Positions 1 through 64,000 of a DNA stretch of 64,000 bases are shown piece after piece. Source of the stretch: Xanthobacter agilis (GTDB taxonomy: Bacteria; Pseudomonadota; Alphaproteobacteria; Rhizobiales; Xanthobacteraceae). The notes beneath the pieces were generated by a model, which was not told the origin of the DNA, did not search any database, and saw only the letters and a list, made by a program, of their open reading frames with translations. The position numbers were made by a program, and so were the translations under genes. Numbering within the stretch: the first letter of the stretch is position 1; the number at the start of each line of letters is the position of its first letter. The stretch covers positions 1-64,000 of the forward strand of contig NZ_JABWGX010000014.1 in the NCBI RefSeq assembly GCF_021730435.1. The letters are read 5' to 3'.

Positions 1-95
1 GCATCGCCACACGATACGACAAGCTGGCGAGGAACTATCTCGCCTCCTTGTGCCTCGCCGCACTCGTCTCATGCTGGATACGTTGAGTCTCGACC
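1..95 (+). mobile_element. Right end of an IS5-family insertion sequence (transposase C-terminus)
   Basis: Reading from base 3, the last 27 residues of a transposase are visible up to the TGA at 84-86, with the IATRYDKLARN motif typical of the C-terminus of IS5-family DDE transposases. The bases after the stop (about 87-95) would be the terminal inverted repeat, and the following CTAG (96-99) fits the YTAR target duplication of the IS5 group. The rest of the element lies left of the window, so the other repeat and target copy cannot be checked. The family call rests on this short motif. Confidence 0.75.
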
Positions 96-98
96 CTA

Positions 99-623
99 GT
101 GCGTGAAGTGTACGCCGCACTCGGACGGCTCGACATTCTCGTCAACTCTGCGGGGGTGTTCGTCACCGGCATGGTCGACGATCAGAAGGCGGATCGCGCC
201 GCCTTCGACCGGCAGCTGGATATCAATGTGAAGGGCGTCGCCGCCGCGGTGCGCGCGGCCGCGCCGTTGATGGGTAACGGCGGGCGCATCGTCTCGATCG
301 GCACGACCGGCGCCGTCCACATCCCCTTTGCCGGCGCCGCCGACTATGTCGCCACCAAGGCCGCGGTCGCTGCCTACACCCGCGGCTGGGCGCGCGATCT
401 CGGGCCCCGCAATATCACCGTCAATGTCATCCAGCCCGGCGCCATCAACACCGAGATGAATCCCCAGGACGGTCCGTTCGCGGAAGCGCTGAACCAGTTG
501 GCGGCGCTCGGCCGCTATGGCCAGCCGGAGGACATCGCCGCGGCGGTTGCCTTCTTCGCCGGACCCGACGCCGGCTACATCACCGGCGCCACGCTCAATG
601 TCGATGGCGGCCAGGCCGCCTGA
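99..623 (+). pseudogene. Short-chain dehydrogenase/reductase, 5' end removed by the IS
   Basis: The 174 readable residues match the second two thirds of a classical SDR: the LDILVNSAGV strand after the coenzyme site, the YVATK active-site pair (Tyr83, Lys87), the ITVNVIQPGAI segment and the C-terminal ITGATLNVDGG. The usual catalytic Ser position appears to hold Thr69. The N-terminal Rossmann motif TGxxxGIG, about 75 residues, is missing, and the reading frame runs open straight into the IS end at base 95. The in-frame GTG at 99 is probably not a true start. The gene is inferred to be interrupted by the IS and inactive. The two genes downstream are on the same strand and may have formed an operon with it. 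Confidence 0.75.
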
Positions 624-649
624 TCCCACACCCTCTCTGGAGACAAGCC

Positions 650-1252
650 ATGACTTCCATCGGCATCATCGGCGCCGGCCAGATCGGCCGCGCCATCGCC
701 ACGGCCTTCGCGCGGCAGGATATCGGGGCGACGCTCGCCAATAGCCGCGGGCCCGACAGTCTGGCCGACATCGTCGCGGAACTCGGGCCGAGCGTCGTCG
801 CCGGCACCCGTGAGGAAGCGGCGGCGCGCGACATTGTCTTTGTCGCGGTGAACTGGTCGAAGATCCCCACGGCGCTGGCGGGCCTGTCCGACTTCGACGG
901 TCGCATTGTGGTCGACGCCAACAACCCGATCGAGGCACCGCTGTTCAAGCCGGTCGATCTCGGCAGCCGCTCGTCATCCGAGGTATTCGCAGATTTCGTG
1001 CCGGGCGCACGGGTGGTGAAGGCGTTCAACCATCTGCGACCGGATCTTGTCGCCGGCGATCCGGCAGGCGATGGCGGCCGGCGGGTGCTGTTCTATTCCG
1101 GCGATGACGCCCGGGCGAAGGCCGAGGTCGGTGCTCTGATGGACCGGCTGGGCTTCTTTGGCATCGATCTCGGCCCGCTCGCCCTCGGCAGCCGTCTGGT
1201 TCAGTTCCCCGGCGGGCCGCTGGCGGCGCTGAACCTCGTCAAGATCGACTGA
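650..1252 (+). CDS. NADPH-dependent F420 reductase-like NAD(P)-binding protein
   Basis: A 200-residue protein that opens with a textbook dinucleotide-binding turn (GIIGAGQIGRAIA, residues 4-16) and continues through the short Rossmann fold of the COG2085 family (NADP oxidoreductase, coenzyme F420-dependent-like). The AFNHL segment around residue 125 is characteristic of this group. Most alphaproteobacterial members have no known substrate, and F420 use is not implied. The start follows a plausible GGAGA ribosome site 27 nt behind the truncated SDR, so the two probably shared a transcript. The fold is seen; the reaction is unknown. Confidence 0.75.
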   Translation: MTSIGIIGAGQIGRAIATAFARQDIGATLANSRGPDSLADIVAELGPSVVAGTREEAAARDIVFVAVNWSKIPTALAGLSDFDGRIVVDANNPIEAPLFKPVDLGSRSSSEVFADFVPGARVVKAFNHLRPDLVAGDPAGDGGRRVLFYSGDDARAKAEVGALMDRLGFFGIDLGPLALGSRLVQFPGGPLAALNLVKID

Positions 1253-1280
1253 CCGCCCCTCTCACGAAAGGGATGCTGCC

Positions 1281-1658
1281 ATGTCCACCTTCGAACCGGA
1301 TTACAACCACATGCTGCACGCCAATCTCCAGCGCGTGTTCAATGAGCGCGACGCTGACAAGCGCGCCACGGCAATCGCCGAGCTCTTCACCGCCGATCCC
1401 GTTATGTACGAGCCGGACAATGTCGTGGAAGGCCGCGCAGCGATCTCCGCGGTCGCTGGCAAGCTTCTGGAGCAGTTTGGTCCCACGTTCCGCTTCACGC
1501 CGACCGGGTCCGCCGTGGGTCACCATGGGCTCGGCGTGCTGCGATGGGAAGCCGATCCCGAAGGCGGACCCATCACGGTGACAGGGGCGGACGTGGCCCA
1601 GGTCATCGACGGCAGGATCGCTTGCCTCTGGGTGCTGCTAAACCCGCCAGCCGTCTGA
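1281..1658 (+). CDS. SnoaL-like / NTF2-fold small protein
   Basis: The 125-residue sequence fits the NTF2/SnoaL fold: an N-terminal helix with the phrase 'NLQRVFNERDADKRATAIAELFTADPVMYEP', a 'VVEGRAAI' turn, and C-terminal strands with VGHHGLGVLRWE and a final DGRIACLWVLL. Such proteins are small cyclases, isomerases or hydratases, or simply binding proteins, so no reaction is assigned. It starts 28 nt after the reductase-like gene on the same strand and probably belongs to its operon. This three-gene group sits exactly where ICE transfer genes would be expected to continue, which suggests it is inserted cargo. Confidence 0.7.
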   Translation: MSTFEPDYNHMLHANLQRVFNERDADKRATAIAELFTADPVMYEPDNVVEGRAAISAVAGKLLEQFGPTFRFTPTGSAVGHHGLGVLRWEADPEGGPITVTGADVAQVIDGRIACLWVLLNPPAV

Positions 1659-1742
1659 AATAGCTTGGACTGAGCAGAAACGCTGTTGAGTCTGCTTTAG
1701 GGACAGAGGTCAGAGTCTGCTCCTGGCGCAAGAGACCCTTTC

Positions 1743-2180
1743 TCATGGTCTCGAATCGCTGCCCTCTTCCGAGATTTCTTGTGCCAGCCGCGGCCCCTTC
1801 GCGAGCCGCCGCCCCAGCGCCGCGACGAACGCCTCATACCGCTCCCCCGCCTTGGCTCGTGCAGCCTGGGCCGCCGGTTCGGGCAATGCCGGCGTGGTCG
1901 CCAGCCAGAACCGCACGAACACAGCCAGCGTCTCGACAGAGATGCCGACGTCCCGCTCCAGCCGGGCCATCCGTCGGTCCAATTGATCGAGGCGTTTGGC
2001 GATTGCAGCTTCCCGCTGCTCCGCGCCGTCCGGCGACAGGAAGGACGCGATGGCCGCCTCGGCGATCAGGGACTGAGGCTGGCCGCGCCGCGCAGCATAA
2101 CCGGCCAGCAGCCCAATGGTCGCCGGATCGAGATAGACCGAGATCTGCGCCTTCTTCTTGCGTAGGGCCATCACCGTCAC
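1743..2180 (-). CDS. CopG/ribbon-helix-helix-like protein encoded behind traG
   Basis: A 145-residue protein whose N-terminus (KKKAQISVYLDPATIGLLAGYAARRGQPQSLIAEAAIASFL) has the strand-helix-helix pattern of CopG-type DNA-binding proteins, followed by a helical C-terminal region with heptad-like charge. Genes of this kind usually follow traG in alphaproteobacterial ICEs and precede trbB. The GTG start at 2180 overlaps the traG stop in a GTGA; an ATG at 2171 is an alternative. Downstream of it no trb gene appears; instead the window turns to plus-strand cargo. Role in regulating or assembling transfer is inferred from position. Confidence 0.75.
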   Translation of the reverse strand: MTVMALRKKKAQISVYLDPATIGLLAGYAARRGQPQSLIAEAAIASFLSPDGAEQREAAIAKRLDQLDRRMARLERDVGISVETLAVFVRFWLATTPALPEPAAQAARAKAGERYEAFVAALGRRLAKGPRLAQEISEEGSDSRP

Positions 2181-4156
2181 AGCTCCATGCCGTCATTGGG
2201 ATCGAGCGAAACCTGCCGTGCGACGCCTTGCATGGCACGGGTCATGCGGCTGGTTCGGGCCACGTCGTCGTCGGTGTCATCGGCCAAATCGATCTCGAAC
2301 TCATTGCGGGGTTGCGCAGGTGCCTCGACCGGCTCTACCCGCGCCAGCTCCGGCTGGCGCCGCTGCTCCGAACCCGTGGTGTCCTCGTCGTCTTTGCCTT
2401 CAACCATCAGGTTGAGTTGCGATGGCGCGGGCAACGGGAGCACTGTCCAATCGTCGGGCTGGCGATCGCGAGACCCCGTGAGCTCCGGCGGGTGCAGCAC
2501 CCGTTCCCTGAACCGGTCATCCTCGTAGTATCGAGCCTTCCTCGCCCGGATCGGCGGCGTACCAGCCACCATGACGATCTCATCGGCAGGCGGAAGCTGC
2601 ATCACCTCGCCCGGGGTCAGGAGCGGGCGCGCCGTCTCTGAGCGCGAGACCATGAGATGGCCGAGCCAGGGCGAGAGCCGGTGACCGGCGTAGTTCTTCA
2701 TCGCCTTCATCTCGGTAGCGGTGCCGAGGGCATCGGAGACGCGTTTTGCCGTGCGCTCGTCATTGGTGGCGAAGCTCACCCGCACATGGCAGTTGTCGAG
2801 GATGGAGTTGTTGGGCCCGTAGGCCTTCTCGATCTGGTTCAGGGACTGGGCGATCAGGAAGCTCTTGAGCCCATAACCCGCCATGAAGGCCAGTGCGCTC
2901 TCAAAGAAATCGAGCCGCCCGAGCGCCGGGAACTCGTCCAACATGAGGAGAAGCCGGTGGCGTCCGACCTTCGCCTTCAGGTCCTCGGTCAGGCGCCGGC
3001 CGATCTGGTTGAGGAGGAGACGGATCAGCGGCTTGGTGCGGTTGATGTCGGAGGGCGGCACCACGAGGTAGAGTGTCGTCGGCGCTTTCCCGCCGACGAT
3101 ATCGGCGATCCGCCAGTCGCAGCGCCGCGTGACCTCGGCGATCACCGGATCACGGTACAGGCCAAGGAATGACATGGCGGTGGAGAGCACGCCGGAGCGT
3201 TCATTGTCGGATTTGTTCAGCAGCTCGCGGGCGGCACTGGCGATGACGGGATGCGGGCCAGCCTCGCCCAGATGAGCGGTCTTCATCATCGCGTCGAGCG
3301 TGGTCTCGATCGGCCGCTTCGGATCGGAGAGGAAGGCGGCGACGCCGGCGAGCGTCTTGTCCCGTTCGGCATAGAGAACATGGAGAATGGCGCCTACGAG
3401 GAGGGCGTGGCTCGTCTTCTCCCAGTGGTTGCGCTTCTCCAGGGAGCCCTCGGGGTCCACGAGGATGTCGGCGATGTTCTGGACGTCGCGCACCTCCCAT
3501 TCTCCGCGGCGAACCTCTAGCAAGGGATTGTAGGCAGAGGATCGCACATTGGTGGGGTCGAACAGCAGCACGCGCCCGTGCCGCGCCCGGAAGCCGGCGG
3601 TGAGCTGCCAGTTTTCGCCCTTGATGTCGTGGACGATGGCCGAGCCCGGCCAGGTGAGCAGCGATGGGACGACGAGGCCCACGCCTTTGCCGGACCGGGT
3701 CGGCGCGAAGCACAGGACGTGCTCGGGTCCATCATGGCGCAGATAGTCCCCTCCATGGCGGCCGAGCACCACGCCATCGGGACCGAGCAGCCCGGCCGCG
3801 CGGATCTCCTCGGGCTCGGCCCAGCGGGCGGAGCCATAGGTCTCGACGCGCCTTGCTTCCCGCGCCCGCCAGACCGAGAGGCCGATGGCGGCGGCGATGG
3901 ACAGGAACCCGCCCGATGCGGCGATGATCGCCCCCTCGGTGAAGATGGCCGGCGCATAAGCGTCGTAGAAGTACCACCACCAAAAGAAGGCCGGCGGGGG
4001 ATAGACCGGCCAGGGTCCCAGCAGGAACCAGGGCGGGCCGAGCCGGTCCTGAAAGCCCAGCCGCCACGCCACGAACTGAGTAGCGCCACAGGTGGTGGCC
4101 AGCACGATGGCGAAGACGAGGAGGATCTGGCCCCAGAGGATCTTGGTCGCGGACAT
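2177..4156 (-). CDS. traG: Conjugal transfer coupling protein TraG (VirD4 type)
   Basis: This 659-residue ATPase would link the relaxase-DNA complex to the mating channel at the inner membrane. Two membrane segments lie near residues 7-32 and 72-97. The Walker A site is APTRSGKGVG (151-160) and the Walker B site LLLMLDE (402-408), followed by the FPALGRLDFFESALAFMAGYG block typical of VirD4/TraG proteins. The acidic C-terminus (about 560-640) is variable and may bind cargo. Length is normal for TraG. It follows the relaxase gene by 23 nt and overlaps the CopG-like gene by 4 nt, so it is part of the long minus-strand transfer operon. Family assignment is secure. Confidence 0.95.
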   Translation of the reverse strand: MSATKILWGQILLVFAIVLATTCGATQFVAWRLGFQDRLGPPWFLLGPWPVYPPPAFFWWWYFYDAYAPAIFTEGAIIAASGGFLSIAAAIGLSVWRAREARRVETYGSARWAEPEEIRAAGLLGPDGVVLGRHGGDYLRHDGPEHVLCFAPTRSGKGVGLVVPSLLTWPGSAIVHDIKGENWQLTAGFRARHGRVLLFDPTNVRSSAYNPLLEVRRGEWEVRDVQNIADILVDPEGSLEKRNHWEKTSHALLVGAILHVLYAERDKTLAGVAAFLSDPKRPIETTLDAMMKTAHLGEAGPHPVIASAARELLNKSDNERSGVLSTAMSFLGLYRDPVIAEVTRRCDWRIADIVGGKAPTTLYLVVPPSDINRTKPLIRLLLNQIGRRLTEDLKAKVGRHRLLLMLDEFPALGRLDFFESALAFMAGYGLKSFLIAQSLNQIEKAYGPNNSILDNCHVRVSFATNDERTAKRVSDALGTATEMKAMKNYAGHRLSPWLGHLMVSRSETARPLLTPGEVMQLPPADEIVMVAGTPPIRARKARYYEDDRFRERVLHPPELTGSRDRQPDDWTVLPLPAPSQLNLMVEGKDDEDTTGSEQRRQPELARVEPVEAPAQPRNEFEIDLADDTDDDVARTSRMTRAMQGVARQVSLDPNDGMEL

Positions 4157-4179
4157 GCGGCGCTCCGGTGATATGTGGG

Positions 4180-5919
4180 TCAGAGGCCAAGGCCGCGCTT
4201 GCGGCCGAAGGACCAGTCGATGCCGCCATCGGCACGGGCGACGCCGGAGACGTGCCTGCCGAGTTGCTTCTCCAGGGAGGGCGTCCAGGGCACGAACTGG
4301 AAGCCGAGCCCGTCGTCGAGCATGGCGAAGCGGCCGGAGGCGAGGGCGAAGCGCTGCCGATAGGTACCGGAGACATACTCTCCGTTTCCAGACCGCCGGA
4401 ACGGCAGGCCGCTCTCGACAGCGATCTTCTCGCTCAACGTATCGACCTCTCGCCGGCGCAACGTCTCGATCAGGTCACGGGCGAAGGCGACGCGCTGGCC
4501 CTGCCGCTCAGCCAGCCCCTCCCGAACCAGATGGTCGGCCCGGCGATCCATAGCCTCACGCACCTCGGCGCCGAAGCCGCCTTCGGAGAGCGATGCCGGC
4601 GCGCGGCTGAGCGCCTGCCGGTCGAGCCAGGTGGCGCCCGAAGCTGTGACCTGCCGGTCGATGTCGAGGTCGGAGCGGACCGCGAGGGCAACACGGGGCT
4701 GGCCCCGCCCATCCTCAAACCTCCGGAGTTCGACGATGGAGCCGGCCGCGCCGTCGCCGGCCGCATCGAGGTCGGGCAGTCGGATATGGTGGGTCCGCCC
4801 GTCGACGCCATCCACCACAGCGTAGGCTGTGCCTTTGAGCTCGTCATCAAGGCCACGTTCGACAAGCCGACCGATGATCGCACCGTCCAAGCTCTCTCCC
4901 GCGAGCACATAGCTCGCCGTGCCGCGCTCGATGCCCTGAGCGGTGAGCGCCCGATGCATCCGCTTGATGATGTCGCCGCGTTCGCCGAGGGCGCGCAGCG
5001 TCGCCTCAGCCTTCTCGTCGATGACCCATTGGCCGGGGCCGATCTCGTCGGCGAGGCGGAGGGCCTCGAGCTTGCGCAGCCGGCCGACCTTCATCGGCAG
5101 GAAGGCATCCGGCCCGCCGTCGGCATCGCGGGCCACGTCGATGACACCGGCCTCGCGCTGGTCGCGAACCAACTGGCGATCGAGCTGGGTCCAGCCCTCC
5201 GCCTCCACCTGCCGCTCGACGGCATGGTGGATGTCGAGGTCGGTGCGTGGGCCCAGTTCCTGGGTCACAAGATCCTGCGCGCGAGCGCGCATGCCTTCCT
5301 TGATGTAGTCGCGGGAGATAACGAGGTCCTGGCCATCGTCGGTCCGGCCCCGCACCAATATGTGCAGGTGGGGATTGTCCGTGTTCCAGTGGTCGACGCC
5401 GACCCAGTCGAGCTTTGTGCCGAGGTCCTTCTCCATCTGACCGACGAGGTCGCGGGCGAAGGACCTGAGGTCGGTCATGTCGGCTGCATTCTCGGGCGAC
5501 ACAATGAAGCGGAAATGGTGCCGATCGTCGGCGCACCGCTCAGCGAAGGCGCGGCCGTCCCCCTCCTCGGCGCCCGGCCCGAACAGGCGGGCCTTCTCTC
5601 CGTCCCGGGTCACGCCCTCCCGGCGCAGGTAGGAGAGATGCGCAGTCAGCGGTGTGGCACGGGCGGTGTGGCGCACCACGCGGGTCTTGATGACGACGAC
5701 GCGCGAGCGACCCGTGAGCAGGCGGTTGGCCTGGATGCTCGCCGTCCGCCCGCGGCCGAAGTGGGAGCGCTTGCTGGAGGTGAGGCGACCGGATCGGGAG
5801 ACGTGGCCGCCGGCCTTCTGGGCAGCAGCGAGGGCCTGCGCGATGAAGGGACGGGACCTCTGGGCCCGGGAGGAGCGGATGCGGCCGGGCCTGACACGGA
5901 ACTCGCGCTCATCGGCCAT
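4180..5919 (-). CDS. Relaxase/mobilisation nuclease with DUF3363 C-terminus (RlxS/VirD2-like)
   Basis: The 579-residue protein should nick oriT and pilot the transferred strand. Residues 177-186 read HWNTDNPHLH, the three-histidine metal-binding motif of MOBP/VirD2-type relaxases. Tyr97 in the HLSYLRREG block is a candidate nicking tyrosine (inferred). The part after about residue 200 fits the DUF3363 region seen in ICE relaxases of Rhizobiales. The basic N-terminus (1-80) is rich in Arg. I chose ATG 5919, inside the coupled small ORF, over an upstream in-frame start at 5982 because MADEREFRVRPGR matches the usual N-terminus of the family and translation would be coupled. Its oriT was not identified. 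Confidence 0.92.
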   Translation of the reverse strand: MADEREFRVRPGRIRSSRAQRSRPFIAQALAAAQKAGGHVSRSGRLTSSKRSHFGRGRTASIQANRLLTGRSRVVVIKTRVVRHTARATPLTAHLSYLRREGVTRDGEKARLFGPGAEEGDGRAFAERCADDRHHFRFIVSPENAADMTDLRSFARDLVGQMEKDLGTKLDWVGVDHWNTDNPHLHILVRGRTDDGQDLVISRDYIKEGMRARAQDLVTQELGPRTDLDIHHAVERQVEAEGWTQLDRQLVRDQREAGVIDVARDADGGPDAFLPMKVGRLRKLEALRLADEIGPGQWVIDEKAEATLRALGERGDIIKRMHRALTAQGIERGTASYVLAGESLDGAIIGRLVERGLDDELKGTAYAVVDGVDGRTHHIRLPDLDAAGDGAAGSIVELRRFEDGRGQPRVALAVRSDLDIDRQVTASGATWLDRQALSRAPASLSEGGFGAEVREAMDRRADHLVREGLAERQGQRVAFARDLIETLRRREVDTLSEKIAVESGLPFRRSGNGEYVSGTYRQRFALASGRFAMLDDGLGFQFVPWTPSLEKQLGRHVSGVARADGGIDWSFGRKRGLGL

Positions 5920-6166
5920 GGCGTGACCCCGCAAGGTGCGAGAAGTCCTGCGGTGGCAGCGGCTTAAGTGTTCGACACACATTGCCGATCAACGCCGCAA
6001 TGTGTGTTTGGTCGCGAATTCCCCAATAGAAACAACCGCCCAACCGCAGCGCACCCTGCGCCCTTTTATCTCGCCATCGGTCGGTCGTATCCCAGTCCTT
6101 CCGTCCCGCCGTTCGCTCGAACGGCAGAAAGCCCGACAGGGTGCGAATGAGCCCGGTCGCGGTCAT
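5909..6166 (-). CDS. Small coupled ORF between transglycosylase and relaxase, unknown function
   Basis: This 85-residue reading frame is not recognised. It starts in an ATGA overlap with the stop of the lytic transglycosylase gene and ends 11 nt inside the relaxase gene, so its limits are exactly what translational coupling would need. The sequence is basic with a C-terminal LPPQDFSHLAG; no membrane segment or known motif is seen. The tight packing is the main reason to believe it is translated. It could simply be a bridge that keeps ribosomes moving from 6163 to the relaxase start. Confidence 0.6.
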   Translation of the reverse strand: MTATGLIRTLSGFLPFERTAGRKDWDTTDRWRDKRAQGALRLGGCFYWGIRDQTHIAALIGNVCRTLKPLPPQDFSHLAGSRHGR

Positions 6167-6948
6167 GGCGCACCTCCCGCGCCGCCGCGAGTAACGAACA
6201 GGCCATTGGACTGCGGGCCGATGGCGGAGACGTCGCGCACATCTGGTGCGGGCAGCACGCCATCCGTCTGCGTTCGATCCGTCGCCAACGTGCGGACCGG
6301 CTGCAGAACGAAGATCGGAGCGCCGGCCCAGAGCGGCGGCTCTGCCGGAAGTGTGACGGAGCGACCGGGCGCTTCCGATTCGGCTTCCGCGCCCGCGATG
6401 ATCGGCGCCAGCTTGTCGACATAGGCGCGCGTCTCCGGGGGCAGCGGGCGCCCCTTGCGCGAGGCCTCATAGCGGCCCGGCCCCGCATTGTAGGCGGCGA
6501 GGAAGCCAGGACTGCCGTAGCGATCGAACAGCTCTCGCAGGTAGGCCGCACCCGCCATGATGTTGTCGTGCGGGTCGTAGGGGTCGTCGCCGAGGCCATA
6601 GTGGACGCGCAGCTCGGCCCAGGTCTGCGGCATGATCTGCATTAGTCCCATGGCGCCTTTGGGCGAGGTCGAGCGCGCGTCGCCGTCGCTTTCGGCGCGC
6701 AGCACGGCCCGGATCCAGGTGGCTGGAATGTCAAAGCGTTCCGCGGCCTCCGTGACGAAATCGGCGTAGCGATCGGTCGGCGATGGCAGCTTCTGTGTTG
6801 CCGAACCCTCCGCCGGGAGTGCTGCCGCCGACCAGCCGAAAGGCATTCCGGAAAGGAGGACGAAGATGATTACGCGACGCCGAGCGTACGCTCGCATCGA
6901 TACGCGCACGGGGGTGAAGACATGCGGGAACGGATCCGCCTGCAGCAT
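6163..6948 (-). CDS. Lytic transglycosylase (VirB1/TrbN-like)
   Basis: The 261-residue protein has a secretion signal (ARRRVIIFVLLSGMPFGWSAAALPA, about residues 22-46) and an SLT domain with the catalytic Glu in VLRAESDGDA, then KGAMGLMQIMPQTW and the AYNAGPGRY motif. It would open peptidoglycan in the periplasm for the mating channel. The start at 6948 is preceded by GAGAGG at a good distance; an internal ATG at 6897 would give a cleaner signal peptide but lacks a ribosome site. It lies 45 nt after traF and overlaps the next small ORF by 4 nt. Confidence 0.9.
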   Translation of the reverse strand: MLQADPFPHVFTPVRVSMRAYARRRVIIFVLLSGMPFGWSAAALPAEGSATQKLPSPTDRYADFVTEAAERFDIPATWIRAVLRAESDGDARSTSPKGAMGLMQIMPQTWAELRVHYGLGDDPYDPHDNIMAGAAYLRELFDRYGSPGFLAAYNAGPGRYEASRKGRPLPPETRAYVDKLAPIIAGAEAESEAPGRSVTLPAEPPLWAGAPIFVLQPVRTLATDRTQTDGVLPAPDVRDVSAIGPQSNGLFVTRGGAGGAP

Positions 6949-6993
6949 GACGGCCTCTCGACGTGTGATAAGGGTGGGGGTGGTCGGTCGCGC

Positions 6994-7539
6994 TCAGCGC
7001 GTCGGCGCACGCCAGACGAAGTGCCCGTCGCCGGCCTCGTCGGTGTAGAGCGGCACGGCGCGGCCGATCACGGTGCTGGCGGGCAGTGGCCCGAAATACC
7101 GGCCATCCAGACTGTCCGGCACGTCGAAGTTCATGAGGAAGAGCTCGCCCTGGACGATGCGCCGGCAGCCGCGCCAGACCGGCAGCGGTCGTCCCATGCG
7201 ATCGCGCTCCAGCGCCTCGCCATAAGCCACGCCATCGACGGTGATGACGCGGTCCTTGCGGCAGACGTCCTGTCCGGGAAGTGCTGCCACGCGCTTCATC
7301 AATGGGACGCCCGCGCCCACATAGCCGCGCTCAACCAGGAAGCGGGCGAGCGCTGCAGGCGGCGTGACGGCGAGGAGGTCCGTGACCCCGAGCCTGCGCA
7401 CCGGCTCGATGGCATAGAGCCCGATGGGCGCGCTTGCGGAAACGTTCCACACCAGCTTCAGCGGTGTCGGAACGAGCGCGGCGGTCGCCACCCCCATCAC
7501 CGAGAAATAGGTGACCATCACAGTGCCGAAGCGGGTCAT
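6994..7539 (-). CDS. traF: Conjugative transfer signal peptidase TraF (S26 family)
   Basis: TraF-type S26 peptidases mature or cyclise the conjugative pilin. The 181-residue product has a membrane segment near residues 7-30, the serine motif SASAPIGLY with the catalytic Ser, and the lysine box MKRVAALPGQDV, followed by the usual RRIVQGELFLMNFDVPDSLDGRYFGPLP region. I take ATG 7539, which overlaps the stop of the DUF2840 gene in an ATGA, rather than an upstream start at 7566. In ICEMlSymR7A the excisionase gene is linked to traF; the same linkage is seen here with more genes in between. Confidence 0.92.
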   Translation of the reverse strand: MTRFGTVMVTYFSVMGVATAALVPTPLKLVWNVSASAPIGLYAIEPVRRLGVTDLLAVTPPAALARFLVERGYVGAGVPLMKRVAALPGQDVCRKDRVITVDGVAYGEALERDRMGRPLPVWRGCRRIVQGELFLMNFDVPDSLDGRYFGPLPASTVIGRAVPLYTDEAGDGHFVWRAPTR

Positions 7540-8057
7540 TCCTCGCACTCCCGGCGCTTCAGCCACGCCTCATGGCGCTCAGTCGTGTAGGCGCGGGGCA
7601 TGTGGCCGGCGACCAGACGGTTGTGGACGTGCCGCCAATGGTCGGGGGCGACATCTGCGCCGTTGACGCCGATGGCCTCGACGGCATCGATATGCTGGAG
7701 CACCTTCTCGACCTTCGGCCAGCCGTCGGCGCGCAGCAGAATCTCCCCGCCGGGGCGCACGAAGGGCAGTGTCTGGTACGCCTCACCCGGCGCGACGGCA
7801 CGCACGACATCGATGCGCGAGACCACGGTGCCGAAGTCGTTCGACGCCCAGCGCACGAAGGAAAAGATGCTACCCGGCGCGAATGAGACGATGCGCCGGC
7901 TGCGATCGAGAATCTGCGCATGAGCCGGGCGGCCGAAGCGAATCCAGTTCTCGATCCGCTTCTCGATCCAGGTCAGTTCGACGTGGGTCAGCGTGTCGAC
8001 GAGCGGCGGGGCCGGCGCAAAGGCGATAACAACAGAGGGCACGGACGTGCCGGTCAT
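7536..8057 (-). CDS. DUF2840 domain protein of the ICE transfer operon
   Basis: The 173-residue protein matches the DUF2840 family in outline: VELTWIEKRIENWIRFGRPAHAQILDRSRRIVSFAPG near the N-terminus and DVAPDHWRHVHNRLVAGH near the end. The family is found almost only beside traF and parA in alphaproteobacterial ICEs and has no established activity. There are no membrane spans. It overlaps the ribbon-helix-helix gene (4 nt) and traF (4 nt), so all three are probably translated together. Confidence 0.88.
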   Translation of the reverse strand: MTGTSVPSVVIAFAPAPPLVDTLTHVELTWIEKRIENWIRFGRPAHAQILDRSRRIVSFAPGSIFSFVRWASNDFGTVVSRIDVVRAVAPGEAYQTLPFVRPGGEILLRADGWPKVEKVLQHIDAVEAIGVNGADVAPDHWRHVHNRLVAGHMPRAYTTERHEAWLKRRECEE

Positions 8058-8305
8058 GACGCATCTCCTGGGGTTGGGGGAAACTCGCGAGCAAGGAGGT
8101 CGCGGAGCATGTCGGCGACGGTCTGGCCACGGCCGAAGGCGGCGATCTTGATGCGCCCTCGCAGGTCGGGCGTGACGTCGATGGTGAGCCGCGCGGTAAA
8201 GCCGCCGGCGACGTCATTCGACGTCTTCGCCTCCGCAGCCTTGATCCACCGCTCCGGATTGGCCGGCCGCGCGGCGAAGCCCTTGCGGGTCGGCGGCGCG
8301 CTCAT
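8054..8305 (-). CDS. Ribbon-helix-helix protein, probable partner of ParA
   Basis: This 83-residue protein has a basic N-terminus and a C-terminal half (FTARLTIDVTPDLRGRIKIAAFGRGQTVADMLRDLLAREF) with the strand-helix-helix pattern of small centromere-binding or CopG-like proteins. Its gene overlaps parA by 4 nt, the usual place for the DNA-binding partner of a type Ib partition ATPase. The centromere it would bind is not identified; the direct repeats in repA are a candidate. Function is inferred from fold and context. Confidence 0.75.
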   Translation of the reverse strand: MSAPPTRKGFAARPANPERWIKAAEAKTSNDVAGGFTARLTIDVTPDLRGRIKIAAFGRGQTVADMLRDLLAREFPPTPGDAS

Positions 8306-8955
8306 GGTAGGCGTCCATGACCGGCGAGACCGACGATCTCCGCCGCCAGCGCCGTAATCTCGCGCGCAGCCGGGCCGCCTTCGTCCAGCTCGCTGACGAG
8401 CCGCCCGGACTGTGCCGACATGGCGAAGGCGACGCGCTGGCCGATGGTGGTCGCGAGTACCGGCGGATCGTGATCCGCCAGCGTCGCGGCGGTCTCACGG
8501 GCGAGCACGGTGCGGGCACCGCAGCGGTTCAGCACGAACCGCGCAGCAAGCTCCGGCCGGTAGATGCGAGCCTCGCTGAGGAGGGCCAGCATCTCGGCGG
8601 AGGCCCAGCCGTCGAGCGGCGACGGCTGCACGGGGATCAGCACCAGGTCGGCGGCGAGCAGCGCGGAGCGCATGAGGGCGGCGACACGGGGCGGCCCGTC
8701 GATGACCACATGGTCGGCATCCCGCGCCAGCTCGGGGGCCTCCCGGTGCAGCGTGTCACGGGCGAGGCCGACGACGCCGAACAGGCGCGGCAAGCCCTCG
8801 CGGCTGCGTTGCTGCGACCAGTCGAGGGCCGAGCCCTGGGGATCCGCATCGATGAGCGTGACGCGCCGGCCGCCGCTCGCCCACGCGCCGGCAAGGTGCA
8901 AAGCGAGCGTCGTCTTGCCGACGCCACCCTTCTGATTGAGCAGCGCGACGATCAT
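8302..8955 (-). CDS. parA: ParA-family partition ATPase
   Basis: The 217-residue protein begins with the deviant Walker A motif KGGVGKTTLALHLAGA (residues 9-24), followed by the conserved LIDADPQGSALDW and VIDGPPR segments of ParA/Soj proteins. The short length and lack of an N-terminal DNA-binding domain place it with type Ib partition ATPases. It would stabilise the excised circular ICE or its replicating form. It overlaps both repA (4 nt) and the ribbon-helix-helix gene (4 nt), giving a repA-parA-partner cassette. Confidence 0.92.
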   Translation of the reverse strand: MIVALLNQKGGVGKTTLALHLAGAWASGGRRVTLIDADPQGSALDWSQQRSREGLPRLFGVVGLARDTLHREAPELARDADHVVIDGPPRVAALMRSALLAADLVLIPVQPSPLDGWASAEMLALLSEARIYRPELAARFVLNRCGARTVLARETAATLADHDPPVLATTIGQRVAFAMSAQSGRLVSELDEGGPAAREITALAAEIVGLAGHGRLP

Positions 8956-10106
8956 CGACGGCCTCCCGACGCATGCGAGGGAAGCAGATCGGCCGCGGAA
9001 AGAGGTTCTGGCTCCTGAAACCCGTCTTTACGGAAAGACGGAAGGCATTCACCTTTAGAAGTGCGCGGATTGGCGGGCTTTTGGGCCGTCTGAGCGCGGT
9101 TATCCACATCGCCCGCGCGCCTTTTAAAGTTAGACTCTATGTTAGACTCTAAGTTAGGAGCGCGATTTTGCGTTTTCGGGCTTGGAGTTAACCCCTGTTT
9201 CGGTTCCTGAAAGCACGAGGGGCCGGTTCCTGATGGCACGTGGCACGGGGTTCCCGATGGCACGAAGGGATTCACAGGCTGTCCACAGGCGGGCTCGAAG
9301 GCGAGCAGCGTGCGCGCACCCGCGTCACACTCCAGGAACAGGGTGTAGCCGGGCAGCGGCTGGCGACGGATGATGTCCCGCAGCTCGAAGGCGAAGCGCT
9401 TGAAGGGCGAGAGGCTGCCGGACTTGAAGTAGAGGTGGCGGAAGTCGAAGCGCCAGCCGTTGTGCTGGCGGCCGCCGTGCTTGCGCACCAGCCGGTAGAG
9501 CCAGCGGTCGAGCCCGCCCGTCAGGTCGAAGTACGCCCGGTCGATGGTGAGGACGAGGGCGTCCTCCACGATGGCGCAATAGAACCAGTCGGGGACGATG
9601 AGCTCGATTCCGGCGGGCCTGCCATCCCGGTCGGTGCGCTCCTTCCACTCGTTGATCCAGGAGAAGCGATGGCGCCGTCCCTCGGCCGGCTGGCGGATCG
9701 AGGTGGACACGGTGGTGGACTGCAGCCGGTCGAGGGCGGCCTTGAGGCGCTGGTAGTCCCGGATCGAGGTGCCGCGCCCCACGAACCTGAGGATTTCATA
9801 GGGGGTGGCGACCATGAAGCGCGACGTGCGCAGGCCGGCGTCGCGAGCTTCCACGATCTGGCTCGCCGCCCAGATCAGGATGTCGGCGTCCCAGATGGTC
9901 GCCATGCCATGGTCAGGCACGGCCTCGACCCGGATGGAGACATCGCCGGCGGCAAAATCGATGGGCGCGATACGATGGGTCTTGGAGAGGGAGAAGAAGG
10001 GATAGGCCATGAGATCCTGCGCATCTCGTGGCGCGAACGCGCCGGGAAGCGCGCGGAACAGATCGAGCTGTCCGCGCTCCGGCTGGGAGCGATGCCGCGC
10101 CACCAT
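8952..10106 (-). CDS. repA: Replication initiator RepA (TrfA/RepA-like)
   Basis: A 384-residue initiator of the type found in alphaproteobacterial ICEs and plasmids. After an N-terminal leader (QLDLFRALPGAFAPRDAQDLMAYPFFSL) come winged-helix-like blocks, including IRDYQRLKAALDRLQSTTVSTSI and LDRWLYRLVRKHGGRQHNGWRFDFRHLYFKSGSLSPFKRFAFELRDI. The last 110 residues are low-complexity and basic, and the DNA encoding them carries repeats and a DnaA box (see 9100-9287), so the tail may exist for the DNA rather than for the protein. It overlaps parA by 4 nt. Replication of the excised ICE is inferred from the family. Confidence 0.85.
   Translation of the reverse strand: MVARHRSQPERGQLDLFRALPGAFAPRDAQDLMAYPFFSLSKTHRIAPIDFAAGDVSIRVEAVPDHGMATIWDADILIWAASQIVEARDAGLRTSRFMVATPYEILRFVGRGTSIRDYQRLKAALDRLQSTTVSTSIRQPAEGRRHRFSWINEWKERTDRDGRPAGIELIVPDWFYCAIVEDALVLTIDRAYFDLTGGLDRWLYRLVRKHGGRQHNGWRFDFRHLYFKSGSLSPFKRFAFELRDIIRRQPLPGYTLFLECDAGARTLLAFEPACGQPVNPFVPSGTPCHVPSGTGPSCFQEPKQGLTPSPKTQNRAPNLESNIESNFKRRAGDVDNRAQTAQKPANPRTSKGECLPSFRKDGFQEPEPLSAADLLPSHASGGRR
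9100..9287. other. Origin-like cluster inside repA: iterons, DnaA boxes, AT-rich tandem repeat
   Basis: Three 16-bp repeats, GGTTCCTGAAAGCACG (9202-9217), GGTTCCTGATGGCACG (9225-9240) and GGTTCCCGATGGCACG (9249-9264), recur every 23-24 bp, about two helical turns. A perfect DnaA box TTATCCACA lies at 9100-9108 and a weaker one, CTGTCCACA, at 9279-9287. Between them GTTAGACTCTA occurs twice (9129-9139 and 9141-9151) in an AT-rich stretch that could serve as an unwinding element. All lie in the 3' coding part of repA. Origin function is inferred. Confidence 0.6.
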
Positions 10107-10121
10107 GGAGAAGGGCTCCGA

Positions 10122-10403
10122 TCAGCGTGCGAAGCGGTGGGGCTCGGCAATTCCGGGCAGGCACTGGCGCTTTGCCGGCAGGACGCAGCCGCGGGGATCG
10201 GAGGTGGAGGTGACGGCGCCGCGGGCGACCCAGGCCTGCAGGTCCTCGACGGAATAGACGACGCGCCCGCCGAGCTTGCGATAGGCGGGACCGGTCCCGT
10301 AGGTGCGGTGCTTCTCGAGCGTCCGGGGCGACAGGCTGAGGAAGACGGCGGCTTCCTTGGTGCGCAGGTAGCGCGGCGGGAACGTGGCAGCATCAGGTCG
10401 CAT
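10122..10403 (-). CDS. rdfS: Excisionase/recombination directionality factor, RdfS-like
   Basis: The 93-residue protein has a winged-helix MerR/AlpA-type motif: RYLRTKEAAVFLSLSPRTLEKHRTYGTGPAYRKLGGRVVYSVEDLQAWV. This is the pattern of excisionases such as RdfS of ICEMlSymR7A. The ATG at 10403 is preceded by GGAGGT seven bases upstream, a far better start than an upstream in-frame one at 10442. The gene follows the fseA-like gene by about 140 nt and precedes repA by 15 nt, so its expression would also drive the replication and transfer genes. The symbol is by analogy; the attachment site it would act on is outside the window. Confidence 0.8.
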   Translation of the reverse strand: MRPDAATFPPRYLRTKEAAVFLSLSPRTLEKHRTYGTGPAYRKLGGRVVYSVEDLQAWVARGAVTSTSDPRGCVLPAKRQCLPGIAEPHRFAR

Positions 10404-10543
10404 GGATCGAACCTCCGTGGGCGATCTCGGGCCGCTGGTCATCAGCGGCGGATGGCGATCACGGTGGCGAAGGGCAGCTGTCGAGGGGGATGGGGAAGTT
10501 GAGGGGGGCGAAAATCCCCACCCTCAGGATGCCGTCGCTACGG

Positions 10544-11312
10544 CTATGGTCTTCTGCGATGACGCAGGAGCTTGAGATAACCGCCGCCGATCATGGCGAG
10601 GCCACCTTTGACGAGGCCGATGACCTTGTCGCGCAGCGCCGAGGTTTTCCAGGGCTCGGACGCAACGCGCTTGGGGCCGTAAAGGACCGCGGCGATGTCG
10701 CGATAGCTGGCGCCGTTCGCCCGCCCATCGGCCGCCAGCATCATGGTGCGCAGCCGGCCACGCTGCTGCACCGTGATGCGGGTGTCGGGGATCGCCGGCC
10801 GACCCTCGACCGCGCGCCAGAAGCGGGTCAGTGCCTCAACCCGCCCTATGGTGTCCGCATCCAGCGGGATCAATGCCGACAGCGGCGCGTCGGGGTGAGT
10901 CCCGGTCAGCAGCAGCACCTGCGCGGCATGAGGTGCCGGACCATGGACCCAGTATCGGCCCTCGGTGCTATCCCGCGGCGCAACCATGCCGCCGAACGAC
11001 ACGTTGGGCGCGCCCGGAAGAAACGCGGGCTGTTGGGCGAGAAGCACGATGGCCGGATCGACAACCGGCGACCACGGGACGTTCTGTTCCACGGCGGAGA
11101 GAGATGGCCGCGCGGCGAAATCGCAGCCCCCAGCGTTGCTCCACCTCCCGGGGGAGCGGGTCGGCGTCCGAGCCGGCCTTCACGAGGGACTGGTAGTGGT
11201 CCTGATAGGTCTCGTCCCGGCGCAGGCATTCCCAGGCGAGGCCCTCCACCGACAGCGTGTCGAAATAGACGTAGCTGGCATCCTCTCGCCAGCGTGATGT
11301 ATCAGGCTTCAT
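10544..11312 (-). CDS. fseA: FseA-like DUF6499-DUF2285 activator joined by +1 frameshift
   Basis: Two overlapping frames together make one protein. The first, from ATG 11312 (GGAGG just upstream), encodes a DUF6499 domain ending in WGLRF (residues 61-65). The second, open to the stop at 10544, encodes a DUF2285 helix-turn-helix domain. A +1 slip at TTT-C (11120-11117) joins them into about 255 residues with a continuous family-like sequence across the join. In ICEMlSymR7A, msi172 and msi171 are fused in the same way by tRNA-Phe moving from UUU to UUC, giving FseA, which activates rdfS. Without the slip, the first frame ends at 10968 with 114 residues. The second frame has no convincing start of its own. 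A sequencing error is the alternative. Confidence 0.8.
11117..11120 (-). other. Probable programmed +1 ribosomal frameshift site (UUU-C)
   Basis: On the minus strand the codons CGA TTT CGC end the WGLRF motif. Sliding one base forward puts tRNA-Phe on TTC, which its GAA anticodon pairs with better than TTT, and continues into the frame that encodes the DUF2285 domain. The motif and the slip agree with the mechanism shown for fseA of ICEMlSymR7A. Confidence 0.7.
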
Positions 11313-11439
11313 CACTCGCCTCCGCATCAAGGGTGCGTGTCGAGTGAAGACAATCAGGGATTGAGGGTATTGGGGGAAGTCGGCCGGGGAGCATCGCGTG
11401 ATGCGGCCGCGGCATCACCCCTGCGAAAGGGCCGCAACG

Positions 11440-11700
11440 TCAGACAGCACGGCTGAGGAGGTCCTTGTAGCCGCTGGAGGCCAACCATCGGGCCCGGGCC
11501 AGATGGCTGTCATGGACATGACGGGCACGTTCGGACTCCCGAGCCGCTTCGATGCCGAACAGCACCGAGGCGATCTCCTCCCAGTCGGCGCCATCCGCCG
11601 TGGCGTCGAGCAGGCGTGCGTAGAGCTTGATGTGCGCCCGGTCGTAGTCCGTGAGCTCGGGAGCGATTGGGACGGTGTCTGCAAACGCGTCGGTCACCAT
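11440..11700 (-). CDS. qseM: QseM-like antiactivator (single DUF2285 domain)
   Basis: An 86-residue all-helical protein with the DUF2285 pattern: DYDRAHIKLYARLLDATADGADWEEIASVLFG, then a helix with ERARHVHDSHLARARWL and GYKDLL. QseM of ICEMlSymR7A is also a small free-standing DUF2285 protein; it binds TraR and FseA and blocks excision and transfer. Here it lies about 130 nt upstream of the fseA-like gene on the same strand and is divergent from an XRE gene, the same layout as qseM/qseC. An AGGAAG ribosome site precedes the ATG. The role is inferred from family and layout; no TraR/TraI quorum genes are in the window. Confidence 0.75.
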   Translation of the reverse strand: MVTDAFADTVPIAPELTDYDRAHIKLYARLLDATADGADWEEIASVLFGIEAARESERARHVHDSHLARARWLASSGYKDLLSRAV

Positions 11701-11781
11701 GTCTTCCTGCTGCCCTTCCCGATATCAGGTTCTTTCCCGAACCCTACACGCCTTTCAATGACGCCGCTGCTGCGCCAGTCT

Positions 11782-11834
11782 TTGTAGAGAATACTCCGTG
11801 GTGAAATACTCATCAAGGCGGTGCTCTCTCGATC
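11782..11834. promoter_or_regulatory. Divergent qseM/qseC control region with paired operator-like repeats
   Basis: Two similar sequences, GAGAATACTC (11786-11795) and TGAAATACTC (11802-11811), lie 16 bp apart in the same orientation, next to the XRE gene. They overlap a possible promoter for that gene (TTGTAG at 11782, 17-bp spacer, AATACT at 11805). No ribosome site is seen before its ATG at 11835. In ICEMlSymR7A the QseC repressor binds paired operators between qseM and qseC. Binding here is inferred. Confidence 0.45.
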
Positions 11835-12083
11835 ATGGAGATCCGAGAGGTGTTCGCCCGGAATTTGAGGGCTGCGAGGCTCACCAAAGGCCTATCGCAG
11901 GAAGAGCTTGCCCATCGCGCCGGGATCGATCGCACATACATCAGTTCGTTGGAGCGCAGCGTCTACAACGCCAGCATTGATGTCGTGGATCGACTGGCCT
12001 GCGCCCTTGATCTCGATGCCGCCGCATTGCTGAAGCAACCCGCGGCCAACGTCCCGGGCGAGCCAGAGAATACGTTCGAGTAA
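11835..12083 (+). CDS. qseC: QseC-like XRE-family repressor
   Basis: The 82-residue protein is almost entirely one HTH-XRE domain: FARNLRAARLTKGLSQEELAHRAGIDRTYISSLERS followed by IDVVDRLACALDLDAAALL. It is divergent from the QseM-like gene, with paired operator-like repeats in between, so it probably represses one or both promoters and acts as a bistable switch for ICE transfer, as QseC does in ICEMlSymR7A. The region before the start lacks a ribosome site, which would fit weak or leaderless translation. A strong hairpin lies behind it. Confidence 0.8.
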   Translation: MEIREVFARNLRAARLTKGLSQEELAHRAGIDRTYISSLERSVYNASIDVVDRLACALDLDAAALLKQPAANVPGEPENTFE

Positions 12084-12120
12084 AGCGCCGGGCCGCTGGC
12101 GATGACCTGTCTCGATGTGG

Positions 12121-12147
12121 AGGCCCCGGCTTGATCAGCCGGGGCCT
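12121..12147. terminator. Hairpin between convergent genes
   Basis: AGGCCCCGGC (12121-12130) and GCCGGGGCCT (12138-12147) form a perfect 10-bp stem with a 7-base loop, 37 nt after the XRE stop and 10 nt from the DUF736 stop. There is no T run on either side, so it is either a weak bidirectional terminator or an RNA end-protecting hairpin. Confidence 0.55.
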
Positions 12148-12157
12148 TGTGCGAGGC

Positions 12158-12484
12158 TCACTCGCCGCGCCGCCCGCTGGGACGGGACCAGATGAGGCTG
12201 AAGGTGTCGGCGTCCTCGTCGTCGAAGAGGTTGGCGTAGATCGGGGCGTTGAAGCTCGGGTCGTCGAGCTTGAGGCCCAGATAGTCGCGGCCCTCGCTGG
12301 AGCGCTTGGACCAGGCGGCACCGATCTCGATCCGGCCCACCAGGACCCGGTGGCTGGGGGCGTTCTCACCGTTGGTCCGCAGGTCCGGGACGATGCGCAC
12401 GCCCTTGGCCTGGACGCTGAGGGTTACGATCTCGCCGGAGAACTCGTTCGCGCCGGTCTTCTTGAAGGTGCCGATGGTGGCCAT
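12158..12484 (-). CDS. DUF736 domain protein
   Basis: The 108-residue protein matches DUF736 closely: MATIGTFKKTGANEFSGEIVTLSVQAKGVRIVP at the start, a GRIEIGAAWSKRSSEGRDYLGLKLDDPSF core, and a C-terminal LFDDEDADTFSLIWSR. DUF736 genes are among the most constant markers of alphaproteobacterial ICEs and large plasmids; a single-strand DNA-related role has been suggested but not shown. It is monocistronic here, convergent with the XRE gene, with a long non-coding stretch upstream. Confidence 0.92.
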   Translation of the reverse strand: MATIGTFKKTGANEFSGEIVTLSVQAKGVRIVPDLRTNGENAPSHRVLVGRIEIGAAWSKRSSEGRDYLGLKLDDPSFNAPIYANLFDDEDADTFSLIWSRPSGRRGE

Positions 12485-13098
12485 GGTAAATCTCCGTCTT
12501 CCGTTTCCGAGCCCGCACCATGCGGCCTCGATGGCGATCGGAAGGCCGGAGGCGACCGACGCCGCATCGCCTCGGGGCCCCGTCGCGCTCGCGCGATGGG
12601 GTGAGGATTGCGACCGGAGCGAAGCGGAGGACGGCGCGAGAGGGACTTTCTTGGCTCGCGAGGAATGACGGCTTCAGCCGGAAGGGGAAGAAAGTCATGA
12701 TGCGCCGTTGCGGCAGAGGCGGTCGAGGCGCAGCCGCCCTTCGGCCAGATCCGCCCATTGGAGAGGCCGTTTGGAGCGGTCGACCGACGGATACCGAACG
12801 GGGATGATGGCGACTCGCCGCAACCTCACGGAAGACCGGCCCGATCCTCATCGGCTTCACGTCCCCCGTTCCGGGCCGGCTCCGTGCGCTTCCGCAGCCA
12901 AGGTTACAACCCCCAAGATCGCTCCCACCATGCGCTGGTCCGCGACTGACCGCGAGGCGTCGTCTCGTCTCAAGAAATCGCGATCGACCGCCGCTTGGGC
13001 TTTTGCCGCAAGCGGGAGCGCCACCGATCCCCATCCTCGGACAGCGCGAGCGGCAAAGCTCTTTCGGCTCCGGCCCTGCCGAATGACATGGAGCGTGC
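12485..13098. other. 614 bp without a supported gene
   Basis: Both strands carry only open frames with biased composition and no recognisable protein. The stretch holds the leader of the DUF736 gene and several Arg-rich chance frames. No strong palindrome, tRNA or repeat was noticed. A small unrecognised gene cannot be excluded. Confidence 0.4.
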
Positions 13099-13539
13099 TC
13101 AGACCTGCGCAAGGTCCCGGCTGGACGGGCCGGCGGCCGCCATGCCCGCGACCCGCAACAGCGTCGTGATGCCGATGGCAATAGCACCGATGATCGAGAA
13201 AACGATCTGCCACGTCTCGGACGGCATGGCGAGCTTCGCGATACCATACGTCGCGTGATAGCCGACGAAGGCGGCCGGGGCGACGAAGGCGAGCGCAACG
13301 ACGAGCCGCGCCCACATCGGACGAACGACCGCGAACAGAACCTGGCCGATGCCGAGCGTGATGCCCCCGGCGATCAGGCCAACGACGATCGCACCGAGCC
13401 AGCCCGCGCCGGTATGGTGTGCCCAAGTGCCGGCGCCGACGGCGGCGAAGAACGGCAGCGCGAAGACGGCGAGCGTAAACAGCAGCCAACAGAATAACGC
13501 GATGCCGGCGAGACCAAGCAGGATGCCGAGGAAAATCAT
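13099..13539 (-). CDS. Small multi-span membrane protein, unknown
   Basis: The 146-residue product is strongly hydrophobic, with four to five likely membrane spans (about 2-38, 45-70, 72-95 and 113-135) joined by very short loops and Gly-rich helices. No family is recognised. Similar small membrane proteins occur in the accessory part of ICEs between DUF736 and DUF2493. Coding is supported by the hydrophobic pattern, which is unlikely in a shadow frame, and by an A/G-rich site before the ATG. It stands alone, with gaps on both sides. Confidence 0.6.
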   Translation of the reverse strand: MIFLGILLGLAGIALFCWLLFTLAVFALPFFAAVGAGTWAHHTGAGWLGAIVVGLIAGGITLGIGQVLFAVVRPMWARLVVALAFVAPAAFVGYHATYGIAKLAMPSETWQIVFSIIGAIAIGITTLLRVAGMAAAGPSSRDLAQV

Positions 13540-13675
13540 GGTGGTGTCTCCCTAAGGAAAGCTCTGACGGTCGCGCCTTCCACCACCACCACGGCGCGAT
13601 CACCTGCATAGCAAGAGAAGATGCATGCCGAAATCCCAGTAAGGGTATACCCGGCACGTCATGCGTACACCTCCG

Positions 13676-13843
13676 CTATCTGGCGAAGGGATCGATTTCA
13701 CGGACGATCTGCGAGGCGTCACCGTCGAATTCGTCGGCTGACACCACCGAGAGGCTGCCGTCACCGGCGCGGAAGATCACGATGACGACCATCAGGGTCT
13801 TGGCGAGGCTGAGGGCGAAGGCTTGCGCATCGGTGGAGGACAT
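13676..13843 (-). CDS. Small hypothetical protein of the ICE backbone
   Basis: A 55-residue frame starting MSSTDAQAFALSLAKTLMVVIVIFRAG with one short hydrophobic segment and an acidic end (SADEFDGDASQIVREIDPF). It is not assigned to a family. The ATG at 13843 was chosen over an upstream in-frame start at 13876 because of the ordinary sequence that follows it. The evidence is limited to composition and position. Confidence 0.4.
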   Translation of the reverse strand: MSSTDAQAFALSLAKTLMVVIVIFRAGDGSLSVVSADEFDGDASQIVREIDPFAR

Positions 13844-13899
13844 GGGGTCCGGCTCCTGCTCGAAGCGGAGGACCATCCCCCGCTGACAGGCGCCCGACG

Positions 13900-14004
13900 G
13901 GTCCGGCCGAGGGCCGCAATCACCGCGCAGGCGAAGCGGAGCGGCGGCACGCTGTGCGTAGCCGACCCCTTGCGGGTTGATGGCGTCAGGCCCTCGGCCG
14001 GACC
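13900..14004. repeat. Perfect 16-bp inverted repeat with 73-base loop
   Basis: GGTCCGGCCGAGGGCC (13900-13915) is exactly complementary to GGCCCTCGGCCGGACC (13989-14004). The structure stands in a 386-bp intergenic stretch (13844-14229) between a small ORF and the DUF2493 gene. It could be a structured RNA, a transposon footprint or part of a transfer origin; nothing else in the stretch was recognised. Confidence 0.6.
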
Positions 14005-14229
14005 AAGGAACAGCGCAAGAAAAGCGGGGGGTGGATCGTCGCTCGAAGATCGGCAGGTGCGGCCGTCTCCCTGCATAAGCAGGCTCTGGAGGCTTTGTTC
14101 AGGTCCACGTCTGATGAGTACAGGTCCTGCTCGTCAGTCCGGTGAAAATCGATAACGGAGCCAGCACTTTCATGAGAAACGTTCAGGGCTCGTGAAATTC
14201 GATTGCGATGGTCGAGAAAGGGGCAGCGC

Positions 14230-15153
14230 TCACGCGCCGCCCGACCCGAACCGATAGACCGGGATGCCGAGCTTGCGGGCCTTGTCGGCGAGATTGTCCT
14301 GGATGCCGGTGCCGGGGAAGATGATGACCCCGATGGGCATGACCGAGAGCATCTGGTCGTTGCGCTTGAAGGGGGCGGCCTTGGCGTGCCGTGTCCAGTC
14401 CGGCTTGAACGCGATCTGGGGCACCTTGCGCGCATCGGCCCAGCAGGCGGCGATCCGCTCGGCGCCCTTGGGCGAACCGCCATGCAGCAGCACCATGTCG
14501 GGGTGCTTGGCGTGCACTTGGTCGAGCTTCGCCCAGATGAGCCTGTGATCAGCCGTGTCACCACCGGAGAAGGCGATCTTCGGACCTGCGGGCATCAGCA
14601 CCTCGGTCTCCGAGCGCCTGCGGGCGGTGAGGAAGTCGCGGCTGTCGATGAGGGCTGCGGTGAGGTGCCGATGGTTCACCATGGATCCGGTGCGTGGGCG
14701 CCAGGCTGAGCCGGTGTGCCGCTCGAAGGCGTCGGCGGCTTCGTCGCGCATCAGCTCGAAGGCATCGCGGCGCTCCACGAGGCTCTGCCCCTCGGCGATG
14801 AGGCGTTCCAGTTCCACCGAGCGCACCTCGCTGCCATCCTGCTCCTGCTGGCTGCGGCGTTGGCCCTGCTCGTTATCGTCAAGGGTGCCCGAGATACGGC
14901 CGGCGGCACGGTGGAAGAGATGGACGGTGGACCACAGGAGGTCGGGAAGGTCGGGCTCCAGGCGGGTGTCCTGCAGGGTCGCGATGAGAGCATCGAAGAT
15001 GTCGGCGATGGCGCCGGTGATGTGGTTGGCCTCGGGAAGGGGCCGGGGATCGGACTCGTCGTTGAGCGGGCGGTAGCCGTAGAGCTGGAGTTCCTGCAGC
15101 AGGTGATCGGTGGGAGACGAGGCGTGGCGGGGCTCGTCGTGCTCGGTGCTCAT
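14230..15153 (-). CDS. DUF2493 domain protein
   Basis: The 307-residue protein ends in a DUF2493 domain, a Rossmann-like nucleotide-binding fold related to DprA/SLOG. It shows KIAFSGGDTADHRLIWAKLDQVHAKHPDMVLLHGG, then GAERIAACWADARKVPQIAFKPDW and a final VIIFPGTGIQDNLADKARKLGIPVYRF. The first 170 residues are helical and specific to the ICE version of the family. The ATG at 15153 (MSTEHDEPRH) was preferred over an upstream in-frame start because the upstream residues are Arg-rich filler. The biochemical role is unknown. A long, highly structured leader lies upstream. Confidence 0.88.
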   Translation of the reverse strand: MSTEHDEPRHASSPTDHLLQELQLYGYRPLNDESDPRPLPEANHITGAIADIFDALIATLQDTRLEPDLPDLLWSTVHLFHRAAGRISGTLDDNEQGQRRSQQEQDGSEVRSVELERLIAEGQSLVERRDAFELMRDEAADAFERHTGSAWRPRTGSMVNHRHLTAALIDSRDFLTARRRSETEVLMPAGPKIAFSGGDTADHRLIWAKLDQVHAKHPDMVLLHGGSPKGAERIAACWADARKVPQIAFKPDWTRHAKAAPFKRNDQMLSVMPIGVIIFPGTGIQDNLADKARKLGIPVYRFGSGGA

Positions 15154-15272
15154 TGGATGCTCCGTCGGTTGGACCGCAGCCCTGCGGCCTTCATGGCGAC
15201 GAAGCCGGCGGGCGGGACGGACCTGCACCCCGCGAGAAACGCGGGGCCGGAGCGTGAGCGGAGGATGGCGGA

Positions 15273-15367
15273 GGCCGACGATTTTGTTTCGCGATGGAAA
15301 GGCGGTGGCGGGGGTCCCGCGACGCCTGCGTCGTGGGGGAAACACCGCCGACGGAAAATCGTCGGCC
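15273..15367. repeat. Nested palindrome in the leader of the DUF2493 gene
   Basis: Three nested stems: an outer 13-bp pair GGCCGACGATTTT (15273-15285) with AAAATCGTCGGCC (15355-15367); a middle 7-bp pair GGCGGTG (15301-15307) with CACCGCC (15343-15349); and an inner hairpin CGACGC-CT-GCGTCG (15320-15333). The right arm can also fold on itself, GCCGACG (15347-15353) with CGTCGGC (15360-15366), which excludes the outer and middle stems. It lies in a 341-bp gap (15154-15494) with no other feature and would be transcribed into the DUF2493 mRNA leader. Confidence 0.65.
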
Positions 15368-15494
15368 GCAGCCGTTGCCGGTCCGGGACGACTGCTGGCC
15401 GATCGCCCTCTGGAAGGCCTGGCTGCGGGTCCTCTGTCGACGGTGAGCCTCAGAGCATTCCGTTAGCGCATCCCCGCTCCCCGGCTCCTTCAAG

Positions 15495-16532
15495 TCACGG
15501 GCTCAGCATCATGAAGCGGCTGACATCCTCGGGGACAAGCTGGCATCGCAGTCCTGCCAGCAACGCATCGACGCCAAACGCGCGTAGGTCCTCGTTGAAG
15601 TCTCCGAGCGCCGGCGAGAGCACGATAGCCTCGATCGCGGCAGCATTGGCTCGTGCAATGAGGCTGTCTCGCGCCCTGTCGCCGGCCGGATCGCTGTCGC
15701 GGACGATGTAGAGCCGCCGCAGTCCAGGTGGGAAGGCGATGACTGCAAGGTGTGCGGCCGAGAGCGCCGCTGCCATCGGAAGGTTGGGCAGCGCCGTGCG
15801 CACGGAAAGGATGGTCTCGATGCCCTCACCGGCGGCCAGCACGTCATCAGCCTCGCCGAAGCGAACGGCGTGCTCCAGCAGGTGACCCATGGAGCGCCGG
15901 GGCGTGGTGATGGCTGCCTTGTCCGACCCGTTCGGGGCGAGCCATGTCCGATGCACGCCCGTGATCCGTCCGCTGAGACCCGTGACGGCAGCGACCATGG
16001 CCGGCAAAGGCTGGCTGGGGGTGTGCGCATCGGACCGGTAATAGCAGCGGGGGTGAAAGCGCAGGCTTCCGGTTTCGTGCAAAGCCGTGATGCAGCGGTT
16101 CCGCAAATACGCCTCTACGATTGTGCCCGGAATCGGCCGTGCGGCGGCAAACAGCCGTCGTGCCGAGATGACAGGATCACGTGAGGAGTTTTCCGTTTTG
16201 CACAGCGGAGCCTGCGCCTCATGCACTGATCGGGGAATGCCCAGAAACATCTCGGCCTCGGCGACCACCTCGCTGAAGCTGGACAGGCCCCGGCTTTCCC
16301 GGATTAGGTCGAGCAGGTCACCGTGCTCCCCCGTCGCCGCGTCGGTCCATTTGCCGGCGGGGCCTTTCGCACTGTCCCGCAGCCGCACAAACATCGAGCG
16401 GCCGGGCGAGTTGCGAACGTCGCCCACCTGCCAGTAATGCCCCTGCCTCTGGCCAGCGGAGAGATAGTGGCGGCAGACCGCCTCCGCCCGTTGGCCGAGC
16501 TTATGGGCCAAGTCATGGGCCGCATCCGACAT
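15495..16532 (-). CDS. Toprim domain primase-like protein (DUF7146)
   Basis: The 345-residue protein has an N-terminal region with HYWQVGDVRNSPGRSMFVRL and GDLLDLIRESRGL, as in ICE/plasmid DUF7146 proteins, and a C-terminal toprim domain. The toprim acidic residues are visible in VLAAGEGIETILSVRTALP and in LYIVRDSDPAGDRA. Such proteins resemble the catalytic half of DnaG-like primases and may prime the transferred strand. A zinc-finger domain is not obvious. The ATG at 16532 was chosen over a longer open frame because MSDAAHDLAHKLGQRAEAV fits the family start. It lies about 90 nt behind the ParB-like gene. Confidence 0.88.
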   Translation of the reverse strand: MSDAAHDLAHKLGQRAEAVCRHYLSAGQRQGHYWQVGDVRNSPGRSMFVRLRDSAKGPAGKWTDAATGEHGDLLDLIRESRGLSSFSEVVAEAEMFLGIPRSVHEAQAPLCKTENSSRDPVISARRLFAAARPIPGTIVEAYLRNRCITALHETGSLRFHPRCYYRSDAHTPSQPLPAMVAAVTGLSGRITGVHRTWLAPNGSDKAAITTPRRSMGHLLEHAVRFGEADDVLAAGEGIETILSVRTALPNLPMAAALSAAHLAVIAFPPGLRRLYIVRDSDPAGDRARDSLIARANAAAIEAIVLSPALGDFNEDLRAFGVDALLAGLRCQLVPEDVSRFMMLSP

Positions 16533-16623
16533 GGGGGACGCTCCAACAGAAAGGCCCGCCGTCCGGACCACGCGACAGGGGGAGCGCGAGGCGACGGTCG
16601 GCGGGCCAGGTTGCCCGGGAGGG

Positions 16624-18687
16624 TTATTCGGCAGCGATCGGGGGAGAGATCGCTTCGGGCTCCTCACTATCGGCGAGGTCCTCGCCGTCGCCCATGGCCG
16701 TTTCGCCGTCGATCTCCGCCGTTTCTTCGCCGGCGATGTCGCAGGGCTGGGTCCGCAGTGCCTCCGGGAGCCAGCCGCTGTCGGCGAGAAGGGATTCAGC
16801 CTCCCGCGCCATGTCGCCCTTCTTGAGGTGGGCGATCCGCTCCGCCGCACGTTCCCCCTTGGCCTCAGTCACCGCCTGCAGGATGCGGGCCTTGGTGACC
16901 CGGCCGAGGAAGGTGTCGACAGTGGGCTTCCACCCAGCCGCCGCCATGTCGAGCGCCACCGCCTGTGCCAGCCGGTCCGCATGAGCGAAGGCCCGCGGAC
17001 GACGGTTCCAGGCCTCGTGCACGGCATTGACCGAGAGGCTCACCACATGGGCGAACAGGGCGGCTCGGCTGTCGCGGTCCCAGCCGTTCAGGGTGTCCCA
17101 GAGCGTGCCCGGCTCCTTGGGCAGTGCCTTGGCCCATCTCTCATGCCGGACACGGATCGCCTCGGCCGAGACGCTGTCGTTGAGGCCCGGCGCCTGGGCG
17201 TTGAAGGACACGCTCTTGAGATCGAGCTCAAGGCAGCTGTCCCAGCCGTAGGCATAGAAGGCCTTCAGCGTCAGGGCGTGGACCGCCGCAAGGAAGGCCA
17301 CATCGGGCTGCTCGCCCAGCGTGTGGCGCAGGCCAAGGGTCCGATGGGTGGTCAGCTCCGTGAGTAGCCGGTCGGAGATCGGCGCGAGGCCGTCTTCTTC
17401 CTCGGGCTCAGCAGGGGCATCGGGTGTGGCCGCCTCATGGAGAGAAGTCGATGCCACATGGTTTGCATCATCGGTCTCGGCGGAAGTGGCATGCTCCTCT
17501 TCGACCGGCACTTCGTCCTCCGGGCGGACATAGCCCCGCTCCACCCGGAGCTTGCCGTCCTGGGCGATGCTGACGAAGGCGCCGGCGCGGCCGACCTCCG
17601 CCGGATCGAACGCGAGGGGGCGCGTATCAAAGGCCTCCAGCACCGCCTCGAGCTCACCGAGCCGCGCATCGACCTCCTCGGGAAGCTCGTCGGCATCGGC
17701 ATGTTCTTCGGAGAGGCGATCATATGCGGCCTGGGCCGTCGCCCGAGCTGCCTCCTCCTCCTCGGTCAGGGGCGTCGGCTCACCCCGCAGCTGGCGCAAG
17801 CCGTAGGTGTGGCCATAGGCGAAGTCCGGCGCCACCTCGATCCACTTCCAGCCTTCGCTGCGGATCACGTCGGCCTCGGCAGCGAGCTTGTCCGCCACCA
17901 TCCGGTCGACGAGAGCGACATCCTGCAGCCAGCCGCCGTCGTCGCCCTGAAACAGGTCGCGCAGCACCGTGCCGCCGGCCGTCTCATAGGCCTCGATGCC
18001 GATGAAGCGGGCCCGCTTGTCGGATGCCCGGACCGCGCCCTCGGTCAGCATGCGCCGGATGGCGTAGGGCTGCTTGTCGTAAGCCTGGGCGAGACGCTCC
18101 AGCACCTGCTCCTGCCGCTCATGATCGCCCGACACGGTGAAGGCCATGAGCTGATCGAGGGTGAGGCCGTCCTCGGCGTAGACGTCGAGGAGCTTCGGCG
18201 ACACGGAGGCAAGCTTCAGCCGCTGCTTCACCACCGCGACCGAGACGAAGAAAGCGGCGGCGATCTCCTCCTCGGACTGGCCCTTCTCCCGCAAGGCGAG
18301 GAAGGCGCGGAACTGGTCGAGGGGATGGAGAGGGGCGCGCTGGACATTCTCGGCAAGGGAATCCTCCTCGGCGATGCCGCCCTCGCGAACGATGCAGGGT
18401 ACCGGCGCGGTCCTGGCGAGGCGCTTGCGCTTCACCAGCAGTTCCAGCGCCCGGTACCGCCGCCCGCCGGCCGGGATCTCATAGATGCCGGTCTCGACGC
18501 CATCCACATCGATCACGGCTCGGACATTGAGGCCCTGGAGCAGGCCGCGCCGGGCGATATCCTCGGCGAGTTCCTCGATGGACACGCCCGCCTTCACCCG
18601 GCGGACGTTGGACTGGCTGAGCACCAGCCTGTTGAAGGGGATGTCGCGGGAGGACGAAAGGGTGATCTTCTGAACGGCCGTGGCCAT
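16624..18687 (-). CDS. Large ParB/RepB/Spo0J-family DNA-binding protein
   Basis: The 687-residue protein begins with a ParB N-terminal domain (SQSNVRRVKAGVSIEELAEDIARRGLLQGLNVR, the GGRRYRALELL box, and DSLAENVQRAPLHPLDQ) and a helix-turn-helix (EEEIAAAFFVSVAVVKQRLKLA, about residues 135-156). The long acidic C-terminal part (400-687) is specific to ICE/plasmid versions. It is not paired with a ParA here; the ParA cassette is 8 kb away. Such proteins are CTP-dependent DNA clamps in the ParB superfamily, but the role in ICEs is not established. ATG 18687 was chosen by the conserved N-terminus. Confidence 0.9.
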   Translation of the reverse strand: MATAVQKITLSSSRDIPFNRLVLSQSNVRRVKAGVSIEELAEDIARRGLLQGLNVRAVIDVDGVETGIYEIPAGGRRYRALELLVKRKRLARTAPVPCIVREGGIAEEDSLAENVQRAPLHPLDQFRAFLALREKGQSEEEIAAAFFVSVAVVKQRLKLASVSPKLLDVYAEDGLTLDQLMAFTVSGDHERQEQVLERLAQAYDKQPYAIRRMLTEGAVRASDKRARFIGIEAYETAGGTVLRDLFQGDDGGWLQDVALVDRMVADKLAAEADVIRSEGWKWIEVAPDFAYGHTYGLRQLRGEPTPLTEEEEAARATAQAAYDRLSEEHADADELPEEVDARLGELEAVLEAFDTRPLAFDPAEVGRAGAFVSIAQDGKLRVERGYVRPEDEVPVEEEHATSAETDDANHVASTSLHEAATPDAPAEPEEEDGLAPISDRLLTELTTHRTLGLRHTLGEQPDVAFLAAVHALTLKAFYAYGWDSCLELDLKSVSFNAQAPGLNDSVSAEAIRVRHERWAKALPKEPGTLWDTLNGWDRDSRAALFAHVVSLSVNAVHEAWNRRPRAFAHADRLAQAVALDMAAAGWKPTVDTFLGRVTKARILQAVTEAKGERAAERIAHLKKGDMAREAESLLADSGWLPEALRTQPCDIAGEETAEIDGETAMGDGEDLADSEEPEAISPPIAAE

Positions 18688-18853
18688 GGGATGCTTCTCC
18701 GCGACGGGCGGCCGGAGAACCTCTCTCTCAACCTCGAACCCGTCACGAAGCACGGCGCCGCCCTCTTCCTCTGAGGGCAGCGCCGTAAAGCCGATGATCC
18801 GGAACAACGCAAAGCCGGAGACACGGCAATCCCCATCTCCGGCTTTGCGGATC

Positions 18854-20050
18854 TCAGGCGGCCCGGTCGAGGAGCTTCTTCGCCCGGGCCTCCAGATCGA
18901 GGCGGGCGTCTTGGTGCGGCTTGTCCCGCGCCACGGCGGTGATGCCCTGCACAAAGTCGAAGATGCTCTCCGGCTTGCGCCCCTCCTCAGCGAGCACGGT
19001 CTCGATCACCTTCTGCGTCTCGGCTTTGGAGAAGCCCTTGCGGCGCAGGAACTCGGTGCGATCCTCGTCGGTGCGCGCCACGATGCGCTCGCGGGCCGCC
19101 TTGATGCCGTTGACGAAGGGCATGGGGGAGGAATTGGCGAACCGCTCGAGAGCCGGCGCTGCCTGATGGGCGAAGCGCGAGGCGGCATACTTCGAGTGGC
19201 GGATGGTGATCTCCTCGAAATCCTCCACGCCCCACAGGTTCCGGTTCTGGCAGACCGCCCGGAGATAGAAGCTGGCGATGCCCAGCGTCTTCGCCCCCAC
19301 CTCCGAGTTCCAGCAATAGAAGCCCCGGAAGAACAAGTCGGGCGAGCCATCAGGCAGCCGCCCGGCTTCGATTGGGTTGAGGTCGTCCACCAGGAACAGG
19401 AACACGTCCCGATCCGAGGCATAGAGCGTGGTGGTGTCCCTCGTGATGTCGATCCTGGGATTGTAGATGCCGGTCGACCAGTCGAGCACGCCCGGCACCT
19501 TCCAGCGGGTATCGCCCGTGCCGTTGCCGGCGATCCGGCGCACGGCGTCCACCAGCTCATGATCATAGATGCGGCCATAGTCGGGACCGGTGACTGCCCG
19601 GAGCTCGACGCGTCCGTCTTCGATCTCGAGCGTCTTGACCTGCTCGGCACGATGGGATGTGAGTCCGTATTGCAGATTGGTGCCGGCCAACGGTGCCGGG
19701 AGCTGGCGCAGATAGGCGGCAGGCGCGCCGATAAGGCTCGCAAGCTGGCCGAAGCTCCAATGGGTCGGGGCAACAGGAGCGTCCGCCCCGGGCAGTGCGA
19801 GCGTCAGCCGGTCCGGCATCTCGCGGCTCGCCTCGACGCGGATGGCAGCACTCTCCACGGTGCGCGTCCGGCTCCGGTCGGACCGCCCGCGCACCGCGCC
19901 ATACAGCTCCGACAGGGACAGGTAGCGCTCGTCCGCCGGCCGGGAGAACCACTCGGAGGACACCCGCCCGTTCCGCTCGCCGCGGCTCGCATCCACCTTG
20001 TAACCGCGCGCCGCATCGCGGTGTCCTTCGAGAACCTGAACCTCGATCAT
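18854..20050 (-). CDS. DUF932 domain protein
   Basis: The 398-residue protein matches DUF932 (phage/plasmid-like TIGR03299 group): WFSRPADERYLSLSELYGAVRGRSDRSRT near the start, YDHELVDAVRRIAGNGTGDTRWKVPGVLDWSTG in the middle and SEVGAKTLGIASFYLRAVCQNRNLWGVEDFEEITIRHSKYA toward the end. The family is widespread in ICEs and plasmids and its function is unknown. The start at 20050 (MIEVQV) was taken rather than one five codons upstream, for a simpler N-terminus. The gene is followed 166 nt later by the ParB-like gene on the same strand. Confidence 0.88.
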   Translation of the reverse strand: MIEVQVLEGHRDAARGYKVDASRGERNGRVSSEWFSRPADERYLSLSELYGAVRGRSDRSRTRTVESAAIRVEASREMPDRLTLALPGADAPVAPTHWSFGQLASLIGAPAAYLRQLPAPLAGTNLQYGLTSHRAEQVKTLEIEDGRVELRAVTGPDYGRIYDHELVDAVRRIAGNGTGDTRWKVPGVLDWSTGIYNPRIDITRDTTTLYASDRDVFLFLVDDLNPIEAGRLPDGSPDLFFRGFYCWNSEVGAKTLGIASFYLRAVCQNRNLWGVEDFEEITIRHSKYAASRFAHQAAPALERFANSSPMPFVNGIKAARERIVARTDEDRTEFLRRKGFSKAETQKVIETVLAEEGRKPESIFDFVQGITAVARDKPHQDARLDLEARAKKLLDRAA

Positions 20051-20365
20051 GGGACCAAACTCCACGACGGGTGCCGGGAGCCTCTCTCCCGATCCTCAAC
20101 CCATCGCGGAATTCCGATCCAACCTCTCACTCTCGACTGCGCGGATACTCCTGAGCGATCTCCCGTATTCCGGAGCCATCGAGCACCGAGAGAACCCAAT
20201 CTGCTCTCCGCAAGAGCAGTATTCTCACTGTTCATTGCCTTGGCAGTAAGAGGCCAAAATCTCTGGAGTTCAGTGTTTCCGGCTACGGGCTTCCGGTAGA
20301 GCGATGGCAGCGATGCCCACCGACACTTTTGGGAATATTCCTTTGAATCAAGAAGATAATCTCCT
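20051..20365. other. 315 bp spacer at the edge of the ICE backbone
   Basis: No gene is supported here. A small hairpin, CTGCTCT (20201-20207) with AGAGCAG (20213-20219), is present and the base composition falls compared with its neighbours. This spacer separates the recognisable ICE backbone from the MerC and sulfonate genes, so it is a natural place for a cargo boundary, but no attachment-like repeat was seen. Confidence 0.4.
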
Positions 20366-20839
20366 TCAGGTCAATGTCGCTATGCCCTCGCCGTTTGCGC
20401 TGGAGGCACGCGCCTGCGCGGTCTTGCGGCGGCGGATATGCCAGTTCATGAGGTGCACCAGCGCGACGATGCTCACGCCCATGACGGTCAGGCCGGTTTC
20501 GAGCACTGGCACGGATTCGCTCAGGACACCGAAGGCCACAATACCTTGGCCGAGCACGCCGAGCACCACGAGCAAGACCTTGCCATGATCCTTCAGGCCC
20601 TGTCGCAAGGCGATGAGGCTGAGGGGGATGGCCGCCGCCAGCAGCACGACGTGAATGTATTCCGGCAGCTCGATCTCATAAGCGAGAAGCGGAAACAGGA
20701 GGATGAGCAGCGGCGGGACGATGCAATGTAGCAGGCACAGCAGAGAGACCGAGGTGGCGGCGATGTCCACCCACGGCCGACGCAGCCATGCGGTCAGCAC
20801 CGAAAGCGGCGAGGAATTGGTCCGGGTCGTGTCCGTCAT
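20366..20839 (-). CDS. MerC-like membrane protein
   Basis: The 157-residue protein has four membrane spans and, in the first, SVSLLCLLHCIVPPLLILLFPLL, which carries the Cys-x3-His-Cys arrangement of MerC proteins. MerC imports Hg(II) in classic mer operons, but chromosomal relatives without mer genes are common and may carry other soft metals or have other roles. No merA, merR or merP is nearby, so mercury resistance is not claimed. The gene is 25 nt behind the ABC ATPase gene and may be the last gene of that operon. Confidence 0.75.
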   Translation of the reverse strand: MTDTTRTNSSPLSVLTAWLRRPWVDIAATSVSLLCLLHCIVPPLLILLFPLLAYEIELPEYIHVVLLAAAIPLSLIALRQGLKDHGKVLLVVLGVLGQGIVAFGVLSESVPVLETGLTVMGVSIVALVHLMNWHIRRRKTAQARASSANGEGIATLT

Positions 20840-20863
20840 GTCCGTGTCTCGTCGGATTGGGGG

Positions 20864-21661
20864 CTATTGAAGGGTGCCGGCATCGCCCGCATCGTCGCTT
20901 CTCTCGTAGAGAAGATCGACCATGGCGGCGCGCAGCGCGAGGTAGCGCGGGTTTGACTGGAGGGACTGACGCGAGCGGGGGCGCTCCACGTCGATATCGA
21001 ACACGCCGCGGATCCGGCCGGGATTGGCGCCAAGGACCACCACGGTGCTCGCGAGCAGGATCGCCTCGTCCACGTCGTGGGTGACGAAAAACACCGTCTT
21101 CGCCGCGCCCGACGGGGTCTGCCACAGGGCGAGGAGATGTTCCTGCAGATGTGCCCGCGTCACCGCGTCCAGGGCGCCGAAGGGCTCGTCCATGAGCAGC
21201 AGGGGCGGATCAGTGGCGAAGGCGCGGGCGATGGCCACGCGCTGGCGCATGCCGCCGGACAATTGCGAGGGCAGCTTGTCGAAGGCGCCTTCCAGGTGGA
21301 CGCGGCCAAGCTGCGCGCGCGCGTCCTCCACATGGTCCCGCCGGCGGCGGCCCGGGAAGGCCTGCTCCAGAGCGAAGACGAGGTTCTCGCCTGCTGTGAG
21401 CCAGGGAAAGAGCGAATAGTCCTGGAACACCACGCCGCGATCGAGGCCCGGCCCCGCCACCGCCGCGCCGCCGATGCGGATGCTGCCGGCATCCGGCCGC
21501 TCAAGCCCGGCGATGAGGCGCAGCAGAGTGCTTTTCCCGCAGCCGGACGGGCCCAGCAGGCAGACGAAGTCGCCGCCTTCCGCCGTGATGTTGACGCTGC
21601 GCAGCACGGGGTTGCCGCGATAGGCGAAGGACAGGTTCTCGATTTCCACGCGCTTGGTCAC
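20864..21661 (-). CDS. Sulfonate/nitrate-type ABC transporter ATPase
   Basis: The 265-residue ATPase has Walker A GPSGCGKST (37-45), the Q-loop at VVFQDYSLFPWLT, the signature LSGGMRQR (134-141), Walker B LLLMDEP (154-160) and the H-loop in FVTHDVDEA. The pattern is that of the SsuB/TauB/NrtD group, which powers import of sulfonates, taurine, nitrate or cyanate. It follows the permease gene by 12 nt, with the order binding protein, permease, ATPase in transcription. The substrate cannot be read from the sequence; a sulfur compound is inferred from the island. Confidence 0.9.
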   Translation of the reverse strand: MTKRVEIENLSFAYRGNPVLRSVNITAEGGDFVCLLGPSGCGKSTLLRLIAGLERPDAGSIRIGGAAVAGPGLDRGVVFQDYSLFPWLTAGENLVFALEQAFPGRRRRDHVEDARAQLGRVHLEGAFDKLPSQLSGGMRQRVAIARAFATDPPLLLMDEPFGALDAVTRAHLQEHLLALWQTPSGAAKTVFFVTHDVDEAILLASTVVVLGANPGRIRGVFDIDVERPRSRQSLQSNPRYLALRAAMVDLLYERSDDAGDAGTLQ

Positions 21662-21673
21662 GGCTTTTCTCCT

Positions 21674-22669
21674 TCAACTGCGCCAGCGCAGGAGGTGGCG
21701 TTCAAGCCGCTCGGTGGCGAGGGTGATCGCCACCACGACGATGCCGATGAAGATGATGCCCACGACCACCCGGTGATAATCGGCAAAGTCGGAGAAGTAG
21801 TGCACGTACCAGCCGATGCCGGAATTGGCGCCGATGACCTCTGCCGCCGTCAGCAGCAGGAAGGAAAAGCACAGGGCCAGGGAGGCGCCGGTGCAGATCG
21901 AGGGCAGCGCCGCCGGCAGCACCACGCGCAGGAGCATCTTGCGGGTGCTGAGGTTGAGCACCCGTCCGGAATCGATGAGGCCCTTGGGCACGTTGAAGAC
22001 GCCCGCCACCGTATTGATGAAGATCGGCCAGAAGGCGCCGATGAAGATCACCACGATGGAGGCGCTTCTGAACGAGGGCAGGAGGTGGACGATGTAGGGG
22101 ATGAAGACCACCGGCGGGATGGTGCCGAGGATCTTCGTGAACGGGCTGACGGCGTGATGCAGCCGCGAATGCCATCCCACATACAGGCCCAGCGGCAGCG
22201 ACAGCGCGAGCGCGGCTCCGAACCCTGAGACGAGAAGGATCAGGGAGGATCTGAGGCAGTCGAGCAGATCCGGCAGCTCCTTCACGAACAGCCGGAGCGT
22301 CAGTTCGGGGGGCGGAAACAACATCGGGTCCAGGACGGCAAAGTGGGCCGTCGCGAGCTGCCAGGCGAGAAGAATGGTGTAGAGGATCGCCGCGACGTCG
22401 CACACCGACTGGCGAGCTACGTCTGAACCGGCCAGCCGCCACCGGGCCAGCGCGACCACGCCGACGCCGACGGCGAACAGGACGAGGTAGAGGGGAAACC
22501 CCTCCTCGGATCCGGGCCAGGCGGTGGCCAGGAGCAGGCCGGCCAGGATGGCACCCGCCGGCAGGGTCTGGGACCAGTGCAGGCCTGCCGGCGCGCCCCG
22601 GGCCGGCCCCAGGGCTGCGGGCTGTGTGCCGGGGTGGGCGCCGCCGGCCCGGATTTCCGTGGAGGACAA
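21674..22669 (-). CDS. Sulfonate/nitrate-type ABC transporter permease
   Basis: The 331-residue membrane protein has about seven spans. The BPD_transp_1 domain covers the second half, with the cytoplasmic loop around RKMLLRVVLPAALPSICTGASLALCF that contacts the ATPase. An extra N-terminal region (about 30-95) with two spans makes it longer than the usual 250-residue SsuC. The GANSGIGWYVHYFSDFADY end matches the TauC/SsuC group. It starts 10 nt after the binding-protein stop, so the genes are one operon. Confidence 0.88.
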   Translation of the reverse strand: MSSTEIRAGGAHPGTQPAALGPARGAPAGLHWSQTLPAGAILAGLLLATAWPGSEEGFPLYLVLFAVGVGVVALARWRLAGSDVARQSVCDVAAILYTILLAWQLATAHFAVLDPMLFPPPELTLRLFVKELPDLLDCLRSSLILLVSGFGAALALSLPLGLYVGWHSRLHHAVSPFTKILGTIPPVVFIPYIVHLLPSFRSASIVVIFIGAFWPIFINTVAGVFNVPKGLIDSGRVLNLSTRKMLLRVVLPAALPSICTGASLALCFSFLLLTAAEVIGANSGIGWYVHYFSDFADYHRVVVGIIFIGIVVVAITLATERLERHLLRWRS

Positions 22670-22679
22670 GACCAGCCCC

Positions 22680-23810
22680 TCAGGCGTTGTTGGCGGCGTA
22701 GAACGTGGCGAGTTCCGCGAAGACCTTGTCGTTGGGCTCGCGGGCGATGACCGAGTTGAGCGCCGCCTTGTAGACGTCGACGTCGATATGCTTGGCTACG
22801 GGGTAGTCCTTCGCGGCCACATAGTCCGCGTCGACCATGGCCTGCCAGAAATCCAGCGTGCCCTTGCGCAGGGGATCGGGATGGGAGGCGAATGCCTTGC
22901 GGGTATAGGTGTCGCGGCGGATGATGCCCTCGTCCAGCTTGAGCGAGGTCGTGAAGATGCGCACCGTTTCGTCCGGATCGGTGGAATAGACCTTGTAGGC
23001 GCGGATTAGCCCCTTGAGATAGGCTTGGTATTCGCCCTTGCGGTTCTCGAAATCGGCCGTGTTGGCCGTCAGGCGGCAGCAGGTATAGTTGGGATAGAAG
23101 TCCTCGATCAGGTTGGAGACGACGAGCCCCTGTTTTTCCGCCAGCGTGAAGTGCGGGGAGAAAACGAGGCCGACGTCCACCTCTCCCTTCTTCACCGCCT
23201 CCACCACGACGCCGGGGGACGGCAGCTCTACCCGGACGATATCCTTCTTCGGATCGATGCCCGCCTTCTTCAGCGCGCCGCTGAACACCACGTCGCCGGT
23301 GGAAAGCCGCACGAGGCCGAGCTTCTTGCCGCGATAGCTTGCGATGTCCTTCAGTCCGGCCGCCGTTTCCGGTCGGGCGATGAGCGCCTGTCCGCCGATC
23401 ATCATGCCGCCGAAGATGGTGAAGGGCGTGCCCTGCGAGATGAAGAGGAGGGGCGCGGCCGAACCGAACGTGCCGATGTCCAGCTGTCCCGACTTGAGCG
23501 CGGTCAGGCCCTCGCCCGCCGACTTGAACTGCAGCAGCTCGACATCCAGGCCTTCGTCCTTGAAGTAGCCCTTCTCCTTGGCGATGAAATGAAGGCCGTG
23601 GGCCGGCTCGGCGATGTAGCCGACGCGGAACTTGCCGCTCTCGGCCGCGTGGGCCTGCCGACGGAAAACCGCAGGCGTGAGCGCCGCGACCAGACCCGCA
23701 GCAGCAGCGGCAAGCACCGAACGGCGCTGGCGGTCGACGTCGGGCGAATCTGCCTGCGCGGATGCCTTGGCAAGCGCTTCGATGTCATTGTTGTTGCAGG
23801 CTTCGCACAT
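22680..23810 (-). CDS. Tat-exported substrate-binding protein with N-terminal MCxAC
   Basis: This 376-residue protein belongs to the NMT1/SsuA/NrtA binding-protein fold: FRVGYIAEPAHGLHFIAKEKGYFKDEGLDVELLQF, then LTALKSGQLDIGTFG and EVDVGLVFSP. Its N-terminus is unusual: MCEACNNND precedes a twin-arginine signal (RQRRSVLAAAAAGLVAALTP). A second binding protein in the window (58332-59534) starts MCIAC before a twin-arginine signal. The ATG at 23810 was chosen for this shared feature; an upstream in-frame start exists at 23846. It is the first gene of the operon ending in the ATPase and MerC genes. Confidence 0.88.
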   Translation of the reverse strand: MCEACNNNDIEALAKASAQADSPDVDRQRRSVLAAAAAGLVAALTPAVFRRQAHAAESGKFRVGYIAEPAHGLHFIAKEKGYFKDEGLDVELLQFKSAGEGLTALKSGQLDIGTFGSAAPLLFISQGTPFTIFGGMMIGGQALIARPETAAGLKDIASYRGKKLGLVRLSTGDVVFSGALKKAGIDPKKDIVRVELPSPGVVVEAVKKGEVDVGLVFSPHFTLAEKQGLVVSNLIEDFYPNYTCCRLTANTADFENRKGEYQAYLKGLIRAYKVYSTDPDETVRIFTTSLKLDEGIIRRDTYTRKAFASHPDPLRKGTLDFWQAMVDADYVAAKDYPVAKHIDVDVYKAALNSVIAREPNDKVFAELATFYAANNA

Positions 23811-23866
23811 GGGGAAACTCCATCCTCGGGCAAGATCGTGATCCACGCCAGCAACGGCGGGTGGGT

Positions 23867-23905
23867 CATAATTTAAATTTAATCTATCTATTTAATAAAA
23901 AAGCA
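23867..23905. promoter_or_regulatory. AT-rich promoter patch upstream of the first sulfonate-type operon
   Basis: A 39-bp stretch almost free of G and C lies about 60 bp upstream of the binding-protein start at 23810. It contains ATTTAAATTTAA and the TAGATAGATT sequence on the minus strand, but not the T(C/T)GATA hexamer seen in other patches. A promoter position is inferred from location. Confidence 0.45.
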
Positions 23906-24145
23906 ACGGGGCAATTTGGCCCAAGTTGCCGTCGCGCGCGTTTCAGCGCTCTCTCGCAGGTCAGGCGCGCATCGGAGCATCAGGTGGAGGACGCAGTTGC
24001 CGACGCCGCAGGAGGCCATGCAACCGCCTGCCCGGGGAGCAAAGCCGCAGTCGACGCGTCATCCAGCGGCGCTGCCATCCTGTCGCGACCTGCTCCGTAT
24101 TCTCACGCGGTCGACCCAACCCGGCCATTCCAACAAAACGGCCTT

Positions 24146-24532
24146 ATGCTCCTTGGCTTGCGCGACGATCGATGGAAGTTGCTGGCTGCCGCAGTCTTCA
24201 AGCTGGCGGCGCTATTCGTCGGCCTCGCGCACAAGGCCCTTGTCATCGAGGGAGGTAGCGCGCCGGTCGACATGACGGCGGATGCGTTGCCGGACGGCAC
24301 GCTGCCCGAGGTGTGCCTCGGTGGCGACGGCGGCGGAGACGGCTCGTCTCATGTTCACGCCTCGCCGTGTGACGCTTGCGTCCTGACGGCATCCCCGGCC
24401 TCCTCGGGGCAGACGCAATCTCTGTCGCGGCGCCGGGCTTCCGGCGCATCCTTATCGTCCGACTACCGCGACGGGCGGTCGATGCACGGGTGTCCCAAGC
24501 CGCTGCGCACCGGCTCCCCCGCTTTCCGCTGA
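24146..24532 (+). CDS. Possible DUF2946-like small protein
   Basis: The 128-residue frame starts with a membrane helix (WKLLAAAVFKLAALFVGLAHKALVI, about 9-33) and then shows CLGGDGGGDGSSHVHASPCDACVL, a Cys and His arrangement like that of DUF2946 proteins, which often lie near copper or TonB genes. The last 45 residues look like read-through of non-coding sequence. No ribosome site precedes the ATG. It lies alone between an operon promoter and a DUF983 gene. Both coding status and family are uncertain. Confidence 0.45.
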   Translation: MLLGLRDDRWKLLAAAVFKLAALFVGLAHKALVIEGGSAPVDMTADALPDGTLPEVCLGGDGGGDGSSHVHASPCDACVLTASPASSGQTQSLSRRRASGASLSSDYRDGRSMHGCPKPLRTGSPAFR

Positions 24533-24738
24533 CCTGAACCTGCGCCGGACCGTCTACAGCGACGGGGCGTGTCGTGTCCCGTGGCCGTAACAGCGGCCAG
24601 CCCGGATTCCTCATGTTGCCATCTTCTTCCGGCGTGCATCTGCACGCTCGCACATCCATGTCTTCACGGCAGAGACGCTGCCGGAGATGGCGCTCTTCTC
24701 CTTGGCTCCACGTTCGCCATGGCCGTTGGAACAGGCGA

Positions 24739-25101
24739 ATGAAGGGGGGCTACGCGCACAATGGCTTCAATCCGCCGCGTCCGGTCGAGCAGGCGTTGCG
24801 GCGTGGATGGTCGGGGCGCTGTCCCGCATGCTGCGAGGGCGGCCTGTTCCGTATCTGGATGCTCGTGCATGATGAATGCTCGCACTGCAGCGAGACCCTC
24901 CAGCACGCCCGGATCTCGAATGTCGTGCCGGTGGTCGCGGTGCCTCTTGCCTTCCTTCCGGCGGCCTTTTTTGGTGCCATCCTGGATTTTGTCCGCGGCT
25001 TGCCTCTTCTATTCGTGGTGGTGGTGAGCGAGGTGGTGGCGGTGGCTGCAGCCATTTATGTCCTGCCGCGTGCCAAAGGGCTGCTGGTGGGGCTCGCCTA
25101 G
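24739..25101 (+). CDS. DUF983 family membrane protein
   Basis: The 120-residue protein has the DUF983 layout: a Cys pair in RCPACCEGGLFRIW, a second in HDECSHCSETLQ, and two membrane helices (about 58-82 and 83-110). Both Cys pairs could bind a metal such as zinc. DUF983 proteins are common in alphaproteobacteria and their role is unknown. The ATG at 24739 was chosen because the family begins close to the first Cys pair; longer open frame upstream is low-quality sequence. It is monocistronic, and followed by a 250-bp stretch without a gene. Confidence 0.7.
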   Translation: MKGGYAHNGFNPPRPVEQALRRGWSGRCPACCEGGLFRIWMLVHDECSHCSETLQHARISNVVPVVAVPLAFLPAAFFGAILDFVRGLPLLFVVVVSEVVAVAAAIYVLPRAKGLLVGLA

Positions 25102-25349
25102 GGGCACCATGTCGGCGGCTTCAAAACCCGCTCGGCGATCTTGTCCCGGATCTGGGACGCGACCGGCTCTCGGTCGCGGCGCGGAACCAGCGGGTGACGT
25201 GGCATCGACCGGCAGCCCGCGACGCGCCTCAAGGGCCCGAGTTCTGAAAAAAGCGCTGGCGAGATAATCACTGGCACCCCTTCTGTTCTTTTTCTCGATC
25301 GCGGATATCCTGATCGAGATGAAGCGCAGCCTCCTCAGGTTGCGCACTT

Positions 25350-25666
25350 CCCTCCGCCTCGCTCGATCCGAGCTGGAGCGCGGGCGAGCTGATCGCCGAG
25401 CCGCGGCATATCCACGGCATCGGCACGTGGGAGAAACGGCGCGCCCGCGTCCGCGACCTGCTGCGTAAGGTGGGCCTACCGCAGGACGCGGCCGTTCGCG
25501 CTTCCGGGCGACTTGCCCCAGCCTCTACGCGCCGCCGCCCGGCTGCGCCTTCCACACCCGCTGCCCCGTGGCCGCGGCCACGTGCTGAAGCGAAAGGCCG
25601 CAGTTGTGGGGCGTGGAACCGGGCCATTCGGCCGCCTGTCATCTCGCCGGGGAGCTGGCCGGCTGA
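25350..25666 (+). pseudogene. Fragment of an oligopeptide ABC transporter ATPase (DppF/OppF type)
   Basis: Two pieces are readable in different frames. The first (25350-25510) gives SLDPSWSAGELIAEPR and then RVRDLLRKVGLPQDA, the region between the Q-loop and the signature. The second (25511-25666) gives PPPGCAFHTRCPVAAATC, the hallmark of the C-terminal oligo_HPY domain, an in-frame TGA at 25586-25588, and a typical GHSAACHLAGE end. Walker A, signature and Walker B are all missing, so an internal deletion and truncation are evident. It is antisense to the intact peptide-type operon downstream and reads toward it. Confidence 0.8.
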
Positions 25667-25703
25667 CGACAGGGGCTGCGCGTTCCCGGCCGGGCCCGCC
25701 TGG

Positions 25704-26792
25704 TCACGCGTCCGGCGACCAGCCGAGGCTCGGCGCCACCGTTTGCGCGAGGTTGGCGAGCAGCCGCACATTCTCGGCGAGGTCGAAGCCGGGGGGGCAG
25801 GAACAGCACGATCTCGTCGGCGCTGGCGAGGCCCGGATCGTCCAGGATGGCTTGTGTCACCTGATCGGGCGTGCCGTGGAACACGGGCGAGATGCGGGCG
25901 CCGGACGGCTGGTTGGTCTGGGCGGTGGGCGTGATGGCACCCTTGGGCCGGGAGGCGGCGATGCCCAGTGTCCGGCGCTCAAGGTCATAGGCGGCGTATT
26001 TCGCGCGCAGCTCCTGCGTCGTCCCCACGAGGATGGAGGCGGCGACGGCCACCGGCGGGGGCTGTGTGTCCCACGTCGCGCGCCAGGTATCGCGAAAGGC
26101 GGCGATGCTGCGGGCCTGATAGGCGCCGAAGCTCTCGCCCTCCACATGGTTGTGCTGCACCGTGCCGCAGATGAGACCGATGCCGAGTTCCGCCGCCTGC
26201 ACCGCCGACGCGATGCTCGCCGAGCCCTGCCGGATGCGGGTGCGCAGGGTCGGGCTGTGGGGCGTGACGCGCAGCGGCGTGCCTTCGGGCGCGCCCTGTC
26301 CGGGGCCGTCCACCACATGTAGCACTGCGCCGGAAATGGCATCGAGGAAGCGGGCCTGACGGCGCTTCGCCTCGGTGCGGGCATTGGTGTCCACGTGCCC
26401 GAAGATGGCGTCGAAGGCCGCAGTGGCGCCGGTGGCGATGGCGAGCTCCAGCCGGCCGCCGATGAGCAGATCTGTGGTGCTCGCCGCCTCCGCCAGCAGG
26501 ATCGGGTCCTGATAGCGCATGGGGATGACCGCCGAGCCGAGCCGGATGCGCCGCGTGTGCTGGCCGGCGGCGGCGAAGAAGGGCAAAGGCGAGGACAGAT
26601 AGTGGTCGAAGTGCCGCTGGTAGGCCCATCCCGACTGGTAGCCGAGGCGTTCGGCTGCCTTGAACAGCTCGATCCCCTCGCGCAGCCCCTGCGCGGGCCC
26701 GGCATCGTCGCTGAACGCCACGCGGGTGTTGAAGCCCAGCCCCGGCTTGGGGCGGAAGGGCGCCGGCACGCTGCTGGCTAGCGCTGCCAGGG

Positions 26793-26796
<4 letters not shown>
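25704..26796 (-). pseudogene. LLM-class flavin-dependent monooxygenase with a 1-nt frameshift
   Basis: About 330 residues match the luciferase-like monooxygenase fold: LGFNTRVAFSDDAG, LGSAVIPMRYQDPILLAEA, GGRLELAIATGA and a C-terminal VFHGTPDQVTQAI. Near the end, at LFLPP, the minus strand has a run of seven C (25791-25797 on the plus strand are G). Removing one C restores a family-like ending, GFDLAENVRLLANLAQTV and a stop at 25704. As written the frame runs on to 25639 with unrelated residues. The change is near the C-terminus, so the protein may still fold. A sequencing error in the homopolymer is possible. It overlaps the next ATPase gene by 4 nt and would act on what that importer brings in. 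Confidence 0.8.
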
Positions 26797-28465
<1,669 letters not shown>

Positions 28466-28487
<22 letters not shown>

Positions 28488-29344
28488 CGGCTGATCCTGT
28501 TCACGGAGAGCACGGTCGTGATCGTGACGAAGGCGGGCGCGTAGACCAGCCAGGGCCATTTCAGATAGTCCTTGCCGATGGAGATCAGCAGGCCCCAGTC
28601 CGACGCCGGCGGCGGATCGCCGTAGCCGAGGAAGGCCAGGCTCGCGATCACCAGGATCGACAGGCCGAACTGCAGCACAGCGAGCGGCAATGCCGAGCGC
28701 GACGCGTTCGGCAGCACGTGTCGCGTGAGGATGTGCCAGCGCGAGCCGCCGAGCAGGAACGAGGCCTCGACGAAGGTGGCCTGCCGCGTCTTGATCGCCT
28801 CGGCGCGCATCACGCGGGCGAACACCGCCACCGCCGAGACCCCGGTGGCGATGGCGACGTTGAGCGTGTCGAAACCCAGCGCGGTCACGACGATGACGGC
28901 GAGAAGGAAATTTGGGATGGCAAGCAGCACGTCCACGAGACGCGCGATGACGGTGTCCACCCATCCGCCGAAAAATCCGGCGAGAAGACCGACAGTGCCG
29001 CCGGCCACCACGCCGATAGTGACCGCGATGAGCGCGCTCGTGACCGAGGAGGCGGTGCCGTAGACCACGCGGGCATAGAGATCACGGCCGAGGTGGTCGG
29101 TACCGAACCAGTGCGCGAGGCTCGGGGCGAGCAGCTTGTCGGCCGGCACGCCAATGACTGGATCTTGGCCGGTGAACAGGCCCGGGGCCAGCGACCAGCC
29201 GATCACCAGCGCAACGATGGCAAGGGAGAGCACGACGCTGGCCGGCAGGCGCAGCGCGGACAGTCCGCGAAGGGCCGCAGCGGGCAGGCAGCCGGCGCGC
29301 AGGAGCGGGGTGCGCCCGGCGGAGGGCGGGACGGCGAGACTCAT
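28466..29344 (-). CDS. Peptide-type ABC transporter permease (DppC/GsiD-like)
   Basis: The 292-residue protein has six spans and the DppC pattern: HWFGTDHLGRDLYARVVYGTASSV after the first span, the GFFGGWVDTVIARLVDVLLAIPNFLLAVIVV block, and the EAA-type loop EASFLLGGSRWHILTRHVLPNA. It pairs with the DppB-like protein, whose gene it overlaps by 4 nt. It would form the inner-membrane channel of a dipeptide, nickel or glutathione importer. Confidence 0.92.
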
Positions 29345-30351
29345 GCCGTCACCGCTTCCGTCGTCTGCGTGGCCGGATCCTCCGCGCCGGCCTGTCGGCT
29401 TCGGCCAGAACCGACCAGCGTCACGCGCGGGTCGAGCAGCGGATAGACGAGATCGGCGAGGAGGTTGACGCCCACGAAGACCACTGCCGCCAGCGAGACC
29501 ACCGTCTGCAGCACCGGCAGGTCCTGCGTCGTGACCGAGCGTTGCACCAAGCTGCCGACGCCGGTGCGCCCGAACACCGTTTCGGTGATCAGGGAGCCGC
29601 CGAGGAGTTCGCCGATGGTGAGCGCGATGACCGTGACCACCGGCAGCGAGGACGGCTTCAGCAGGTGCTTGACGAACAGGCCCACCTGCCCGAGCCCGCG
29701 GCTGCGCGCCACGGCGGCGTATTCCTGCCGGGCTTCATGGTCGAGATTGGCGATCAGCACCTCCGCGATCTGCGCCGAAATGGGGATGCCCAGCGCGAGG
29801 GCCGCGAACAGGGTGGCCCAGAAGCTGTTCGGCTCGATCACCCGGAACAGGCCGAGCTGGAAGCCGAAGGCGTGGATCAGCACCAGCCCGATCACGAAAT
29901 TGGGCACCGAGAGGAACAGAGAGGGGAAGCCGCGCAGGAGGCCCTGTCCAAACCTTGCGGGCAGGAACTGCGTGCCATAGGCGATCACCGCCGCCAGCAA
30001 AAGCGCGACGGCGAAGCCGGCGGAGGCCAGAATGAGGGTGGAGGGCAGGACCTCGGCCAAAAGCGTCGCCACCGGCCGGCCCGAGCGCATGGACAGGCCT
30101 AGATTGCCGGTGACGAAATGGGACAGCGCGGTCCACAGCTGCACCGCGATCGGCTGGTCGAGCCCCTGGGCGGCGATGATCTCGCGGATTTCCTCGTCCG
30201 TGAACCCGTTCTGTGGGTCGTGGAGGATCGTGCTGACGGGATCGCCGGGCAGGATGCTGACCACGACGAAGGTGAAGACATAGGCCAGCAGCACCACCGC
30301 CACGGCCTGGGCGATGCGCCGTGCGGCGTAGGTCAGGTAGGCGTTGCGCAT
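29341..30351 (-). CDS. Peptide-type ABC transporter permease (DppB/GsiC-like)
   Basis: The 336-residue protein starts with RRIAQAVAVVLLAYVFTFVVVSILPGDPV, the N-terminal span-and-GDP signature of DppB proteins, and contains the YAAVARSRGLGQVGLFVKHLLKPSSLPVVTVIALTIGELLGG loop. Six spans are expected. It follows the binding-protein gene by 37 nt. Together with the DppC-like permease and the fused ATPase it completes a standard five-domain importer. Confidence 0.92.
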   Translation of the reverse strand: MRNAYLTYAARRIAQAVAVVLLAYVFTFVVVSILPGDPVSTILHDPQNGFTDEEIREIIAAQGLDQPIAVQLWTALSHFVTGNLGLSMRSGRPVATLLAEVLPSTLILASAGFAVALLLAAVIAYGTQFLPARFGQGLLRGFPSLFLSVPNFVIGLVLIHAFGFQLGLFRVIEPNSFWATLFAALALGIPISAQIAEVLIANLDHEARQEYAAVARSRGLGQVGLFVKHLLKPSSLPVVTVIALTIGELLGGSLITETVFGRTGVGSLVQRSVTTQDLPVLQTVVSLAAVVFVGVNLLADLVYPLLDPRVTLVGSGRSRQAGAEDPATQTTEAVTA

Positions 30352-30388
30352 GCCGTGCCCTCCTCACTCTGCCGGGTTCAACAGCGGG

Positions 30389-32038
30389 TCATTCGCCCTT
30401 GAAGGCGGTGTAGTAGCTGGCATAGGCGATGCCGTTGTAGGTCTCGCCCTTCACTTTCGGCGACTGCACATAGATGCGCTGGACAATCTGCGTGCGTGGA
30501 ATGAAATAGCCCTGCTCAAGAACGTATTTCTGCAGCTCGTCGAGCAGCGGAGTGCGGATGTCCAAAGACGCTGCACCGGAGATCTTGTCACGCAGGGCGT
30601 TGATCGTCGGGTCGCTCTCGTCGAGGGCGAACCAGTTCTCACCGTTGTTGGCATTGGTGAGGATGCTCGCGACGGTGCCGGCGTCGATGAAGCTGCGCGT
30701 CACCTCATAGGCCGGCACGCCCGGGCGAGCGAACCTCACCTTCTCGCCGAAGGTGGCCACATCGAAGGCGCGGATGGTGACCTTCCAGCCCAGCCGGCCC
30801 AGCTGCTGGGCGATGAGCTCGTCGATGGCCTTGGACGTGGCAAGATAGGGATTGGAATGGAGCGTCAGAGTCAGTGGCTTGCCGTCCTTGATCCTGATCC
30901 CGTCGGCGCCTTTCGTCCAGCCGGCCGCGTCGAGCAGCTTGCCGGCTTTCTCGGGATCATAGGCCAGTAGGGCGCTGTGGTCGGTGGCGCCGGGTACGTT
31001 GCTCTGGATGAAGGAGGTCGCGAGCTTCCAGTCGGGGGTGTAGACGGTGTCGATGATCTCCTGGCGATTGATGCCCGCCTGAAGGGCCTGACGCACCTTC
31101 GGATCGTCGTAAGGCGCCTGCTTGGTGTTGATCGCGAGGCCGTTTACGAAGCCCAGATAGCGCGGTGTCGAGATGGTGAAGCCCTCCGCCTTGAGCGACT
31201 TCAATTCCTGGGGCGACGGGCTGTAGGCGACGTCCGCCTGTCCTGACTGGACCGCGGCGACCCTCAAGGAAGGCTCCGACACCAGCTTGTAGGTGATGGT
31301 GTGGAGAAAGGCCGGGCCGGTATGGCCGACGGCGGGCGGCCCCCAGTTGTAGTCCTTGCGCTTGGCCAGCCGGACGAAATCGCCCTCCTTCCAGGCTTCG
31401 ACCACATAGGGGCCGCTGCCGGAGGTCTTGCCGAGATCCGCCTGATGCGCAGCCGGCTGCGCGAGCGTCTTCGGCGAGATGAGGATCGAGCCGTGATAGC
31501 CGAGCGTCGGGATGAAGCCGAGCGTGGGCGCTTTGAAGAAAACCTTCACCGTCTGCGGGTCCACCGCCTCGGCGCGCTCGTAGGTCTTGGGGAAGAGGCC
31601 GATGGGGTTGATGCCCTCGCCCTTGCGGCCCGCATACCAGATGTCGAGGTTGGCGACGACGGCGGCGGCATCGAGCGGGGTGCCGTCGGAGAAGGTCACG
31701 CCCGGCTTCAGGTGGAGGGTGAATTCGGTGGCGGCGTCGTTCTGCTCCCAGCGCTCGGCGATCCAGGGGCTGACCTTGCCGTCGGCATCCACGTAAACCA
31801 GCTTGTCCGTCACATGGCCCCAGATGTGGCCCTGAAAGCTCGATATGGCGCTGTTGTTCGGAATCCAAGTGTTTCCAAGGGAGTCGATGAGGAAGATGAT
31901 GCTGCCGCCGTTGCGAGGCTCGGCGCTGTGCGCGGGGCCGGGCGCGCCCATCAGCAGCAGGGCCGCGGCTGCCAGCACTGACGTCGCGGCCAGGACGCGG
32001 CGCCGGGTCAGCGAACGCAGGTTGATCTTCTCGCGCAT
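30389..32038 (-). CDS. Peptide-type ABC transporter substrate-binding protein (SBP family 5)
   Basis: The 549-residue lipoprotein-sized protein has a signal sequence (RRRVLAATSVLAAAALLLMGAPGPAHSA, about 13-40) and the SBP_bac_5 fold: WIAERWEQNDAATEFTLHLKPGVTFSDGTPLDAAAVVANLD, VRQALQAGINRQEIID and GDTs typical of oligopeptide-binding proteins. Its RR pair is followed by V, so Sec or Tat export are both possible. ATG 32038 fits the signal peptide; the upstream frame is filler. First gene of the four-gene importer, with an AT-rich patch about 210 bp upstream. Confidence 0.9.
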   Translation of the reverse strand: MREKINLRSLTRRRVLAATSVLAAAALLLMGAPGPAHSAEPRNGGSIIFLIDSLGNTWIPNNSAISSFQGHIWGHVTDKLVYVDADGKVSPWIAERWEQNDAATEFTLHLKPGVTFSDGTPLDAAAVVANLDIWYAGRKGEGINPIGLFPKTYERAEAVDPQTVKVFFKAPTLGFIPTLGYHGSILISPKTLAQPAAHQADLGKTSGSGPYVVEAWKEGDFVRLAKRKDYNWGPPAVGHTGPAFLHTITYKLVSEPSLRVAAVQSGQADVAYSPSPQELKSLKAEGFTISTPRYLGFVNGLAINTKQAPYDDPKVRQALQAGINRQEIIDTVYTPDWKLATSFIQSNVPGATDHSALLAYDPEKAGKLLDAAGWTKGADGIRIKDGKPLTLTLHSNPYLATSKAIDELIAQQLGRLGWKVTIRAFDVATFGEKVRFARPGVPAYEVTRSFIDAGTVASILTNANNGENWFALDESDPTINALRDKISGAASLDIRTPLLDELQKYVLEQGYFIPRTQIVQRIYVQSPKVKGETYNGIAYASYYTAFKGE

Positions 32039-32247
32039 GAGGAGGTCCCGGTCTCGTGGTTTTGCATGCGCCGCCGGACGAGTGTCGGCGGCCGTTGCGA
32101 CTGAAATGCCGTGCCGGCGATGGTGCCCGCACGCGGTCTGGTGAAAGGCTGGTCTTGCGGATGCACGGGCGCGGACACTTGCCACCCGCCGATTGAGCTC
32201 GTGCAACCAGTAGAGGCCAAGCGCGGCAGAAGCCCCACAAACTCAGG

Positions 32248-32294
32248 ATATGCACAAATATGATTTTGTCTATCGATTTTATATATTATTAATG
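32248..32294. promoter_or_regulatory. AT-rich promoter patch with TATCGA, upstream of the peptide importer
   Basis: The patch has TATCGA at 32271-32276, which is TCGATA on the minus strand, the direction of the importer genes. It lies 210-255 bp upstream of the binding-protein start in a 350-bp gap (32039-32388) that holds nothing else. It is one of seven patches in the island with the T(C/T)GATA hexamer. Confidence 0.45.
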
Positions 32295-32388
32295 AGGCGC
32301 TGCTGCGCCGGCTCTGCTCGGCGGTCATCTGCCGGGCGTATCTCGACGCCCCTACGGATTGGCTGGCCACAGGCCCGCCGGCTTCCCC

Positions 32389-34011
32389 TCAGACGACCCG
32401 GAAGTGATGCGTGCCGTCGCGGGCGAGCTGGGCGACGAGGCCGAACTCCCAGTCCAGATAGGCCTGCATGGCCGACCGCGGCGCCTCCGTCCCCTCATAT
32501 GGCCGGCGATAGCGATCCGTCCGCGGCACGGCTAGGTGGATTTCGCCCTGTTCCAGCGCATGGTCGGCCGCGTGCCAGGCGGCATTCCCGCCGTCGAGGG
32601 CGGCAACGTCCACGGAGGGACCGAGAATTTCGGCGAGGTCCGCCGTGGCGAAGCGGGCCAGGATGCCGGTGCCGCAGGTGACGACATAGCGCCGTGCCGA
32701 AGGCAGGGTCTTGAGCGCATCCGCAAGCTGCGCGCGGATGGCGAACCAGGAGCCGGGGACGTGCCCGCGGAGATAATCAACGCCGGGCGACACGTCGATG
32801 ATCTGAAGGGAGCCGGGATCGCCCTGTGCCGCATCCAGCGCCTGGACCAACGCGGCGGCGGTGACGAGCGGCACCTCCGGCATCGCGGGCCGGTTGGGCG
32901 GAGCTGCGCCGATCGCGGTAAGGGCCTCGGCGGGAACGCCCTCCAGAAAATGCACCTCCCAGCCCATCTGGGCGAGCCAGGAGCCGGTCATGGGCGCGCG
33001 TACATCGTCCGTGTCGAAGAGCACGAAGCGGGCGCCGCGCACCGGGGCGTGGTGGTCCGTCTCTTGTACTAGCTGGCCGCCCGGCGCGCTGAGGAAGCCG
33101 GGCAGATGGCCCGCCTCATATTCCTCGGGCGTCCGGACATCGAGCAGATAGGTGGTGCGCGCAGCACTGGCGAAGTCGGCCAGCGCCGAATAGGGAAGGG
33201 GTTGAACCCCCGCCCGCGCGGCGACGGCCCTGGCATCTTCGCGCGCGGCGGCGCGGGTGGCGGCCGTCGGTTCCGGCGGTCGGCGTTCGGCGCCGCGGTC
33301 CAGCTCTTGTCCGGCGAGGAGCCAGCCGATGGTGCCGTTGCGCAACGCGGCCACGGGGTTCGGTAGGCCGGCATTCACGAGCGACTGGGTGCCGATGATG
33401 GAGCGGGTGCGGCCGGCGCAGTTCACAACCACACGCGTGGCGGGATCGGGCGCCAACTCCCGCACCCTGAGCACCAGTTCCGCGCCCGGCACGCTGGTGG
33501 CGGTGGGGATGCTCATGGTGCGGTATTCGTCGAAGCGCCGGGCGTCCACCACCACCACATCGGCCTTGTCGGCGATCAGCCGCGACACCTCCTCGGCGGA
33601 GAGGGAGGGCGTATGCCGCTCGTGCTCCACCAGTTCGCCGAAGGACTTGGAGGGCACGTTCACGTCGCGGAAAAGTTCCCCTCCGGCCGTACGCCAGCCT
33701 TCGAGGCCGCCCTCCAGTAGATGAACAGCAGTGTAGCCCAGCGCGATGAACTTGCGCGCGGCCTGCGGCGCAAGATCCTCGCCGGCGTGTCTGCCGTAGA
33801 GCACCAGCACCGTGTCCCGGCGCGGGATGCGGCGGAACGCGTCAAGCTCGATGCGGGACAGGGGCAGGTTGGCGGCCCAGAGCGGGTGCTCCTGCGCGAA
33901 GGGGTCTTCCTCCCGCACGTCGAGAAGGGCGGTCTCCTGCCGCCCTAATAGCCGTGCCCGCACCTCTTCGAAGGACAGGGAAGGGAAGGTGGCAACCTCG
34001 ATATAGGTCAT
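32389..34011 (-). CDS. Four-domain rhodanese-like sulfurtransferase
   Basis: The 540-residue protein is built of four rhodanese-like repeats, roughly residues 10-120, 135-230, 275-375 and 395-500. The second (VVNCAGRTRS) and fourth (VTCGTGILARF) keep the active-site Cys; the first (YGRHAGED) and third (LFDTDDVRAP) have lost it. A short C-terminal tail has YRRPYEGTEAPRSAMQAYLDWE. The mixture of active and inactive domains suggests relay or regulation of sulfane transfer. It starts 3 nt behind the cysteine dioxygenase gene. Sulfur acceptors are unknown; thiosulfate, persulfide or mercaptopyruvate are possible donors. Confidence 0.88.
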   Translation of the reverse strand: MTYIEVATFPSLSFEEVRARLLGRQETALLDVREEDPFAQEHPLWAANLPLSRIELDAFRRIPRRDTVLVLYGRHAGEDLAPQAARKFIALGYTAVHLLEGGLEGWRTAGGELFRDVNVPSKSFGELVEHERHTPSLSAEEVSRLIADKADVVVVDARRFDEYRTMSIPTATSVPGAELVLRVRELAPDPATRVVVNCAGRTRSIIGTQSLVNAGLPNPVAALRNGTIGWLLAGQELDRGAERRPPEPTAATRAAAREDARAVAARAGVQPLPYSALADFASAARTTYLLDVRTPEEYEAGHLPGFLSAPGGQLVQETDHHAPVRGARFVLFDTDDVRAPMTGSWLAQMGWEVHFLEGVPAEALTAIGAAPPNRPAMPEVPLVTAAALVQALDAAQGDPGSLQIIDVSPGVDYLRGHVPGSWFAIRAQLADALKTLPSARRYVVTCGTGILARFATADLAEILGPSVDVAALDGGNAAWHAADHALEQGEIHLAVPRTDRYRRPYEGTEAPRSAMQAYLDWEFGLVAQLARDGTHHFRVV

Positions 34012-34014
34012 GGG

Positions 34015-34665
34015 TCACGCGCTCCTTCGGCCTTCCTTGGACCGGTCCCAGAGATTGGGCAGGGTGGTGTTGCTATAGCCGGAAACGAAGGGCTTGCGCG
34101 GCCCGTCCTCCGGATAGGTGTGGCGATGGACCCCGCCGATATTGGCCCCATATACATGGATGGAGATGGAGACCCGATCGTCGAAGGCGTTGCTGACCCG
34201 GTGCAGGTCGCCAATGGTCGGGGAGACCGCGGCGACGGCGCCGGGCTCGAGCCGGTCCGGATCGCCGGAGGGGACCGGACGGCCGGCGGCGTCGAGCGCG
34301 AATGGCTGGTTGTATTCGGCGCCCCTGAGCATGCCGATGAGGCCCCAGACCGTGTGATCGTGGATCGGCGTCTTCTGCCCCGGCCCCCAGACGAAGCTGA
34401 CGATGGAGAAGCGCTCCGTCGAATCCGCGTGCAGCAGATATTGCTGGTAGTAGGTGGGGTGGGGCGCCGCGAAGGCCTCCGGTAGCCAATCGTCCCGTGC
34501 CACCAGCCTCGCGAGCAGGGCGGAGCCTTCCTCCCGGATGCGGGCCTCGTCGGGGCTTTGGTCGAGCAGGGTGCCGAAGGCGACGACGAAGTCGCGCAGC
34601 GGCGCGATGGCCGGCGTTTCGGCAGGCACTGGAGCCGGCAAGGGCAAGGCGGCGGGGACTGTCAT
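34015..34665 (-). CDS. Cysteine dioxygenase (cupin)
   Basis: The 216-residue cupin would oxidise a thiol, in the type enzyme cysteine to cysteine sulfinate, with iron. The Fe-binding triad is visible: His102 and His104 in PIHDHTVWGL and His155 in DLHRVSN. HDHTVWG is the classic CDO type I motif. The ATG at 34665 sits inside the gap to the SsuD-like gene (40 nt); the long in-frame stretch upstream belongs to antisense SsuD sequence. The substrate may be cysteine or a related thiol such as 3-mercaptopropionate. It connects the SsuD-like and rhodanese genes in one operon. Confidence 0.88.
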   Translation of the reverse strand: MTVPAALPLPAPVPAETPAIAPLRDFVVAFGTLLDQSPDEARIREEGSALLARLVARDDWLPEAFAAPHPTYYQQYLLHADSTERFSIVSFVWGPGQKTPIHDHTVWGLIGMLRGAEYNQPFALDAAGRPVPSGDPDRLEPGAVAAVSPTIGDLHRVSNAFDDRVSISIHVYGANIGGVHRHTYPEDGPRKPFVSGYSNTTLPNLWDRSKEGRRSA

Positions 34666-34705
34666 GGCAGCGGGACCGTCTGGTATCGCGAGGGAGGGGC
34701 GGTGC

Positions 34706-35827
34706 TTATTCGGCGGCGGTGCGGGCCGCCGCACGCTCGGCGATGACCGCCCGTGCCCGCGGCAGCAGGTCCCGGCCATAGTCGATGGCATCCACCAGCG
34801 GATCGAAGCCGCGGATGAGGAACTTGGAGATGCCGAGGTCGAAATAGTCGCCGATGGCCTCGGCCACCTGGTCCGGTGTGCCGACAAGGCCGGTGGAATT
34901 GCCGCTGGCGCCGGTGAGGGCGGCGATCTCGGTCCACAGATACTTGTCGAGGCGTGGGCCCCGGGCCGCGGCCTCCAGCAGGCGCCGCGAGCCCTCATTG
35001 GTCGGCGGGGCGTTGCCGTCGGAAAGCTTGCGCACGTTGAAGGGAGAGCGTCCATCCCCGCCGCCGGACCGCAGGGCCCTGGCGCGGGCGAGGATGTCGG
35101 CGGCCTTGGCCCAGGCGGCCTCCTCGGTGTCGGCGATGACCGGGCGAAGCGACAGGCTGAATTCCGGCGTGCGTCCGTGGGCCGCCGCGGCGCCGCGCAC
35201 GCGTCCCACCAGCTCGCGCACCTGATCGTAGGTTTCGCCCCACAGCGCGTAGACATCCGCATGGCGTGCGGCCACCGCGATGGCTGCGGGGGAGGCGCCG
35301 CCGAAGAACACCGGGATGCCCTCCGCCCGCACCGGCTTCACGTCGCCGAAGCCTTTCTGGATGGAATAATACGTACCCTCGAAATCGAACGGCTCCGCGC
35401 TGGTCCATTCGCGGCGCAGCACCTCGATATATTCCGCCGTGCGGGCGTAGCGCTCGTCCTTGGTGAGGTGGTCGCCGTCCTGGGCGAGCTCGGCATCACT
35501 GCCGCCGGTGATGATGTGGACCGCGAGCCGCCCCCGCGAGAACTGGTCGAGGGTCGCAAGTTGCCGGGCCGCGAGCGTCGGGGCGGTGAAGCCCGGGCGG
35601 TGGGCGATCATCAGCTTGATGCGGGAGGTCACGCTCGCCGCGTGCTGGCCGATGAGGATGCTCTCGGCCGAATTGGAATTGACCGCCACCAGCGCCCGGT
35701 CGAAGCCGACGTATTCGTGCGCCTTGGCCACGGTCTCGATGTGGTCCACGTCGAGAGCCGGGCCGGTGCGCCGCACCGCCTCGGAATTGTTGAAATGGCC
35801 GATGTAGCCGATGAATTCAACGCTCAT
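34706..35827 (-). CDS. ssuD: FMN-dependent alkanesulfonate monooxygenase-like (SsuD family)
   Basis: The 373-residue protein matches the SsuD group of LLM monooxygenases: FIGYIGHFNNSEA at the start, RIKLMIAHRPGFTAPTLAARQLATLDQFSRGRLAVHIITGG, EYIEVLRREWTSAEPFDFEGTYYSI and the C-terminal VGTPDQVAEAIGDYFDLGISKFLIRGFDPLVDA. SsuD uses reduced FMN and oxygen to release sulfite from alkanesulfonates. No SsuE reductase is seen in the window. ATG 35827 has no ribosome site, but a good promoter is 57-90 bp upstream. First gene of the SsuD-CDO-rhodanese operon. Confidence 0.88.
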   Translation of the reverse strand: MSVEFIGYIGHFNNSEAVRRTGPALDVDHIETVAKAHEYVGFDRALVAVNSNSAESILIGQHAASVTSRIKLMIAHRPGFTAPTLAARQLATLDQFSRGRLAVHIITGGSDAELAQDGDHLTKDERYARTAEYIEVLRREWTSAEPFDFEGTYYSIQKGFGDVKPVRAEGIPVFFGGASPAAIAVAARHADVYALWGETYDQVRELVGRVRGAAAAHGRTPEFSLSLRPVIADTEEAAWAKAADILARARALRSGGGDGRSPFNVRKLSDGNAPPTNEGSRRLLEAAARGPRLDKYLWTEIAALTGASGNSTGLVGTPDQVAEAIGDYFDLGISKFLIRGFDPLVDAIDYGRDLLPRARAVIAERAAARTAAE

Positions 35828-35890
35828 GGGATGGGTGTCCGGCTGGCGGCGGAGGGCTCGGGCGTGCCCGGAAGCGCCGTGTGATGGCAC

Positions 35891-35920
35891 ATTGTAAATC
35901 TAATACATAGATATTATCAA
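35891..35920 (-). promoter_or_regulatory. Promoter of the ssuD operon, overlapping the AT-rich patch
   Basis: On the minus strand TTGATA (35920-35915) and TACAAT (35896-35891) are separated by 18 bases, near-consensus for a housekeeping sigma factor, with a start expected near 35884. The TTGATA is also the T(C/T)GATA hexamer shared with other patches in the island, so a regulator binding there would cover the -35 box. The whole AT-rich patch spans about 35890-35930 and separates the ssuD operon from the divergent aldolase gene. Confidence 0.6.
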
Positions 35921-36106
35921 TTTTAAATTCCCCGTGGCCGAAGCCCCCGCCGCGCGTCCCCAGCTTGCTGGGACCACGGCGCGAATGGCGCGGAACGCAG
36001 GGCTTTCCGGCTTTCGCCCCGACGCCCGCACGGAGCCCGAAGAGCTGCACGTCCAGCCTGCACAAACCGGTGCAGTACGTTTCATCCCCAGACAGGAGAC
36101 ATGTTG

Positions 36107-36898
36107 ATGTCCACCGCCACCGCCCTGAAGCTGCCACCGCAGCATCGACCCGATATTTCTCCGGAGGAATGGCAAGCCCGGCTGGATCTGGCCGCGGCCT
36201 ATCGCCTGGGCGCCCGCTTCGGCTGGACCGATCTTCTGGGTACCCATTTCTCGCTGCGCGTGCCGGGCACCAGGGATCAGTATCTGGTGAACCCCTATGG
36301 CCTGTTATTCGAGGAGATCACCGCCTCCTTGCTGGTGAAGATCGACCTGTCGGGCAAGCTGCTGAGCGGCGCCGAGCACGGCGTCAATCCGGCCGCGGAC
36401 AGGATCCACGGCGCCATCTATGCCGCCAACCCGGACATTGCCTCCGTCATCCACCTGCATTCGGTGGACGGCACGGCGGTCTCCATCCAGAAGGACGGGC
36501 TTCTGCCCATCTCCCAGAACGCGCTGATCATCCTCGGGCGAACCCGCTACTACACATACGGCGGGCTGGACCTCGACGACGACGAGTGCTCCAAGCTGAC
36601 GGCGGCGCTGGGCGACGGGCGCATCCTCATCATGCGCAACCACGGCATCCTCACCACCGGGCGCACCATCGGGGAAAGCTTTTCCTGGATGTTCCGGCTG
36701 GAGAAGGCCGCGAAGATCCAGATCGCCGCCCTCGCCGGCGGGCGCGAGCTGACGCCGGTCGATCCGCAGGTGGTGGAACGCACGGTGGCCCGTGGCGCCC
36801 GCTCCTACACGGACGACCATTGGTCGCCCGGCGCGCGGATCGAGTGGGCGGCCTTCCGCCGCAAGATCGACCGGGAAGATCCCGGCTACGCGCAATAG
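36107..36898 (+). CDS. Class II aldolase/adducin family protein
   Basis: The 263-residue protein has the zinc site of class II aldolases: His pair in VIHLHSVDG and third His in MRNHGILTTG, with the LGTHFSLRVPG start of the fold and NPYGLLFEEITAS. Members cleave or epimerise sugar phosphates or decarboxylate small acids. The ATG at 36107 is 8 nt from AGGAG; an ATG two codons earlier is only 2 nt from it, so the second is preferred. A role in cleaving a sulfur-bearing sugar or dihydroxypropanesulfonate-type compound is conceivable in this island, as class II aldolases act in methylthioribose salvage elsewhere, but is only inference. Confidence 0.8.
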   Translation: MSTATALKLPPQHRPDISPEEWQARLDLAAAYRLGARFGWTDLLGTHFSLRVPGTRDQYLVNPYGLLFEEITASLLVKIDLSGKLLSGAEHGVNPAADRIHGAIYAANPDIASVIHLHSVDGTAVSIQKDGLLPISQNALIILGRTRYYTYGGLDLDDDECSKLTAALGDGRILIMRNHGILTTGRTIGESFSWMFRLEKAAKIQIAALAGGRELTPVDPQVVERTVARGARSYTDDHWSPGARIEWAAFRRKIDREDPGYAQ

Positions 36899-36907
36899 GC
36901 CGGAACA

Positions 36908-36924
36908 CCCCGCCGCCGGCGGGG
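36908..36924. terminator. GC hairpin between convergent genes
   Basis: CCCCGCC (36908-36914) and GGCGGGG (36918-36924) form a 7-bp GC-only stem, 10 nt after the aldolase stop and 56 nt from the convergent reductase stop. No T run follows, so termination is plausible but not certain. Confidence 0.4.
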
Positions 36925-36979
36925 CGTCCCTCTTGCGGCTACCGGCGCTCCGCCACCGGGCGGGGCGCTCTTCTTCCGG

Positions 36980-37948
36980 CTACTGGCGGCCCGCCGCGGC
37001 CGCGAGCAGCAGGGGCAGCAGGATGTCGAGCGTGGGCGTGGGCACGCCGGCCTCACGGGCGAGATCCTGCACGGCGCTGAGCTGGGCGTCGGTTTCCAGC
37101 GGCCGGCCCGCCTCCATGTCCTGCAGCATGGACGAGCGATGGCTGGTCCGCGACATGCGCTCGAACCGGGCTTCCGAATCGTCCGGCAGATGGATGCCCT
37201 GGGCCGCGGCCACCGCCAGCCCTTCCCGGTAGAGGCCGAGATAGATGGGGCGCAGCCGCGCATCGGCGGCGATCTGGTCCCCGCCCAGTCGCGTCAGCGC
37301 CCCGATGGGCGAGTTCGCGAGATTGACGAGCAGCTTGCGCCAGACTTCCGTGCGGATTTTGTCGGTCGCCTCCGCCCCGGCGGGGGCAAGGCGCGTGACC
37401 ACGGCCGCGAGCCGGGGCGACAGGCTGTCGTCCGGCTCGCCGAGGATGAGGCGGTGGTCGGTTCCGAGGTGCGTGACCTCGCCCGGCGCCGTCACCGTAT
37501 TCGAGGAATAGATGACGCCGCCGATGGCGCCCTCAGGGCCGACGCCACGCCACAGGCTGCCGTCCGGATCGAGCCGCGCAAGGCTGGCGCCGTCGTTCGC
37601 GCCTTTGCCGCGATAGCGGTACCACCAGGGCAGGCCGTTCGCCACATAGACCACGGGCGCCTTGCCGCCTGTCAGATGCGCCAGCGCGGCGGCCGCCGCG
37701 GGCAGGGCGTGGGCCTTGGCTGTGGTGATGACAAGGTCCTGCACCGGCAGCGCGAACGGATCGTCGCTCGCCGCGACGGGCGCGACGATTTCCACGCCCT
37801 GGCTGCGCAGCTTCAGCCCATCGCGGCGCACCGCTTCCACCGTCGCCGGGCGCGCGACAATGCTCACGTCGACACCGGCCGCGCCGAGCTTGGCGGCGAT
37901 ATGCCCGCCGATGGCACCGGCGCCCAACACGCAAATCCTGTCTGTCAT
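36980..37948 (-). CDS. 2-dehydropantoate 2-reductase (KPR) family protein
   Basis: The 322-residue protein opens with the NADP-binding turn VLGAGAIGGHIAAKLGAAG and has the ApbA/PanE layout: LVITTAKAHALPAAAAAL, the mid-protein VYVANGLPWWY motif, and the C-terminal helical domain with WRKLLVNLANSPIGALTRL and SSMLQDMEAGRPLETDAQLSAVQDLAREAGVPTPTLD. The last block is the pantoate-site region of KPR. Paralogues outside pantothenate synthesis reduce other 2-oxo acids, and here the island context makes that more likely. ATG 37948 is preferred over an upstream in-frame start at 38032. Confidence 0.85.
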   Translation of the reverse strand: MTDRICVLGAGAIGGHIAAKLGAAGVDVSIVARPATVEAVRRDGLKLRSQGVEIVAPVAASDDPFALPVQDLVITTAKAHALPAAAAALAHLTGGKAPVVYVANGLPWWYRYRGKGANDGASLARLDPDGSLWRGVGPEGAIGGVIYSSNTVTAPGEVTHLGTDHRLILGEPDDSLSPRLAAVVTRLAPAGAEATDKIRTEVWRKLLVNLANSPIGALTRLGGDQIAADARLRPIYLGLYREGLAVAAAQGIHLPDDSEARFERMSRTSHRSSMLQDMEAGRPLETDAQLSAVQDLAREAGVPTPTLDILLPLLLAAAAGRQ

Positions 37949-38039
37949 CTCATCATCTCGCATGGTCGCGGCAAGGTACGGCGGGCGATCAAGGCCGTCG
38001 CGCGACAGGCGGCGGCGGGTCAGCTCCGTCATGCCGAGT

Positions 38040-38078
38040 CATATTTGCATAAAGTCGATTGATAAAGTACATATTACC
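38040..38078. promoter_or_regulatory. AT-rich divergent promoter patch with TTGATA
   Basis: The patch contains TTGATA at 38059-38064 on the plus strand and lies between the divergent reductase (37948, minus) and binding-protein gene (38200, plus). No clear -10 box at 16-18 bp was found for either direction. It belongs to the set of similar patches across the island. Confidence 0.45.
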
Positions 38079-38199
38079 TCAATGCAGCACCGCGCGGGCC
38101 GTGGGCTGGACCGCAATGCCCTCCGATCGCACCCTTTTCCGAGGCGGGCGCCGGTGCCGTCCGCATGCGGGTGCTGCCATCCCCCACGAGGTGACGAAC

Positions 38200-39213
38200 G
38201 TGTCTTCTGCCCGCCATTCCCTGTTTCGCCGCCTGCGCTCCATGTCTCTTTCCGGTCTGTACCGGCACCTGGCTGCCGGCCTCGCCCTGACCCTGACCCT
38301 GGCGCTGGCGACCGCTGCCGCGGCGGCTGACGCGCCGACCAAGGTGCGCATCGGCTACCAGCGCTCGTCCACTCTCATCACCGTGCTGAAGACCAATGGC
38401 ACGCTGGAGAAGGCGCTTGAGCCGCTGGGCGTCGAGGTGACGTGGCACGAATTCACCAGCGGCCTGCCGTTGCTAGAGGCGGTGAATGTCGGCGCCATCG
38501 ATTTTTCCGCGGACGTGGCCGATACCGTGCCCGTCTTCGCCCAGGCCGCGGGCGCAAAGCTCGTCTATGTGGCGGAGGAGGCGCCCTCGCCCTCGGCCCA
38601 GGCGATCCTCGTCCCGGCCAACTCGCCCATCACCACGGTGGAGCAGCTGAAGGGCAAGAAGGTCGGTGTTACCAAGGGCGCGGGCAGCCATTATCTGCTG
38701 CTCGTAGCGCTGGCCAAGGCGGGACTCTCCATCCGCGACATCACCCCCGCCTATCTCACCCCCGCCGACGCCCGCGCCGCCTTCGTCAGCGGCAATCTGG
38801 ACGCCTGGGTGGCCTGGGACCCGTTCCTCGCCAGCACGCAGGCCCAGTCCGGCGCGCGTGTGCTTGCCGACGGCACCGGACTTGCCAACTACAAGCGCTA
38901 TTACCTGACCACGGAGGATTTCTCGAAGCGCGGTGGCAAGGTGCTGGACGTGCTGTTCGAGCGCCTCAAGGCCACAGGTGAATGGGTGAAGGCCAATCCC
39001 AGCCCCGCCGCCGAAATCCTCGCGGGCCTCTGGGGCATCGACGCGCCGACCGTGGAAAAGGCCAATGCGCGCCGGTCCTACAAGGTGGGTCCTGTGACGC
39101 GGGCCGGGCTTGCGGAGCAGCAGAAGATTGCCGATGTCTTCTTCGCCGAGGGTGTTCTGCCGAAGAAGGTCGACGCCTCCGACGCCGCCATCTGGGCGCC
39201 GGCCACTCCCTGA
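38200..39213 (+). CDS. Aliphatic sulfonate-type substrate-binding protein (SsuA-like)
   Basis: The product of about 337 residues has a signal sequence (LYRHLAAGLALTLTLALATAAAAADA) and the SsuA fold: KVRIGYQRSSTLITVLKTNGTLEKALEPLG, LPLLEAVNVGAIDFSADVADTVPVFAQAAG and a FVSGNLDAWVAWDPFLAS block. The GTG at 38200 has GAGGTG at 6 nt and is preferred; ATG 38242 is the alternative and gives the shorter signal. No permease or ATPase gene follows it directly; it is followed by an LLM monooxygenase gene. It may feed the importer encoded at 41-43 kb or another in the island. Confidence 0.85.
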   Translation: MSSARHSLFRRLRSMSLSGLYRHLAAGLALTLTLALATAAAAADAPTKVRIGYQRSSTLITVLKTNGTLEKALEPLGVEVTWHEFTSGLPLLEAVNVGAIDFSADVADTVPVFAQAAGAKLVYVAEEAPSPSAQAILVPANSPITTVEQLKGKKVGVTKGAGSHYLLLVALAKAGLSIRDITPAYLTPADARAAFVSGNLDAWVAWDPFLASTQAQSGARVLADGTGLANYKRYYLTTEDFSKRGGKVLDVLFERLKATGEWVKANPSPAAEILAGLWGIDAPTVEKANARRSYKVGPVTRAGLAEQQKIADVFFAEGVLPKKVDASDAAIWAPATP

Positions 39214-39256
39214 TCGGGCGCGCGCCGCTTCTGCCCCGTCCCTATCGAGAGACCTG

Positions 39257-40588
39257 ATGCCCGCACAGCGCCGCCTGCACCTCGGGGCCTTCATGCGCCC
39301 CGTCAGCATCCATACGGGTGCCTGGCGCTATCCGGGCGCGTTCCCCGATGCCAATTTCAACATCGCCCACCTGCGCCGGTTCATCCGCAAGCTGGAGGAG
39401 GGCAAGTTCGACGCCTTCTTCATGGCGGATCACCTCGCCGTGCTCAACATGCCCATCGAGGCACTGAAGCGCAGCCATACGGTCACATCCTTCGAGCCCT
39501 TTACCCTGCTGTCTGCCTTCGCCGGGGCGACGGAGCGTATCGGCCTCGTGGGCACCGCCTCCACCACATTCGATGCGCCGTTCCACATCGCCCGCCGCTT
39601 CGCGTCGCTGGACCATATCTCCGGTGGCCGGGCAGGGTGGAATATCGTCACCACCTCCAATCCCGATGCCGCGCTCAATTTCGGGCACGATGAGCAGACG
39701 GAGCACGCGGCCCGCTATCGCCGGGCCCGCGAGTTCTACGAGGTCGTGACGGGCCTGTGGGACAGCTTCGCCGACGATGCCTTCGTGCGGGACACGGCCT
39801 CAGGGTTCTATTTCGATCCGGAGCGGATGCATGTGCTCGACCACAAGGGAGAGCATTTCTCGGTACGCGGACCGCTCAACATCGCCCGCCCGGTGCAGGG
39901 CTGGCCGGTGATCGTCCAGGCGGGCGCATCCGATGACGGGCGGCAACTGGCGGCGGAAACGGCGGAGGTGGTGTTCACCGCGGTCAATTCCATCGAGGCT
40001 GGCCGGGCCTTCTATACGGACGTGAAGGCGCGTGTGGAGAAGGCCGGCCGCAGCCGCGACCATCTCAAGATCCTTCCTGGCGCGCTGGTCGTGGTGGGCG
40101 ACAGCCTCGATGAGGCGCGCGAGACGCGTGCTCGCCTCGACGGCCTGGTGCACGAGGCAAGCGCCATCGCCGCCCTCTCCATCGCGCTCGGCGTGGACGC
40201 TTCAAGCTTCGACCCGGATGGGCCGCTGCCCGAAGTCCCGCACACCAATGCCAGCAAGAGCGGGCGCGAGCGGGCCATTGCCTTGGCGCGGGCGGAAAAT
40301 CTCACCGTGCGCCAGCTGGCGCAGCGCCTCGGCGGCTATGGTGGGCTCTCCTTCGTGGGAACGCCGCAGACCATCGCGGATGCCATGGAGGAATGGCTCG
40401 TCACCGAGGGCTCGGACGGGTTCAACGTCATGTTCCCGTTCGTGCCCGAAGGTCTCGATGCCTTCGTGGACAAAGTGGTGCCGGAGTTGCAGCGGCGCGG
40501 CATCTTCCGGCGGGATTACGAGGGCACCACGCTGCGCGAGCACCTCGGTTTGCCGCGCCCGCCCAATCGCTTTTTCCCGGACGCCTGA
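39257..40588 (+). CDS. LLM-class FMN monooxygenase of the NtaA/SnaA/DszA group
   Basis: The 443-residue protein matches the NtaA/SnaA/SoxA/DszA family: RLHLGAFMRPVSIHTGAWRYPGAFPDANFN at the start, FMADHLAVLN, HISGGRAGWNIVTTSNPDAALNFG, the RAREFYEVVTGLWDSFADDAF block and a C-terminal FVGTPQTIADAMEEWLVTEGSDGFNVMFPFVPEGLDAFVDKVVPELQRRG. Members hydroxylate aminocarboxylates, dibenzothiophene sulfone or dimethylsulfone with FMNH2 and oxygen. It lies 43 nt behind the SsuA-like gene and would act on the same imported compound. Confidence 0.9.
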   Translation: MPAQRRLHLGAFMRPVSIHTGAWRYPGAFPDANFNIAHLRRFIRKLEEGKFDAFFMADHLAVLNMPIEALKRSHTVTSFEPFTLLSAFAGATERIGLVGTASTTFDAPFHIARRFASLDHISGGRAGWNIVTTSNPDAALNFGHDEQTEHAARYRRAREFYEVVTGLWDSFADDAFVRDTASGFYFDPERMHVLDHKGEHFSVRGPLNIARPVQGWPVIVQAGASDDGRQLAAETAEVVFTAVNSIEAGRAFYTDVKARVEKAGRSRDHLKILPGALVVVGDSLDEARETRARLDGLVHEASAIAALSIALGVDASSFDPDGPLPEVPHTNASKSGRERAIALARAENLTVRQLAQRLGGYGGLSFVGTPQTIADAMEEWLVTEGSDGFNVMFPFVPEGLDAFVDKVVPELQRRGIFRRDYEGTTLREHLGLPRPPNRFFPDA

Positions 40589-40598
40589 GCGATGTCCC

Positions 40599-41057
40599 TC
40601 AGGAATTGCGTCCGGCTGCAATGAGGGCCTTGCGAAGCTTTTCATGCTCCTCGCAGCCCGATGGGAAGCACAGGAGCCGCAGAAGCTCGAGGTTCTTTTC
40701 GGCGCCCTTGAAGTCGCCGATGGCGATGAACAGCTCCCCCTGATACTCGATCGCCGGGCGGTGCACCGGGTCGTAGAATAGGGCCTCCTTGTACCAGCGC
40801 GCCGCCGCGTCGTAGCGCTTCAGATTGCGGTTGGCGAAGCCGAGCAGGTTGTAGAGGTCGGCGTGCCGCACCGTGGCTGTGAGAGGTTCGAGCAGGGCCA
40901 GCGCCCGTTCGTAGTCCCCGGCATAGAGCGCGGCGCGGCTCTCCGAGAGGTCCGGCAGGTCGGTGGACGGCGCAGTGTCCATGGCCCGCGCCGGGCTCGC
41001 AGCGGCAAGGATCGTCAGCGCTAGCAGGGCTGCGGCGAAACGTATTCCGGTCTTCAT
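40599..41057 (-). CDS. Exported TPR-type small protein
   Basis: The 152-residue protein has a signal peptide (MKTGIRFAAALLALTILAAASPARA) and tetratricopeptide-like repeats: RAALYAGDYERALALLEPLTAT, DLYNLLGFANRNLKRYDAAARWYKEAL and PAIEYQGELFIAIGDFKGAEKNLELL. Two Cys near the end (LLCFPSGCEEHEKL) could form a disulfide. It starts 4 nt inside the ATPase gene and is the last gene of a four-gene importer operon. A periplasmic scaffold role is inferred; it has no place in known SsuABC systems. Confidence 0.8.
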   Translation of the reverse strand: MKTGIRFAAALLALTILAAASPARAMDTAPSTDLPDLSESRAALYAGDYERALALLEPLTATVRHADLYNLLGFANRNLKRYDAAARWYKEALFYDPVHRPAIEYQGELFIAIGDFKGAEKNLELLRLLCFPSGCEEHEKLRKALIAAGRNS

Positions 41058-41839
41058 GCGGCGCGGGTGGCGGTCTTGCCGCCATCCTCTCCCATGGCTG
41101 TGAGGATACGTCGCTTGAGGGCCACGAAGGCCGGGTCCGCGCGATCGCGCGGGAAGGGAAGGTCGATATCCAGCGTCTCGACGATGCGTCCGGGCTTGGC
41201 GGCCATCACCACGACCTTGTTGCTGAGGAAGACGGCCTCCTCCACATCGTGGGTGACGAGGATCATGGTGACGCCCTCGACCTCCCAGATGCGTTGGATC
41301 TCGTCCTGAAGGTGGATGCGGGTGAGGGCGTCGAGGGCCCCCAGCGGCTCATCCAGCAGCAGGATTTCTGGGCGGCTGGCGAGGCCCCGTGCAATGGCGG
41401 CGCGCTGCGCCATGCCGCCCGAAAGCTCGTGCGGATAGGCCTTCTCGAAGCCGGACAGCCCCACCAGCGCGATATGCTCGCGCACGGCAAGGTCCTTCTC
41501 CGCCCGCGTCCAGCCGGAGTTTTCCAGGCTCAGGCCGATGTTCTGCTCCAGCGTCAGCCACGGCAGCAGGCGATGATCCTGGAAGACGATGCCACGGCTG
41601 AGCGCGGTACCGACGATGCGTTTGTCGTTCAGCTCGATCTCGCCCTTGTAGTCATAATCGAGGCCGATGATGAGCCGCAGCAGGGTGGACTTGCCGCAGC
41701 CCGAAGGGCCGACAATGGTGACGAAGGCGCCGGGCTCCACGTCCAGGTTCACGCGCGACAGCACGTTCACCAGCGGGCGGCCGGGGAGCGAATAGGTCTT
41801 GGAAACGTTGCGGATGGTAAGGTGTCCGGGCGTGGCCAT
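41054..41839 (-). CDS. Sulfonate/taurine-type ABC transporter ATPase
   Basis: The 261-residue ATPase carries Walker A GPSGCGKST (44-52), Q-loop IVFQDHRLLPWLT, signature LSGGMAQR (139-146), Walker B ILLLDEP (159-165) and H-loop LVTHDVEEA. It groups with SsuB/TauB-type ATPases. The ATG at 41839 (MATPGHLTIRNVSKTY) was chosen; an upstream in-frame start at 41884 runs into the permease gene. It lies 20 nt behind the permease stop. Confidence 0.92.
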   Translation of the reverse strand: MATPGHLTIRNVSKTYSLPGRPLVNVLSRVNLDVEPGAFVTIVGPSGCGKSTLLRLIIGLDYDYKGEIELNDKRIVGTALSRGIVFQDHRLLPWLTLEQNIGLSLENSGWTRAEKDLAVREHIALVGLSGFEKAYPHELSGGMAQRAAIARGLASRPEILLLDEPLGALDALTRIHLQDEIQRIWEVEGVTMILVTHDVEEAVFLSNKVVVMAAKPGRIVETLDIDLPFPRDRADPAFVALKRRILTAMGEDGGKTATRAA

Positions 41840-41859
41840 GGTTTTTCCCTTCGTCCGGC

Positions 41860-42711
41860 TCAGCCGTCGTAGCCCTGCTTCCACTTCAGCACGCGCTTCT
41901 GCGCGAGGAACATCGAGCGGTCGATGGCGAAGCCCACAAGGCCGATGATGACCATGCAGACAAGCAACTGGTCTGTGAGCAGCAGGCCTTGGGCGCGGAA
42001 GATGAGGAAGCCGAGGCCCTCAAGGCCGGAGAGCCCCTCCGCCACCACCACGAGGGCCCAGGCGAGGCCCGCCGCATAGCGCAGCGAGACCATGATGGAC
42101 GGCATGGCGGCGGGCAGGATCACCTTGCGGATGAGCTGCCAACGGGTGAGCGTGAGCACCTTGGCGAGTTCGATATAGTTTTTCTCCACGTTGCGGATAC
42201 CCTGCAACGTATTGAGGAACACTGGGAAGAAGACGGACTTGGCGATGACTAGGATCTTCGCCGGCGCGCCGATGCCGAGCCAGAGCACGATGAGCGGCAG
42301 CCAGGCGATGCCCGGGATATGGCGGATCGTATCGAAGGTGGGGCCGAAGAATTCCTCGACCTTGCGCGACAGCCCGGCGGCGATGCCGAGCAGGAGCGCG
42401 GCGGCCGATCCATAGATGAAGGCCTGCCCGACGATGTTGATGGAGGCGAGGAAGTCGAAAGCCAGCTTCTGCTTGGTCAGCATCTTCCAGAATGCCGTCA
42501 CCACCGTGAGGGGGGCGGGCAGAAAGACCGGATCGATCCATTTGTAGGTCGCCGCCGTCTGCCACAGGACCAGGATGATGAAAGGCAGAATGAAGCCGGT
42601 GAGGTTGGGCAGCTGAAGCCCGCGCCGACCGGGGGCTTCGGCGTGCGCCGGCAAGTCCACGGTGGCCGCTTCGACCGCCGCGGCCTCGATGGTGTCGGAT
42701 GTGTGGGACAT
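41860..42711 (-). CDS. Sulfonate/taurine-type ABC transporter permease
   Basis: The 283-residue permease has about six spans, with the loop NYIELAKVLTLTRWQLIRKVILPAAMPSIMVSLRYAAGLAWALVVVAEGLSGLEGLGFLIFRAQ, which holds the ATPase-contact EAA-like motif and the conserved GLG(F/Y). The N-terminal 30 residues are acidic and specific. It follows the binding-protein gene by 86 nt. Confidence 0.9.
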   Translation of the reverse strand: MSHTSDTIEAAAVEAATVDLPAHAEAPGRRGLQLPNLTGFILPFIILVLWQTAATYKWIDPVFLPAPLTVVTAFWKMLTKQKLAFDFLASINIVGQAFIYGSAAALLLGIAAGLSRKVEEFFGPTFDTIRHIPGIAWLPLIVLWLGIGAPAKILVIAKSVFFPVFLNTLQGIRNVEKNYIELAKVLTLTRWQLIRKVILPAAMPSIMVSLRYAAGLAWALVVVAEGLSGLEGLGFLIFRAQGLLLTDQLLVCMVIIGLVGFAIDRSMFLAQKRVLKWKQGYDG

Positions 42712-42797
42712 GCTGAGGCATCCGGCTGGAAACGAGAGGAATTAAGGACGTCGCCGCCGGGATTGGGTCCCGGCGGTTGAGTTCAGGCCGGATCCGA

Positions 42798-43901
42798 TCA
42801 GTTGTAGATCGAGTATTCGCCGCCGGCGAAGAAGCGCCCGTCGATGAAGGCGTCGATCTGTGCCTCGGTGAGGCTGCGTTCGGCGAGAATGTCGTCGCCA
42901 TTGGCCACGTACCAAGCCTGGAACGTCTTGATGGCGTTGCGGGCGCGGTCGGCATTGGGCTCGCCGGCCATGAACTCCCATTCGCCCGCATGGCTGATCT
43001 GGAACTTCGCCACTTCAACGGGCACGCGGGTCTTATCGGCGACGATCTCGGCCGCCTCGTCCACATGGTCGTAGGTCCATTCGCGGGTGCGCTCGCGCGC
43101 GGCGAGGAAGGCTTTGACCACCTGCGGATACTTGTTCACGAAATCGCGCCGGGCGAAGTAGGTGACGCGGCCGGCATTGTTCACATACACGCCGTCGTCG
43201 GGCGAGCGGCCGATCACCTTCAGCTTGCCGGAGAGCCACGCTCCAGCGAAGGCCCCGGCGGCCAGGTGCGCCGTGGTCGCGTCCGTCGCGCCGGTGAGGA
43301 CGGATGTGATGGCGACAGCCGAATTGTCGATGGACGTGTAGCGGATCCGGCCCTGCTTTTCTCTGGAATCGAACGGCAGGCCGGCCTTGGTTGTCATCTC
43401 GAACGGCGAGGACCAGTAGCAGGAGATGCGGCTCGATCCGAACTTCTTGCCGTCGAGATCGGCCACCGAGTTGATCTTGTCATTGTCGGCACGGGCCAGA
43501 ATGGGCGCGCGATAGCGGTTGGAGGGCTCGGACGCCCAGATGACCACGCCGTCGAGGCCATTCGCGCGGTGCACGGTGGCCGGATAGATCATGCGCTGGG
43601 CGATGGCGATGGCGCCGTTGTTCACCGCCGCGGATTCGGCGCCCACGAGGTCGGCGCCGCCGGAGGCGATGAGGTTCACCTTTTTGACGCCGATCCGGTC
43701 GAACTCGTCTTTGAAGATGCCCTTCTCCTGCGCGATCACCGTCCAGGGCGTCAGCTGCAGGTTGATGGCGGTCAGCGGCTCGTCGGCGCGGGCGGCCGGG
43801 CTGCCGCCGGAGAGCGACGTCGCCAGAAGGGCGGAAGCGGCAAGCGCGGAGAAGACGAGGGCGCGGCCGGTCCGGGATGTCGGCAGGGATAGGCGGGGCA
43901 T
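42798..43901 (-). CDS. Sulfonate-type substrate-binding protein
   Basis: The 367-residue protein has a signal sequence (GRALVFSALAASALLATSLSGGSPAARA, about 12-39) and a NMT1/SsuA fold: INLQLTPWTVIAQEKGIFKDEFDRIGVKKVNLIAS, KINSVADLDGKKFGSSRISCYWSSPFEM, ITSVLTGATDATTAHLAAGAFAGAWLSGKLKVIGRSPDDG. Its ligand is unknown. ATG 43901 starts the signal peptide; the longer upstream frame crosses the AT-rich promoter patch. It is the first gene of the operon that ends with the TPR gene. Confidence 0.88.
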   Translation of the reverse strand: MPRLSLPTSRTGRALVFSALAASALLATSLSGGSPAARADEPLTAINLQLTPWTVIAQEKGIFKDEFDRIGVKKVNLIASGGADLVGAESAAVNNGAIAIAQRMIYPATVHRANGLDGVVIWASEPSNRYRAPILARADNDKINSVADLDGKKFGSSRISCYWSSPFEMTTKAGLPFDSREKQGRIRYTSIDNSAVAITSVLTGATDATTAHLAAGAFAGAWLSGKLKVIGRSPDDGVYVNNAGRVTYFARRDFVNKYPQVVKAFLAARERTREWTYDHVDEAAEIVADKTRVPVEVAKFQISHAGEWEFMAGEPNADRARNAIKTFQAWYVANGDDILAERSLTEAQIDAFIDGRFFAGGEYSIYN

Positions 43902-43961
43902 GGATCTCTCCCGAAGGATGGTAAGCGGGGCGGGGCACCGATCAGGCGCCCGCTTGCAATT

Positions 43962-43996
43962 TTGATATAATCGAGCGATTTTATAGAAAATATCAA
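43962..43996. promoter_or_regulatory. Divergent AT-rich promoter patch with two facing hexamers
   Basis: TTGATATAAT begins at 43962 and TATCAA lies at 43991-43996, so two copies of the T(C/T)GATA hexamer face each other across 23 bp. The patch is between the divergent binding-protein genes at 43901 (minus) and 44075 (plus). Paired facing sites fit a dimeric regulator or one site per promoter. Confidence 0.5.
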
Positions 43997-44074
43997 GCGG
44001 TGTTTTGCCCGGTGCTGGCGCCGCAAGCACCCCGCTCGCCCTCGATCCAATCATTTCAAGGGATTGCCAAGCCA

Positions 44075-44914
44075 ATGGCCCGGATCCACCGGCCTCCTCT
44101 GTTCATCGCGGCGATTGTCGTGGCGGCGTTAGCCGGCGCGCTTGCCTCCGCCTTGCTCCTCGTCGCGCCGCGGGGCGCAGATGCCCACGCCAACAACCGG
44201 GTGGGTGGGACGCTCCGCATCGGCGTCGGCTGGCTGTCGCCTCCGGAGACTCCGGACATGCGGCTCTATGCCGAGGAGGGATTCGATCTGGACCTTGCGG
44301 CCGGGATCGCGCGGGGAATGGGCGCCCGTCTGGAACTCGTCCTCGTGGCGCCGGATGACGCCTTGCTGGCTCTTGCCTCAGGTGATGTCGATCTCGTGGT
44401 GGCCCGCGCCGGAGCCGGAGACGGGTTGAGACGGCGTGCCCGGATTGTCGAGACGGGCTTTGAATCCGGGCTGAGCATCGCCATGCGGTCGGACCGTCCG
44501 CTTGCGTCCTGGGCGGATCTGAAGGGCCGGGTTGTCTGCGCCTCAGAGGCCAACCACCACGGTCGCGACCTCGCCCAACGCCTCGGCGCAACAGTGAAAG
44601 TCGAGCGGGCGCCGGCTGTTGCGCTGATGCATGTGCGGACCGGCGAGTGCGATGCCGCCATCCACGACCAGGTACTGCTCGATCCCTTGTTCACCAAGCT
44701 CTCGTGGCAGAAATTCTCCGCGACCCTGCCGGCTGTGGAGCCTACGTCCCTGGTGGTCGCCGTCTCGCCCGGAAATGCTGATCTGGCTCAAGCGGTTGCG
44801 GGCGCGCTCAGGGATGGGACGAGCCCGGAGCGGTGGCGGCAACGACGGGAGAAATGGGCGTCTACCGTCTCGTTCGAAGTCTATCGCGACCAGGTGGCGG
44901 CGGACTGCCATTGA
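44075..44914 (+). CDS. Periplasmic solute-binding protein of family 3 type
   Basis: The 279-residue protein has a membrane/signal segment (FIAAIVVAALAGALASALLLVAPRGADAHA, about 10-39) and a SBP_bac_3-like fold: TLRIGVGWLSPPETPDMRLYAEEGFDLDLAAGIARGMGARLELVLVAPDDALLALASGDVDLVVARAG. It then has SWADLKGRVVCASEANHHGRDLAQRLGA and MHVRTGECDAAIHDQVLLDPLF. No ABC partners follow; instead a di-haem peroxidase-like gene overlaps it by 4 nt. Pairing of a family 3 binding protein with a cytochrome is seen in methanol dehydrogenase loci (MxaJ with cytochromes), but no dehydrogenase is here. Confidence 0.75.
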   Translation: MARIHRPPLFIAAIVVAALAGALASALLLVAPRGADAHANNRVGGTLRIGVGWLSPPETPDMRLYAEEGFDLDLAAGIARGMGARLELVLVAPDDALLALASGDVDLVVARAGAGDGLRRRARIVETGFESGLSIAMRSDRPLASWADLKGRVVCASEANHHGRDLAQRLGATVKVERAPAVALMHVRTGECDAAIHDQVLLDPLFTKLSWQKFSATLPAVEPTSLVVAVSPGNADLAQAVAGALRDGTSPERWRQRREKWASTVSFEVYRDQVAADCH

Positions 44915-45984
44915 GGTTCGGTCGCGCCCTCCGACCCGTATTGCTGGTGGCGCTAACCCTTGCCAGTGCAGGGTTTTCTAACGCCGAGGAACGGGGCGGG
45001 GAGCTGCGGGCGGCCTATGTCGAACCGCCGGCCTCATGGCCTCGGCCGGACATCGATGCCGATGTGGCCTTCGTCGAGATGGGGGTGCCGCCCCCGCCGG
45101 CGCCTTCCGGACCCAAGGCGTTGCTGGGGGCGAAGCTATTCGCCGATCCGAGGCTGTCAGAGGACGGGCAGGTCGCCTGCGCATCCTGCCATGATTCGGA
45201 TCATGGATTCAGCGTGCCTGAGCGGGTGGGGCGCGGGATCGGGGGCGCGAAGGGGCGGAGAAATCCGCCGTCATTGCAATTGGCTGCGACACGGACCCTG
45301 TTCGATTGGGATGGCCGGGGCAGGGACCTATCCGCCCGCGTCCTTGCGCCTTTGAGCGAACCCACGGAGATGGGACGCAACCTCGAATTGGCCCTCGCCC
45401 GCATCGCCGGGACCGAGCTGGAGGGGGATTTCCGGGCCGTCTTTGGAGCGGAGGGGCTGACCGCGCGGACCCTGGCGGAAGCCATCGTTGCCTACCTGAA
45501 TACTATCGACACTCCCACCCGGCTCGACCGATTCATCGAGGGCGATCAAGCCGCCCTGAACGACACCGAACTGGTCGGCCTGCACCTCTTCCGCACCAAG
45601 GCGAGATGCATGAATTGTCATTTCGGGCCAACGCTTTCCGATGGCCTGTTCCACAATCTGCGGCTCTCCTTCTTCGGCGAGCCGGCGCAGGATCTGGGGC
45701 GGTTCGAGGCGACCGACAGTCAGGACGATGTCGGCAGGTTCAGGACCCCAATTCTACGGCATATCGGTGCCAGTCAGCCCTATATGCACAACGGACTGTT
45801 TCCGACCCTCGCCGGCGTGGTCAATTTCTACGATCGTGGAGGTGGTGAGGTATGGGCGCGGAATGCGGAGGAGGCGGCCCGTCCCCTCTACCGGGACGGA
45901 GCACGCCTCTCCCCGCATATCCGCCCCCTCGGCTTGAGCGAGGCGGAGAAGGCGGCGCTGGTCGCCTTCCTCAACGCCCTCTGA
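44911..45984 (+). CDS. Di-haem cytochrome c peroxidase/MauG-family protein
   Basis: The 357-residue protein has a signal sequence (RALRPVLLVALTLASAGFSNA) and two c-haem motifs, CASCH (90-94) and CMNCH (233-237), with the PSLQLAATRTLFDWDGRGRDL and FRTPILRHIGASQPYMHNGLFPTLAGVVNFYDRGG blocks of the CCP/MauG family. Such proteins reduce peroxide or modify a partner protein in the periplasm. The TTG at 44911 overlaps the TGA of the binding-protein gene and is the start that gives a normal signal peptide; an in-frame ATG at 44833 would lie in the upstream gene. Its partner substrate is unknown. Confidence 0.85.
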   Translation: MRFGRALRPVLLVALTLASAGFSNAEERGGELRAAYVEPPASWPRPDIDADVAFVEMGVPPPPAPSGPKALLGAKLFADPRLSEDGQVACASCHDSDHGFSVPERVGRGIGGAKGRRNPPSLQLAATRTLFDWDGRGRDLSARVLAPLSEPTEMGRNLELALARIAGTELEGDFRAVFGAEGLTARTLAEAIVAYLNTIDTPTRLDRFIEGDQAALNDTELVGLHLFRTKARCMNCHFGPTLSDGLFHNLRLSFFGEPAQDLGRFEATDSQDDVGRFRTPILRHIGASQPYMHNGLFPTLAGVVNFYDRGGGEVWARNAEEAARPLYRDGARLSPHIRPLGLSEAEKAALVAFLNAL

Positions 45985-45987
45985 TCG

Positions 45988-46803
45988 TCACCGCGCCCGT
46001 CCCTCGCCGAGGGAGACGCCGAGCAGTTCCAGCACCCGGTCGCGCAGGGCAACGAAAGCGGGGCTGGAGCGGTCGGCACGCGCCTCTTCGGGCACCTCCA
46101 GCACGGCGGCGATGCGGCCGGGACGGGGGTGGAGGACGACGATGCGATGGCCGAGGAAAACCGCCTCGTCCACATCGTGGGTGACGAGCACGGCGGTGGC
46201 GCCTTCGTAGGCGACGATGCGCTTCAGCTCGCCCTGCAGGCGCAGGCGGGTGAGGGCGTCGAGGGCGCCCAGGGGCTCGTCCAGCAGGAGGAAGCGGGGA
46301 CGGTTGGCTAGCGCACGGGCGATGGCGACGCGCTGGGCCATGCCGCCGGAGAGCTGGGCCGGATAGGCCTTGGCGAAGGCCTCCAGCCCCACCAGCTCCA
46401 GATGCTCCGCCACCGACCGGCGCCGCGCCGCCGCGTCGAGCCCCGAATGCAGCAGTGCCGCGCCCACATTGCCCTCCACCGTCAGCCACGGCAGCAGGCG
46501 GTGTTCCTGGAACACGATGGAGCGCTCCGGCCCCGGCCCCTCCACCGGTCGGCCATCGAGGTGGATCTCCCCAGCATAGTCGAGATCGAGGCCGAGGATG
46601 AGCCGCAGCAGAGTGGACTTCCCGCAGCCGGAGGCACCGACGATGCTCACGAAGCTCCCCGCCTCCACCGAGAGCGAGATATCGGCGAGCACCTCCACGG
46701 CCTTGCCGTCGACCACGAAGGCCTTGCTCACATGGCGGATGTCGAGGGCCGGAACGGCGGTTGCGGGGGCCTGCGGGGACGGAGAATGGAAAGGGGCATT
46801 CAT
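45988..46803 (-). CDS. Sulfonate/taurine-type ABC transporter ATPase
   Basis: The 271-residue ATPase has Walker A GASGCGKST (56-64), Q-loop IVFQEHRLLPWLT, signature LSGGMAQR (151-158), Walker B FLLLDEP (171-177) and H-loop LVTHDVDEA. The first 20 residues are a Pro/Ala-rich extension. It overlaps the permease gene by 4 nt and ends 4 nt from the convergent cytochrome gene. The order binding protein, permease, permease, ATPase resembles a four-component SsuABC importer with two different permeases. Confidence 0.92.
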   Translation of the reverse strand: MNAPFHSPSPQAPATAVPALDIRHVSKAFVVDGKAVEVLADISLSVEAGSFVSIVGASGCGKSTLLRLILGLDLDYAGEIHLDGRPVEGPGPERSIVFQEHRLLPWLTVEGNVGAALLHSGLDAAARRRSVAEHLELVGLEAFAKAYPAQLSGGMAQRVAIARALANRPRFLLLDEPLGALDALTRLRLQGELKRIVAYEGATAVLVTHDVDEAVFLGHRIVVLHPRPGRIAAVLEVPEEARADRSSPAFVALRDRVLELLGVSLGEGRAR

Positions 46804-47624
46804 CGGTTGTTCCAGCGGATCAGGAGGCCTTCGGCGCGCTCGGCCAGCGTGTTGAAGCCGAGGCCGATGAGGCCGAAGAGGAGGATGACGAGGAACAGCA
46901 GGTCGATCTCGAACAGCTGGCTGCCCTCATTGAGCCGCCCGCCGAGGCCGGGAGAGATGTTGAGGAACAGCTCCGAGCCCACGGTGGCGAGCCAGGCGTA
47001 GATGAGCGCGCCGTGCAGGCCGGTGAAGATCATGGGCAAGGCATGGGGCAGCGCGACGAGCCGCATGTAGTTCCAGCGGCTCAGCAGCAGCACGTGGGAA
47101 AGCTCGCGATAGGTGGCGGGCACGAGGCTGATGCCGCGCCACGTGCCGATCACCACCGGCTGGAAGGCGGCCACGGCGATGAAGGTGATCTTGCCCGTAT
47201 CGCCACCGCCGAACCACATGGCGAGCAGCGGCACCCAGGCGAACAGCGCTGTCTGCCGCTGCGCCAGCACCGTGGGGCCGACGATACGCCCGACGAGGGA
47301 GGAGGCGCCCAGCAGCGCCCCCAGCGCGAGACCCGCAGCCACGCCGATGACGAGGCCGGAGAGATTGCGCCGCAGCGTCTCATGAAGGTCGTCCAGCAGC
47401 GTGCCCGCCGTGACCTCGCGGATGAGGCGCTGCACCACAGCGAGCGGGGAGGGCAGGTATTTGGCCGGCACCCAGCCGAAGTGATGGGCGGCGAACCACA
47501 AAGCGAGCAGGGCCGCGAACGCCGTCCATGGGCGCCAGTCAATCCGGCGCGTGACGCTCCGCAGGGCGGTGCCGGCGCGGGCCTCGGCGGGCAGGGTGGT
47601 GGCGGCAGCGGCATCAATGGACAT
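46800..47624 (-). CDS. ABC transporter permease (second subunit)
   Basis: The 274-residue permease has six spans, with RRIDWRPWTAFAALLALWFAAHHFGWVPAKYLPSPLAVVQRLI near the start and the ATPase-contact loop YRELSHVLLLSRWNYMRLVALPHALPMIFTGLHGALIYAWLATVGSELFLNISPGLGGRLNEGSQLFEIDLLF. It belongs to the SsuC/TauC group. It overlaps the first permease gene by 11 nt. Two unequal permeases suggest a heterodimeric channel. Confidence 0.9.
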   Translation of the reverse strand: MSIDAAAATTLPAEARAGTALRSVTRRIDWRPWTAFAALLALWFAAHHFGWVPAKYLPSPLAVVQRLIREVTAGTLLDDLHETLRRNLSGLVIGVAAGLALGALLGASSLVGRIVGPTVLAQRQTALFAWVPLLAMWFGGGDTGKITFIAVAAFQPVVIGTWRGISLVPATYRELSHVLLLSRWNYMRLVALPHALPMIFTGLHGALIYAWLATVGSELFLNISPGLGGRLNEGSQLFEIDLLFLVILLFGLIGLGFNTLAERAEGLLIRWNNR

Positions 47625-48495
47625 CGCGCGTTCCCCGCTTCCACGGCTGGGCCCGGCGCTCCACCCAGCGCAAACCGAGGTCCATGGCGAGGCCGGCGAG
47701 GGCCACCACGATCATGGCGATGATGACGAGATCGAGCTGGAACAGCTGCCGGCCCCAGGTCATTAGATAGCCCAGCCCCTCGAACGAGGCGAACAGCTCG
47801 GCCAGCACCAGCGTCTGCCACGCATTGGCGAGCCCCTCGCGCAGGCCGGCGAAGATGGAGGGCACCGCGCCCGGCAGCACCACGAGGCGCAGCGTGTCGC
47901 GCGTGTTGAAGTGCAGCACGCGCCCGAGCTCCCGGAAGGCGGGCGAGACGTTCTCGATGCCGCGCGCCGTGCCGAGGATGATGGGGATCGCCGCCGACCA
48001 GCCGATGACCACGTATTTCAGCGGTTCGTCGATGCCCATGAACAACGTGAGGAGGGGCATCCACGCCAGCACGTTCACCCGCGCCACCGCCTGGACCGGC
48101 GGATAGAGGAAGGCGCGCACGGTCGGCGAAAGCCCCGCCGCCGCGCCGAAGACGAGGCCGAACAGGGCACCGAGCCCGAAGCCGACAAGCACACGGTGGG
48201 TGGAGACTTCCAGATGGGTGGTGAGCGAGCCGTCGGCGATGAGGCTGGAGAGGGTCTCATAGATGGTCGCCGGTGCCGGCAGGATCTGCTCCGGCACGAG
48301 GCCGAGGCGCGCCGCCCACCACCAGGCCACCAGCAGGGCGAAGGGAAAGGACAGGCCGAGCAGTACGGAGCCGAGGGGTGTCGGGCCGGCTGGCCCCCGC
48401 CTCCCGGCACGTCGTCGGGCTGCGGAAGCCGTCGCGGTGCCGGCGCGGGCGGATTGGTCGAAGGCCGGTTTGTCGAGCGTTTCTGCAAGGCTCAT
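47614..48495 (-). CDS. ABC transporter permease (first subunit)
   Basis: The 293-residue permease has an N-terminal basic tail (ARRRAGRRG) and about six spans, with SPAFRELGRVLHFNTRDTLRLVVLPGAVPSIFAGLREGLANAWQTLVLAELFASFEGLGYLMTWGRQLFQLDLVI as the EAA-type loop and following spans. It is the SsuC/TauC type and pairs with the next gene. The gap to the binding-protein gene (48496-48725) holds a palindromic repeat. Confidence 0.9.
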   Translation of the reverse strand: MSLAETLDKPAFDQSARAGTATASAARRRAGRRGPAGPTPLGSVLLGLSFPFALLVAWWWAARLGLVPEQILPAPATIYETLSSLIADGSLTTHLEVSTHRVLVGFGLGALFGLVFGAAAGLSPTVRAFLYPPVQAVARVNVLAWMPLLTLFMGIDEPLKYVVIGWSAAIPIILGTARGIENVSPAFRELGRVLHFNTRDTLRLVVLPGAVPSIFAGLREGLANAWQTLVLAELFASFEGLGYLMTWGRQLFQLDLVIIAMIVVALAGLAMDLGLRWVERRAQPWKRGTRDVH

Positions 48496-48565
48496 GCTGT
48501 GTCACCTTCCGTCTCTGCTGCGTGCCGAACGCCCGCCCGCGCTCATGTCGCCCCGCTCGCCGCTG

Positions 48566-48673
48566 GTCATCCCCGCCTCGTGCGGGGGATCCACGGTGCG
48601 GCCGGGCTCCGTATTCGGCCTGAAACACCCGAAGCGGAGCCCGGTGGATGCCCCGGACGAGCCGGGGCATGAC
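48566..48673. repeat. Alphaproteobacterial intergenic palindromic repeat
   Basis: The two ends form hairpins: GTCATCCCCGCC with GCGGGGGAT on the left and GCCCCGG-ACGAG-CCGGGGC on the right, ending in CATGAC. Translated in reverse it gives VMPRLVRGIHR, a sequence that recurs in many alphaproteobacterial intergenic repeats. It lies between the binding-protein and first permease genes of one operon, where such repeats often adjust mRNA stability. Confidence 0.6.
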
Positions 48674-48725
48674 GGCGCTGATGGGGAGGCAGGGGCGCTC
48701 CATGACGCTCCCCAGTTCGACGCCC

Positions 48726-49838
48726 CTAGTTTGACGCCTTCTGGTCGATGCTGCCGCGCGTCTCGATGTTTCCGCGCCCGTCGCGGGTGGACCAGAAGTC
48801 CTCGAGCTTCAGCGTCTTCAGCGCCGCGTTGAGATAGGTGCGGTCGAACCAGTGGTCGATGTCGGGATCGCCCTTGAGCAGGCCATAGTCTTTGGCGGCC
48901 TGGGCCTGTTCCTTGTAGCGCGCGACCACATAGTCATCGATCAGCGGATTGACGATGAGGGAGAGGCGCTGGCCCTCGAAATTGGTGACGAAGGTTTCCT
49001 TGGGCAGGCCCGAGAGCGCCCAGGCCTCGAACGCCTCGTCCCGGTTCTGGTCCTGCGAGATGAAATGGGCTGCCTTGATGAAGGCCGTCACCACGCGTTG
49101 GGTGAGGTCCGGGTGGGCGGCGGCGAAGGCCTCGGTGACGAAATAGGAGGAATTGCGCCCCAGCGTCGGGTCGTCGCCCTTGGTGGTGTAGACGATCTTC
49201 ACCACGCCCTTCGCCGCCAGCGGCAGATACTCCTGCCCGCCGAACACCGCATCCACATTGCCGGAAGTCAGCGCGGCGACGGCGGCGTTGGCGTCGAGAT
49301 TGATGAAGCGCACGTCCTTTTCCGAAAGGCCGTGCAAGGCGAGGATGCGGTCGGTGGCGTTCTGCAGGTTCGTGCCCTTGAACAGGGCGACCTTCTTGCC
49401 CTTCACGTCCTCCACCTTGGTGATGGTGCTGTCGGTGGGCACGGCGAGGAAGATGGGATTGTTGCGCCCCGTGGCGAAGATGAATTTGTGCTTCAGCCCC
49501 CGCGCCCGGCCGACAATGGCCGGCAGATCGCCCAACAGGAAGAAATCGAGCTGGCCGGAGGCCACGGATTCATTCAGCGCGGGGCCGGCGCCGCGGAAGA
49601 AGGTCCATTCGATCTTCACGTCCTTGTCGTCGGCGAATTCCTTCTCGATCAGCTGGCGGGCGCGGGCATAGGTGGTCGCGTCGCCATAGGAATAGGGCCG
49701 CTGTTCCGCGCCGACGCCGGGATGGCCGAAGCGGATCACCGTCTCGGCCGCTGCGGGGGCGGCGAGGAGCGCGAGGCAGAGGAGCGCCGACGCGGCGCGG
49801 GCGAAGGGGCGCAGAACCGGGCGCAGCAGGGCAGACAT
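48726..49838 (-). CDS. Sulfonate-type substrate-binding protein
   Basis: The 370-residue protein has a signal sequence (ASALLCLALLAAPAAAET, about 15-32) and the SsuA fold: VIRFGHPGVGAEQRPYSYGDATTYARARQLIEKEF, LNESVASGQLDFFLLGDLPAIVGRARG, ITKVEDVKGKKVALFKGTNLQNATDRILALHGL and ALTSGNVDAVFGGQEYLPLAAKG. The C-terminal SIDQKASN is polar. The ATG at 49838 is the start of the signal; the upstream in-frame residues are filler. It lies between the TauD gene (73 nt upstream) and the permeases, so TauD, binding protein, permeases and ATPase form one operon. Confidence 0.88.
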   Translation of the reverse strand: MSALLRPVLRPFARAASALLCLALLAAPAAAETVIRFGHPGVGAEQRPYSYGDATTYARARQLIEKEFADDKDVKIEWTFFRGAGPALNESVASGQLDFFLLGDLPAIVGRARGLKHKFIFATGRNNPIFLAVPTDSTITKVEDVKGKKVALFKGTNLQNATDRILALHGLSEKDVRFINLDANAAVAALTSGNVDAVFGGQEYLPLAAKGVVKIVYTTKGDDPTLGRNSSYFVTEAFAAAHPDLTQRVVTAFIKAAHFISQDQNRDEAFEAWALSGLPKETFVTNFEGQRLSLIVNPLIDDYVVARYKEQAQAAKDYGLLKGDPDIDHWFDRTYLNAALKTLKLEDFWSTRDGRGNIETRGSIDQKASN

Positions 49839-49911
49839 TGGTCTCGAACTCCTGAAAGGGGGCAGAAGACAGGCCGGCGGCCGGGCCTGCCGCCCGCCGG
49901 CCTGCACGGGA

Positions 49912-50880
49912 TCAGGCGGCGCGGTCGGCCGGCTTGTCGAAGCGGTTGCGGGTGACGCTGGTGCGGCCGTCCACGCTCACCGGGACCTCGCCATCCACGG
50001 TCACGCGGCGCACGACGCGGTGGGCGTCGCCATAGTCGTTCACCGCGTAGTGCTGGGTGGAGCGATTGTCCCAGACCGCGACGTCCCCCGCCCGCCAGCG
50101 CCAGCGCACGGTGTTCTCCGGCGCGGTGACGTGGCTCTGGAACAGGTCGTAGAGCTTCTGGCTGTCGCCCTTGTTGAGGCCGACGAAGCGCTGCACGAAA
50201 TTGCCGAGCACCAGCGAGCGCTCGCCCGTCTCGGGATGCACCCGCACCACCGGATGGTCGGTCTCGAAGACGGTCTTCGTGAAATTGCGGTCGAACTGGC
50301 GGCGGTCGTCGTCGGTCGCGTGGGGGCGCACGGCGGCATAGTCGTATGCGTTGGAATGGGTCGCCCACAGGCTGTCCGCCAACTGGCGCAGCGGTTCGGG
50401 CAGGCGATCGTAGACGGCGGCGGTGTTGGACCACACGGTGTCGCCGCCCGCCGCCGGAATCACCACGCCGCGCAGCACGGAAATCTTCGGATAGGCGTCC
50501 ACGAAGGTCACGTCGGTGTGCCACTGGTCGGCCCGGCCGGCGCCCTGGCCGCTGTCGCGCTCGCCGGTGCGGCGGGTGTCCAGTTCAAGCACCGAGGAGG
50601 TGCCGGCCAGCGCCCCGATGGTCGGATGCGGCACAAGCCCTCCGAAGCGCGCGCCGAAGGCCTCCTGCGCCGCGTCGTCGAGATGGTGCTGGTCGCGGAA
50701 GAACAGCGCCTTGTGCTTCAGCAGCAGGCGGTGGATCTCGTCGAACAGCAGCTGCGGCAGGTCGCCGGCGAGGCGCACATTGCGGATCTCGACGCCGATG
50801 CGCCCGGAGAGCGGGAGGATGTCGCTCTCGGGAATGGCGGGCTCCGGCGTGTTGGGAAGGGTGCTGATCGAAGCGCTCAT
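49912..50880 (-). CDS. TauD/TfdA-family 2-oxoglutarate dioxygenase
   Basis: The 322-residue protein has the iron site His121 and Asp123 in WHTDVTF, distal His277 in STQHYAVNDYGDAHR, and the 2-oxoglutarate arginine near Arg288-292. GIEIRNVRLAG-type and ALFFRDQHHLDDAAQEAFGARFG starts are typical of TauD/AtsK. The family hydroxylates taurine, alkanesulfonates or alkyl sulfates to release sulfite or sulfate. It is the first gene of the importer operon, next to a divergent promoter patch, and should cleave the compound that this importer takes up. Confidence 0.9.
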   Translation of the reverse strand: MSASISTLPNTPEPAIPESDILPLSGRIGVEIRNVRLAGDLPQLLFDEIHRLLLKHKALFFRDQHHLDDAAQEAFGARFGGLVPHPTIGALAGTSSVLELDTRRTGERDSGQGAGRADQWHTDVTFVDAYPKISVLRGVVIPAAGGDTVWSNTAAVYDRLPEPLRQLADSLWATHSNAYDYAAVRPHATDDDRRQFDRNFTKTVFETDHPVVRVHPETGERSLVLGNFVQRFVGLNKGDSQKLYDLFQSHVTAPENTVRWRWRAGDVAVWDNRSTQHYAVNDYGDAHRVVRRVTVDGEVPVSVDGRTSVTRNRFDKPADRAA

Positions 50881-50947
50881 AGGGCCTCCTGACAGGCTGC
50901 GGCGGACGAAGCGGCCGCGCGTCTCCCGGCGGCCGAGGGACATTAAT

Positions 50948-50994
50948 CTTGATATTTTCAAGTAAGTCTATAAACTAAATCAACATTATATCGA
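50948..50994. promoter_or_regulatory. Divergent AT-rich promoter patch with palindrome and facing hexamers
   Basis: The palindrome CTTGATATTTTCAAG (50948-50962) contains TTGATA, and TATCGA (50989-50994, within ATTATATCGA) faces it 34 bp away. The patch separates the TauD operon (minus) from the AprAB-like pair (plus), so both directions can share one regulator. The second site is identical in its extended form to the one at 57378-57387. Confidence 0.55.
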
Positions 50995-51072
50995 CGTTAT
51001 TTGGCGCCGCATGCGCTTCGGCTTCGCGCGACAGCGTGGCGGCAGGCGTTCGCGAGGGCTTCGGGAGGCATC

Positions 51073-52698
51073 ATGGGCTTTTCATCTTCCGCCCCGTCCG
51101 GGCTCCATCTCACCTGCGAGGTACTCGTGCTCGGGGGCGGCCCGGCCGGCACCTGGGCGGCGTTTCAGGCGGCGCGGACGGGCGCGCGGGTGGTGCTGGC
51201 GGACAAGGGCTTCTGCGGCACTTCCGGCGCCACCGCCCCGTCCGGCACCTCCATCTGGTATGTCGAGCCGGACCCCAAGCTGCGCGCCGCCGCCATCGTC
51301 AGCCGCGAGGCTCTGGGCGGCTTCCTCGCCGATCGCGCATGGTCGGCCCGAGTGCTGGAGACCACCCACGCGGCCCTCCATGAACTCGGCGCGCGCGGCT
51401 ATCCCTTTCCGGTGGACGGCGCGGGCAATCCCATCCGCGTCTCGCTGCAGGGGCCGGAATATATGCGCCTCATGCGCAAGCTCGCGAAGGGCGCGGGCGT
51501 GCGCATCCTCGATCATTCCCCGGCGCTGGAACTGCTGGTGGACGAGGCCGGCGCGGTGGCCGGCGCCCGCGGCATCCGCCGGCAGCAGGGGGATGGCTGG
51601 CAGGTGGATGCCGGGGCGGTGGTGATCGCCACCGGCGGCTGCGCCTTCCTCTCCCGCGCGCTCGGCTGCACCGCGCTCACCGGCGACGGGCACCTGATGG
51701 CGGCGGAAGCGGGCGCGGACTTTTCCGGCATGGAATTCTCCAACGCCTATGCCATCGCGGCGGACTTCGCCTCCGTCACCAAGACCCTGTTCTTCAAGTG
51801 GGCGACCTTCACCGACGAGGCCGGAGAGGTGATCCCCGGCGCTGCCTCCAACGGCGGACGCTCGGTCATCGCGCGCCATCTGCAGAAGGGTCGGGTGTTC
51901 GCGAGGCTCGACCGCGCCGACGCGGCCATGCAGGCCAACATGCGCGCGGCCCAGCCCAATTTCTTCCTGCCGTTCGACCGCATGGGCATCGACCCGTTCA
52001 CAGACCGCTTCCCCATCACGCTGCATCTCGAAGGCACGGTCCGCGGCACCGGGGGGCTGCGCATCGTGGACGAGACCTGCGCGACCCGCGTGCCCGGCCT
52101 CTATGCGGCGGGGGATGCGGCGACGCGCGAACTCATCTGCGGAGGCTTCACCGGCGGCGGCAGCCACAACGCTGCCTGGGCGGTCTCGTCCGGGCGCTGG
52201 GCCGGGCGCGCCGCCGCGGACTTCGGCCGCCGCGTCCCGAACGGGCGCGTGCGCCGGGGCGCCGGCACCGCGGGGCTGCGGGACGCCGGCGCCCGCCCCT
52301 TCGATCCCGCCGAGGCGGCGCGCACCGTGGTGGGCGAGGTCCACCCCTTCGCGCGCAACTATTTCCGCACGGAGGAGGGCCTGACCCGCTCCCTCGACCG
52401 TCTCGACAGCCAGTGGGCGCGCCTGTCCGCCTCCGCCCCGGCCGATGGCACCAACGTACTGCGCGCCCGCGAGGCGGCGGCCATGACGGCGGTGGCCCGC
52501 TGGATGTACCGCAGCGCGCTCGCCCGCACCGAGAGCCGGGGGATGCATCGCCGGATCGACCATGCGGCCGCCGACCCGGCGCAGCGCCACCTCCTCACCG
52601 CGGCAGGTCTCGCCGAGGTGTCCGTCGCCCAGCGGCCGGCCGCGGCCCTCGCGGCGGATGCCGTGGAGACGCGCGCCGGCGAAGGGATCGCGGCATGA
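51073..52698 (+). CDS. FAD-dependent flavoprotein, AprA/fumarate-reductase family
   Basis: The 541-residue protein has the FAD-binding turn VLGGGPAGTWAAFQAARTGARVVLADKG (about 18-45) followed by GTSGATAPSG, the PFTDRFPITLHLEGTVRGTGGLRIVDETCATRVPGLYAAGDAATRELICGGFTGGGSHNAAWAV block and a helical C-terminus. It belongs to the FRD/SDH flavoprotein superfamily that includes AprA. GGGAGG precedes the ATG. It overlaps a two-cluster ferredoxin gene by 4 nt, as AprA and AprB are paired. A redox reaction on a sulfur compound is inferred; APS reduction itself is not shown. Confidence 0.85.
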   Translation: MGFSSSAPSGLHLTCEVLVLGGGPAGTWAAFQAARTGARVVLADKGFCGTSGATAPSGTSIWYVEPDPKLRAAAIVSREALGGFLADRAWSARVLETTHAALHELGARGYPFPVDGAGNPIRVSLQGPEYMRLMRKLAKGAGVRILDHSPALELLVDEAGAVAGARGIRRQQGDGWQVDAGAVVIATGGCAFLSRALGCTALTGDGHLMAAEAGADFSGMEFSNAYAIAADFASVTKTLFFKWATFTDEAGEVIPGAASNGGRSVIARHLQKGRVFARLDRADAAMQANMRAAQPNFFLPFDRMGIDPFTDRFPITLHLEGTVRGTGGLRIVDETCATRVPGLYAAGDAATRELICGGFTGGGSHNAAWAVSSGRWAGRAAADFGRRVPNGRVRRGAGTAGLRDAGARPFDPAEAARTVVGEVHPFARNYFRTEEGLTRSLDRLDSQWARLSASAPADGTNVLRAREAAAMTAVARWMYRSALARTESRGMHRRIDHAAADPAQRHLLTAAGLAEVSVAQRPAAALAADAVETRAGEGIAA

Positions 52699-53018
52699 TC
52701 GAGCTCATCAGCGCCGCCCGCTGCACCGGCTGCAACATCTGCGTCGCCGCGTGCCCCACCAACGTGTTCGCGCCATCGCTGTCCGGCCCGCCGGTGATTG
52801 CCCGGCAGGCGGATTGCCAAACCTGCTTCATGTGCGAACTCTATTGCCCGGAGGATGCGCTCTACGTGGCGCCCACTGCTGGGGCGCCCCTCGGCCTCGC
52901 CAGCGAGGCGGACGCGCCGCTCCCCCTCGGCACCTATCGCGCCGCCATCGGTTGGACCCCGGCCACCGCCGCCAACCGCTCGGTGGACGCCATGCACGCG
53001 GTGCTCTCGGCGAAGTAG
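52695..53018 (+). CDS. Two-[4Fe-4S] ferredoxin, AprB-like
   Basis: The 107-residue protein has two clusters of four cysteines: CTGCNICVAACPTNVF and CQTCFMCELYCPEDAL, each in the Cys-x2-Cys-x2-Cys-x3-Cys-Pro pattern, then a 45-residue tail without cysteines. The ATG overlaps the stop of the flavoprotein gene in an ATGA. Electron transfer to or from the flavoprotein is the natural role. The pair is divergent from a TauD-like gene and is the only such pair in the window. Confidence 0.88.
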   Translation: MIELISAARCTGCNICVAACPTNVFAPSLSGPPVIARQADCQTCFMCELYCPEDALYVAPTAGAPLGLASEADAPLPLGTYRAAIGWTPATAANRSVDAMHAVLSAK

Positions 53019-53118
53019 CGGGTTAGGGCTTCGGCGCCGACCGCTCGATGGCGGAAGTTCGGTGCCCGGCGATGGGCGCGCATGTATCCCCGATGATCTT
53101 CTGGCCCGCCTGGATGCC

Positions 53119-53155
53119 AAAAACGCAACGGCTCCTGCCTTCGGGCAGAAGCCGT
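53119..53155 (-). terminator. Rho-independent terminator of the 57-53 kb operon
   Basis: A stem is formed by ACGGCT (53128-53133) with AGCCGT (53150-53155), extended inside by CTGCC with GGCAG around a TTCG loop (plus-strand view). On the minus strand it is followed, after four bases, by TTTTT (53123-53119). It lies 107 nt after the stop of the binding-protein gene and fits termination of the minus-strand operon. Confidence 0.65.
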
Positions 53156-53206
53156 GAGCGCCCAGGCGTGACCGGGTCAAGTCGCAAGGGTTCGCCGGAT
53201 CGTGTC

Positions 53207-53233
53207 GCGGCACCGGCTCAACGCCGGTGCCGC
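53207..53233. repeat. Perfect 11-bp hairpin behind the binding-protein gene
   Basis: GCGGCACCGGC (53207-53217) and GCCGGTGCCGC (53223-53233) flank the loop TCAAC. It is 29 nt after the stop at 53262 on the minus strand and has no T run, so it may stabilise the mRNA end, with the terminator further on. Confidence 0.55.
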
Positions 53234-53261
53234 ACGTCCTTCCGTCCGTGTGGTCCGCCGA

Positions 53262-54326
53262 TCAGTTGGTCGGGGCCTTATCGCCGTTGAGGATCTGCTC
53301 GGCGTAACGGCCGTCCACCACGGTCGCGAAGTCCACGGGACGGGGATAGAAGCCGGCCTTCACCAGCTTTTCGGTGGCCGCGATCTCCTTCTCGAAGCCC
53401 GGGCTGCCGGGGTTCACGGGAATGAGGGTCACGGCCTTGGCCCGGGCGGCGGCGAGCGCGTCGCGCTCGGCGAGCTGCTGGGTCTTCACATAGGATTTCG
53501 CGGTCTCCTCGGGACGGCTCGAGGCCCAGCGCAGATAGCGGGCGAGCCGGTTGAGGAAATCGCCGATGGCCGGGCCGAGCTTGGGATCGTCGACGGCGGC
53601 GGTGCGGGCGGTGACCGAGACGAAGCCGGGGAAGCCCACATCGATATCGCGGGCGACTTCGACGAGCGTGCCATCCGCCAGGGCGTCGGCGACGCGGGCG
53701 CGGGTGACGGGCGCTGCATTCACCGCGCCCGCGATCAAGGCGGTTGAGGTCGCGTCATAGGTCAGGAGGCGCACCTGCACGTCCTTGGTCGTCAGCCCGG
53801 CGGCGTAAAGGCCGAGCAAAGCGAGCGCGTTGATGTTGCCACCTTCGTTATAGGCGTAAGTCTTGCCCTTCAGATCGGCGAGGGTCTTGATGCCGGCGCT
53901 CTTGTGGGCGGCGATGAGGCTGTTGGAGAACTTGTCCTCGTCGAGGGGCTTCAGCAGCGCCACCACCTTGATGGGCGCATTCTGGGCGGTCCAGTTCTGC
54001 CGGTCCTCCGACGAAGCCTTGGCGGCCGCCGTGTCGCTGAGGCCCCAGGAAATGTCGATGGCATTGCCGCCCAGCGCCTGCACGGTCGGGCCGGCACCGT
54101 TGAGGCGCGCCCACTGGATCTTGTAGGGCGTGCCCTTCAGGAAATCGGTGGCCTCGATGGCGTCGCGGGTCACGTCCTCGAAAATGCCGATGCGCAGGGT
54201 GACGCCGGAGAGGTCCGGCTCGGCGGCCGAAGCGGGAGTCCCCAGCCCGACGGCGAGCGCCGAGGACAGGGCGAGCGCGAGCGCGTGGCGGCGCGAGAGC
54301 TGCGGTTTCGTCGGGAAACGGGTCAT
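53262..54326 (-). CDS. Sulfonate-type substrate-binding protein
   Basis: The 354-residue protein has a twin-arginine-like signal (SRRHALALALSSALAVGLGTPASA, about 11-34) and a SsuA/TauA-type fold: VTLRIGIFEDVTRDAIEATDFLKGTPYKIQWARLNGAGPTVQALGGNAIDISWGLSDTAAAKA and LIAAHKSAGIKTLADLKGKTYAYNEGGNINALALLGLYAAGLTTKDVQVRLL. The last gene of an operon of acyl-CoA-dehydrogenase-like protein, permease, ATPase and this binding protein. Its ligand is unknown. Confidence 0.88.
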   Translation of the reverse strand: MTRFPTKPQLSRRHALALALSSALAVGLGTPASAAEPDLSGVTLRIGIFEDVTRDAIEATDFLKGTPYKIQWARLNGAGPTVQALGGNAIDISWGLSDTAAAKASSEDRQNWTAQNAPIKVVALLKPLDEDKFSNSLIAAHKSAGIKTLADLKGKTYAYNEGGNINALALLGLYAAGLTTKDVQVRLLTYDATSTALIAGAVNAAPVTRARVADALADGTLVEVARDIDVGFPGFVSVTARTAAVDDPKLGPAIGDFLNRLARYLRWASSRPEETAKSYVKTQQLAERDALAAARAKAVTLIPVNPGSPGFEKEIAATEKLVKAGFYPRPVDFATVVDGRYAEQILNGDKAPTN

Positions 54327-54360
54327 CGCTGGGTCCTTGGCTGGTCAGGGGAAACGAGAA

Positions 54361-55143
54361 TCACGGGGCGCTGCCGGACGCGCCGGCGGCCTCCAGCCCG
54401 AGCGGGTCGACGCCCAGCTCGGCATAGAGGCGGGCGCGCATCCGGGCGCCAGCGGGGGTGGTGCCGTCGCGGGCCTCGCCCACCGTCGCGTCGAGGGTGA
54501 GGCGACGGTCGCGTAGCACCAGGACGCGGTCGGCGAGGCGGACGGCCTCGTCCACGTCATGGGTCACGAGCAGCGTGCCGGGGTGGTGGCGGGCGCACAG
54601 GCGACGCACGAGATCCTGCATCTTGAGGCGGGTCAGTGCATCGAGGGCGGCGAAGGGCTCGTCGAGCAGCAGCAGGGTGGGCTCAAGCACCAGCGCGCGG
54701 GCGAGCGCCACCCGCTGCGCCTCGCCGCCGGAGAGGGTGACGGGCCAGGCGTCGGCATGATCGGCAAGGCCTACCTCGGCCAGCGCATCAAGAGCCTGAC
54801 GGCGTTGCCGGGCGCGGCGCGGCACGCCCATCAGCACGTTGCGCCACACCGGCTGGGACGGTACCAGCCGGGGCTCCTGGAACACGGCAGCGCGCGGCGT
54901 CGCGACCTCGCCCTCCCCGGCATCCAGCGTGTCGAGGCCGAGCAGGATGCGCAGCAGGGTGGTCTTGCCCGAGCCGGAGGCGCCGAGCAGGGCCACGAAC
55001 TCGCCGCGGCGGATGGTGAGGTCGAGGCCCTCGAACAGGATGCGGCCGCCGAAGCCCTTGGCGGCGCCTTTGAGGGCTACGGCTTTATCGGCCGGATCGA
55101 CGACGCCGACGGGCAGGAGAGGTGTGCGGATGGCCTGGTTCAT
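54361..55143 (-). CDS. Sulfonate-type ABC transporter ATPase
   Basis: The 260-residue ATPase has Walker A GASGSGKTT, Q-loop AVFQEPRLVPSQPVW, signature LSGGEAQR, Walker B LLLLDEP and H-loop LVTHDVDEA. It matches the SsuB group, and its C-terminus (LYAELGVDPLGLEAAGA) is short. It starts 3 nt behind the permease stop. Confidence 0.92.
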   Translation of the reverse strand: MNQAIRTPLLPVGVVDPADKAVALKGAAKGFGGRILFEGLDLTIRRGEFVALLGASGSGKTTLLRILLGLDTLDAGEGEVATPRAAVFQEPRLVPSQPVWRNVLMGVPRRARQRRQALDALAEVGLADHADAWPVTLSGGEAQRVALARALVLEPTLLLLDEPFAALDALTRLKMQDLVRRLCARHHPGTLLVTHDVDEAVRLADRVLVLRDRRLTLDATVGEARDGTTPAGARMRARLYAELGVDPLGLEAAGASGSAP

Positions 55144-55146
55144 GGC

Positions 55147-56004
55147 TCAGCGCGCCTTTTCTAGCACGCTGCGATGCCACGGCAGGAGCCGGCTCTGGGC
55201 GGTGCGGATGAGGAAATCGACGGCGAGGCCGAGGACCGAATAGAGCAGCACCACGCCGAGAATGATGTCGGTGCGGAGCGAGGCTCGCGGATTGAGCGCG
55301 AGATAGCCGATGCCGGACGTGGCGTTCACCTGCTCGGCCGCCACCAGCGAAAGAAGCGCCACCCCCATGGCATAGCGCACGCCCACCATGATGGAGGGCA
55401 GCGCCAGCGGCGCGACGATCTCGGTGGCGATGGCCGCTCGGCTCATGCCGAAGACGGTCGCCGCCTCGATGATCTTCGGGTCCACGTTGCGCACGCCCGA
55501 GAAGGTGTTGAGGTAGACGGGGAAGATGCAGGCGAGGGCGATCAGGAGGACCTTCGGCTCCTCGTCCACCCCGAACCAGATGACGAACAGCGGGATGACG
55601 GCAAGGAACGGCACCATGCGAAGCATCTGCAGCAGCGCGTCATAGGCGCGCTCTCCGGTGCGCCAGAGGCCAGCGACGATGCCGAGCACCAGCCCCAGCC
55701 CGCCGCCGACGAGGAAGCCGGCGGAGGCGCGCTTGAATGAGGCGACGAGGCTCTCCCACAACACGCCCGATACGGTCAGCTCCACCAGCGCGCCGACCAC
55801 CGCGACCGGCGATTCCAGAGTGCGGGGACTGATGAAGCCGAAGGAGCAGGCCCCCTGCCAGATCCCAAGAAGGACGAGCGGCAGCACCAGGCGGGCGGCA
55901 TCGGCGCCGGCAAGCCTGAGCCGGCTCTCGCGCTGCCGGGGTGTGCGTTTCAGTGCGATCTTCCCGGCGGCGGGGAAGATGGAGGCAGGCGCTGCGTGTG
56001 TCAT
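55147..56004 (-). CDS. Sulfonate-type ABC transporter permease
   Basis: The 285-residue permease has a 35-residue basic N-terminus and six spans, with PKIIEAATVFGMSRAAIATEIVAPLALPSIMVGVRYAMGVALLSLVAAEQVNATSGIGYLALNPRASLRTDIIL as the EAA-type loop and following spans. It is the SsuC type. It follows the acyl-CoA-dehydrogenase-like gene by 30 nt. Confidence 0.9.
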   Translation of the reverse strand: MTHAAPASIFPAAGKIALKRTPRQRESRLRLAGADAARLVLPLVLLGIWQGACSFGFISPRTLESPVAVVGALVELTVSGVLWESLVASFKRASAGFLVGGGLGLVLGIVAGLWRTGERAYDALLQMLRMVPFLAVIPLFVIWFGVDEEPKVLLIALACIFPVYLNTFSGVRNVDPKIIEAATVFGMSRAAIATEIVAPLALPSIMVGVRYAMGVALLSLVAAEQVNATSGIGYLALNPRASLRTDIILGVVLLYSVLGLAVDFLIRTAQSRLLPWHRSVLEKAR

Positions 56005-56034
56005 GGGGCGTCCTTCCGTCGCGCTGCGCCGGCC

Positions 56035-57252
56035 TCAGAAGAAGGCGGCCGCGGGCAGGGGCGTCCCGTCGAGCAGCTGACGGCCGAGGGCGCGGGCCTT
56101 GTAGGCAACCGGATTGTGCGAGGCGAGGGTCCGGATGTTGCGCCAGTGCCGGTCGAGCCCCGCGCGTCGGGTGGCGGCGGAGGCGCCGCCCACATCGAAA
56201 AGGCGGCTGGCGGCGTCGAGGGCGAGCCCGTCCAGCACCACCTTGGACTGCGCCGCCCGGCGCGCAGCCTCCTCGAACAATGCCGCGTCGGGTGCACCTG
56301 CGCGGGCGGTCTCTATGGCGCCGTCCAGGGCTTCGGCCGCGCGCAGCACGGCGGCTTCCGCCACATAAGCGGCGCTGGCGATGCGGCCGAGCGCTTCCTG
56401 CAACTGCGGGTCTTCCGCCGGCCGGGCCGCCGTGGCGTGGTAGAAGTTGCGGTCGCGGGAGCGGATCAATCCTGACGCATCGCGCGCCACCGCCTTGAGG
56501 ATGCCGGTGACGATAGAGGTGAGATAGAGCTGGGCGAGGGTGGCGTCGTGCGGGACCGGCGCCTCTTCCTCCGCCTGTACGATCACCTCGTCAGCCGAGA
56601 GTTTCACGCCGGAGAAGGTGGTGGTCCCGGAGGCGGTCAGTTCCTGGCCGATGCCGTCCCAGTCGTCGAGGACGCTGACGCCCTCGCGCTGGCGCGGCAC
56701 GACGGCGGCCACCGGCACGCCCTCGGGCGTGCGGGCATTGACGTAGATGTAGTCGGTGAAGGCATTGCCCGTGCTGTAGTATTTCACCCCGTCCAGGACG
56801 AAGCCGGAGCCCTCGGGCCGCACCACCGTATTGCCGCTCCCGGCGCCGATGTTCTGGATGCCCGTCTCGCTGGCGCCGAGGCCGAACAGGCGTCCGGCCC
56901 GCACCTCGTCGAGCCATCGGGTGAACTTCGGGCTGGCCTTGGACCGCTGGGCTTTCTCCACGAACAGGAAGTGGTTGCGCAGCACGTGCGGCAGGTTCGA
57001 ATCCACCTCGGCAAGGGCGATCACCACGCCGATCAGGTCGGGTACTTTGGCCCCGGCGCCCCCCTCGGCCTTCGGCAGTCGGAACGCCCCGAAACCTGCG
57101 GAGCGGAGACTTTCGACGTCGGCTCGCACATCCTCGGCGCGGCGCCCCGGAGCCTCGGCCCTGGCCGCGATGCGCGCGATGACCGGTTCCAGCTCCGCGA
57201 CGCCGAACGGGGATGCGGCCGGCGCTGCGACGATTTTCTGCGCGATTGTCAT
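56035..57252 (-). CDS. Acyl-CoA-dehydrogenase-fold flavoprotein (SfnB/DszC-like)
   Basis: The 405-residue protein has an acyl-CoA dehydrogenase layout: a helical N-terminal domain with GFGAFRLPKAEGGAGAKVPDLI, a middle beta-domain with KYYSTGNAFTDYIYVNARTPEG and a helical C-terminal domain with LYLTSIVTGILKAVARDASGLI and GAD-like VLDGLALDAASRLFDVGGASAATRRAGLDRHWRNIRTLASHNPVAYKARALG. The last block matches the SfnB/DszC branch, which uses FMNH2 or FADH2 and oxygen on sulfur compounds; no acyl-CoA residue is obvious. It leads an operon with a sulfonate-type importer. Confidence 0.85.
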   Translation of the reverse strand: MTIAQKIVAAPAASPFGVAELEPVIARIAARAEAPGRRAEDVRADVESLRSAGFGAFRLPKAEGGAGAKVPDLIGVVIALAEVDSNLPHVLRNHFLFVEKAQRSKASPKFTRWLDEVRAGRLFGLGASETGIQNIGAGSGNTVVRPEGSGFVLDGVKYYSTGNAFTDYIYVNARTPEGVPVAAVVPRQREGVSVLDDWDGIGQELTASGTTTFSGVKLSADEVIVQAEEEAPVPHDATLAQLYLTSIVTGILKAVARDASGLIRSRDRNFYHATAARPAEDPQLQEALGRIASAAYVAEAAVLRAAEALDGAIETARAGAPDAALFEEAARRAAQSKVVLDGLALDAASRLFDVGGASAATRRAGLDRHWRNIRTLASHNPVAYKARALGRQLLDGTPLPAAAFF

Positions 57253-57360
57253 GGCGAAGCTTCTCGGTCTTCAGGAAAGGGGCGGAGCCGTCCAAAGCCG
57301 CGCCGGCAGGCGGGCAAAGCCCTTGGCGCGCGATCACTCCGACGGAGGATCGACGGGCTC

Positions 57361-57400
57361 CAATCAATTTCATATAAATTATATCGAAATAATAGACAAT
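57361..57400. promoter_or_regulatory. AT-rich promoter patch with ATTATATCGA
   Basis: ATTATATCGA lies at 57378-57387, which on the minus strand reads TCGATATAAT. It is about 125 bp upstream of the acyl-CoA-dehydrogenase-like gene and 120 bp from the end of the neighbouring permease gene. The 255-bp gap (57253-57507) has nothing else. The extended motif is shared with the patches at 43962 and 50985. Confidence 0.5.
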
Positions 57401-57507
57401 AGCGATGCGCCCAGTTCTTCTTCCGCTCAGAGCCGCACGAAGCCGCGCCGCGCCGGTGCCGTCTGGCACCGGGCGGGTCCACCTTCATTCCGGAGATGTC
57501 TTCCGCC

Positions 57508-58335
57508 TCAGGCCCAGCGGCGGCACAGCGCCCGGGCGAGGGCATCGAGGGCGAAGCCGAGCACGCCGATGAGCAGCACCATGGCCATCAGCTCGGAATA
57601 GGCCAGCCGGTCGCGTGTATCGAGGATGAAATAGCCGAGCCCGGCGGAGACGCCCAGCATCTCGCACGGCACCAGCACGATCCACAGGATGCCGATGGCG
57701 AGGCGCACGCCGGTCAGGATGTGTCCCGTCACCCCCGGCAGGATCACCCGCGAGAGCATCTCCCACCGCGTCGAGGCGAGGCTGCGCGCCAGCAGCAGCC
57801 AGCGCGGGTCCAGCTGGCGCACGCCGGCAGCAGTGGACAGGAGGATCGGCCACACGGCGGCGAAGGCCAGCAGGAAATAGATGGGCCGGTCGCCCACGCC
57901 GAACACCATCACCGCCAGCGGCATCCAGGAGAGCGGCGAGATCATGCGCAGGAACTGGAAGGCCGGCGTGGTCGCCGCTTCCAGCGCGCCGAACGTGCCC
58001 ACCGCGAGCCCCAGCGGCACGCCGATGGCCAGCGCGAAGCCGAGGCCGATGAAGATGCGCTGGAGGCTGACATAGACATGGATCGGCAGGTCCGAGTGCA
58101 GCAGCAGGCCGCCGAGGCTCGCGAACGCGCTCGCCGGCGAGAAACGCCGCGCGAAGCTGCCGGGGGCGGCAAGCACATCCGTGCCGAGCCACCACAGGGC
58201 CAACAGGACGAGCAGGCCGGCAATCCCGAGAAGCGGCCGCGAAAGTCCGCCGCCCCGCGCGGCGCCTTTCGGGCGCGCGTCGTTCGTCGGATTGGCTCCG
58301 GCGGTGAAAGACCTCTGCTGCGGCTCCGCATTCAA
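57508..58335 (-). CDS. Sulfonate-type ABC transporter permease
   Basis: The 275-residue permease has six spans; LDPRWLLLARSLASTRWEMLSRVILPGVTGHILTGVRLAIGILWIVLVPCEMLGVSAGLGYFILDTRDRLAYSELMAM contains the EAA-type loop. It is the SsuC/NrtB type. No ATG is in frame at the right place; the TTG at 58335, overlapping the stop of the binding-protein gene in a TTGA, is the best start. It is the last gene of the 61.9-57.5 kb operon. Confidence 0.88.
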   Translation of the reverse strand: MNAEPQQRSFTAGANPTNDARPKGAARGGGLSRPLLGIAGLLVLLALWWLGTDVLAAPGSFARRFSPASAFASLGGLLLHSDLPIHVYVSLQRIFIGLGFALAIGVPLGLAVGTFGALEAATTPAFQFLRMISPLSWMPLAVMVFGVGDRPIYFLLAFAAVWPILLSTAAGVRQLDPRWLLLARSLASTRWEMLSRVILPGVTGHILTGVRLAIGILWIVLVPCEMLGVSAGLGYFILDTRDRLAYSELMAMVLLIGVLGFALDALARALCRRWA

Positions 58336-59534
58336 GGCGCGATCACCTCGGTGCGGGTGAATGTGTCGGGGAAGCCGAACGCCGGCAGGCCGCCGTTGGC
58401 CGCCAGCGCCGCCTTGACGAAGCGGTCGTCCACCAGCTCCTTCGCGGCCGTCGCGGGGTCGAGCTTGGCGAGGAAGGCACCGTCGCCCTCGATCAACGTG
58501 CCCTTGAGGCGCCGGACCAGTTCCTCGGTGTAGCTCGGGAACGGATAGGGCTGGAAGTCGATGCGCTTCTCCTTCCAATCGGCATGGCGGATGGCGCCGG
58601 ACTTCAGATAGGCCTCGGTGTCGGCCTCGGGCGGGGAGAGCACCTTGTCGAGCACCGCCTGGGCATGGGGCGTGTAGCGGTTCGGCCCTTCCTTGGAGAG
58701 GAGGCGCGCTGTCTCGGCGCGGTTGGCGCGGGTCCACAGCTGCGCCTTCACGATGGCATTCACCACCTTCTGCGACCACTCCGGCCGCCCGTCGAGATCT
58801 CGCTCATGCATGAACACCACGCAGCAGGCGTGGTCCTTCCACACATCGCCGGTGAAGCGGAGGATCTTGCCGATGCCCTGCGCTTCCGCCACCGCGTTGA
58901 ACGGCTCGGCGACGATGTAGCCGGCCACCTGACGGGTGGCGAGGGCGGGCGGCATGTCGGCCGGGGCCATCACCACGAGGTTGACCTCGTTGGCGGCGGG
59001 CGTGCCGGTCTTCTTGGTCACGGGGGTGAGGCCGTTTTCCCGCAGCAGGTTCTGCACCACCACATTGTGGATCGAGTACCAGAACGGCACCGCCACGGTC
59101 TTTCCGCCCAGATCGGCCACGCTCGAAATGTCGGGGCTGACGGTGAGGGCAGAGCCGCTCACATGGTTCCAGGCCACGACCCGGGCCGGGGCGCCGGAGC
59201 CGAAGCGCGCCCAGACGGTCATGGGCGACAGCAGGTGGATGACGTTCACCTGACCGGAGATGAAGGCCTCGATCACCTGCGCCCAGCTGCGCAGCAAGAC
59301 GGGCTTCTCTGCCTTCAGGCCCTCGGCCTCGAACAGGCCATTGGCATGGGCGACCAGCAGCGGCGTGGCATCGGTGATGGGCAGGTAGCCGATGCGCACC
59401 GGGGCGTCCGGCTCCTGCGCGCGGGCCTCGGCGGCGCGGAGCAAAGGCAGGGCGCCGGCGGCGGTGAAAAGGGCGGACAGCTTCAGCATCTCGCGGCGGG
59501 AAAAGCCGCCGCGGGGAAGGCAGGCGATGCACAT
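58332..59534 (-). CDS. Tat-exported NrtA/SsuA-type binding protein with MCxAC start
   Basis: The 400-residue protein starts MCIACLPRGG and then has a clear twin-arginine signal (SRREMLKLSALFTAAGALPLLRAA, about 12-35). The fold is NrtA/NMT1 type: VRIGYLPITDATPLLVAHANGLFEAEGLKAEKPVLLRSWAQVIEAFISGQVNVIHLLSPMTVWARFGSG and FTGDVWKDHACCVVFMHERDL. Two adjacent Cys (ACCVV) lie in the mature domain. The N-terminal Cys pair before the Tat motif is shared with the binding protein at 22680-23810. It sits between the ATPase and permease genes. Confidence 0.9.
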   Translation of the reverse strand: MCIACLPRGGFSRREMLKLSALFTAAGALPLLRAAEARAQEPDAPVRIGYLPITDATPLLVAHANGLFEAEGLKAEKPVLLRSWAQVIEAFISGQVNVIHLLSPMTVWARFGSGAPARVVAWNHVSGSALTVSPDISSVADLGGKTVAVPFWYSIHNVVVQNLLRENGLTPVTKKTGTPAANEVNLVVMAPADMPPALATRQVAGYIVAEPFNAVAEAQGIGKILRFTGDVWKDHACCVVFMHERDLDGRPEWSQKVVNAIVKAQLWTRANRAETARLLSKEGPNRYTPHAQAVLDKVLSPPEADTEAYLKSGAIRHADWKEKRIDFQPYPFPSYTEELVRRLKGTLIEGDGAFLAKLDPATAAKELVDDRFVKAALAANGGLPAFGFPDTFTRTEVIAP

Positions 59535-59558
59535 GGTGGGTCTCCTCGTCGGCGGGCG

Positions 59559-60326
59559 TCAGTGGCGGCGGACGGCGCCACGCAGCGCCTTCAGAATGTC
59601 GATGCGCAGGGCGCCGAGGGTCGCGACCTCGTCCCGGCGCGGGCGGGGCAGGTCCAGGGTCCAACTGGCGACCTGCCGGGCCGGCGCGCCGCCGATGAGC
59701 ACCACCCGGTCGGCAACCAGCAGCGCCTCGTCGATGTCGTGGGTGACGAGCAGGGCGGCCGTGCCGAAATCGGCGACCACCTTCAGCAGCAGGTCCTGCA
59801 TCTCGGCCCGGGTCACCTCGTCGAGGGCGCCGAAGGGCTCGTCGAGCAGCAGCACCTGCGGCTTGCGGGCGAGGCAGCGGGCGAGCGCGGTGCGCTGGGC
59901 CATGCCGCCGGACAAGGCGGAGGGCGGCAGGTGGCGGGCGTGGCCGAGCCCCACTTCGGCAATGGCGGCATCGACGCGCAAGCGGCGCTCCGCCGGAGAA
60001 ACGGGAGGCTGGCGCTTGAAATCCAGCCCGAAGGCGACGTTGGCCTCCAGCGTCAGCCACGGCAGCAGGCAGGGGTCCTGAAAGGCGACGGCAAGGCGCG
60101 GATGCACGTCCTCCAGCACGGTGCCGCCCATGCGGACGGTGCCGGCGCTCGGCCGCTGGAGCCCGCCGAGGACGCGCAGCAGGCTCGATTTGCCGGCCCC
60201 GCTGGGTCCGAGGATGGCCACCACCTCTCCCGGCTGGATGGCGAGGTCGAACCCTTCCAGCACGGGCGCGGGCGCGCCGGGATAGCTGAGCGCGATGCCC
60301 TCAGCCGACAGGACCGGAACGCTCAT
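59559..60326 (-). CDS. Sulfonate/nitrate-type ABC transporter ATPase
   Basis: The 255-residue ATPase has Walker A GPSGAGKSS (40-48), Q-loop VAFQDPCLLPWLT, signature LSGGMAQR, Walker B VLLLDEP and H-loop LVTHDIDEA. It fits the SsuB/NrtD group. The start at 60326 overlaps the stop of the acyl-CoA-dehydrogenase-like gene by 4 nt; a longer open frame upstream is antisense filler. Confidence 0.92.
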   Translation of the reverse strand: MSVPVLSAEGIALSYPGAPAPVLEGFDLAIQPGEVVAILGPSGAGKSSLLRVLGGLQRPSAGTVRMGGTVLEDVHPRLAVAFQDPCLLPWLTLEANVAFGLDFKRQPPVSPAERRLRVDAAIAEVGLGHARHLPPSALSGGMAQRTALARCLARKPQVLLLDEPFGALDEVTRAEMQDLLLKVVADFGTAALLVTHDIDEALLVADRVVLIGGAPARQVASWTLDLPRPRRDEVATLGALRIDILKALRGAVRRH

Positions 60327-61402
60327 GCCGCGCTCTGGCGCTGCGCCGCGAGCGCCGTCTTCAGCTGCACGAGGCTGGGCGTGATGACGGGCACGAAGGC
60401 CGCCTCCCGCCAGCGGCGGGCGAAAGCGGCACCGGCGGCGGTGAGATAGGCCCGCCCGCCCGTCGCCTGCAATTCGAGGCCGATGGCTTCCGCCACGATC
60501 TCGGCGAGGGCGATGCGGATGCGGAACAGGGCCGCCGGCTGGGTCTCGAAGGCCCCCGTCTCCAGCCCCTCGGCCAGCGCGCGCTCCTGGTTGCGCAATG
60601 CGGCCCCGAGTACGGCGAGCGGCTCGGCAAGGATGTGGCGGCCGGCGCCGGCGGCTTCCCGCGCCGCCGCGATGGACCGGCGCGCGAGGCCGATGGACAT
60701 GCCGCACTGGAAGGTGAGGAAGGCCGGGCGCACCTTGGGCAGCCAGGCGTGGGCATCCGCCGCGATCACCCGATCCGGATCGATGCGAACGCCCGTGAGC
60801 GCCACCGCCGCCGTGTTGGTGGCGCGCAGGCCGATGAGGTCGAGGTCGGCCGAGCGTTCGATGCCCGCATCCTCCGCCGCGAGGGACGCGACGAACGCGC
60901 CGGGACGGTCCGCATGGGCGACCGCAGCGGCGAGATGGAAGGCGTCGGGCGCAAGGTTCGTCACCCACGGCAGCCTGCCGTCGAGGCGGAAGCCCTCGCC
61001 TTCGCGGCGCGCCGTCACCTGAAGGTCTTCCAGGCCGGCGAGGAACTTCATGGCATTGGACAGCCCGGTCGCGCCGGCGACGCGCCCGTGCAGCAGATCC
61101 GGCAAGAGTCGCCCGGCCAGGGCCGTGTTGGGGCTCTGGAGCAGGTATTCCACATAGGTCCGGTGGCCCCAGAAGACGAAGCCGGCGGCCAGCGAATGCG
61201 CAGAGACGTCGGCGATCGCCTCCACCACGTCGATGGGGGGCCCGCCCACGCCGCCGGCCGCCACCGGCACGCCGATGGCGAAGGCGTTGGCAGCGGCGAG
61301 GCGCGGCAGGACATCGGCGGCGGCGCTCACATCGGCATCGAGCCGAGGGGCGTTATCTTCCAGCCAGGTGGCGAGCGAGGAATCGAGCGCGTCCGCCATC
61401 AT
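60323..61402 (-). CDS. Acyl-CoA-dehydrogenase-fold flavoprotein
   Basis: The 359-residue protein has a shorter version of the acyl-CoA dehydrogenase layout: AFAIGVPVAAGGVGGPPIDVVEAIADVSAHSLAAGFVFWGHRTYVEYL at the N-terminal domain, FRLDGRLPWVTNLAPDAFHLAAAVAH in the beta-domain, and FQCGMSIGLARRSIAAAREAAG with LQATGGRAYLTAAGAAFARRWREAAF in the C-terminal domain. The last block is the SfnB/DszC-like branch. It overlaps both the AhpD-like gene (4 nt) and the ATPase gene (4 nt). An oxygen-dependent step on an imported sulfur compound is inferred. Confidence 0.82.
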   Translation of the reverse strand: MMADALDSSLATWLEDNAPRLDADVSAAADVLPRLAAANAFAIGVPVAAGGVGGPPIDVVEAIADVSAHSLAAGFVFWGHRTYVEYLLQSPNTALAGRLLPDLLHGRVAGATGLSNAMKFLAGLEDLQVTARREGEGFRLDGRLPWVTNLAPDAFHLAAAVAHADRPGAFVASLAAEDAGIERSADLDLIGLRATNTAAVALTGVRIDPDRVIAADAHAWLPKVRPAFLTFQCGMSIGLARRSIAAAREAAGAGRHILAEPLAVLGAALRNQERALAEGLETGAFETQPAALFRIRIALAEIVAEAIGLELQATGGRAYLTAAGAAFARRWREAAFVPVITPSLVQLKTALAAQRQSAA

Positions 61403-61965
61403 GCGGCGCTCTCGCGGGGCGCGTCCCAGCGGAACGGCTCGAGCTGCGGATTGAGGGGCGGGGCGCCCAGATTGTTGGCGAAGTTGCAGAGGGTGGCGAG
61501 GCTCACCCCCAGCACCACCTCCAGCGCCGCCTTGTCGTCGAAGCCGGCGGCGCGGAAATTGGCGAGGTCGGCATCCTCCACCCGGCCACGGCTGGCGATG
61601 ACGGCCCTGGTGAAGCGGGCGACCGCCTCCAGCCGCGCATCCGGCACATGCCCCCGCTCGCGCAGCGCGGCGATGATCGCCGGGTCCAGCCCCGCCTTGG
61701 TGACGATGGCCGTATGGCCGGCGACGCAGAAGCCGCAGCCATGCTCCGCCGCCGCGGTGATCTGCACCGCCTCGCGCTCCGCGAGGGAGAGGGAGCCGCG
61801 GGCGTTGATGCCGGAAACGGTCAGATAGGTCTCGAGCGCGGTGGGCGCATTGGCGAGGACGCGCAGGAGATTCGGCAGGAAGCCGTTGCGCGCCTCAGCC
61901 GCCGCCAGCAGGTCCTTCGCCTCAGTGGGGGCATCATTCAACGAGCGAAGGGGCAGGCGCGACAT
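61399..61965 (-). CDS. AhpD-like/carboxymuconolactone decarboxylase family protein
   Basis: The 188-residue protein has the AhpD-type redox motif EHGCGFCVAGHTAI (Cys-x2-Cys with His after), in an all-helical fold, with the peroxidase-related LNDAPTEAKDLLAAAEARNGFLPNLLRVLANAPTALETYLTVSGI start. AphD-like proteins reduce peroxides or keep partner peroxidases active, so it could remove peroxide formed by the neighbouring flavoproteins. AGGAG precedes the ATG. First gene of the operon, next to an AT-rich patch. Confidence 0.85.
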   Translation of the reverse strand: MSRLPLRSLNDAPTEAKDLLAAAEARNGFLPNLLRVLANAPTALETYLTVSGINARGSLSLAEREAVQITAAAEHGCGFCVAGHTAIVTKAGLDPAIIAALRERGHVPDARLEAVARFTRAVIASRGRVEDADLANFRAAGFDDKAALEVVLGVSLATLCNFANNLGAPPLNPQLEPFRWDAPRESAA

Positions 61966-61975
61966 GGGACTCTCC

Positions 61976-62018
61976 TAATTTCGAGTCAGTTTATGTATTT
62001 TATTCTGATGCGCAATAT
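61976..62018. promoter_or_regulatory. AT-rich promoter patch upstream of the AhpD operon
   Basis: A low-GC stretch (TTTATGTATTTTATTCTGA in its middle) lies 10-55 bp upstream of the AhpD-like start on the minus strand. The T(C/T)GATA hexamer is absent. It is the leader and probable promoter of the operon reaching to 57508. Confidence 0.45.
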
Positions 62019-62090
62019 GGCGGCGTTGTGCCTACGATATGAGCAGACCCGCCGGCGCGTCCGCGCCTGTCGCGTGGGAGCGGGGCGCTC

Positions 62091-62537
62091 TCAGATGTAG
62101 TCGACGAAGGCCTGGAGACGATCCCCGGAAATGTCGCGCAGGTCCGCGAGGGAGCAGTCGTCCATCACCTCCCGGATGGCGGCATAGGCCTTGGCCATCA
62201 GCAAGCGGATGGTGCAGTTCGGGCCATCGCAATCCGGGCACGGCAGATAGTCCGGACCGCCGACGCAGGGCAGGGGCGCGAGCGGGCCGTCGAGGGCGCG
62301 GATGAGGGCTCCCACATTGATCTGGTCTGCCCCCCGCGCCAGCCGATAGCCGCCGCTCTTGCCCTTGCGGCTCAGGAGGAAGCCGGCGTGGCGCATCTCG
62401 CCGAGGATCACGTCCAGGAATTTCTTCGGGATGTGGTTGGCGTCGGCGATCTCGGCCACCTGAAGCGCCTTGCCCTCGGGCTGGTGCGCGAGGAAGACCG
62501 CGGCCTTGAGGCCATACTTGCCCTTCTTGGTCAGCAT
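62091..62537 (-). CDS. Rrf2-family regulator with a four-cysteine cluster
   Basis: The 148-residue protein has the Rrf2 winged helix: MLTKKGKYGLKAAVFLAHQPEGKALQVAEIADANHIPKKFLDVILGEMRHAGFLLSRKGKSGGYRLARG. Then it has CVGGPDYLPCPDCDGPNC, with Cys-x8-Cys-x2-Cys-x4-Cys, near the iron-sulfur site of IscR, NsrR and RirA but with four cysteines. Such regulators sense iron-sulfur status, nitric oxide or cysteine supply (CymR). It is the only transcription regulator of the sulfur island in the window and its promoter carries the TCGATA hexamer, so it is the best candidate for controlling the island. Confidence 0.88.
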   Translation of the reverse strand: MLTKKGKYGLKAAVFLAHQPEGKALQVAEIADANHIPKKFLDVILGEMRHAGFLLSRKGKSGGYRLARGADQINVGALIRALDGPLAPLPCVGGPDYLPCPDCDGPNCTIRLLMAKAYAAIREVMDDCSLADLRDISGDRLQAFVDYI

Positions 62538-62652
62538 GGCGCTCAGGCGGCCCGCGCGAGTGGACCAGGAAGGTTCGGGAGATCCCAGGTGCGGATCGGC
62601 TCGATCATGACGCGCTCCAGCGAGGAAAAAAACGCAGCGGCCCTGCTGCGAT

Positions 62653-62697
62653 TCATTTTATAATTGATCGAATCGATAGAATTAGTAAATTTAAAAT
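62653..62697. promoter_or_regulatory. Divergent AT-rich promoter patch with TCGATA
   Basis: TTGATCGAATCGATAGAATT (62664-62683) contains TCGATA at 62673-62678 and a partial copy, TTGATC, nine bp earlier. The patch separates the Rrf2 gene (minus) from a small plus-strand gene. If Rrf2 binds the hexamer, this is the autoregulatory site. Confidence 0.5.
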
Positions 62698-62766
62698 GCG
62701 CCGCCCGACCGGTCTCCCCTTTCAGGCGGGAATACCGGAGCGGCGCGCAAAGCCCGGAGGGCGATC

Positions 62767-63024
62767 ATGGCCGACGCAGACAGATCGAGCGACCCATCGA
62801 GTGCCCAGGCTTCCGCCGGCATCCTCGTCTTGTCCGTCGCAGGCCGGCGCGCCGGGCTCGCCTCGCGCCATTCCGAGGGTTTTCTCTTCCACGCCTGCGA
62901 TCACCTGTTCAACGACATCGACGGCCGCCTGTTCTCCTCCATCGGCGACATGCGGATCGCCGCGCGATGCCTCGCCTCTCTCGAACGGCTGAGCCCACGC
63001 GCGCTCAGGCCCTGGCCCGGGTGA
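62767..63024 (+). CDS. Small protein of unknown function divergent from Rrf2
   Basis: The 85-residue protein is not recognised. GGAGGG lies five bases before the ATG, an AT-rich patch is upstream and a good terminator is 105 nt downstream, so it looks like a complete transcription unit. The middle contains FLFHACDHLFNDIDGRLFSSIGDMRIAARCL, with two Cys and a possible amphipathic helix. It may be cytosolic. A role beside the Rrf2 regulator is possible but unsupported. Confidence 0.6.
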   Translation: MADADRSSDPSSAQASAGILVLSVAGRRAGLASRHSEGFLFHACDHLFNDIDGRLFSSIGDMRIAARCLASLERLSPRALRPWPG

Positions 63025-63128
63025 CCTCTCGCGCCGGGTTTCCGCCGCCGGGGTTCCTGGCCCCGGCGAGATGGTCCGGCATCCGGCGGCCCCCTGCGGC
63101 CGCTGCTTCCAGAGTTCTCCCGCAACTT

Positions 63129-63166
63129 ATCCCCGGGGGTCCCTCGCGACCCGCCGGGGATTTTTT
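63129..63166 (+). terminator. Rho-independent terminator
   Basis: ATCCCCGG (63129-63136) pairs with CCGGGGAT (63154-63161), followed by TTTTTT (63161-63166). The T run is on the plus strand, so it ends the small gene at 62767-63024; on the minus strand there is no T run. Confidence 0.7.
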
Positions 63167-63183
63167 CGTTCTGCCTGCCGCTT

Positions 63184-64000
63184 CTATTCGGCGAGCCAGA
63201 TGTCCTTCAGCGAGGACATGGCCCCGTCCGGCCGCACCGAAACGCCGCGGACGTTGGTGTTGTAGACGGTGAACTGCTTCAGCTCGAGCAGCGGCAGCAC
63301 CGGCAAGTCGCGCTGCACGCGGCGCTGCAACTCGTGGAACAGCGCCACGCGCTGCTCCGGATCGGCGGCGCTCTTGATGCCCTCGATCACCTTGTCCGTG
63401 CCGGGGTCCGCATAGCTGGACGCATTGGTCCAGGGGATGCCGGGCGCGATGGATTTCGACCAGAACTGCCGCAGCAACCCCAGCTCGGGATCGATGAACA
63501 CGGAGAACTGCCCCGTATTGATGTCGAAGTCATAGGAGCCGTAGACGCGCCGCACGAAGGCGCCGAGATCCTGCGAGCGCACATTCACCTCGACGCCCAC
63601 GCGCTTCAGGTTCTGGCGGATGTATTCGGCAGTCTTGCGGAAATTCTCGTTGAAGGGCTGGAAGTCCTGATTGATGGAAAAGCGCACGCCATTGGCGCCG
63701 CGCTTGTAGCCGGCCTCGTCCAGAAGCCGCTCGGCCTCCTTGGGGTCGAAGGCATAGGTCGGAACGTCCGCCGTGTAGAAAGCCTTGGTGAAGGAGGGGA
63801 TCGGCCCGGTGGCCGGGGTCACGAGCCCGAACCACACGGTGTCGGCGAGCCCCTGCCGGTCGATGGCATGGGCGAAGGCGCGCCGCACGCGGATGTCGGC
63901 CAGGATCGGGTTCCTGAGGTTGAATTCGAGGAAATAGTATTTGGCGTTCCACTCGTAGCCGCGCGATTCCACCTTCAGATTGGGCAGCTTGCGCACCCGC
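63184..64000 (-). CDS. Peptide-type ABC transporter substrate-binding protein, 5' part outside window
   Basis: The C-terminal 272 residues of an SBP_bac_5 protein are visible, with NPILADIRVRRAFAHAIDRQGLADTVWFGLVTPATGPIPSFTKAF, AYDPKEAERLLDEAGYKRG-like FDPKEAERLLDEAGYKRGANGVRFSIN, and the ending RVQRDLPVLPLLELKQFTVYNTNVRGVSV. The open frame continues through the right edge, so the start and signal are missing. It is of the oligopeptide/nickel/glutathione group and probably the last gene of an operon to the right, or alone; it is the second such protein in the window. Confidence 0.88.
   Translation of the reverse strand, partial: RVRKLPNLKVESRGYEWNAKYYFLEFNLRNPILADIRVRRAFAHAIDRQGLADTVWFGLVTPATGPIPSFTKAFYTADVPTYAFDPKEAERLLDEAGYKRGANGVRFSINQDFQPFNENFRKTAEYIRQNLKRVGVEVNVRSQDLGAFVRRVYGSYDFDINTGQFSVFIDPELGLLRQFWSKSIAPGIPWTNASSYADPGTDKVIEGIKSAADPEQRVALFHELQRRVQRDLPVLPLLELKQFTVYNTNVRGVSVRPDGAMSSLKDIWLAE

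Follow-up and report, generated by a model that had tools for sequence, protein, structure and literature searches.

A split fseA-type gene of Xanthobacter agilis, probably joined by +1 ribosomal frameshifting, and codon-level conservation of its slip site

Introduction

The closest described counterpart of the gene studied here is FseA (msi172-msi171) of ICEMlSymR7A from Mesorhizobium japonicum R7A, in which the DUF6499 and DUF2285 domains are likewise split at a +1 site (PMC10359603, PMC8627217). Members of this family are recognized by an N-terminal DUF6499 domain with an AWEFLRRN-like motif and a C-terminal, positively charged DUF2285 domain (PMC10359603). The frameshift product acts as a dimer that binds DNA and activates rdfS, upstream of which lies an FseA box (total length 28 bp) formed by a pair of inverted hexamers separated by 15 or 16 bp, and the UGGGGG sequence at the fseA slip site resembles a ribosome-binding site (RBS), for which the authors suggest stalling (PMC10359603). 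In bacteria, UUU_Ynn sequences are prone to a +1 shift without an adjacent stop codon; weak E-site pairing has been proposed to raise frameshifting in release factor 2 (RF2) genes, and a possible E-site role has been considered for UCC in the influenza sequence UCC_UUU_CGU (PMC5009743).

Here we report a computational analysis of an fseA-type locus within a 64,000-nucleotide stretch of the Xanthobacter agilis genome (hereafter, the window). An earlier note on this DNA had proposed that an FseA-type activator is encoded here in two frames, joined only by a +1 slip at a UUU-C inside a WGLRF motif. We describe the frames and domains of the locus, the frame relation and codon usage of its homologues, a natural variant of the slip codon, and the genes and candidate regulatory sites around fseA.

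Results

A split gene with two domains in two frames

The gene is located on the minus strand and has three parts.

10968..11312, minus strand: fseA part 1, the 0-frame ORF with DUF6499 / Trans_reg_dom (PF20109, 75.5 bits; motif AWECLRRD)
10544..11116, minus strand: fseA part 2, the +1 frame past the slip, with DUF2285 / RovC_DNA-bd (PF10074, 124.2 bits; ORF from GTG 11092)
11115..11132, minus strand: frameshift cassette TGG GGG CTG CGA TTT CGC (UUU at 11120-11118, skipped C at 11117)

The 0 frame starts with ATG at 11312, reaches UUU as codon 65 and ends with TAG at 10970-10968 after 114 codons; DUF6499 is contained within the first 65 codons, and what follows the slip in this frame is an unconserved tail. 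The +1 frame, which alone contains DUF2285, is free of stops from 11179 to its TAG at 10546-10544, and the third frame is interrupted at 10908, 10872 and 10848. Both domain scores exceed their Pfam cut-offs (23.8 bits for PF20109 and 26.4 bits for PF10074). The earlier claim that the two frames join solely through a +1 slip at UUU-C was confirmed with exact coordinates, the WGLRF motif (TGG GGG CTG CGA TTT followed by C) being at 11132-11117, and the predicted joined protein has 255 residues. Its AWECLRRD corresponds to the AWEFLRRN-like motif of the family, and the +1 site that joins the ORFs, the RBS-like UGGGGG and the positively charged DUF2285 (net +12 in the last 109 amino acids, counted from the sequence) are all features of FseA. 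We conclude, with a probability of about 0.93, that the locus is an fseA gene whose DUF6499 and DUF2285 parts are joined by a +1 ribosomal slip at CGA-UUU-CGC.

The +1 relation is common to most homologues

The 231 loci that we gathered come partly from named genomes and partly from samples taken at the level of the family, order, class and phylum; part of the match lists was taken by place (20 and 80 loci) among the matches listed. The counts leave out four loci without DUF6499 (L089, L090, L091, L127), six without DUF2285 (L070, L100, L103, L104, L105, L111) and 29 duplicates, and a plasmid search (78 records) was kept apart from them. The first pass, with 132 loci, had given 100 split loci and 11 in frame 0. 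Among the 192 distinct two-domain loci of the full survey, 179 are +1 split, 12 are in frame 0 and one is in +2. The proportion of 179/192 is not comparable with the about 61% of 4709 FseA homologues reported to be frameshifted in a set that spanned the Proteobacteria (PMC10359603); in our collection, most weight falls on the host family and its order.

The comparison with homologues that had been suggested as a check on the slip site shows UUU followed by C or U in 169 of the 179 split loci, in the same alignment column in 167 of them and one codon later in L088 and L131. In L131, UUU is followed by an immediate frame-0 UGA, as in release factor 2 genes, and in L015, L021, L023 and L024 the slip sequence is UUU-U, not UUU-C. 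The remaining split loci have UGU (n=9) or, in the case of L017, CTT CCT CCC. In the genome of X. agilis itself we found four fseA-type loci, including that of the window, all with CGA-UUU-C; the other three (L002, L003 and L004, on contigs C20, C18 and C11) are further split genes. Among the matches listed for the DUF2285 half, Xanthobacter loci come closest (90-95% identity), and an identical 18-base cassette is found in ten loci of one cluster, which represent eight genomes with three loci in Xanthobacter sp. YC-JY1. Frame relation, slip codon, domains, rdfS-like neighbour and UUU-Y conservation all fit the FseA identity proposed in the earlier note, and frameshifting at this locus would follow by homology.

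A one-base difference in a single genome would give the same picture if it arose from a sequencing or assembly error or from a recent inactivating frameshift, and three of the loci surveyed indeed give the impression of decay or misassignment (L055 and L188, whose domains share frame 0 but are separated by a stop, and L146, in +2). However, the +1 relation is common to 179 of the 192 loci and to the three other loci of the same genome, and the identical cassette at close loci in seven other genomes speaks against the missing base that the earlier note had named as grounds for refutation. The two halves, taken apart, have dN/dS values of 0.10-0.54 (window versus 10 relatives; 19 of the 20 comparisons gave a value), well below 1 in both. 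We regard an error or recent inactivation as having a negligible chance of being the explanation.

Ten of the 12 frame-0 loci are uninterrupted and represent single-ORF relatives that have both domains in common with the window. CGA ahead of the site is present in none of these ten; UUU occurs in the column in L074 and L076 and one codon later in L075.

The second half has no conserved start of its own

Alternatively, DUF6499 and DUF2285 could be separate proteins that act in trans as a complex, the second being made by reinitiation or from GTG 11092, the start of a 182-aa ORF in the +1 frame 8 codons past the slip. This GTG is not preceded by any Shine-Dalgarno-like sequence. Among 92 representatives of the split loci, an ATG or GTG occurs within 25 codons past the slip in 67, a Shine-Dalgarno-like match accompanies it in 7, and the median position of the first such codon is 23 codons past the slip (TTG uncounted in all cases), showing that starts are not conserved. 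Protein-level conservation of the +1 frame already sets in at the fourth codon, and two separate proteins would have no use for the synonymous conservation of UUU and its upstream codons described below. An independent start of the DUF2285 half was rejected on the start and Shine-Dalgarno counts, and two proteins acting in trans are very unlikely.

The slip cassette is conserved as nucleotides

The codon usage expected at the site was derived from the remaining codons of these genes in 176 loci, grouped into 92 clusters at 70% protein identity with one weight per cluster; the split loci L088, L131 and L017 were kept out of these statistics. UUU accounts for all 90.6 of 90.6 weighted Phe sites (100%; 23.0 or 25% expected), and CGA precedes it at 48.4 of 58.8 weighted Arg sites, as opposed to 6.5 expected (82% versus 11%). 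At the Leu position, UUG or UUA (UUR) occupies 54.1 of 81.8 weighted sites versus 10.5 expected (66% versus 13%), and at the Gly position GGG occupies 64.8 of 91.0 versus 10.8 expected (71% versus 12%); unweighted, GGG is the Gly codon in 126 of the 179 split loci. The cassette of the window itself has CTG in place of UUR.

A scan covered 14 columns of the 0 frame surrounding the site, 30 of the +1 frame past it and 18 in the vicinity of AWE.LRR; the GGG, UUR, CGA and UUU columns gave z scores of 9 to 21. The 0-frame column directly 3' of UUU has an excess of CCC (z 11.6) and CGC (z 6.4), which we ascribe to Pro/Ala codons of the +1 frame, where the fourth codon is a conserved Pro (CCN; C at 90% and 93% in its two C positions); all other scanned columns remain below z 5. 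Because the codon excess is confined to these columns, the cassette GGG-UUR-CGA-UUU-Y is conserved as nucleotides, beyond the protein motif WGLRF.

The runs G5 and U3 at the slip site would also suit transcriptional slippage as the means of joining the frames. But the U run here is only three bases long, and a slippage run would make the conserved CGA and UUR codons superfluous. For R7A, moreover, mass spectrometry and mutation reportedly placed a tRNA-Phe slip, from UUU to UUC, at this site. Slippage of the polymerase is an extremely unlikely substitute for a ribosomal frameshift.

Other candidate stimulators were considered. Plain folding, which has pseudoknots outside its reach, gave no signal of downstream RNA structure in four windows of the 92 representatives (mean z 0.02, -0.16, -0.18 and -0.04), and a stem-loop or pseudoknot stimulator 3' of the slip was rejected for want of a folding signal; the 60 nt ahead of the site have a mean z of -0.59 (s.e.m. 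0.12) in the same representatives. A slow A-site codon was likewise rejected: CGC or CCC comes next in 150 of the 179 split loci, and both are common in these genes. Nor is a slow codon evident in the window, where UUU is followed by CGC, with 47.5% the most frequent of the Arg codons in this set of genes.

Neither the synonymous upstream codons nor the UGU variant appears in the literature compared here, and we claim no novelty. For CGA at the slip site, a literature search among papers other than the 2015 PNAS paper and its commentary gave one paper, on Yersinia pestis BipA. A term search found no occurrence in the main text of Antonov 2013 (PMC3711429).

A UGU variant of the slip codon

UGU replaces UUU in a clade of eight loci (L047, L048, L051, L121, L123, L124, L209, L218) and in the divergent L050. 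The genes of the clade look maintained, given dN/dS values of 0.07-0.45 in both halves, and the eight share descent and may represent one event. With its GCA anticodon, tRNA-Cys should not fit GUC under standard pairing rules and should have no option for +1 re-pairing at UGU. CCC-N adjoins UGU in seven of the eight clade loci, where the slip could have shifted to this quadruplet; however, L218 and L050 have UGC and CGC, respectively, at that place. Both contain CCC-N elsewhere in the frame overlap (in L218, 33, 63 and 75 nt after the first base of the W codon; in L050, 33 nt before it), and a slip at these other quadruplets is possible.

Outside the family, a search of 397 genomes of the order, a sample with few known-UGU genomes, matched the UGU pattern in four (one in the backward control). 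None of these four matches has WE.LRR upstream of it in its own frame; they look like chance and were set aside.

Tentatively, and with the odds against it, we propose that GGG (pairing with the anti-Shine-Dalgarno sequence), UUR (adding a U to this pairing), CGA (in the E site, a weak I-A pair) and G-U wobble reading of the P-site codon might jointly drive the slip, in which case the UGU clade would be a natural bacterial +1 shift without P-site re-pairing, like one view of yeast Ty3.

Genes around fseA and candidate regulatory sites

The neighbouring genes of the window are as follows.

2177..4156, minus strand: TraG coupling protein (PF02534, 336.3 bits)
4180..5982, minus strand: DUF3363 protein, presumably a relaxase (RlxS-like; PF11843, 310.2 bits)
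6163..6948, minus strand: lytic transglycosylase (PF01464, 83.6 bits)
6994..7566, minus strand: TraF-like S26 peptidase (PF10502, 96.8 bits)
7536..8057, minus strand: DUF2840 protein (PF11000, 262.5 bits)
8054..8305, minus strand: small ribbon-helix-helix-like protein (PF23807, 26.4 bits, slightly below the cut-off of 27)
8302..8955, minus strand: ParA-type ATPase (PF13614, PF01656)
8952..10106, minus strand: replication initiator protein A (RPA; PF10134, 297.4 bits)
10122..10403, minus strand: rdfS-like recombination directionality factor, HTH_17 (PF12728, 40.3 bits; GGAGG ahead of ATG)
10492..10519, minus strand: candidate FseA box, GGGGAT - 16 bp - TTCCCC, 28 bp, matching the published geometry
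11440..11700, minus strand: qseM-like antiactivator, DUF2285 alone, 86 aa, net charge -5 (PF10074, 34.7 bits)
11835..12083, plus strand: qseC-like HTH_3 regulator, divergent from qseM (PF01381, 54.5 bits)
12158..12484, minus strand: DUF736 protein (PF05284, 112.2 bits)

Of the trb, traG, rlxS, traF and rdfS backbone of ICEMlSymR7A-like elements, the window has traG together with rlxS-like, traF-like and rdfS-like genes, and the region appears to be the end of such an element that serves regulation and processing. The trb genes are usually found beside traG. In this genome, CagE_TrbE_VirB-family genes are located on contigs C11, C30, C20 and C18, with none on C5, the contig of the window; on C11, C20 and C18 they share the contig with the other three fseA-type genes. 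Beside traG, at 99-1658 of the window, are short-chain dehydrogenase, F420_oxidored and SnoaL_2 genes, possibly cargo or the result of rearrangement, and large ORFs with SLOG (YspA), Toprim + DUF7146 and ParB_N domains at 14230-18954 are perhaps more mobile-element backbone. DUF736 genes are present on every element compared in PMC8627217. Unlike ICEMlSymR7A, the window has the RPA, ParA and DUF2840 genes between rdfS and traF; a Rep_3-type initiator and DUF2840 are found in this place on non-ICESym ICEs, among which Tn4371 is named (PMC8627217).

As the earlier note had stated, the rdfS-like gene comes right after fseA, its ATG at 10403 being 140 bp past the fseA stop. The hexamers of the candidate FseA box between them are complementary at 5 of 6 positions, and the box was compared with the published one by geometry, not by hexamer letters. 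The distance between its near hexamer and the presumed rdfS ATG downstream, 89-94 bp, differs from the 62-67 bp of the published logo (PMC10359603). GGGGAT-15/16-TTCCCC occurs in 11 of the 19 loci listed, mostly close relatives, where by our own estimate 1-2 chance matches per 220 bp are expected. The loci of Xanthobacter sp. YC-JY1 (L005, L010, L012) combine the same cassette with a similar intergenic box, with a spacer of 15 in L012. The sequence CTTCGCCACCGTG (window 10460-10472, upstream of rdfS) is also found in a number of distant loci, L015 and L022 among them.

The window also resembles ICEMlSymR7A in the UGGGGG by the WGL codons (here, TGGGGG at 11132-11127), the presumed rdfS target, and a qseM-like gene with an adjacent qseC-like one (PMC10359603, PMC8627217). 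In R7A, fseA belongs to the traI2-msi172-msi171 operon, which is driven by TraR (PMC5882170), unlike the window, where fseA is directly behind the qseM-like gene. The product of the latter fits QseM in having DUF2285 without DUF6499 and a negative charge. The quorum-sensing layer of R7A, in contrast, was not found: a search for the LuxR-type autoinducer-binding domain PF03472 gave no matches at E up to 0.001 in this genome (99.99% complete, 66 contigs). With no PF03472 domain found, FseA would be available as a target to QseM, provided that QseM is active, and a TraR of this type would not.

Discussion

The frames, domains, gene order and slip-site conservation described above are direct observations, and from the published R7A system the following course of events can be predicted by analogy. 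DUF6499 would be translated in frame 0, and at CGA-UUU-CGC a minority of ribosomes would slip by +1: the peptidyl-tRNA-Phe would leave UUU for UUC, with the C at 11117 being skipped. Ribosomes that slip at this low rate would make the 255-residue FseA, and the others a 114-residue product with the unconserved tail. By analogy, FseA would bind DNA, probably at the inverted repeat at about 10492-10519, and turn on rdfS and the downstream transfer genes, and the qseM-like product would probably act as an antiactivator that blocks FseA by binding its DUF6499 part.

A tRNA search found tRNA-Phe GAA in the genome; it would read UUU by wobble and re-pair fully on UUC. The G run of the cassette may pair with the anti-Shine-Dalgarno sequence, and we suggest CGA as a weak E-site partner. 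Among the 44 tRNA matches examined, an incomplete list (no Ile GAT, no Leu TAA) in which the Arg anticodons are ACG, CCG and TCT, CGA has a single reader, tRNA-Arg ACG, which we assume to carry inosine. One further call with anticodon TCG overlaps tRNA-Ser on the opposite strand and was discarded as an artefact.

As in prfB, the release factor 2 gene (PMC5009743), a slip codon rich in U is preceded here by a sequence that may act as a Shine-Dalgarno stimulator. Unlike prfB, the window has no stop beside the slip, the protein is unrelated, and release-factor autoregulation is inapplicable. The G run is 6 nt from UUU, farther than in prfB, where it is 3 nt from the slip codon.

The mechanism is already published in rhizobia, and the gene of the window is a clear further example. 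It extends the evidence for frameshift-gated transfer switches by an independent genus and by four loci of a single genome. Annotation pipelines split fseA-type genes (PMC10359603), and because of this, activators of ICE excision are missed. The codons GGG, UUR, CGA and UUU provide a testable list of those expected to set the frameshift rate, and the natural UGU variant raises the question of whether tRNA re-pairing is needed.
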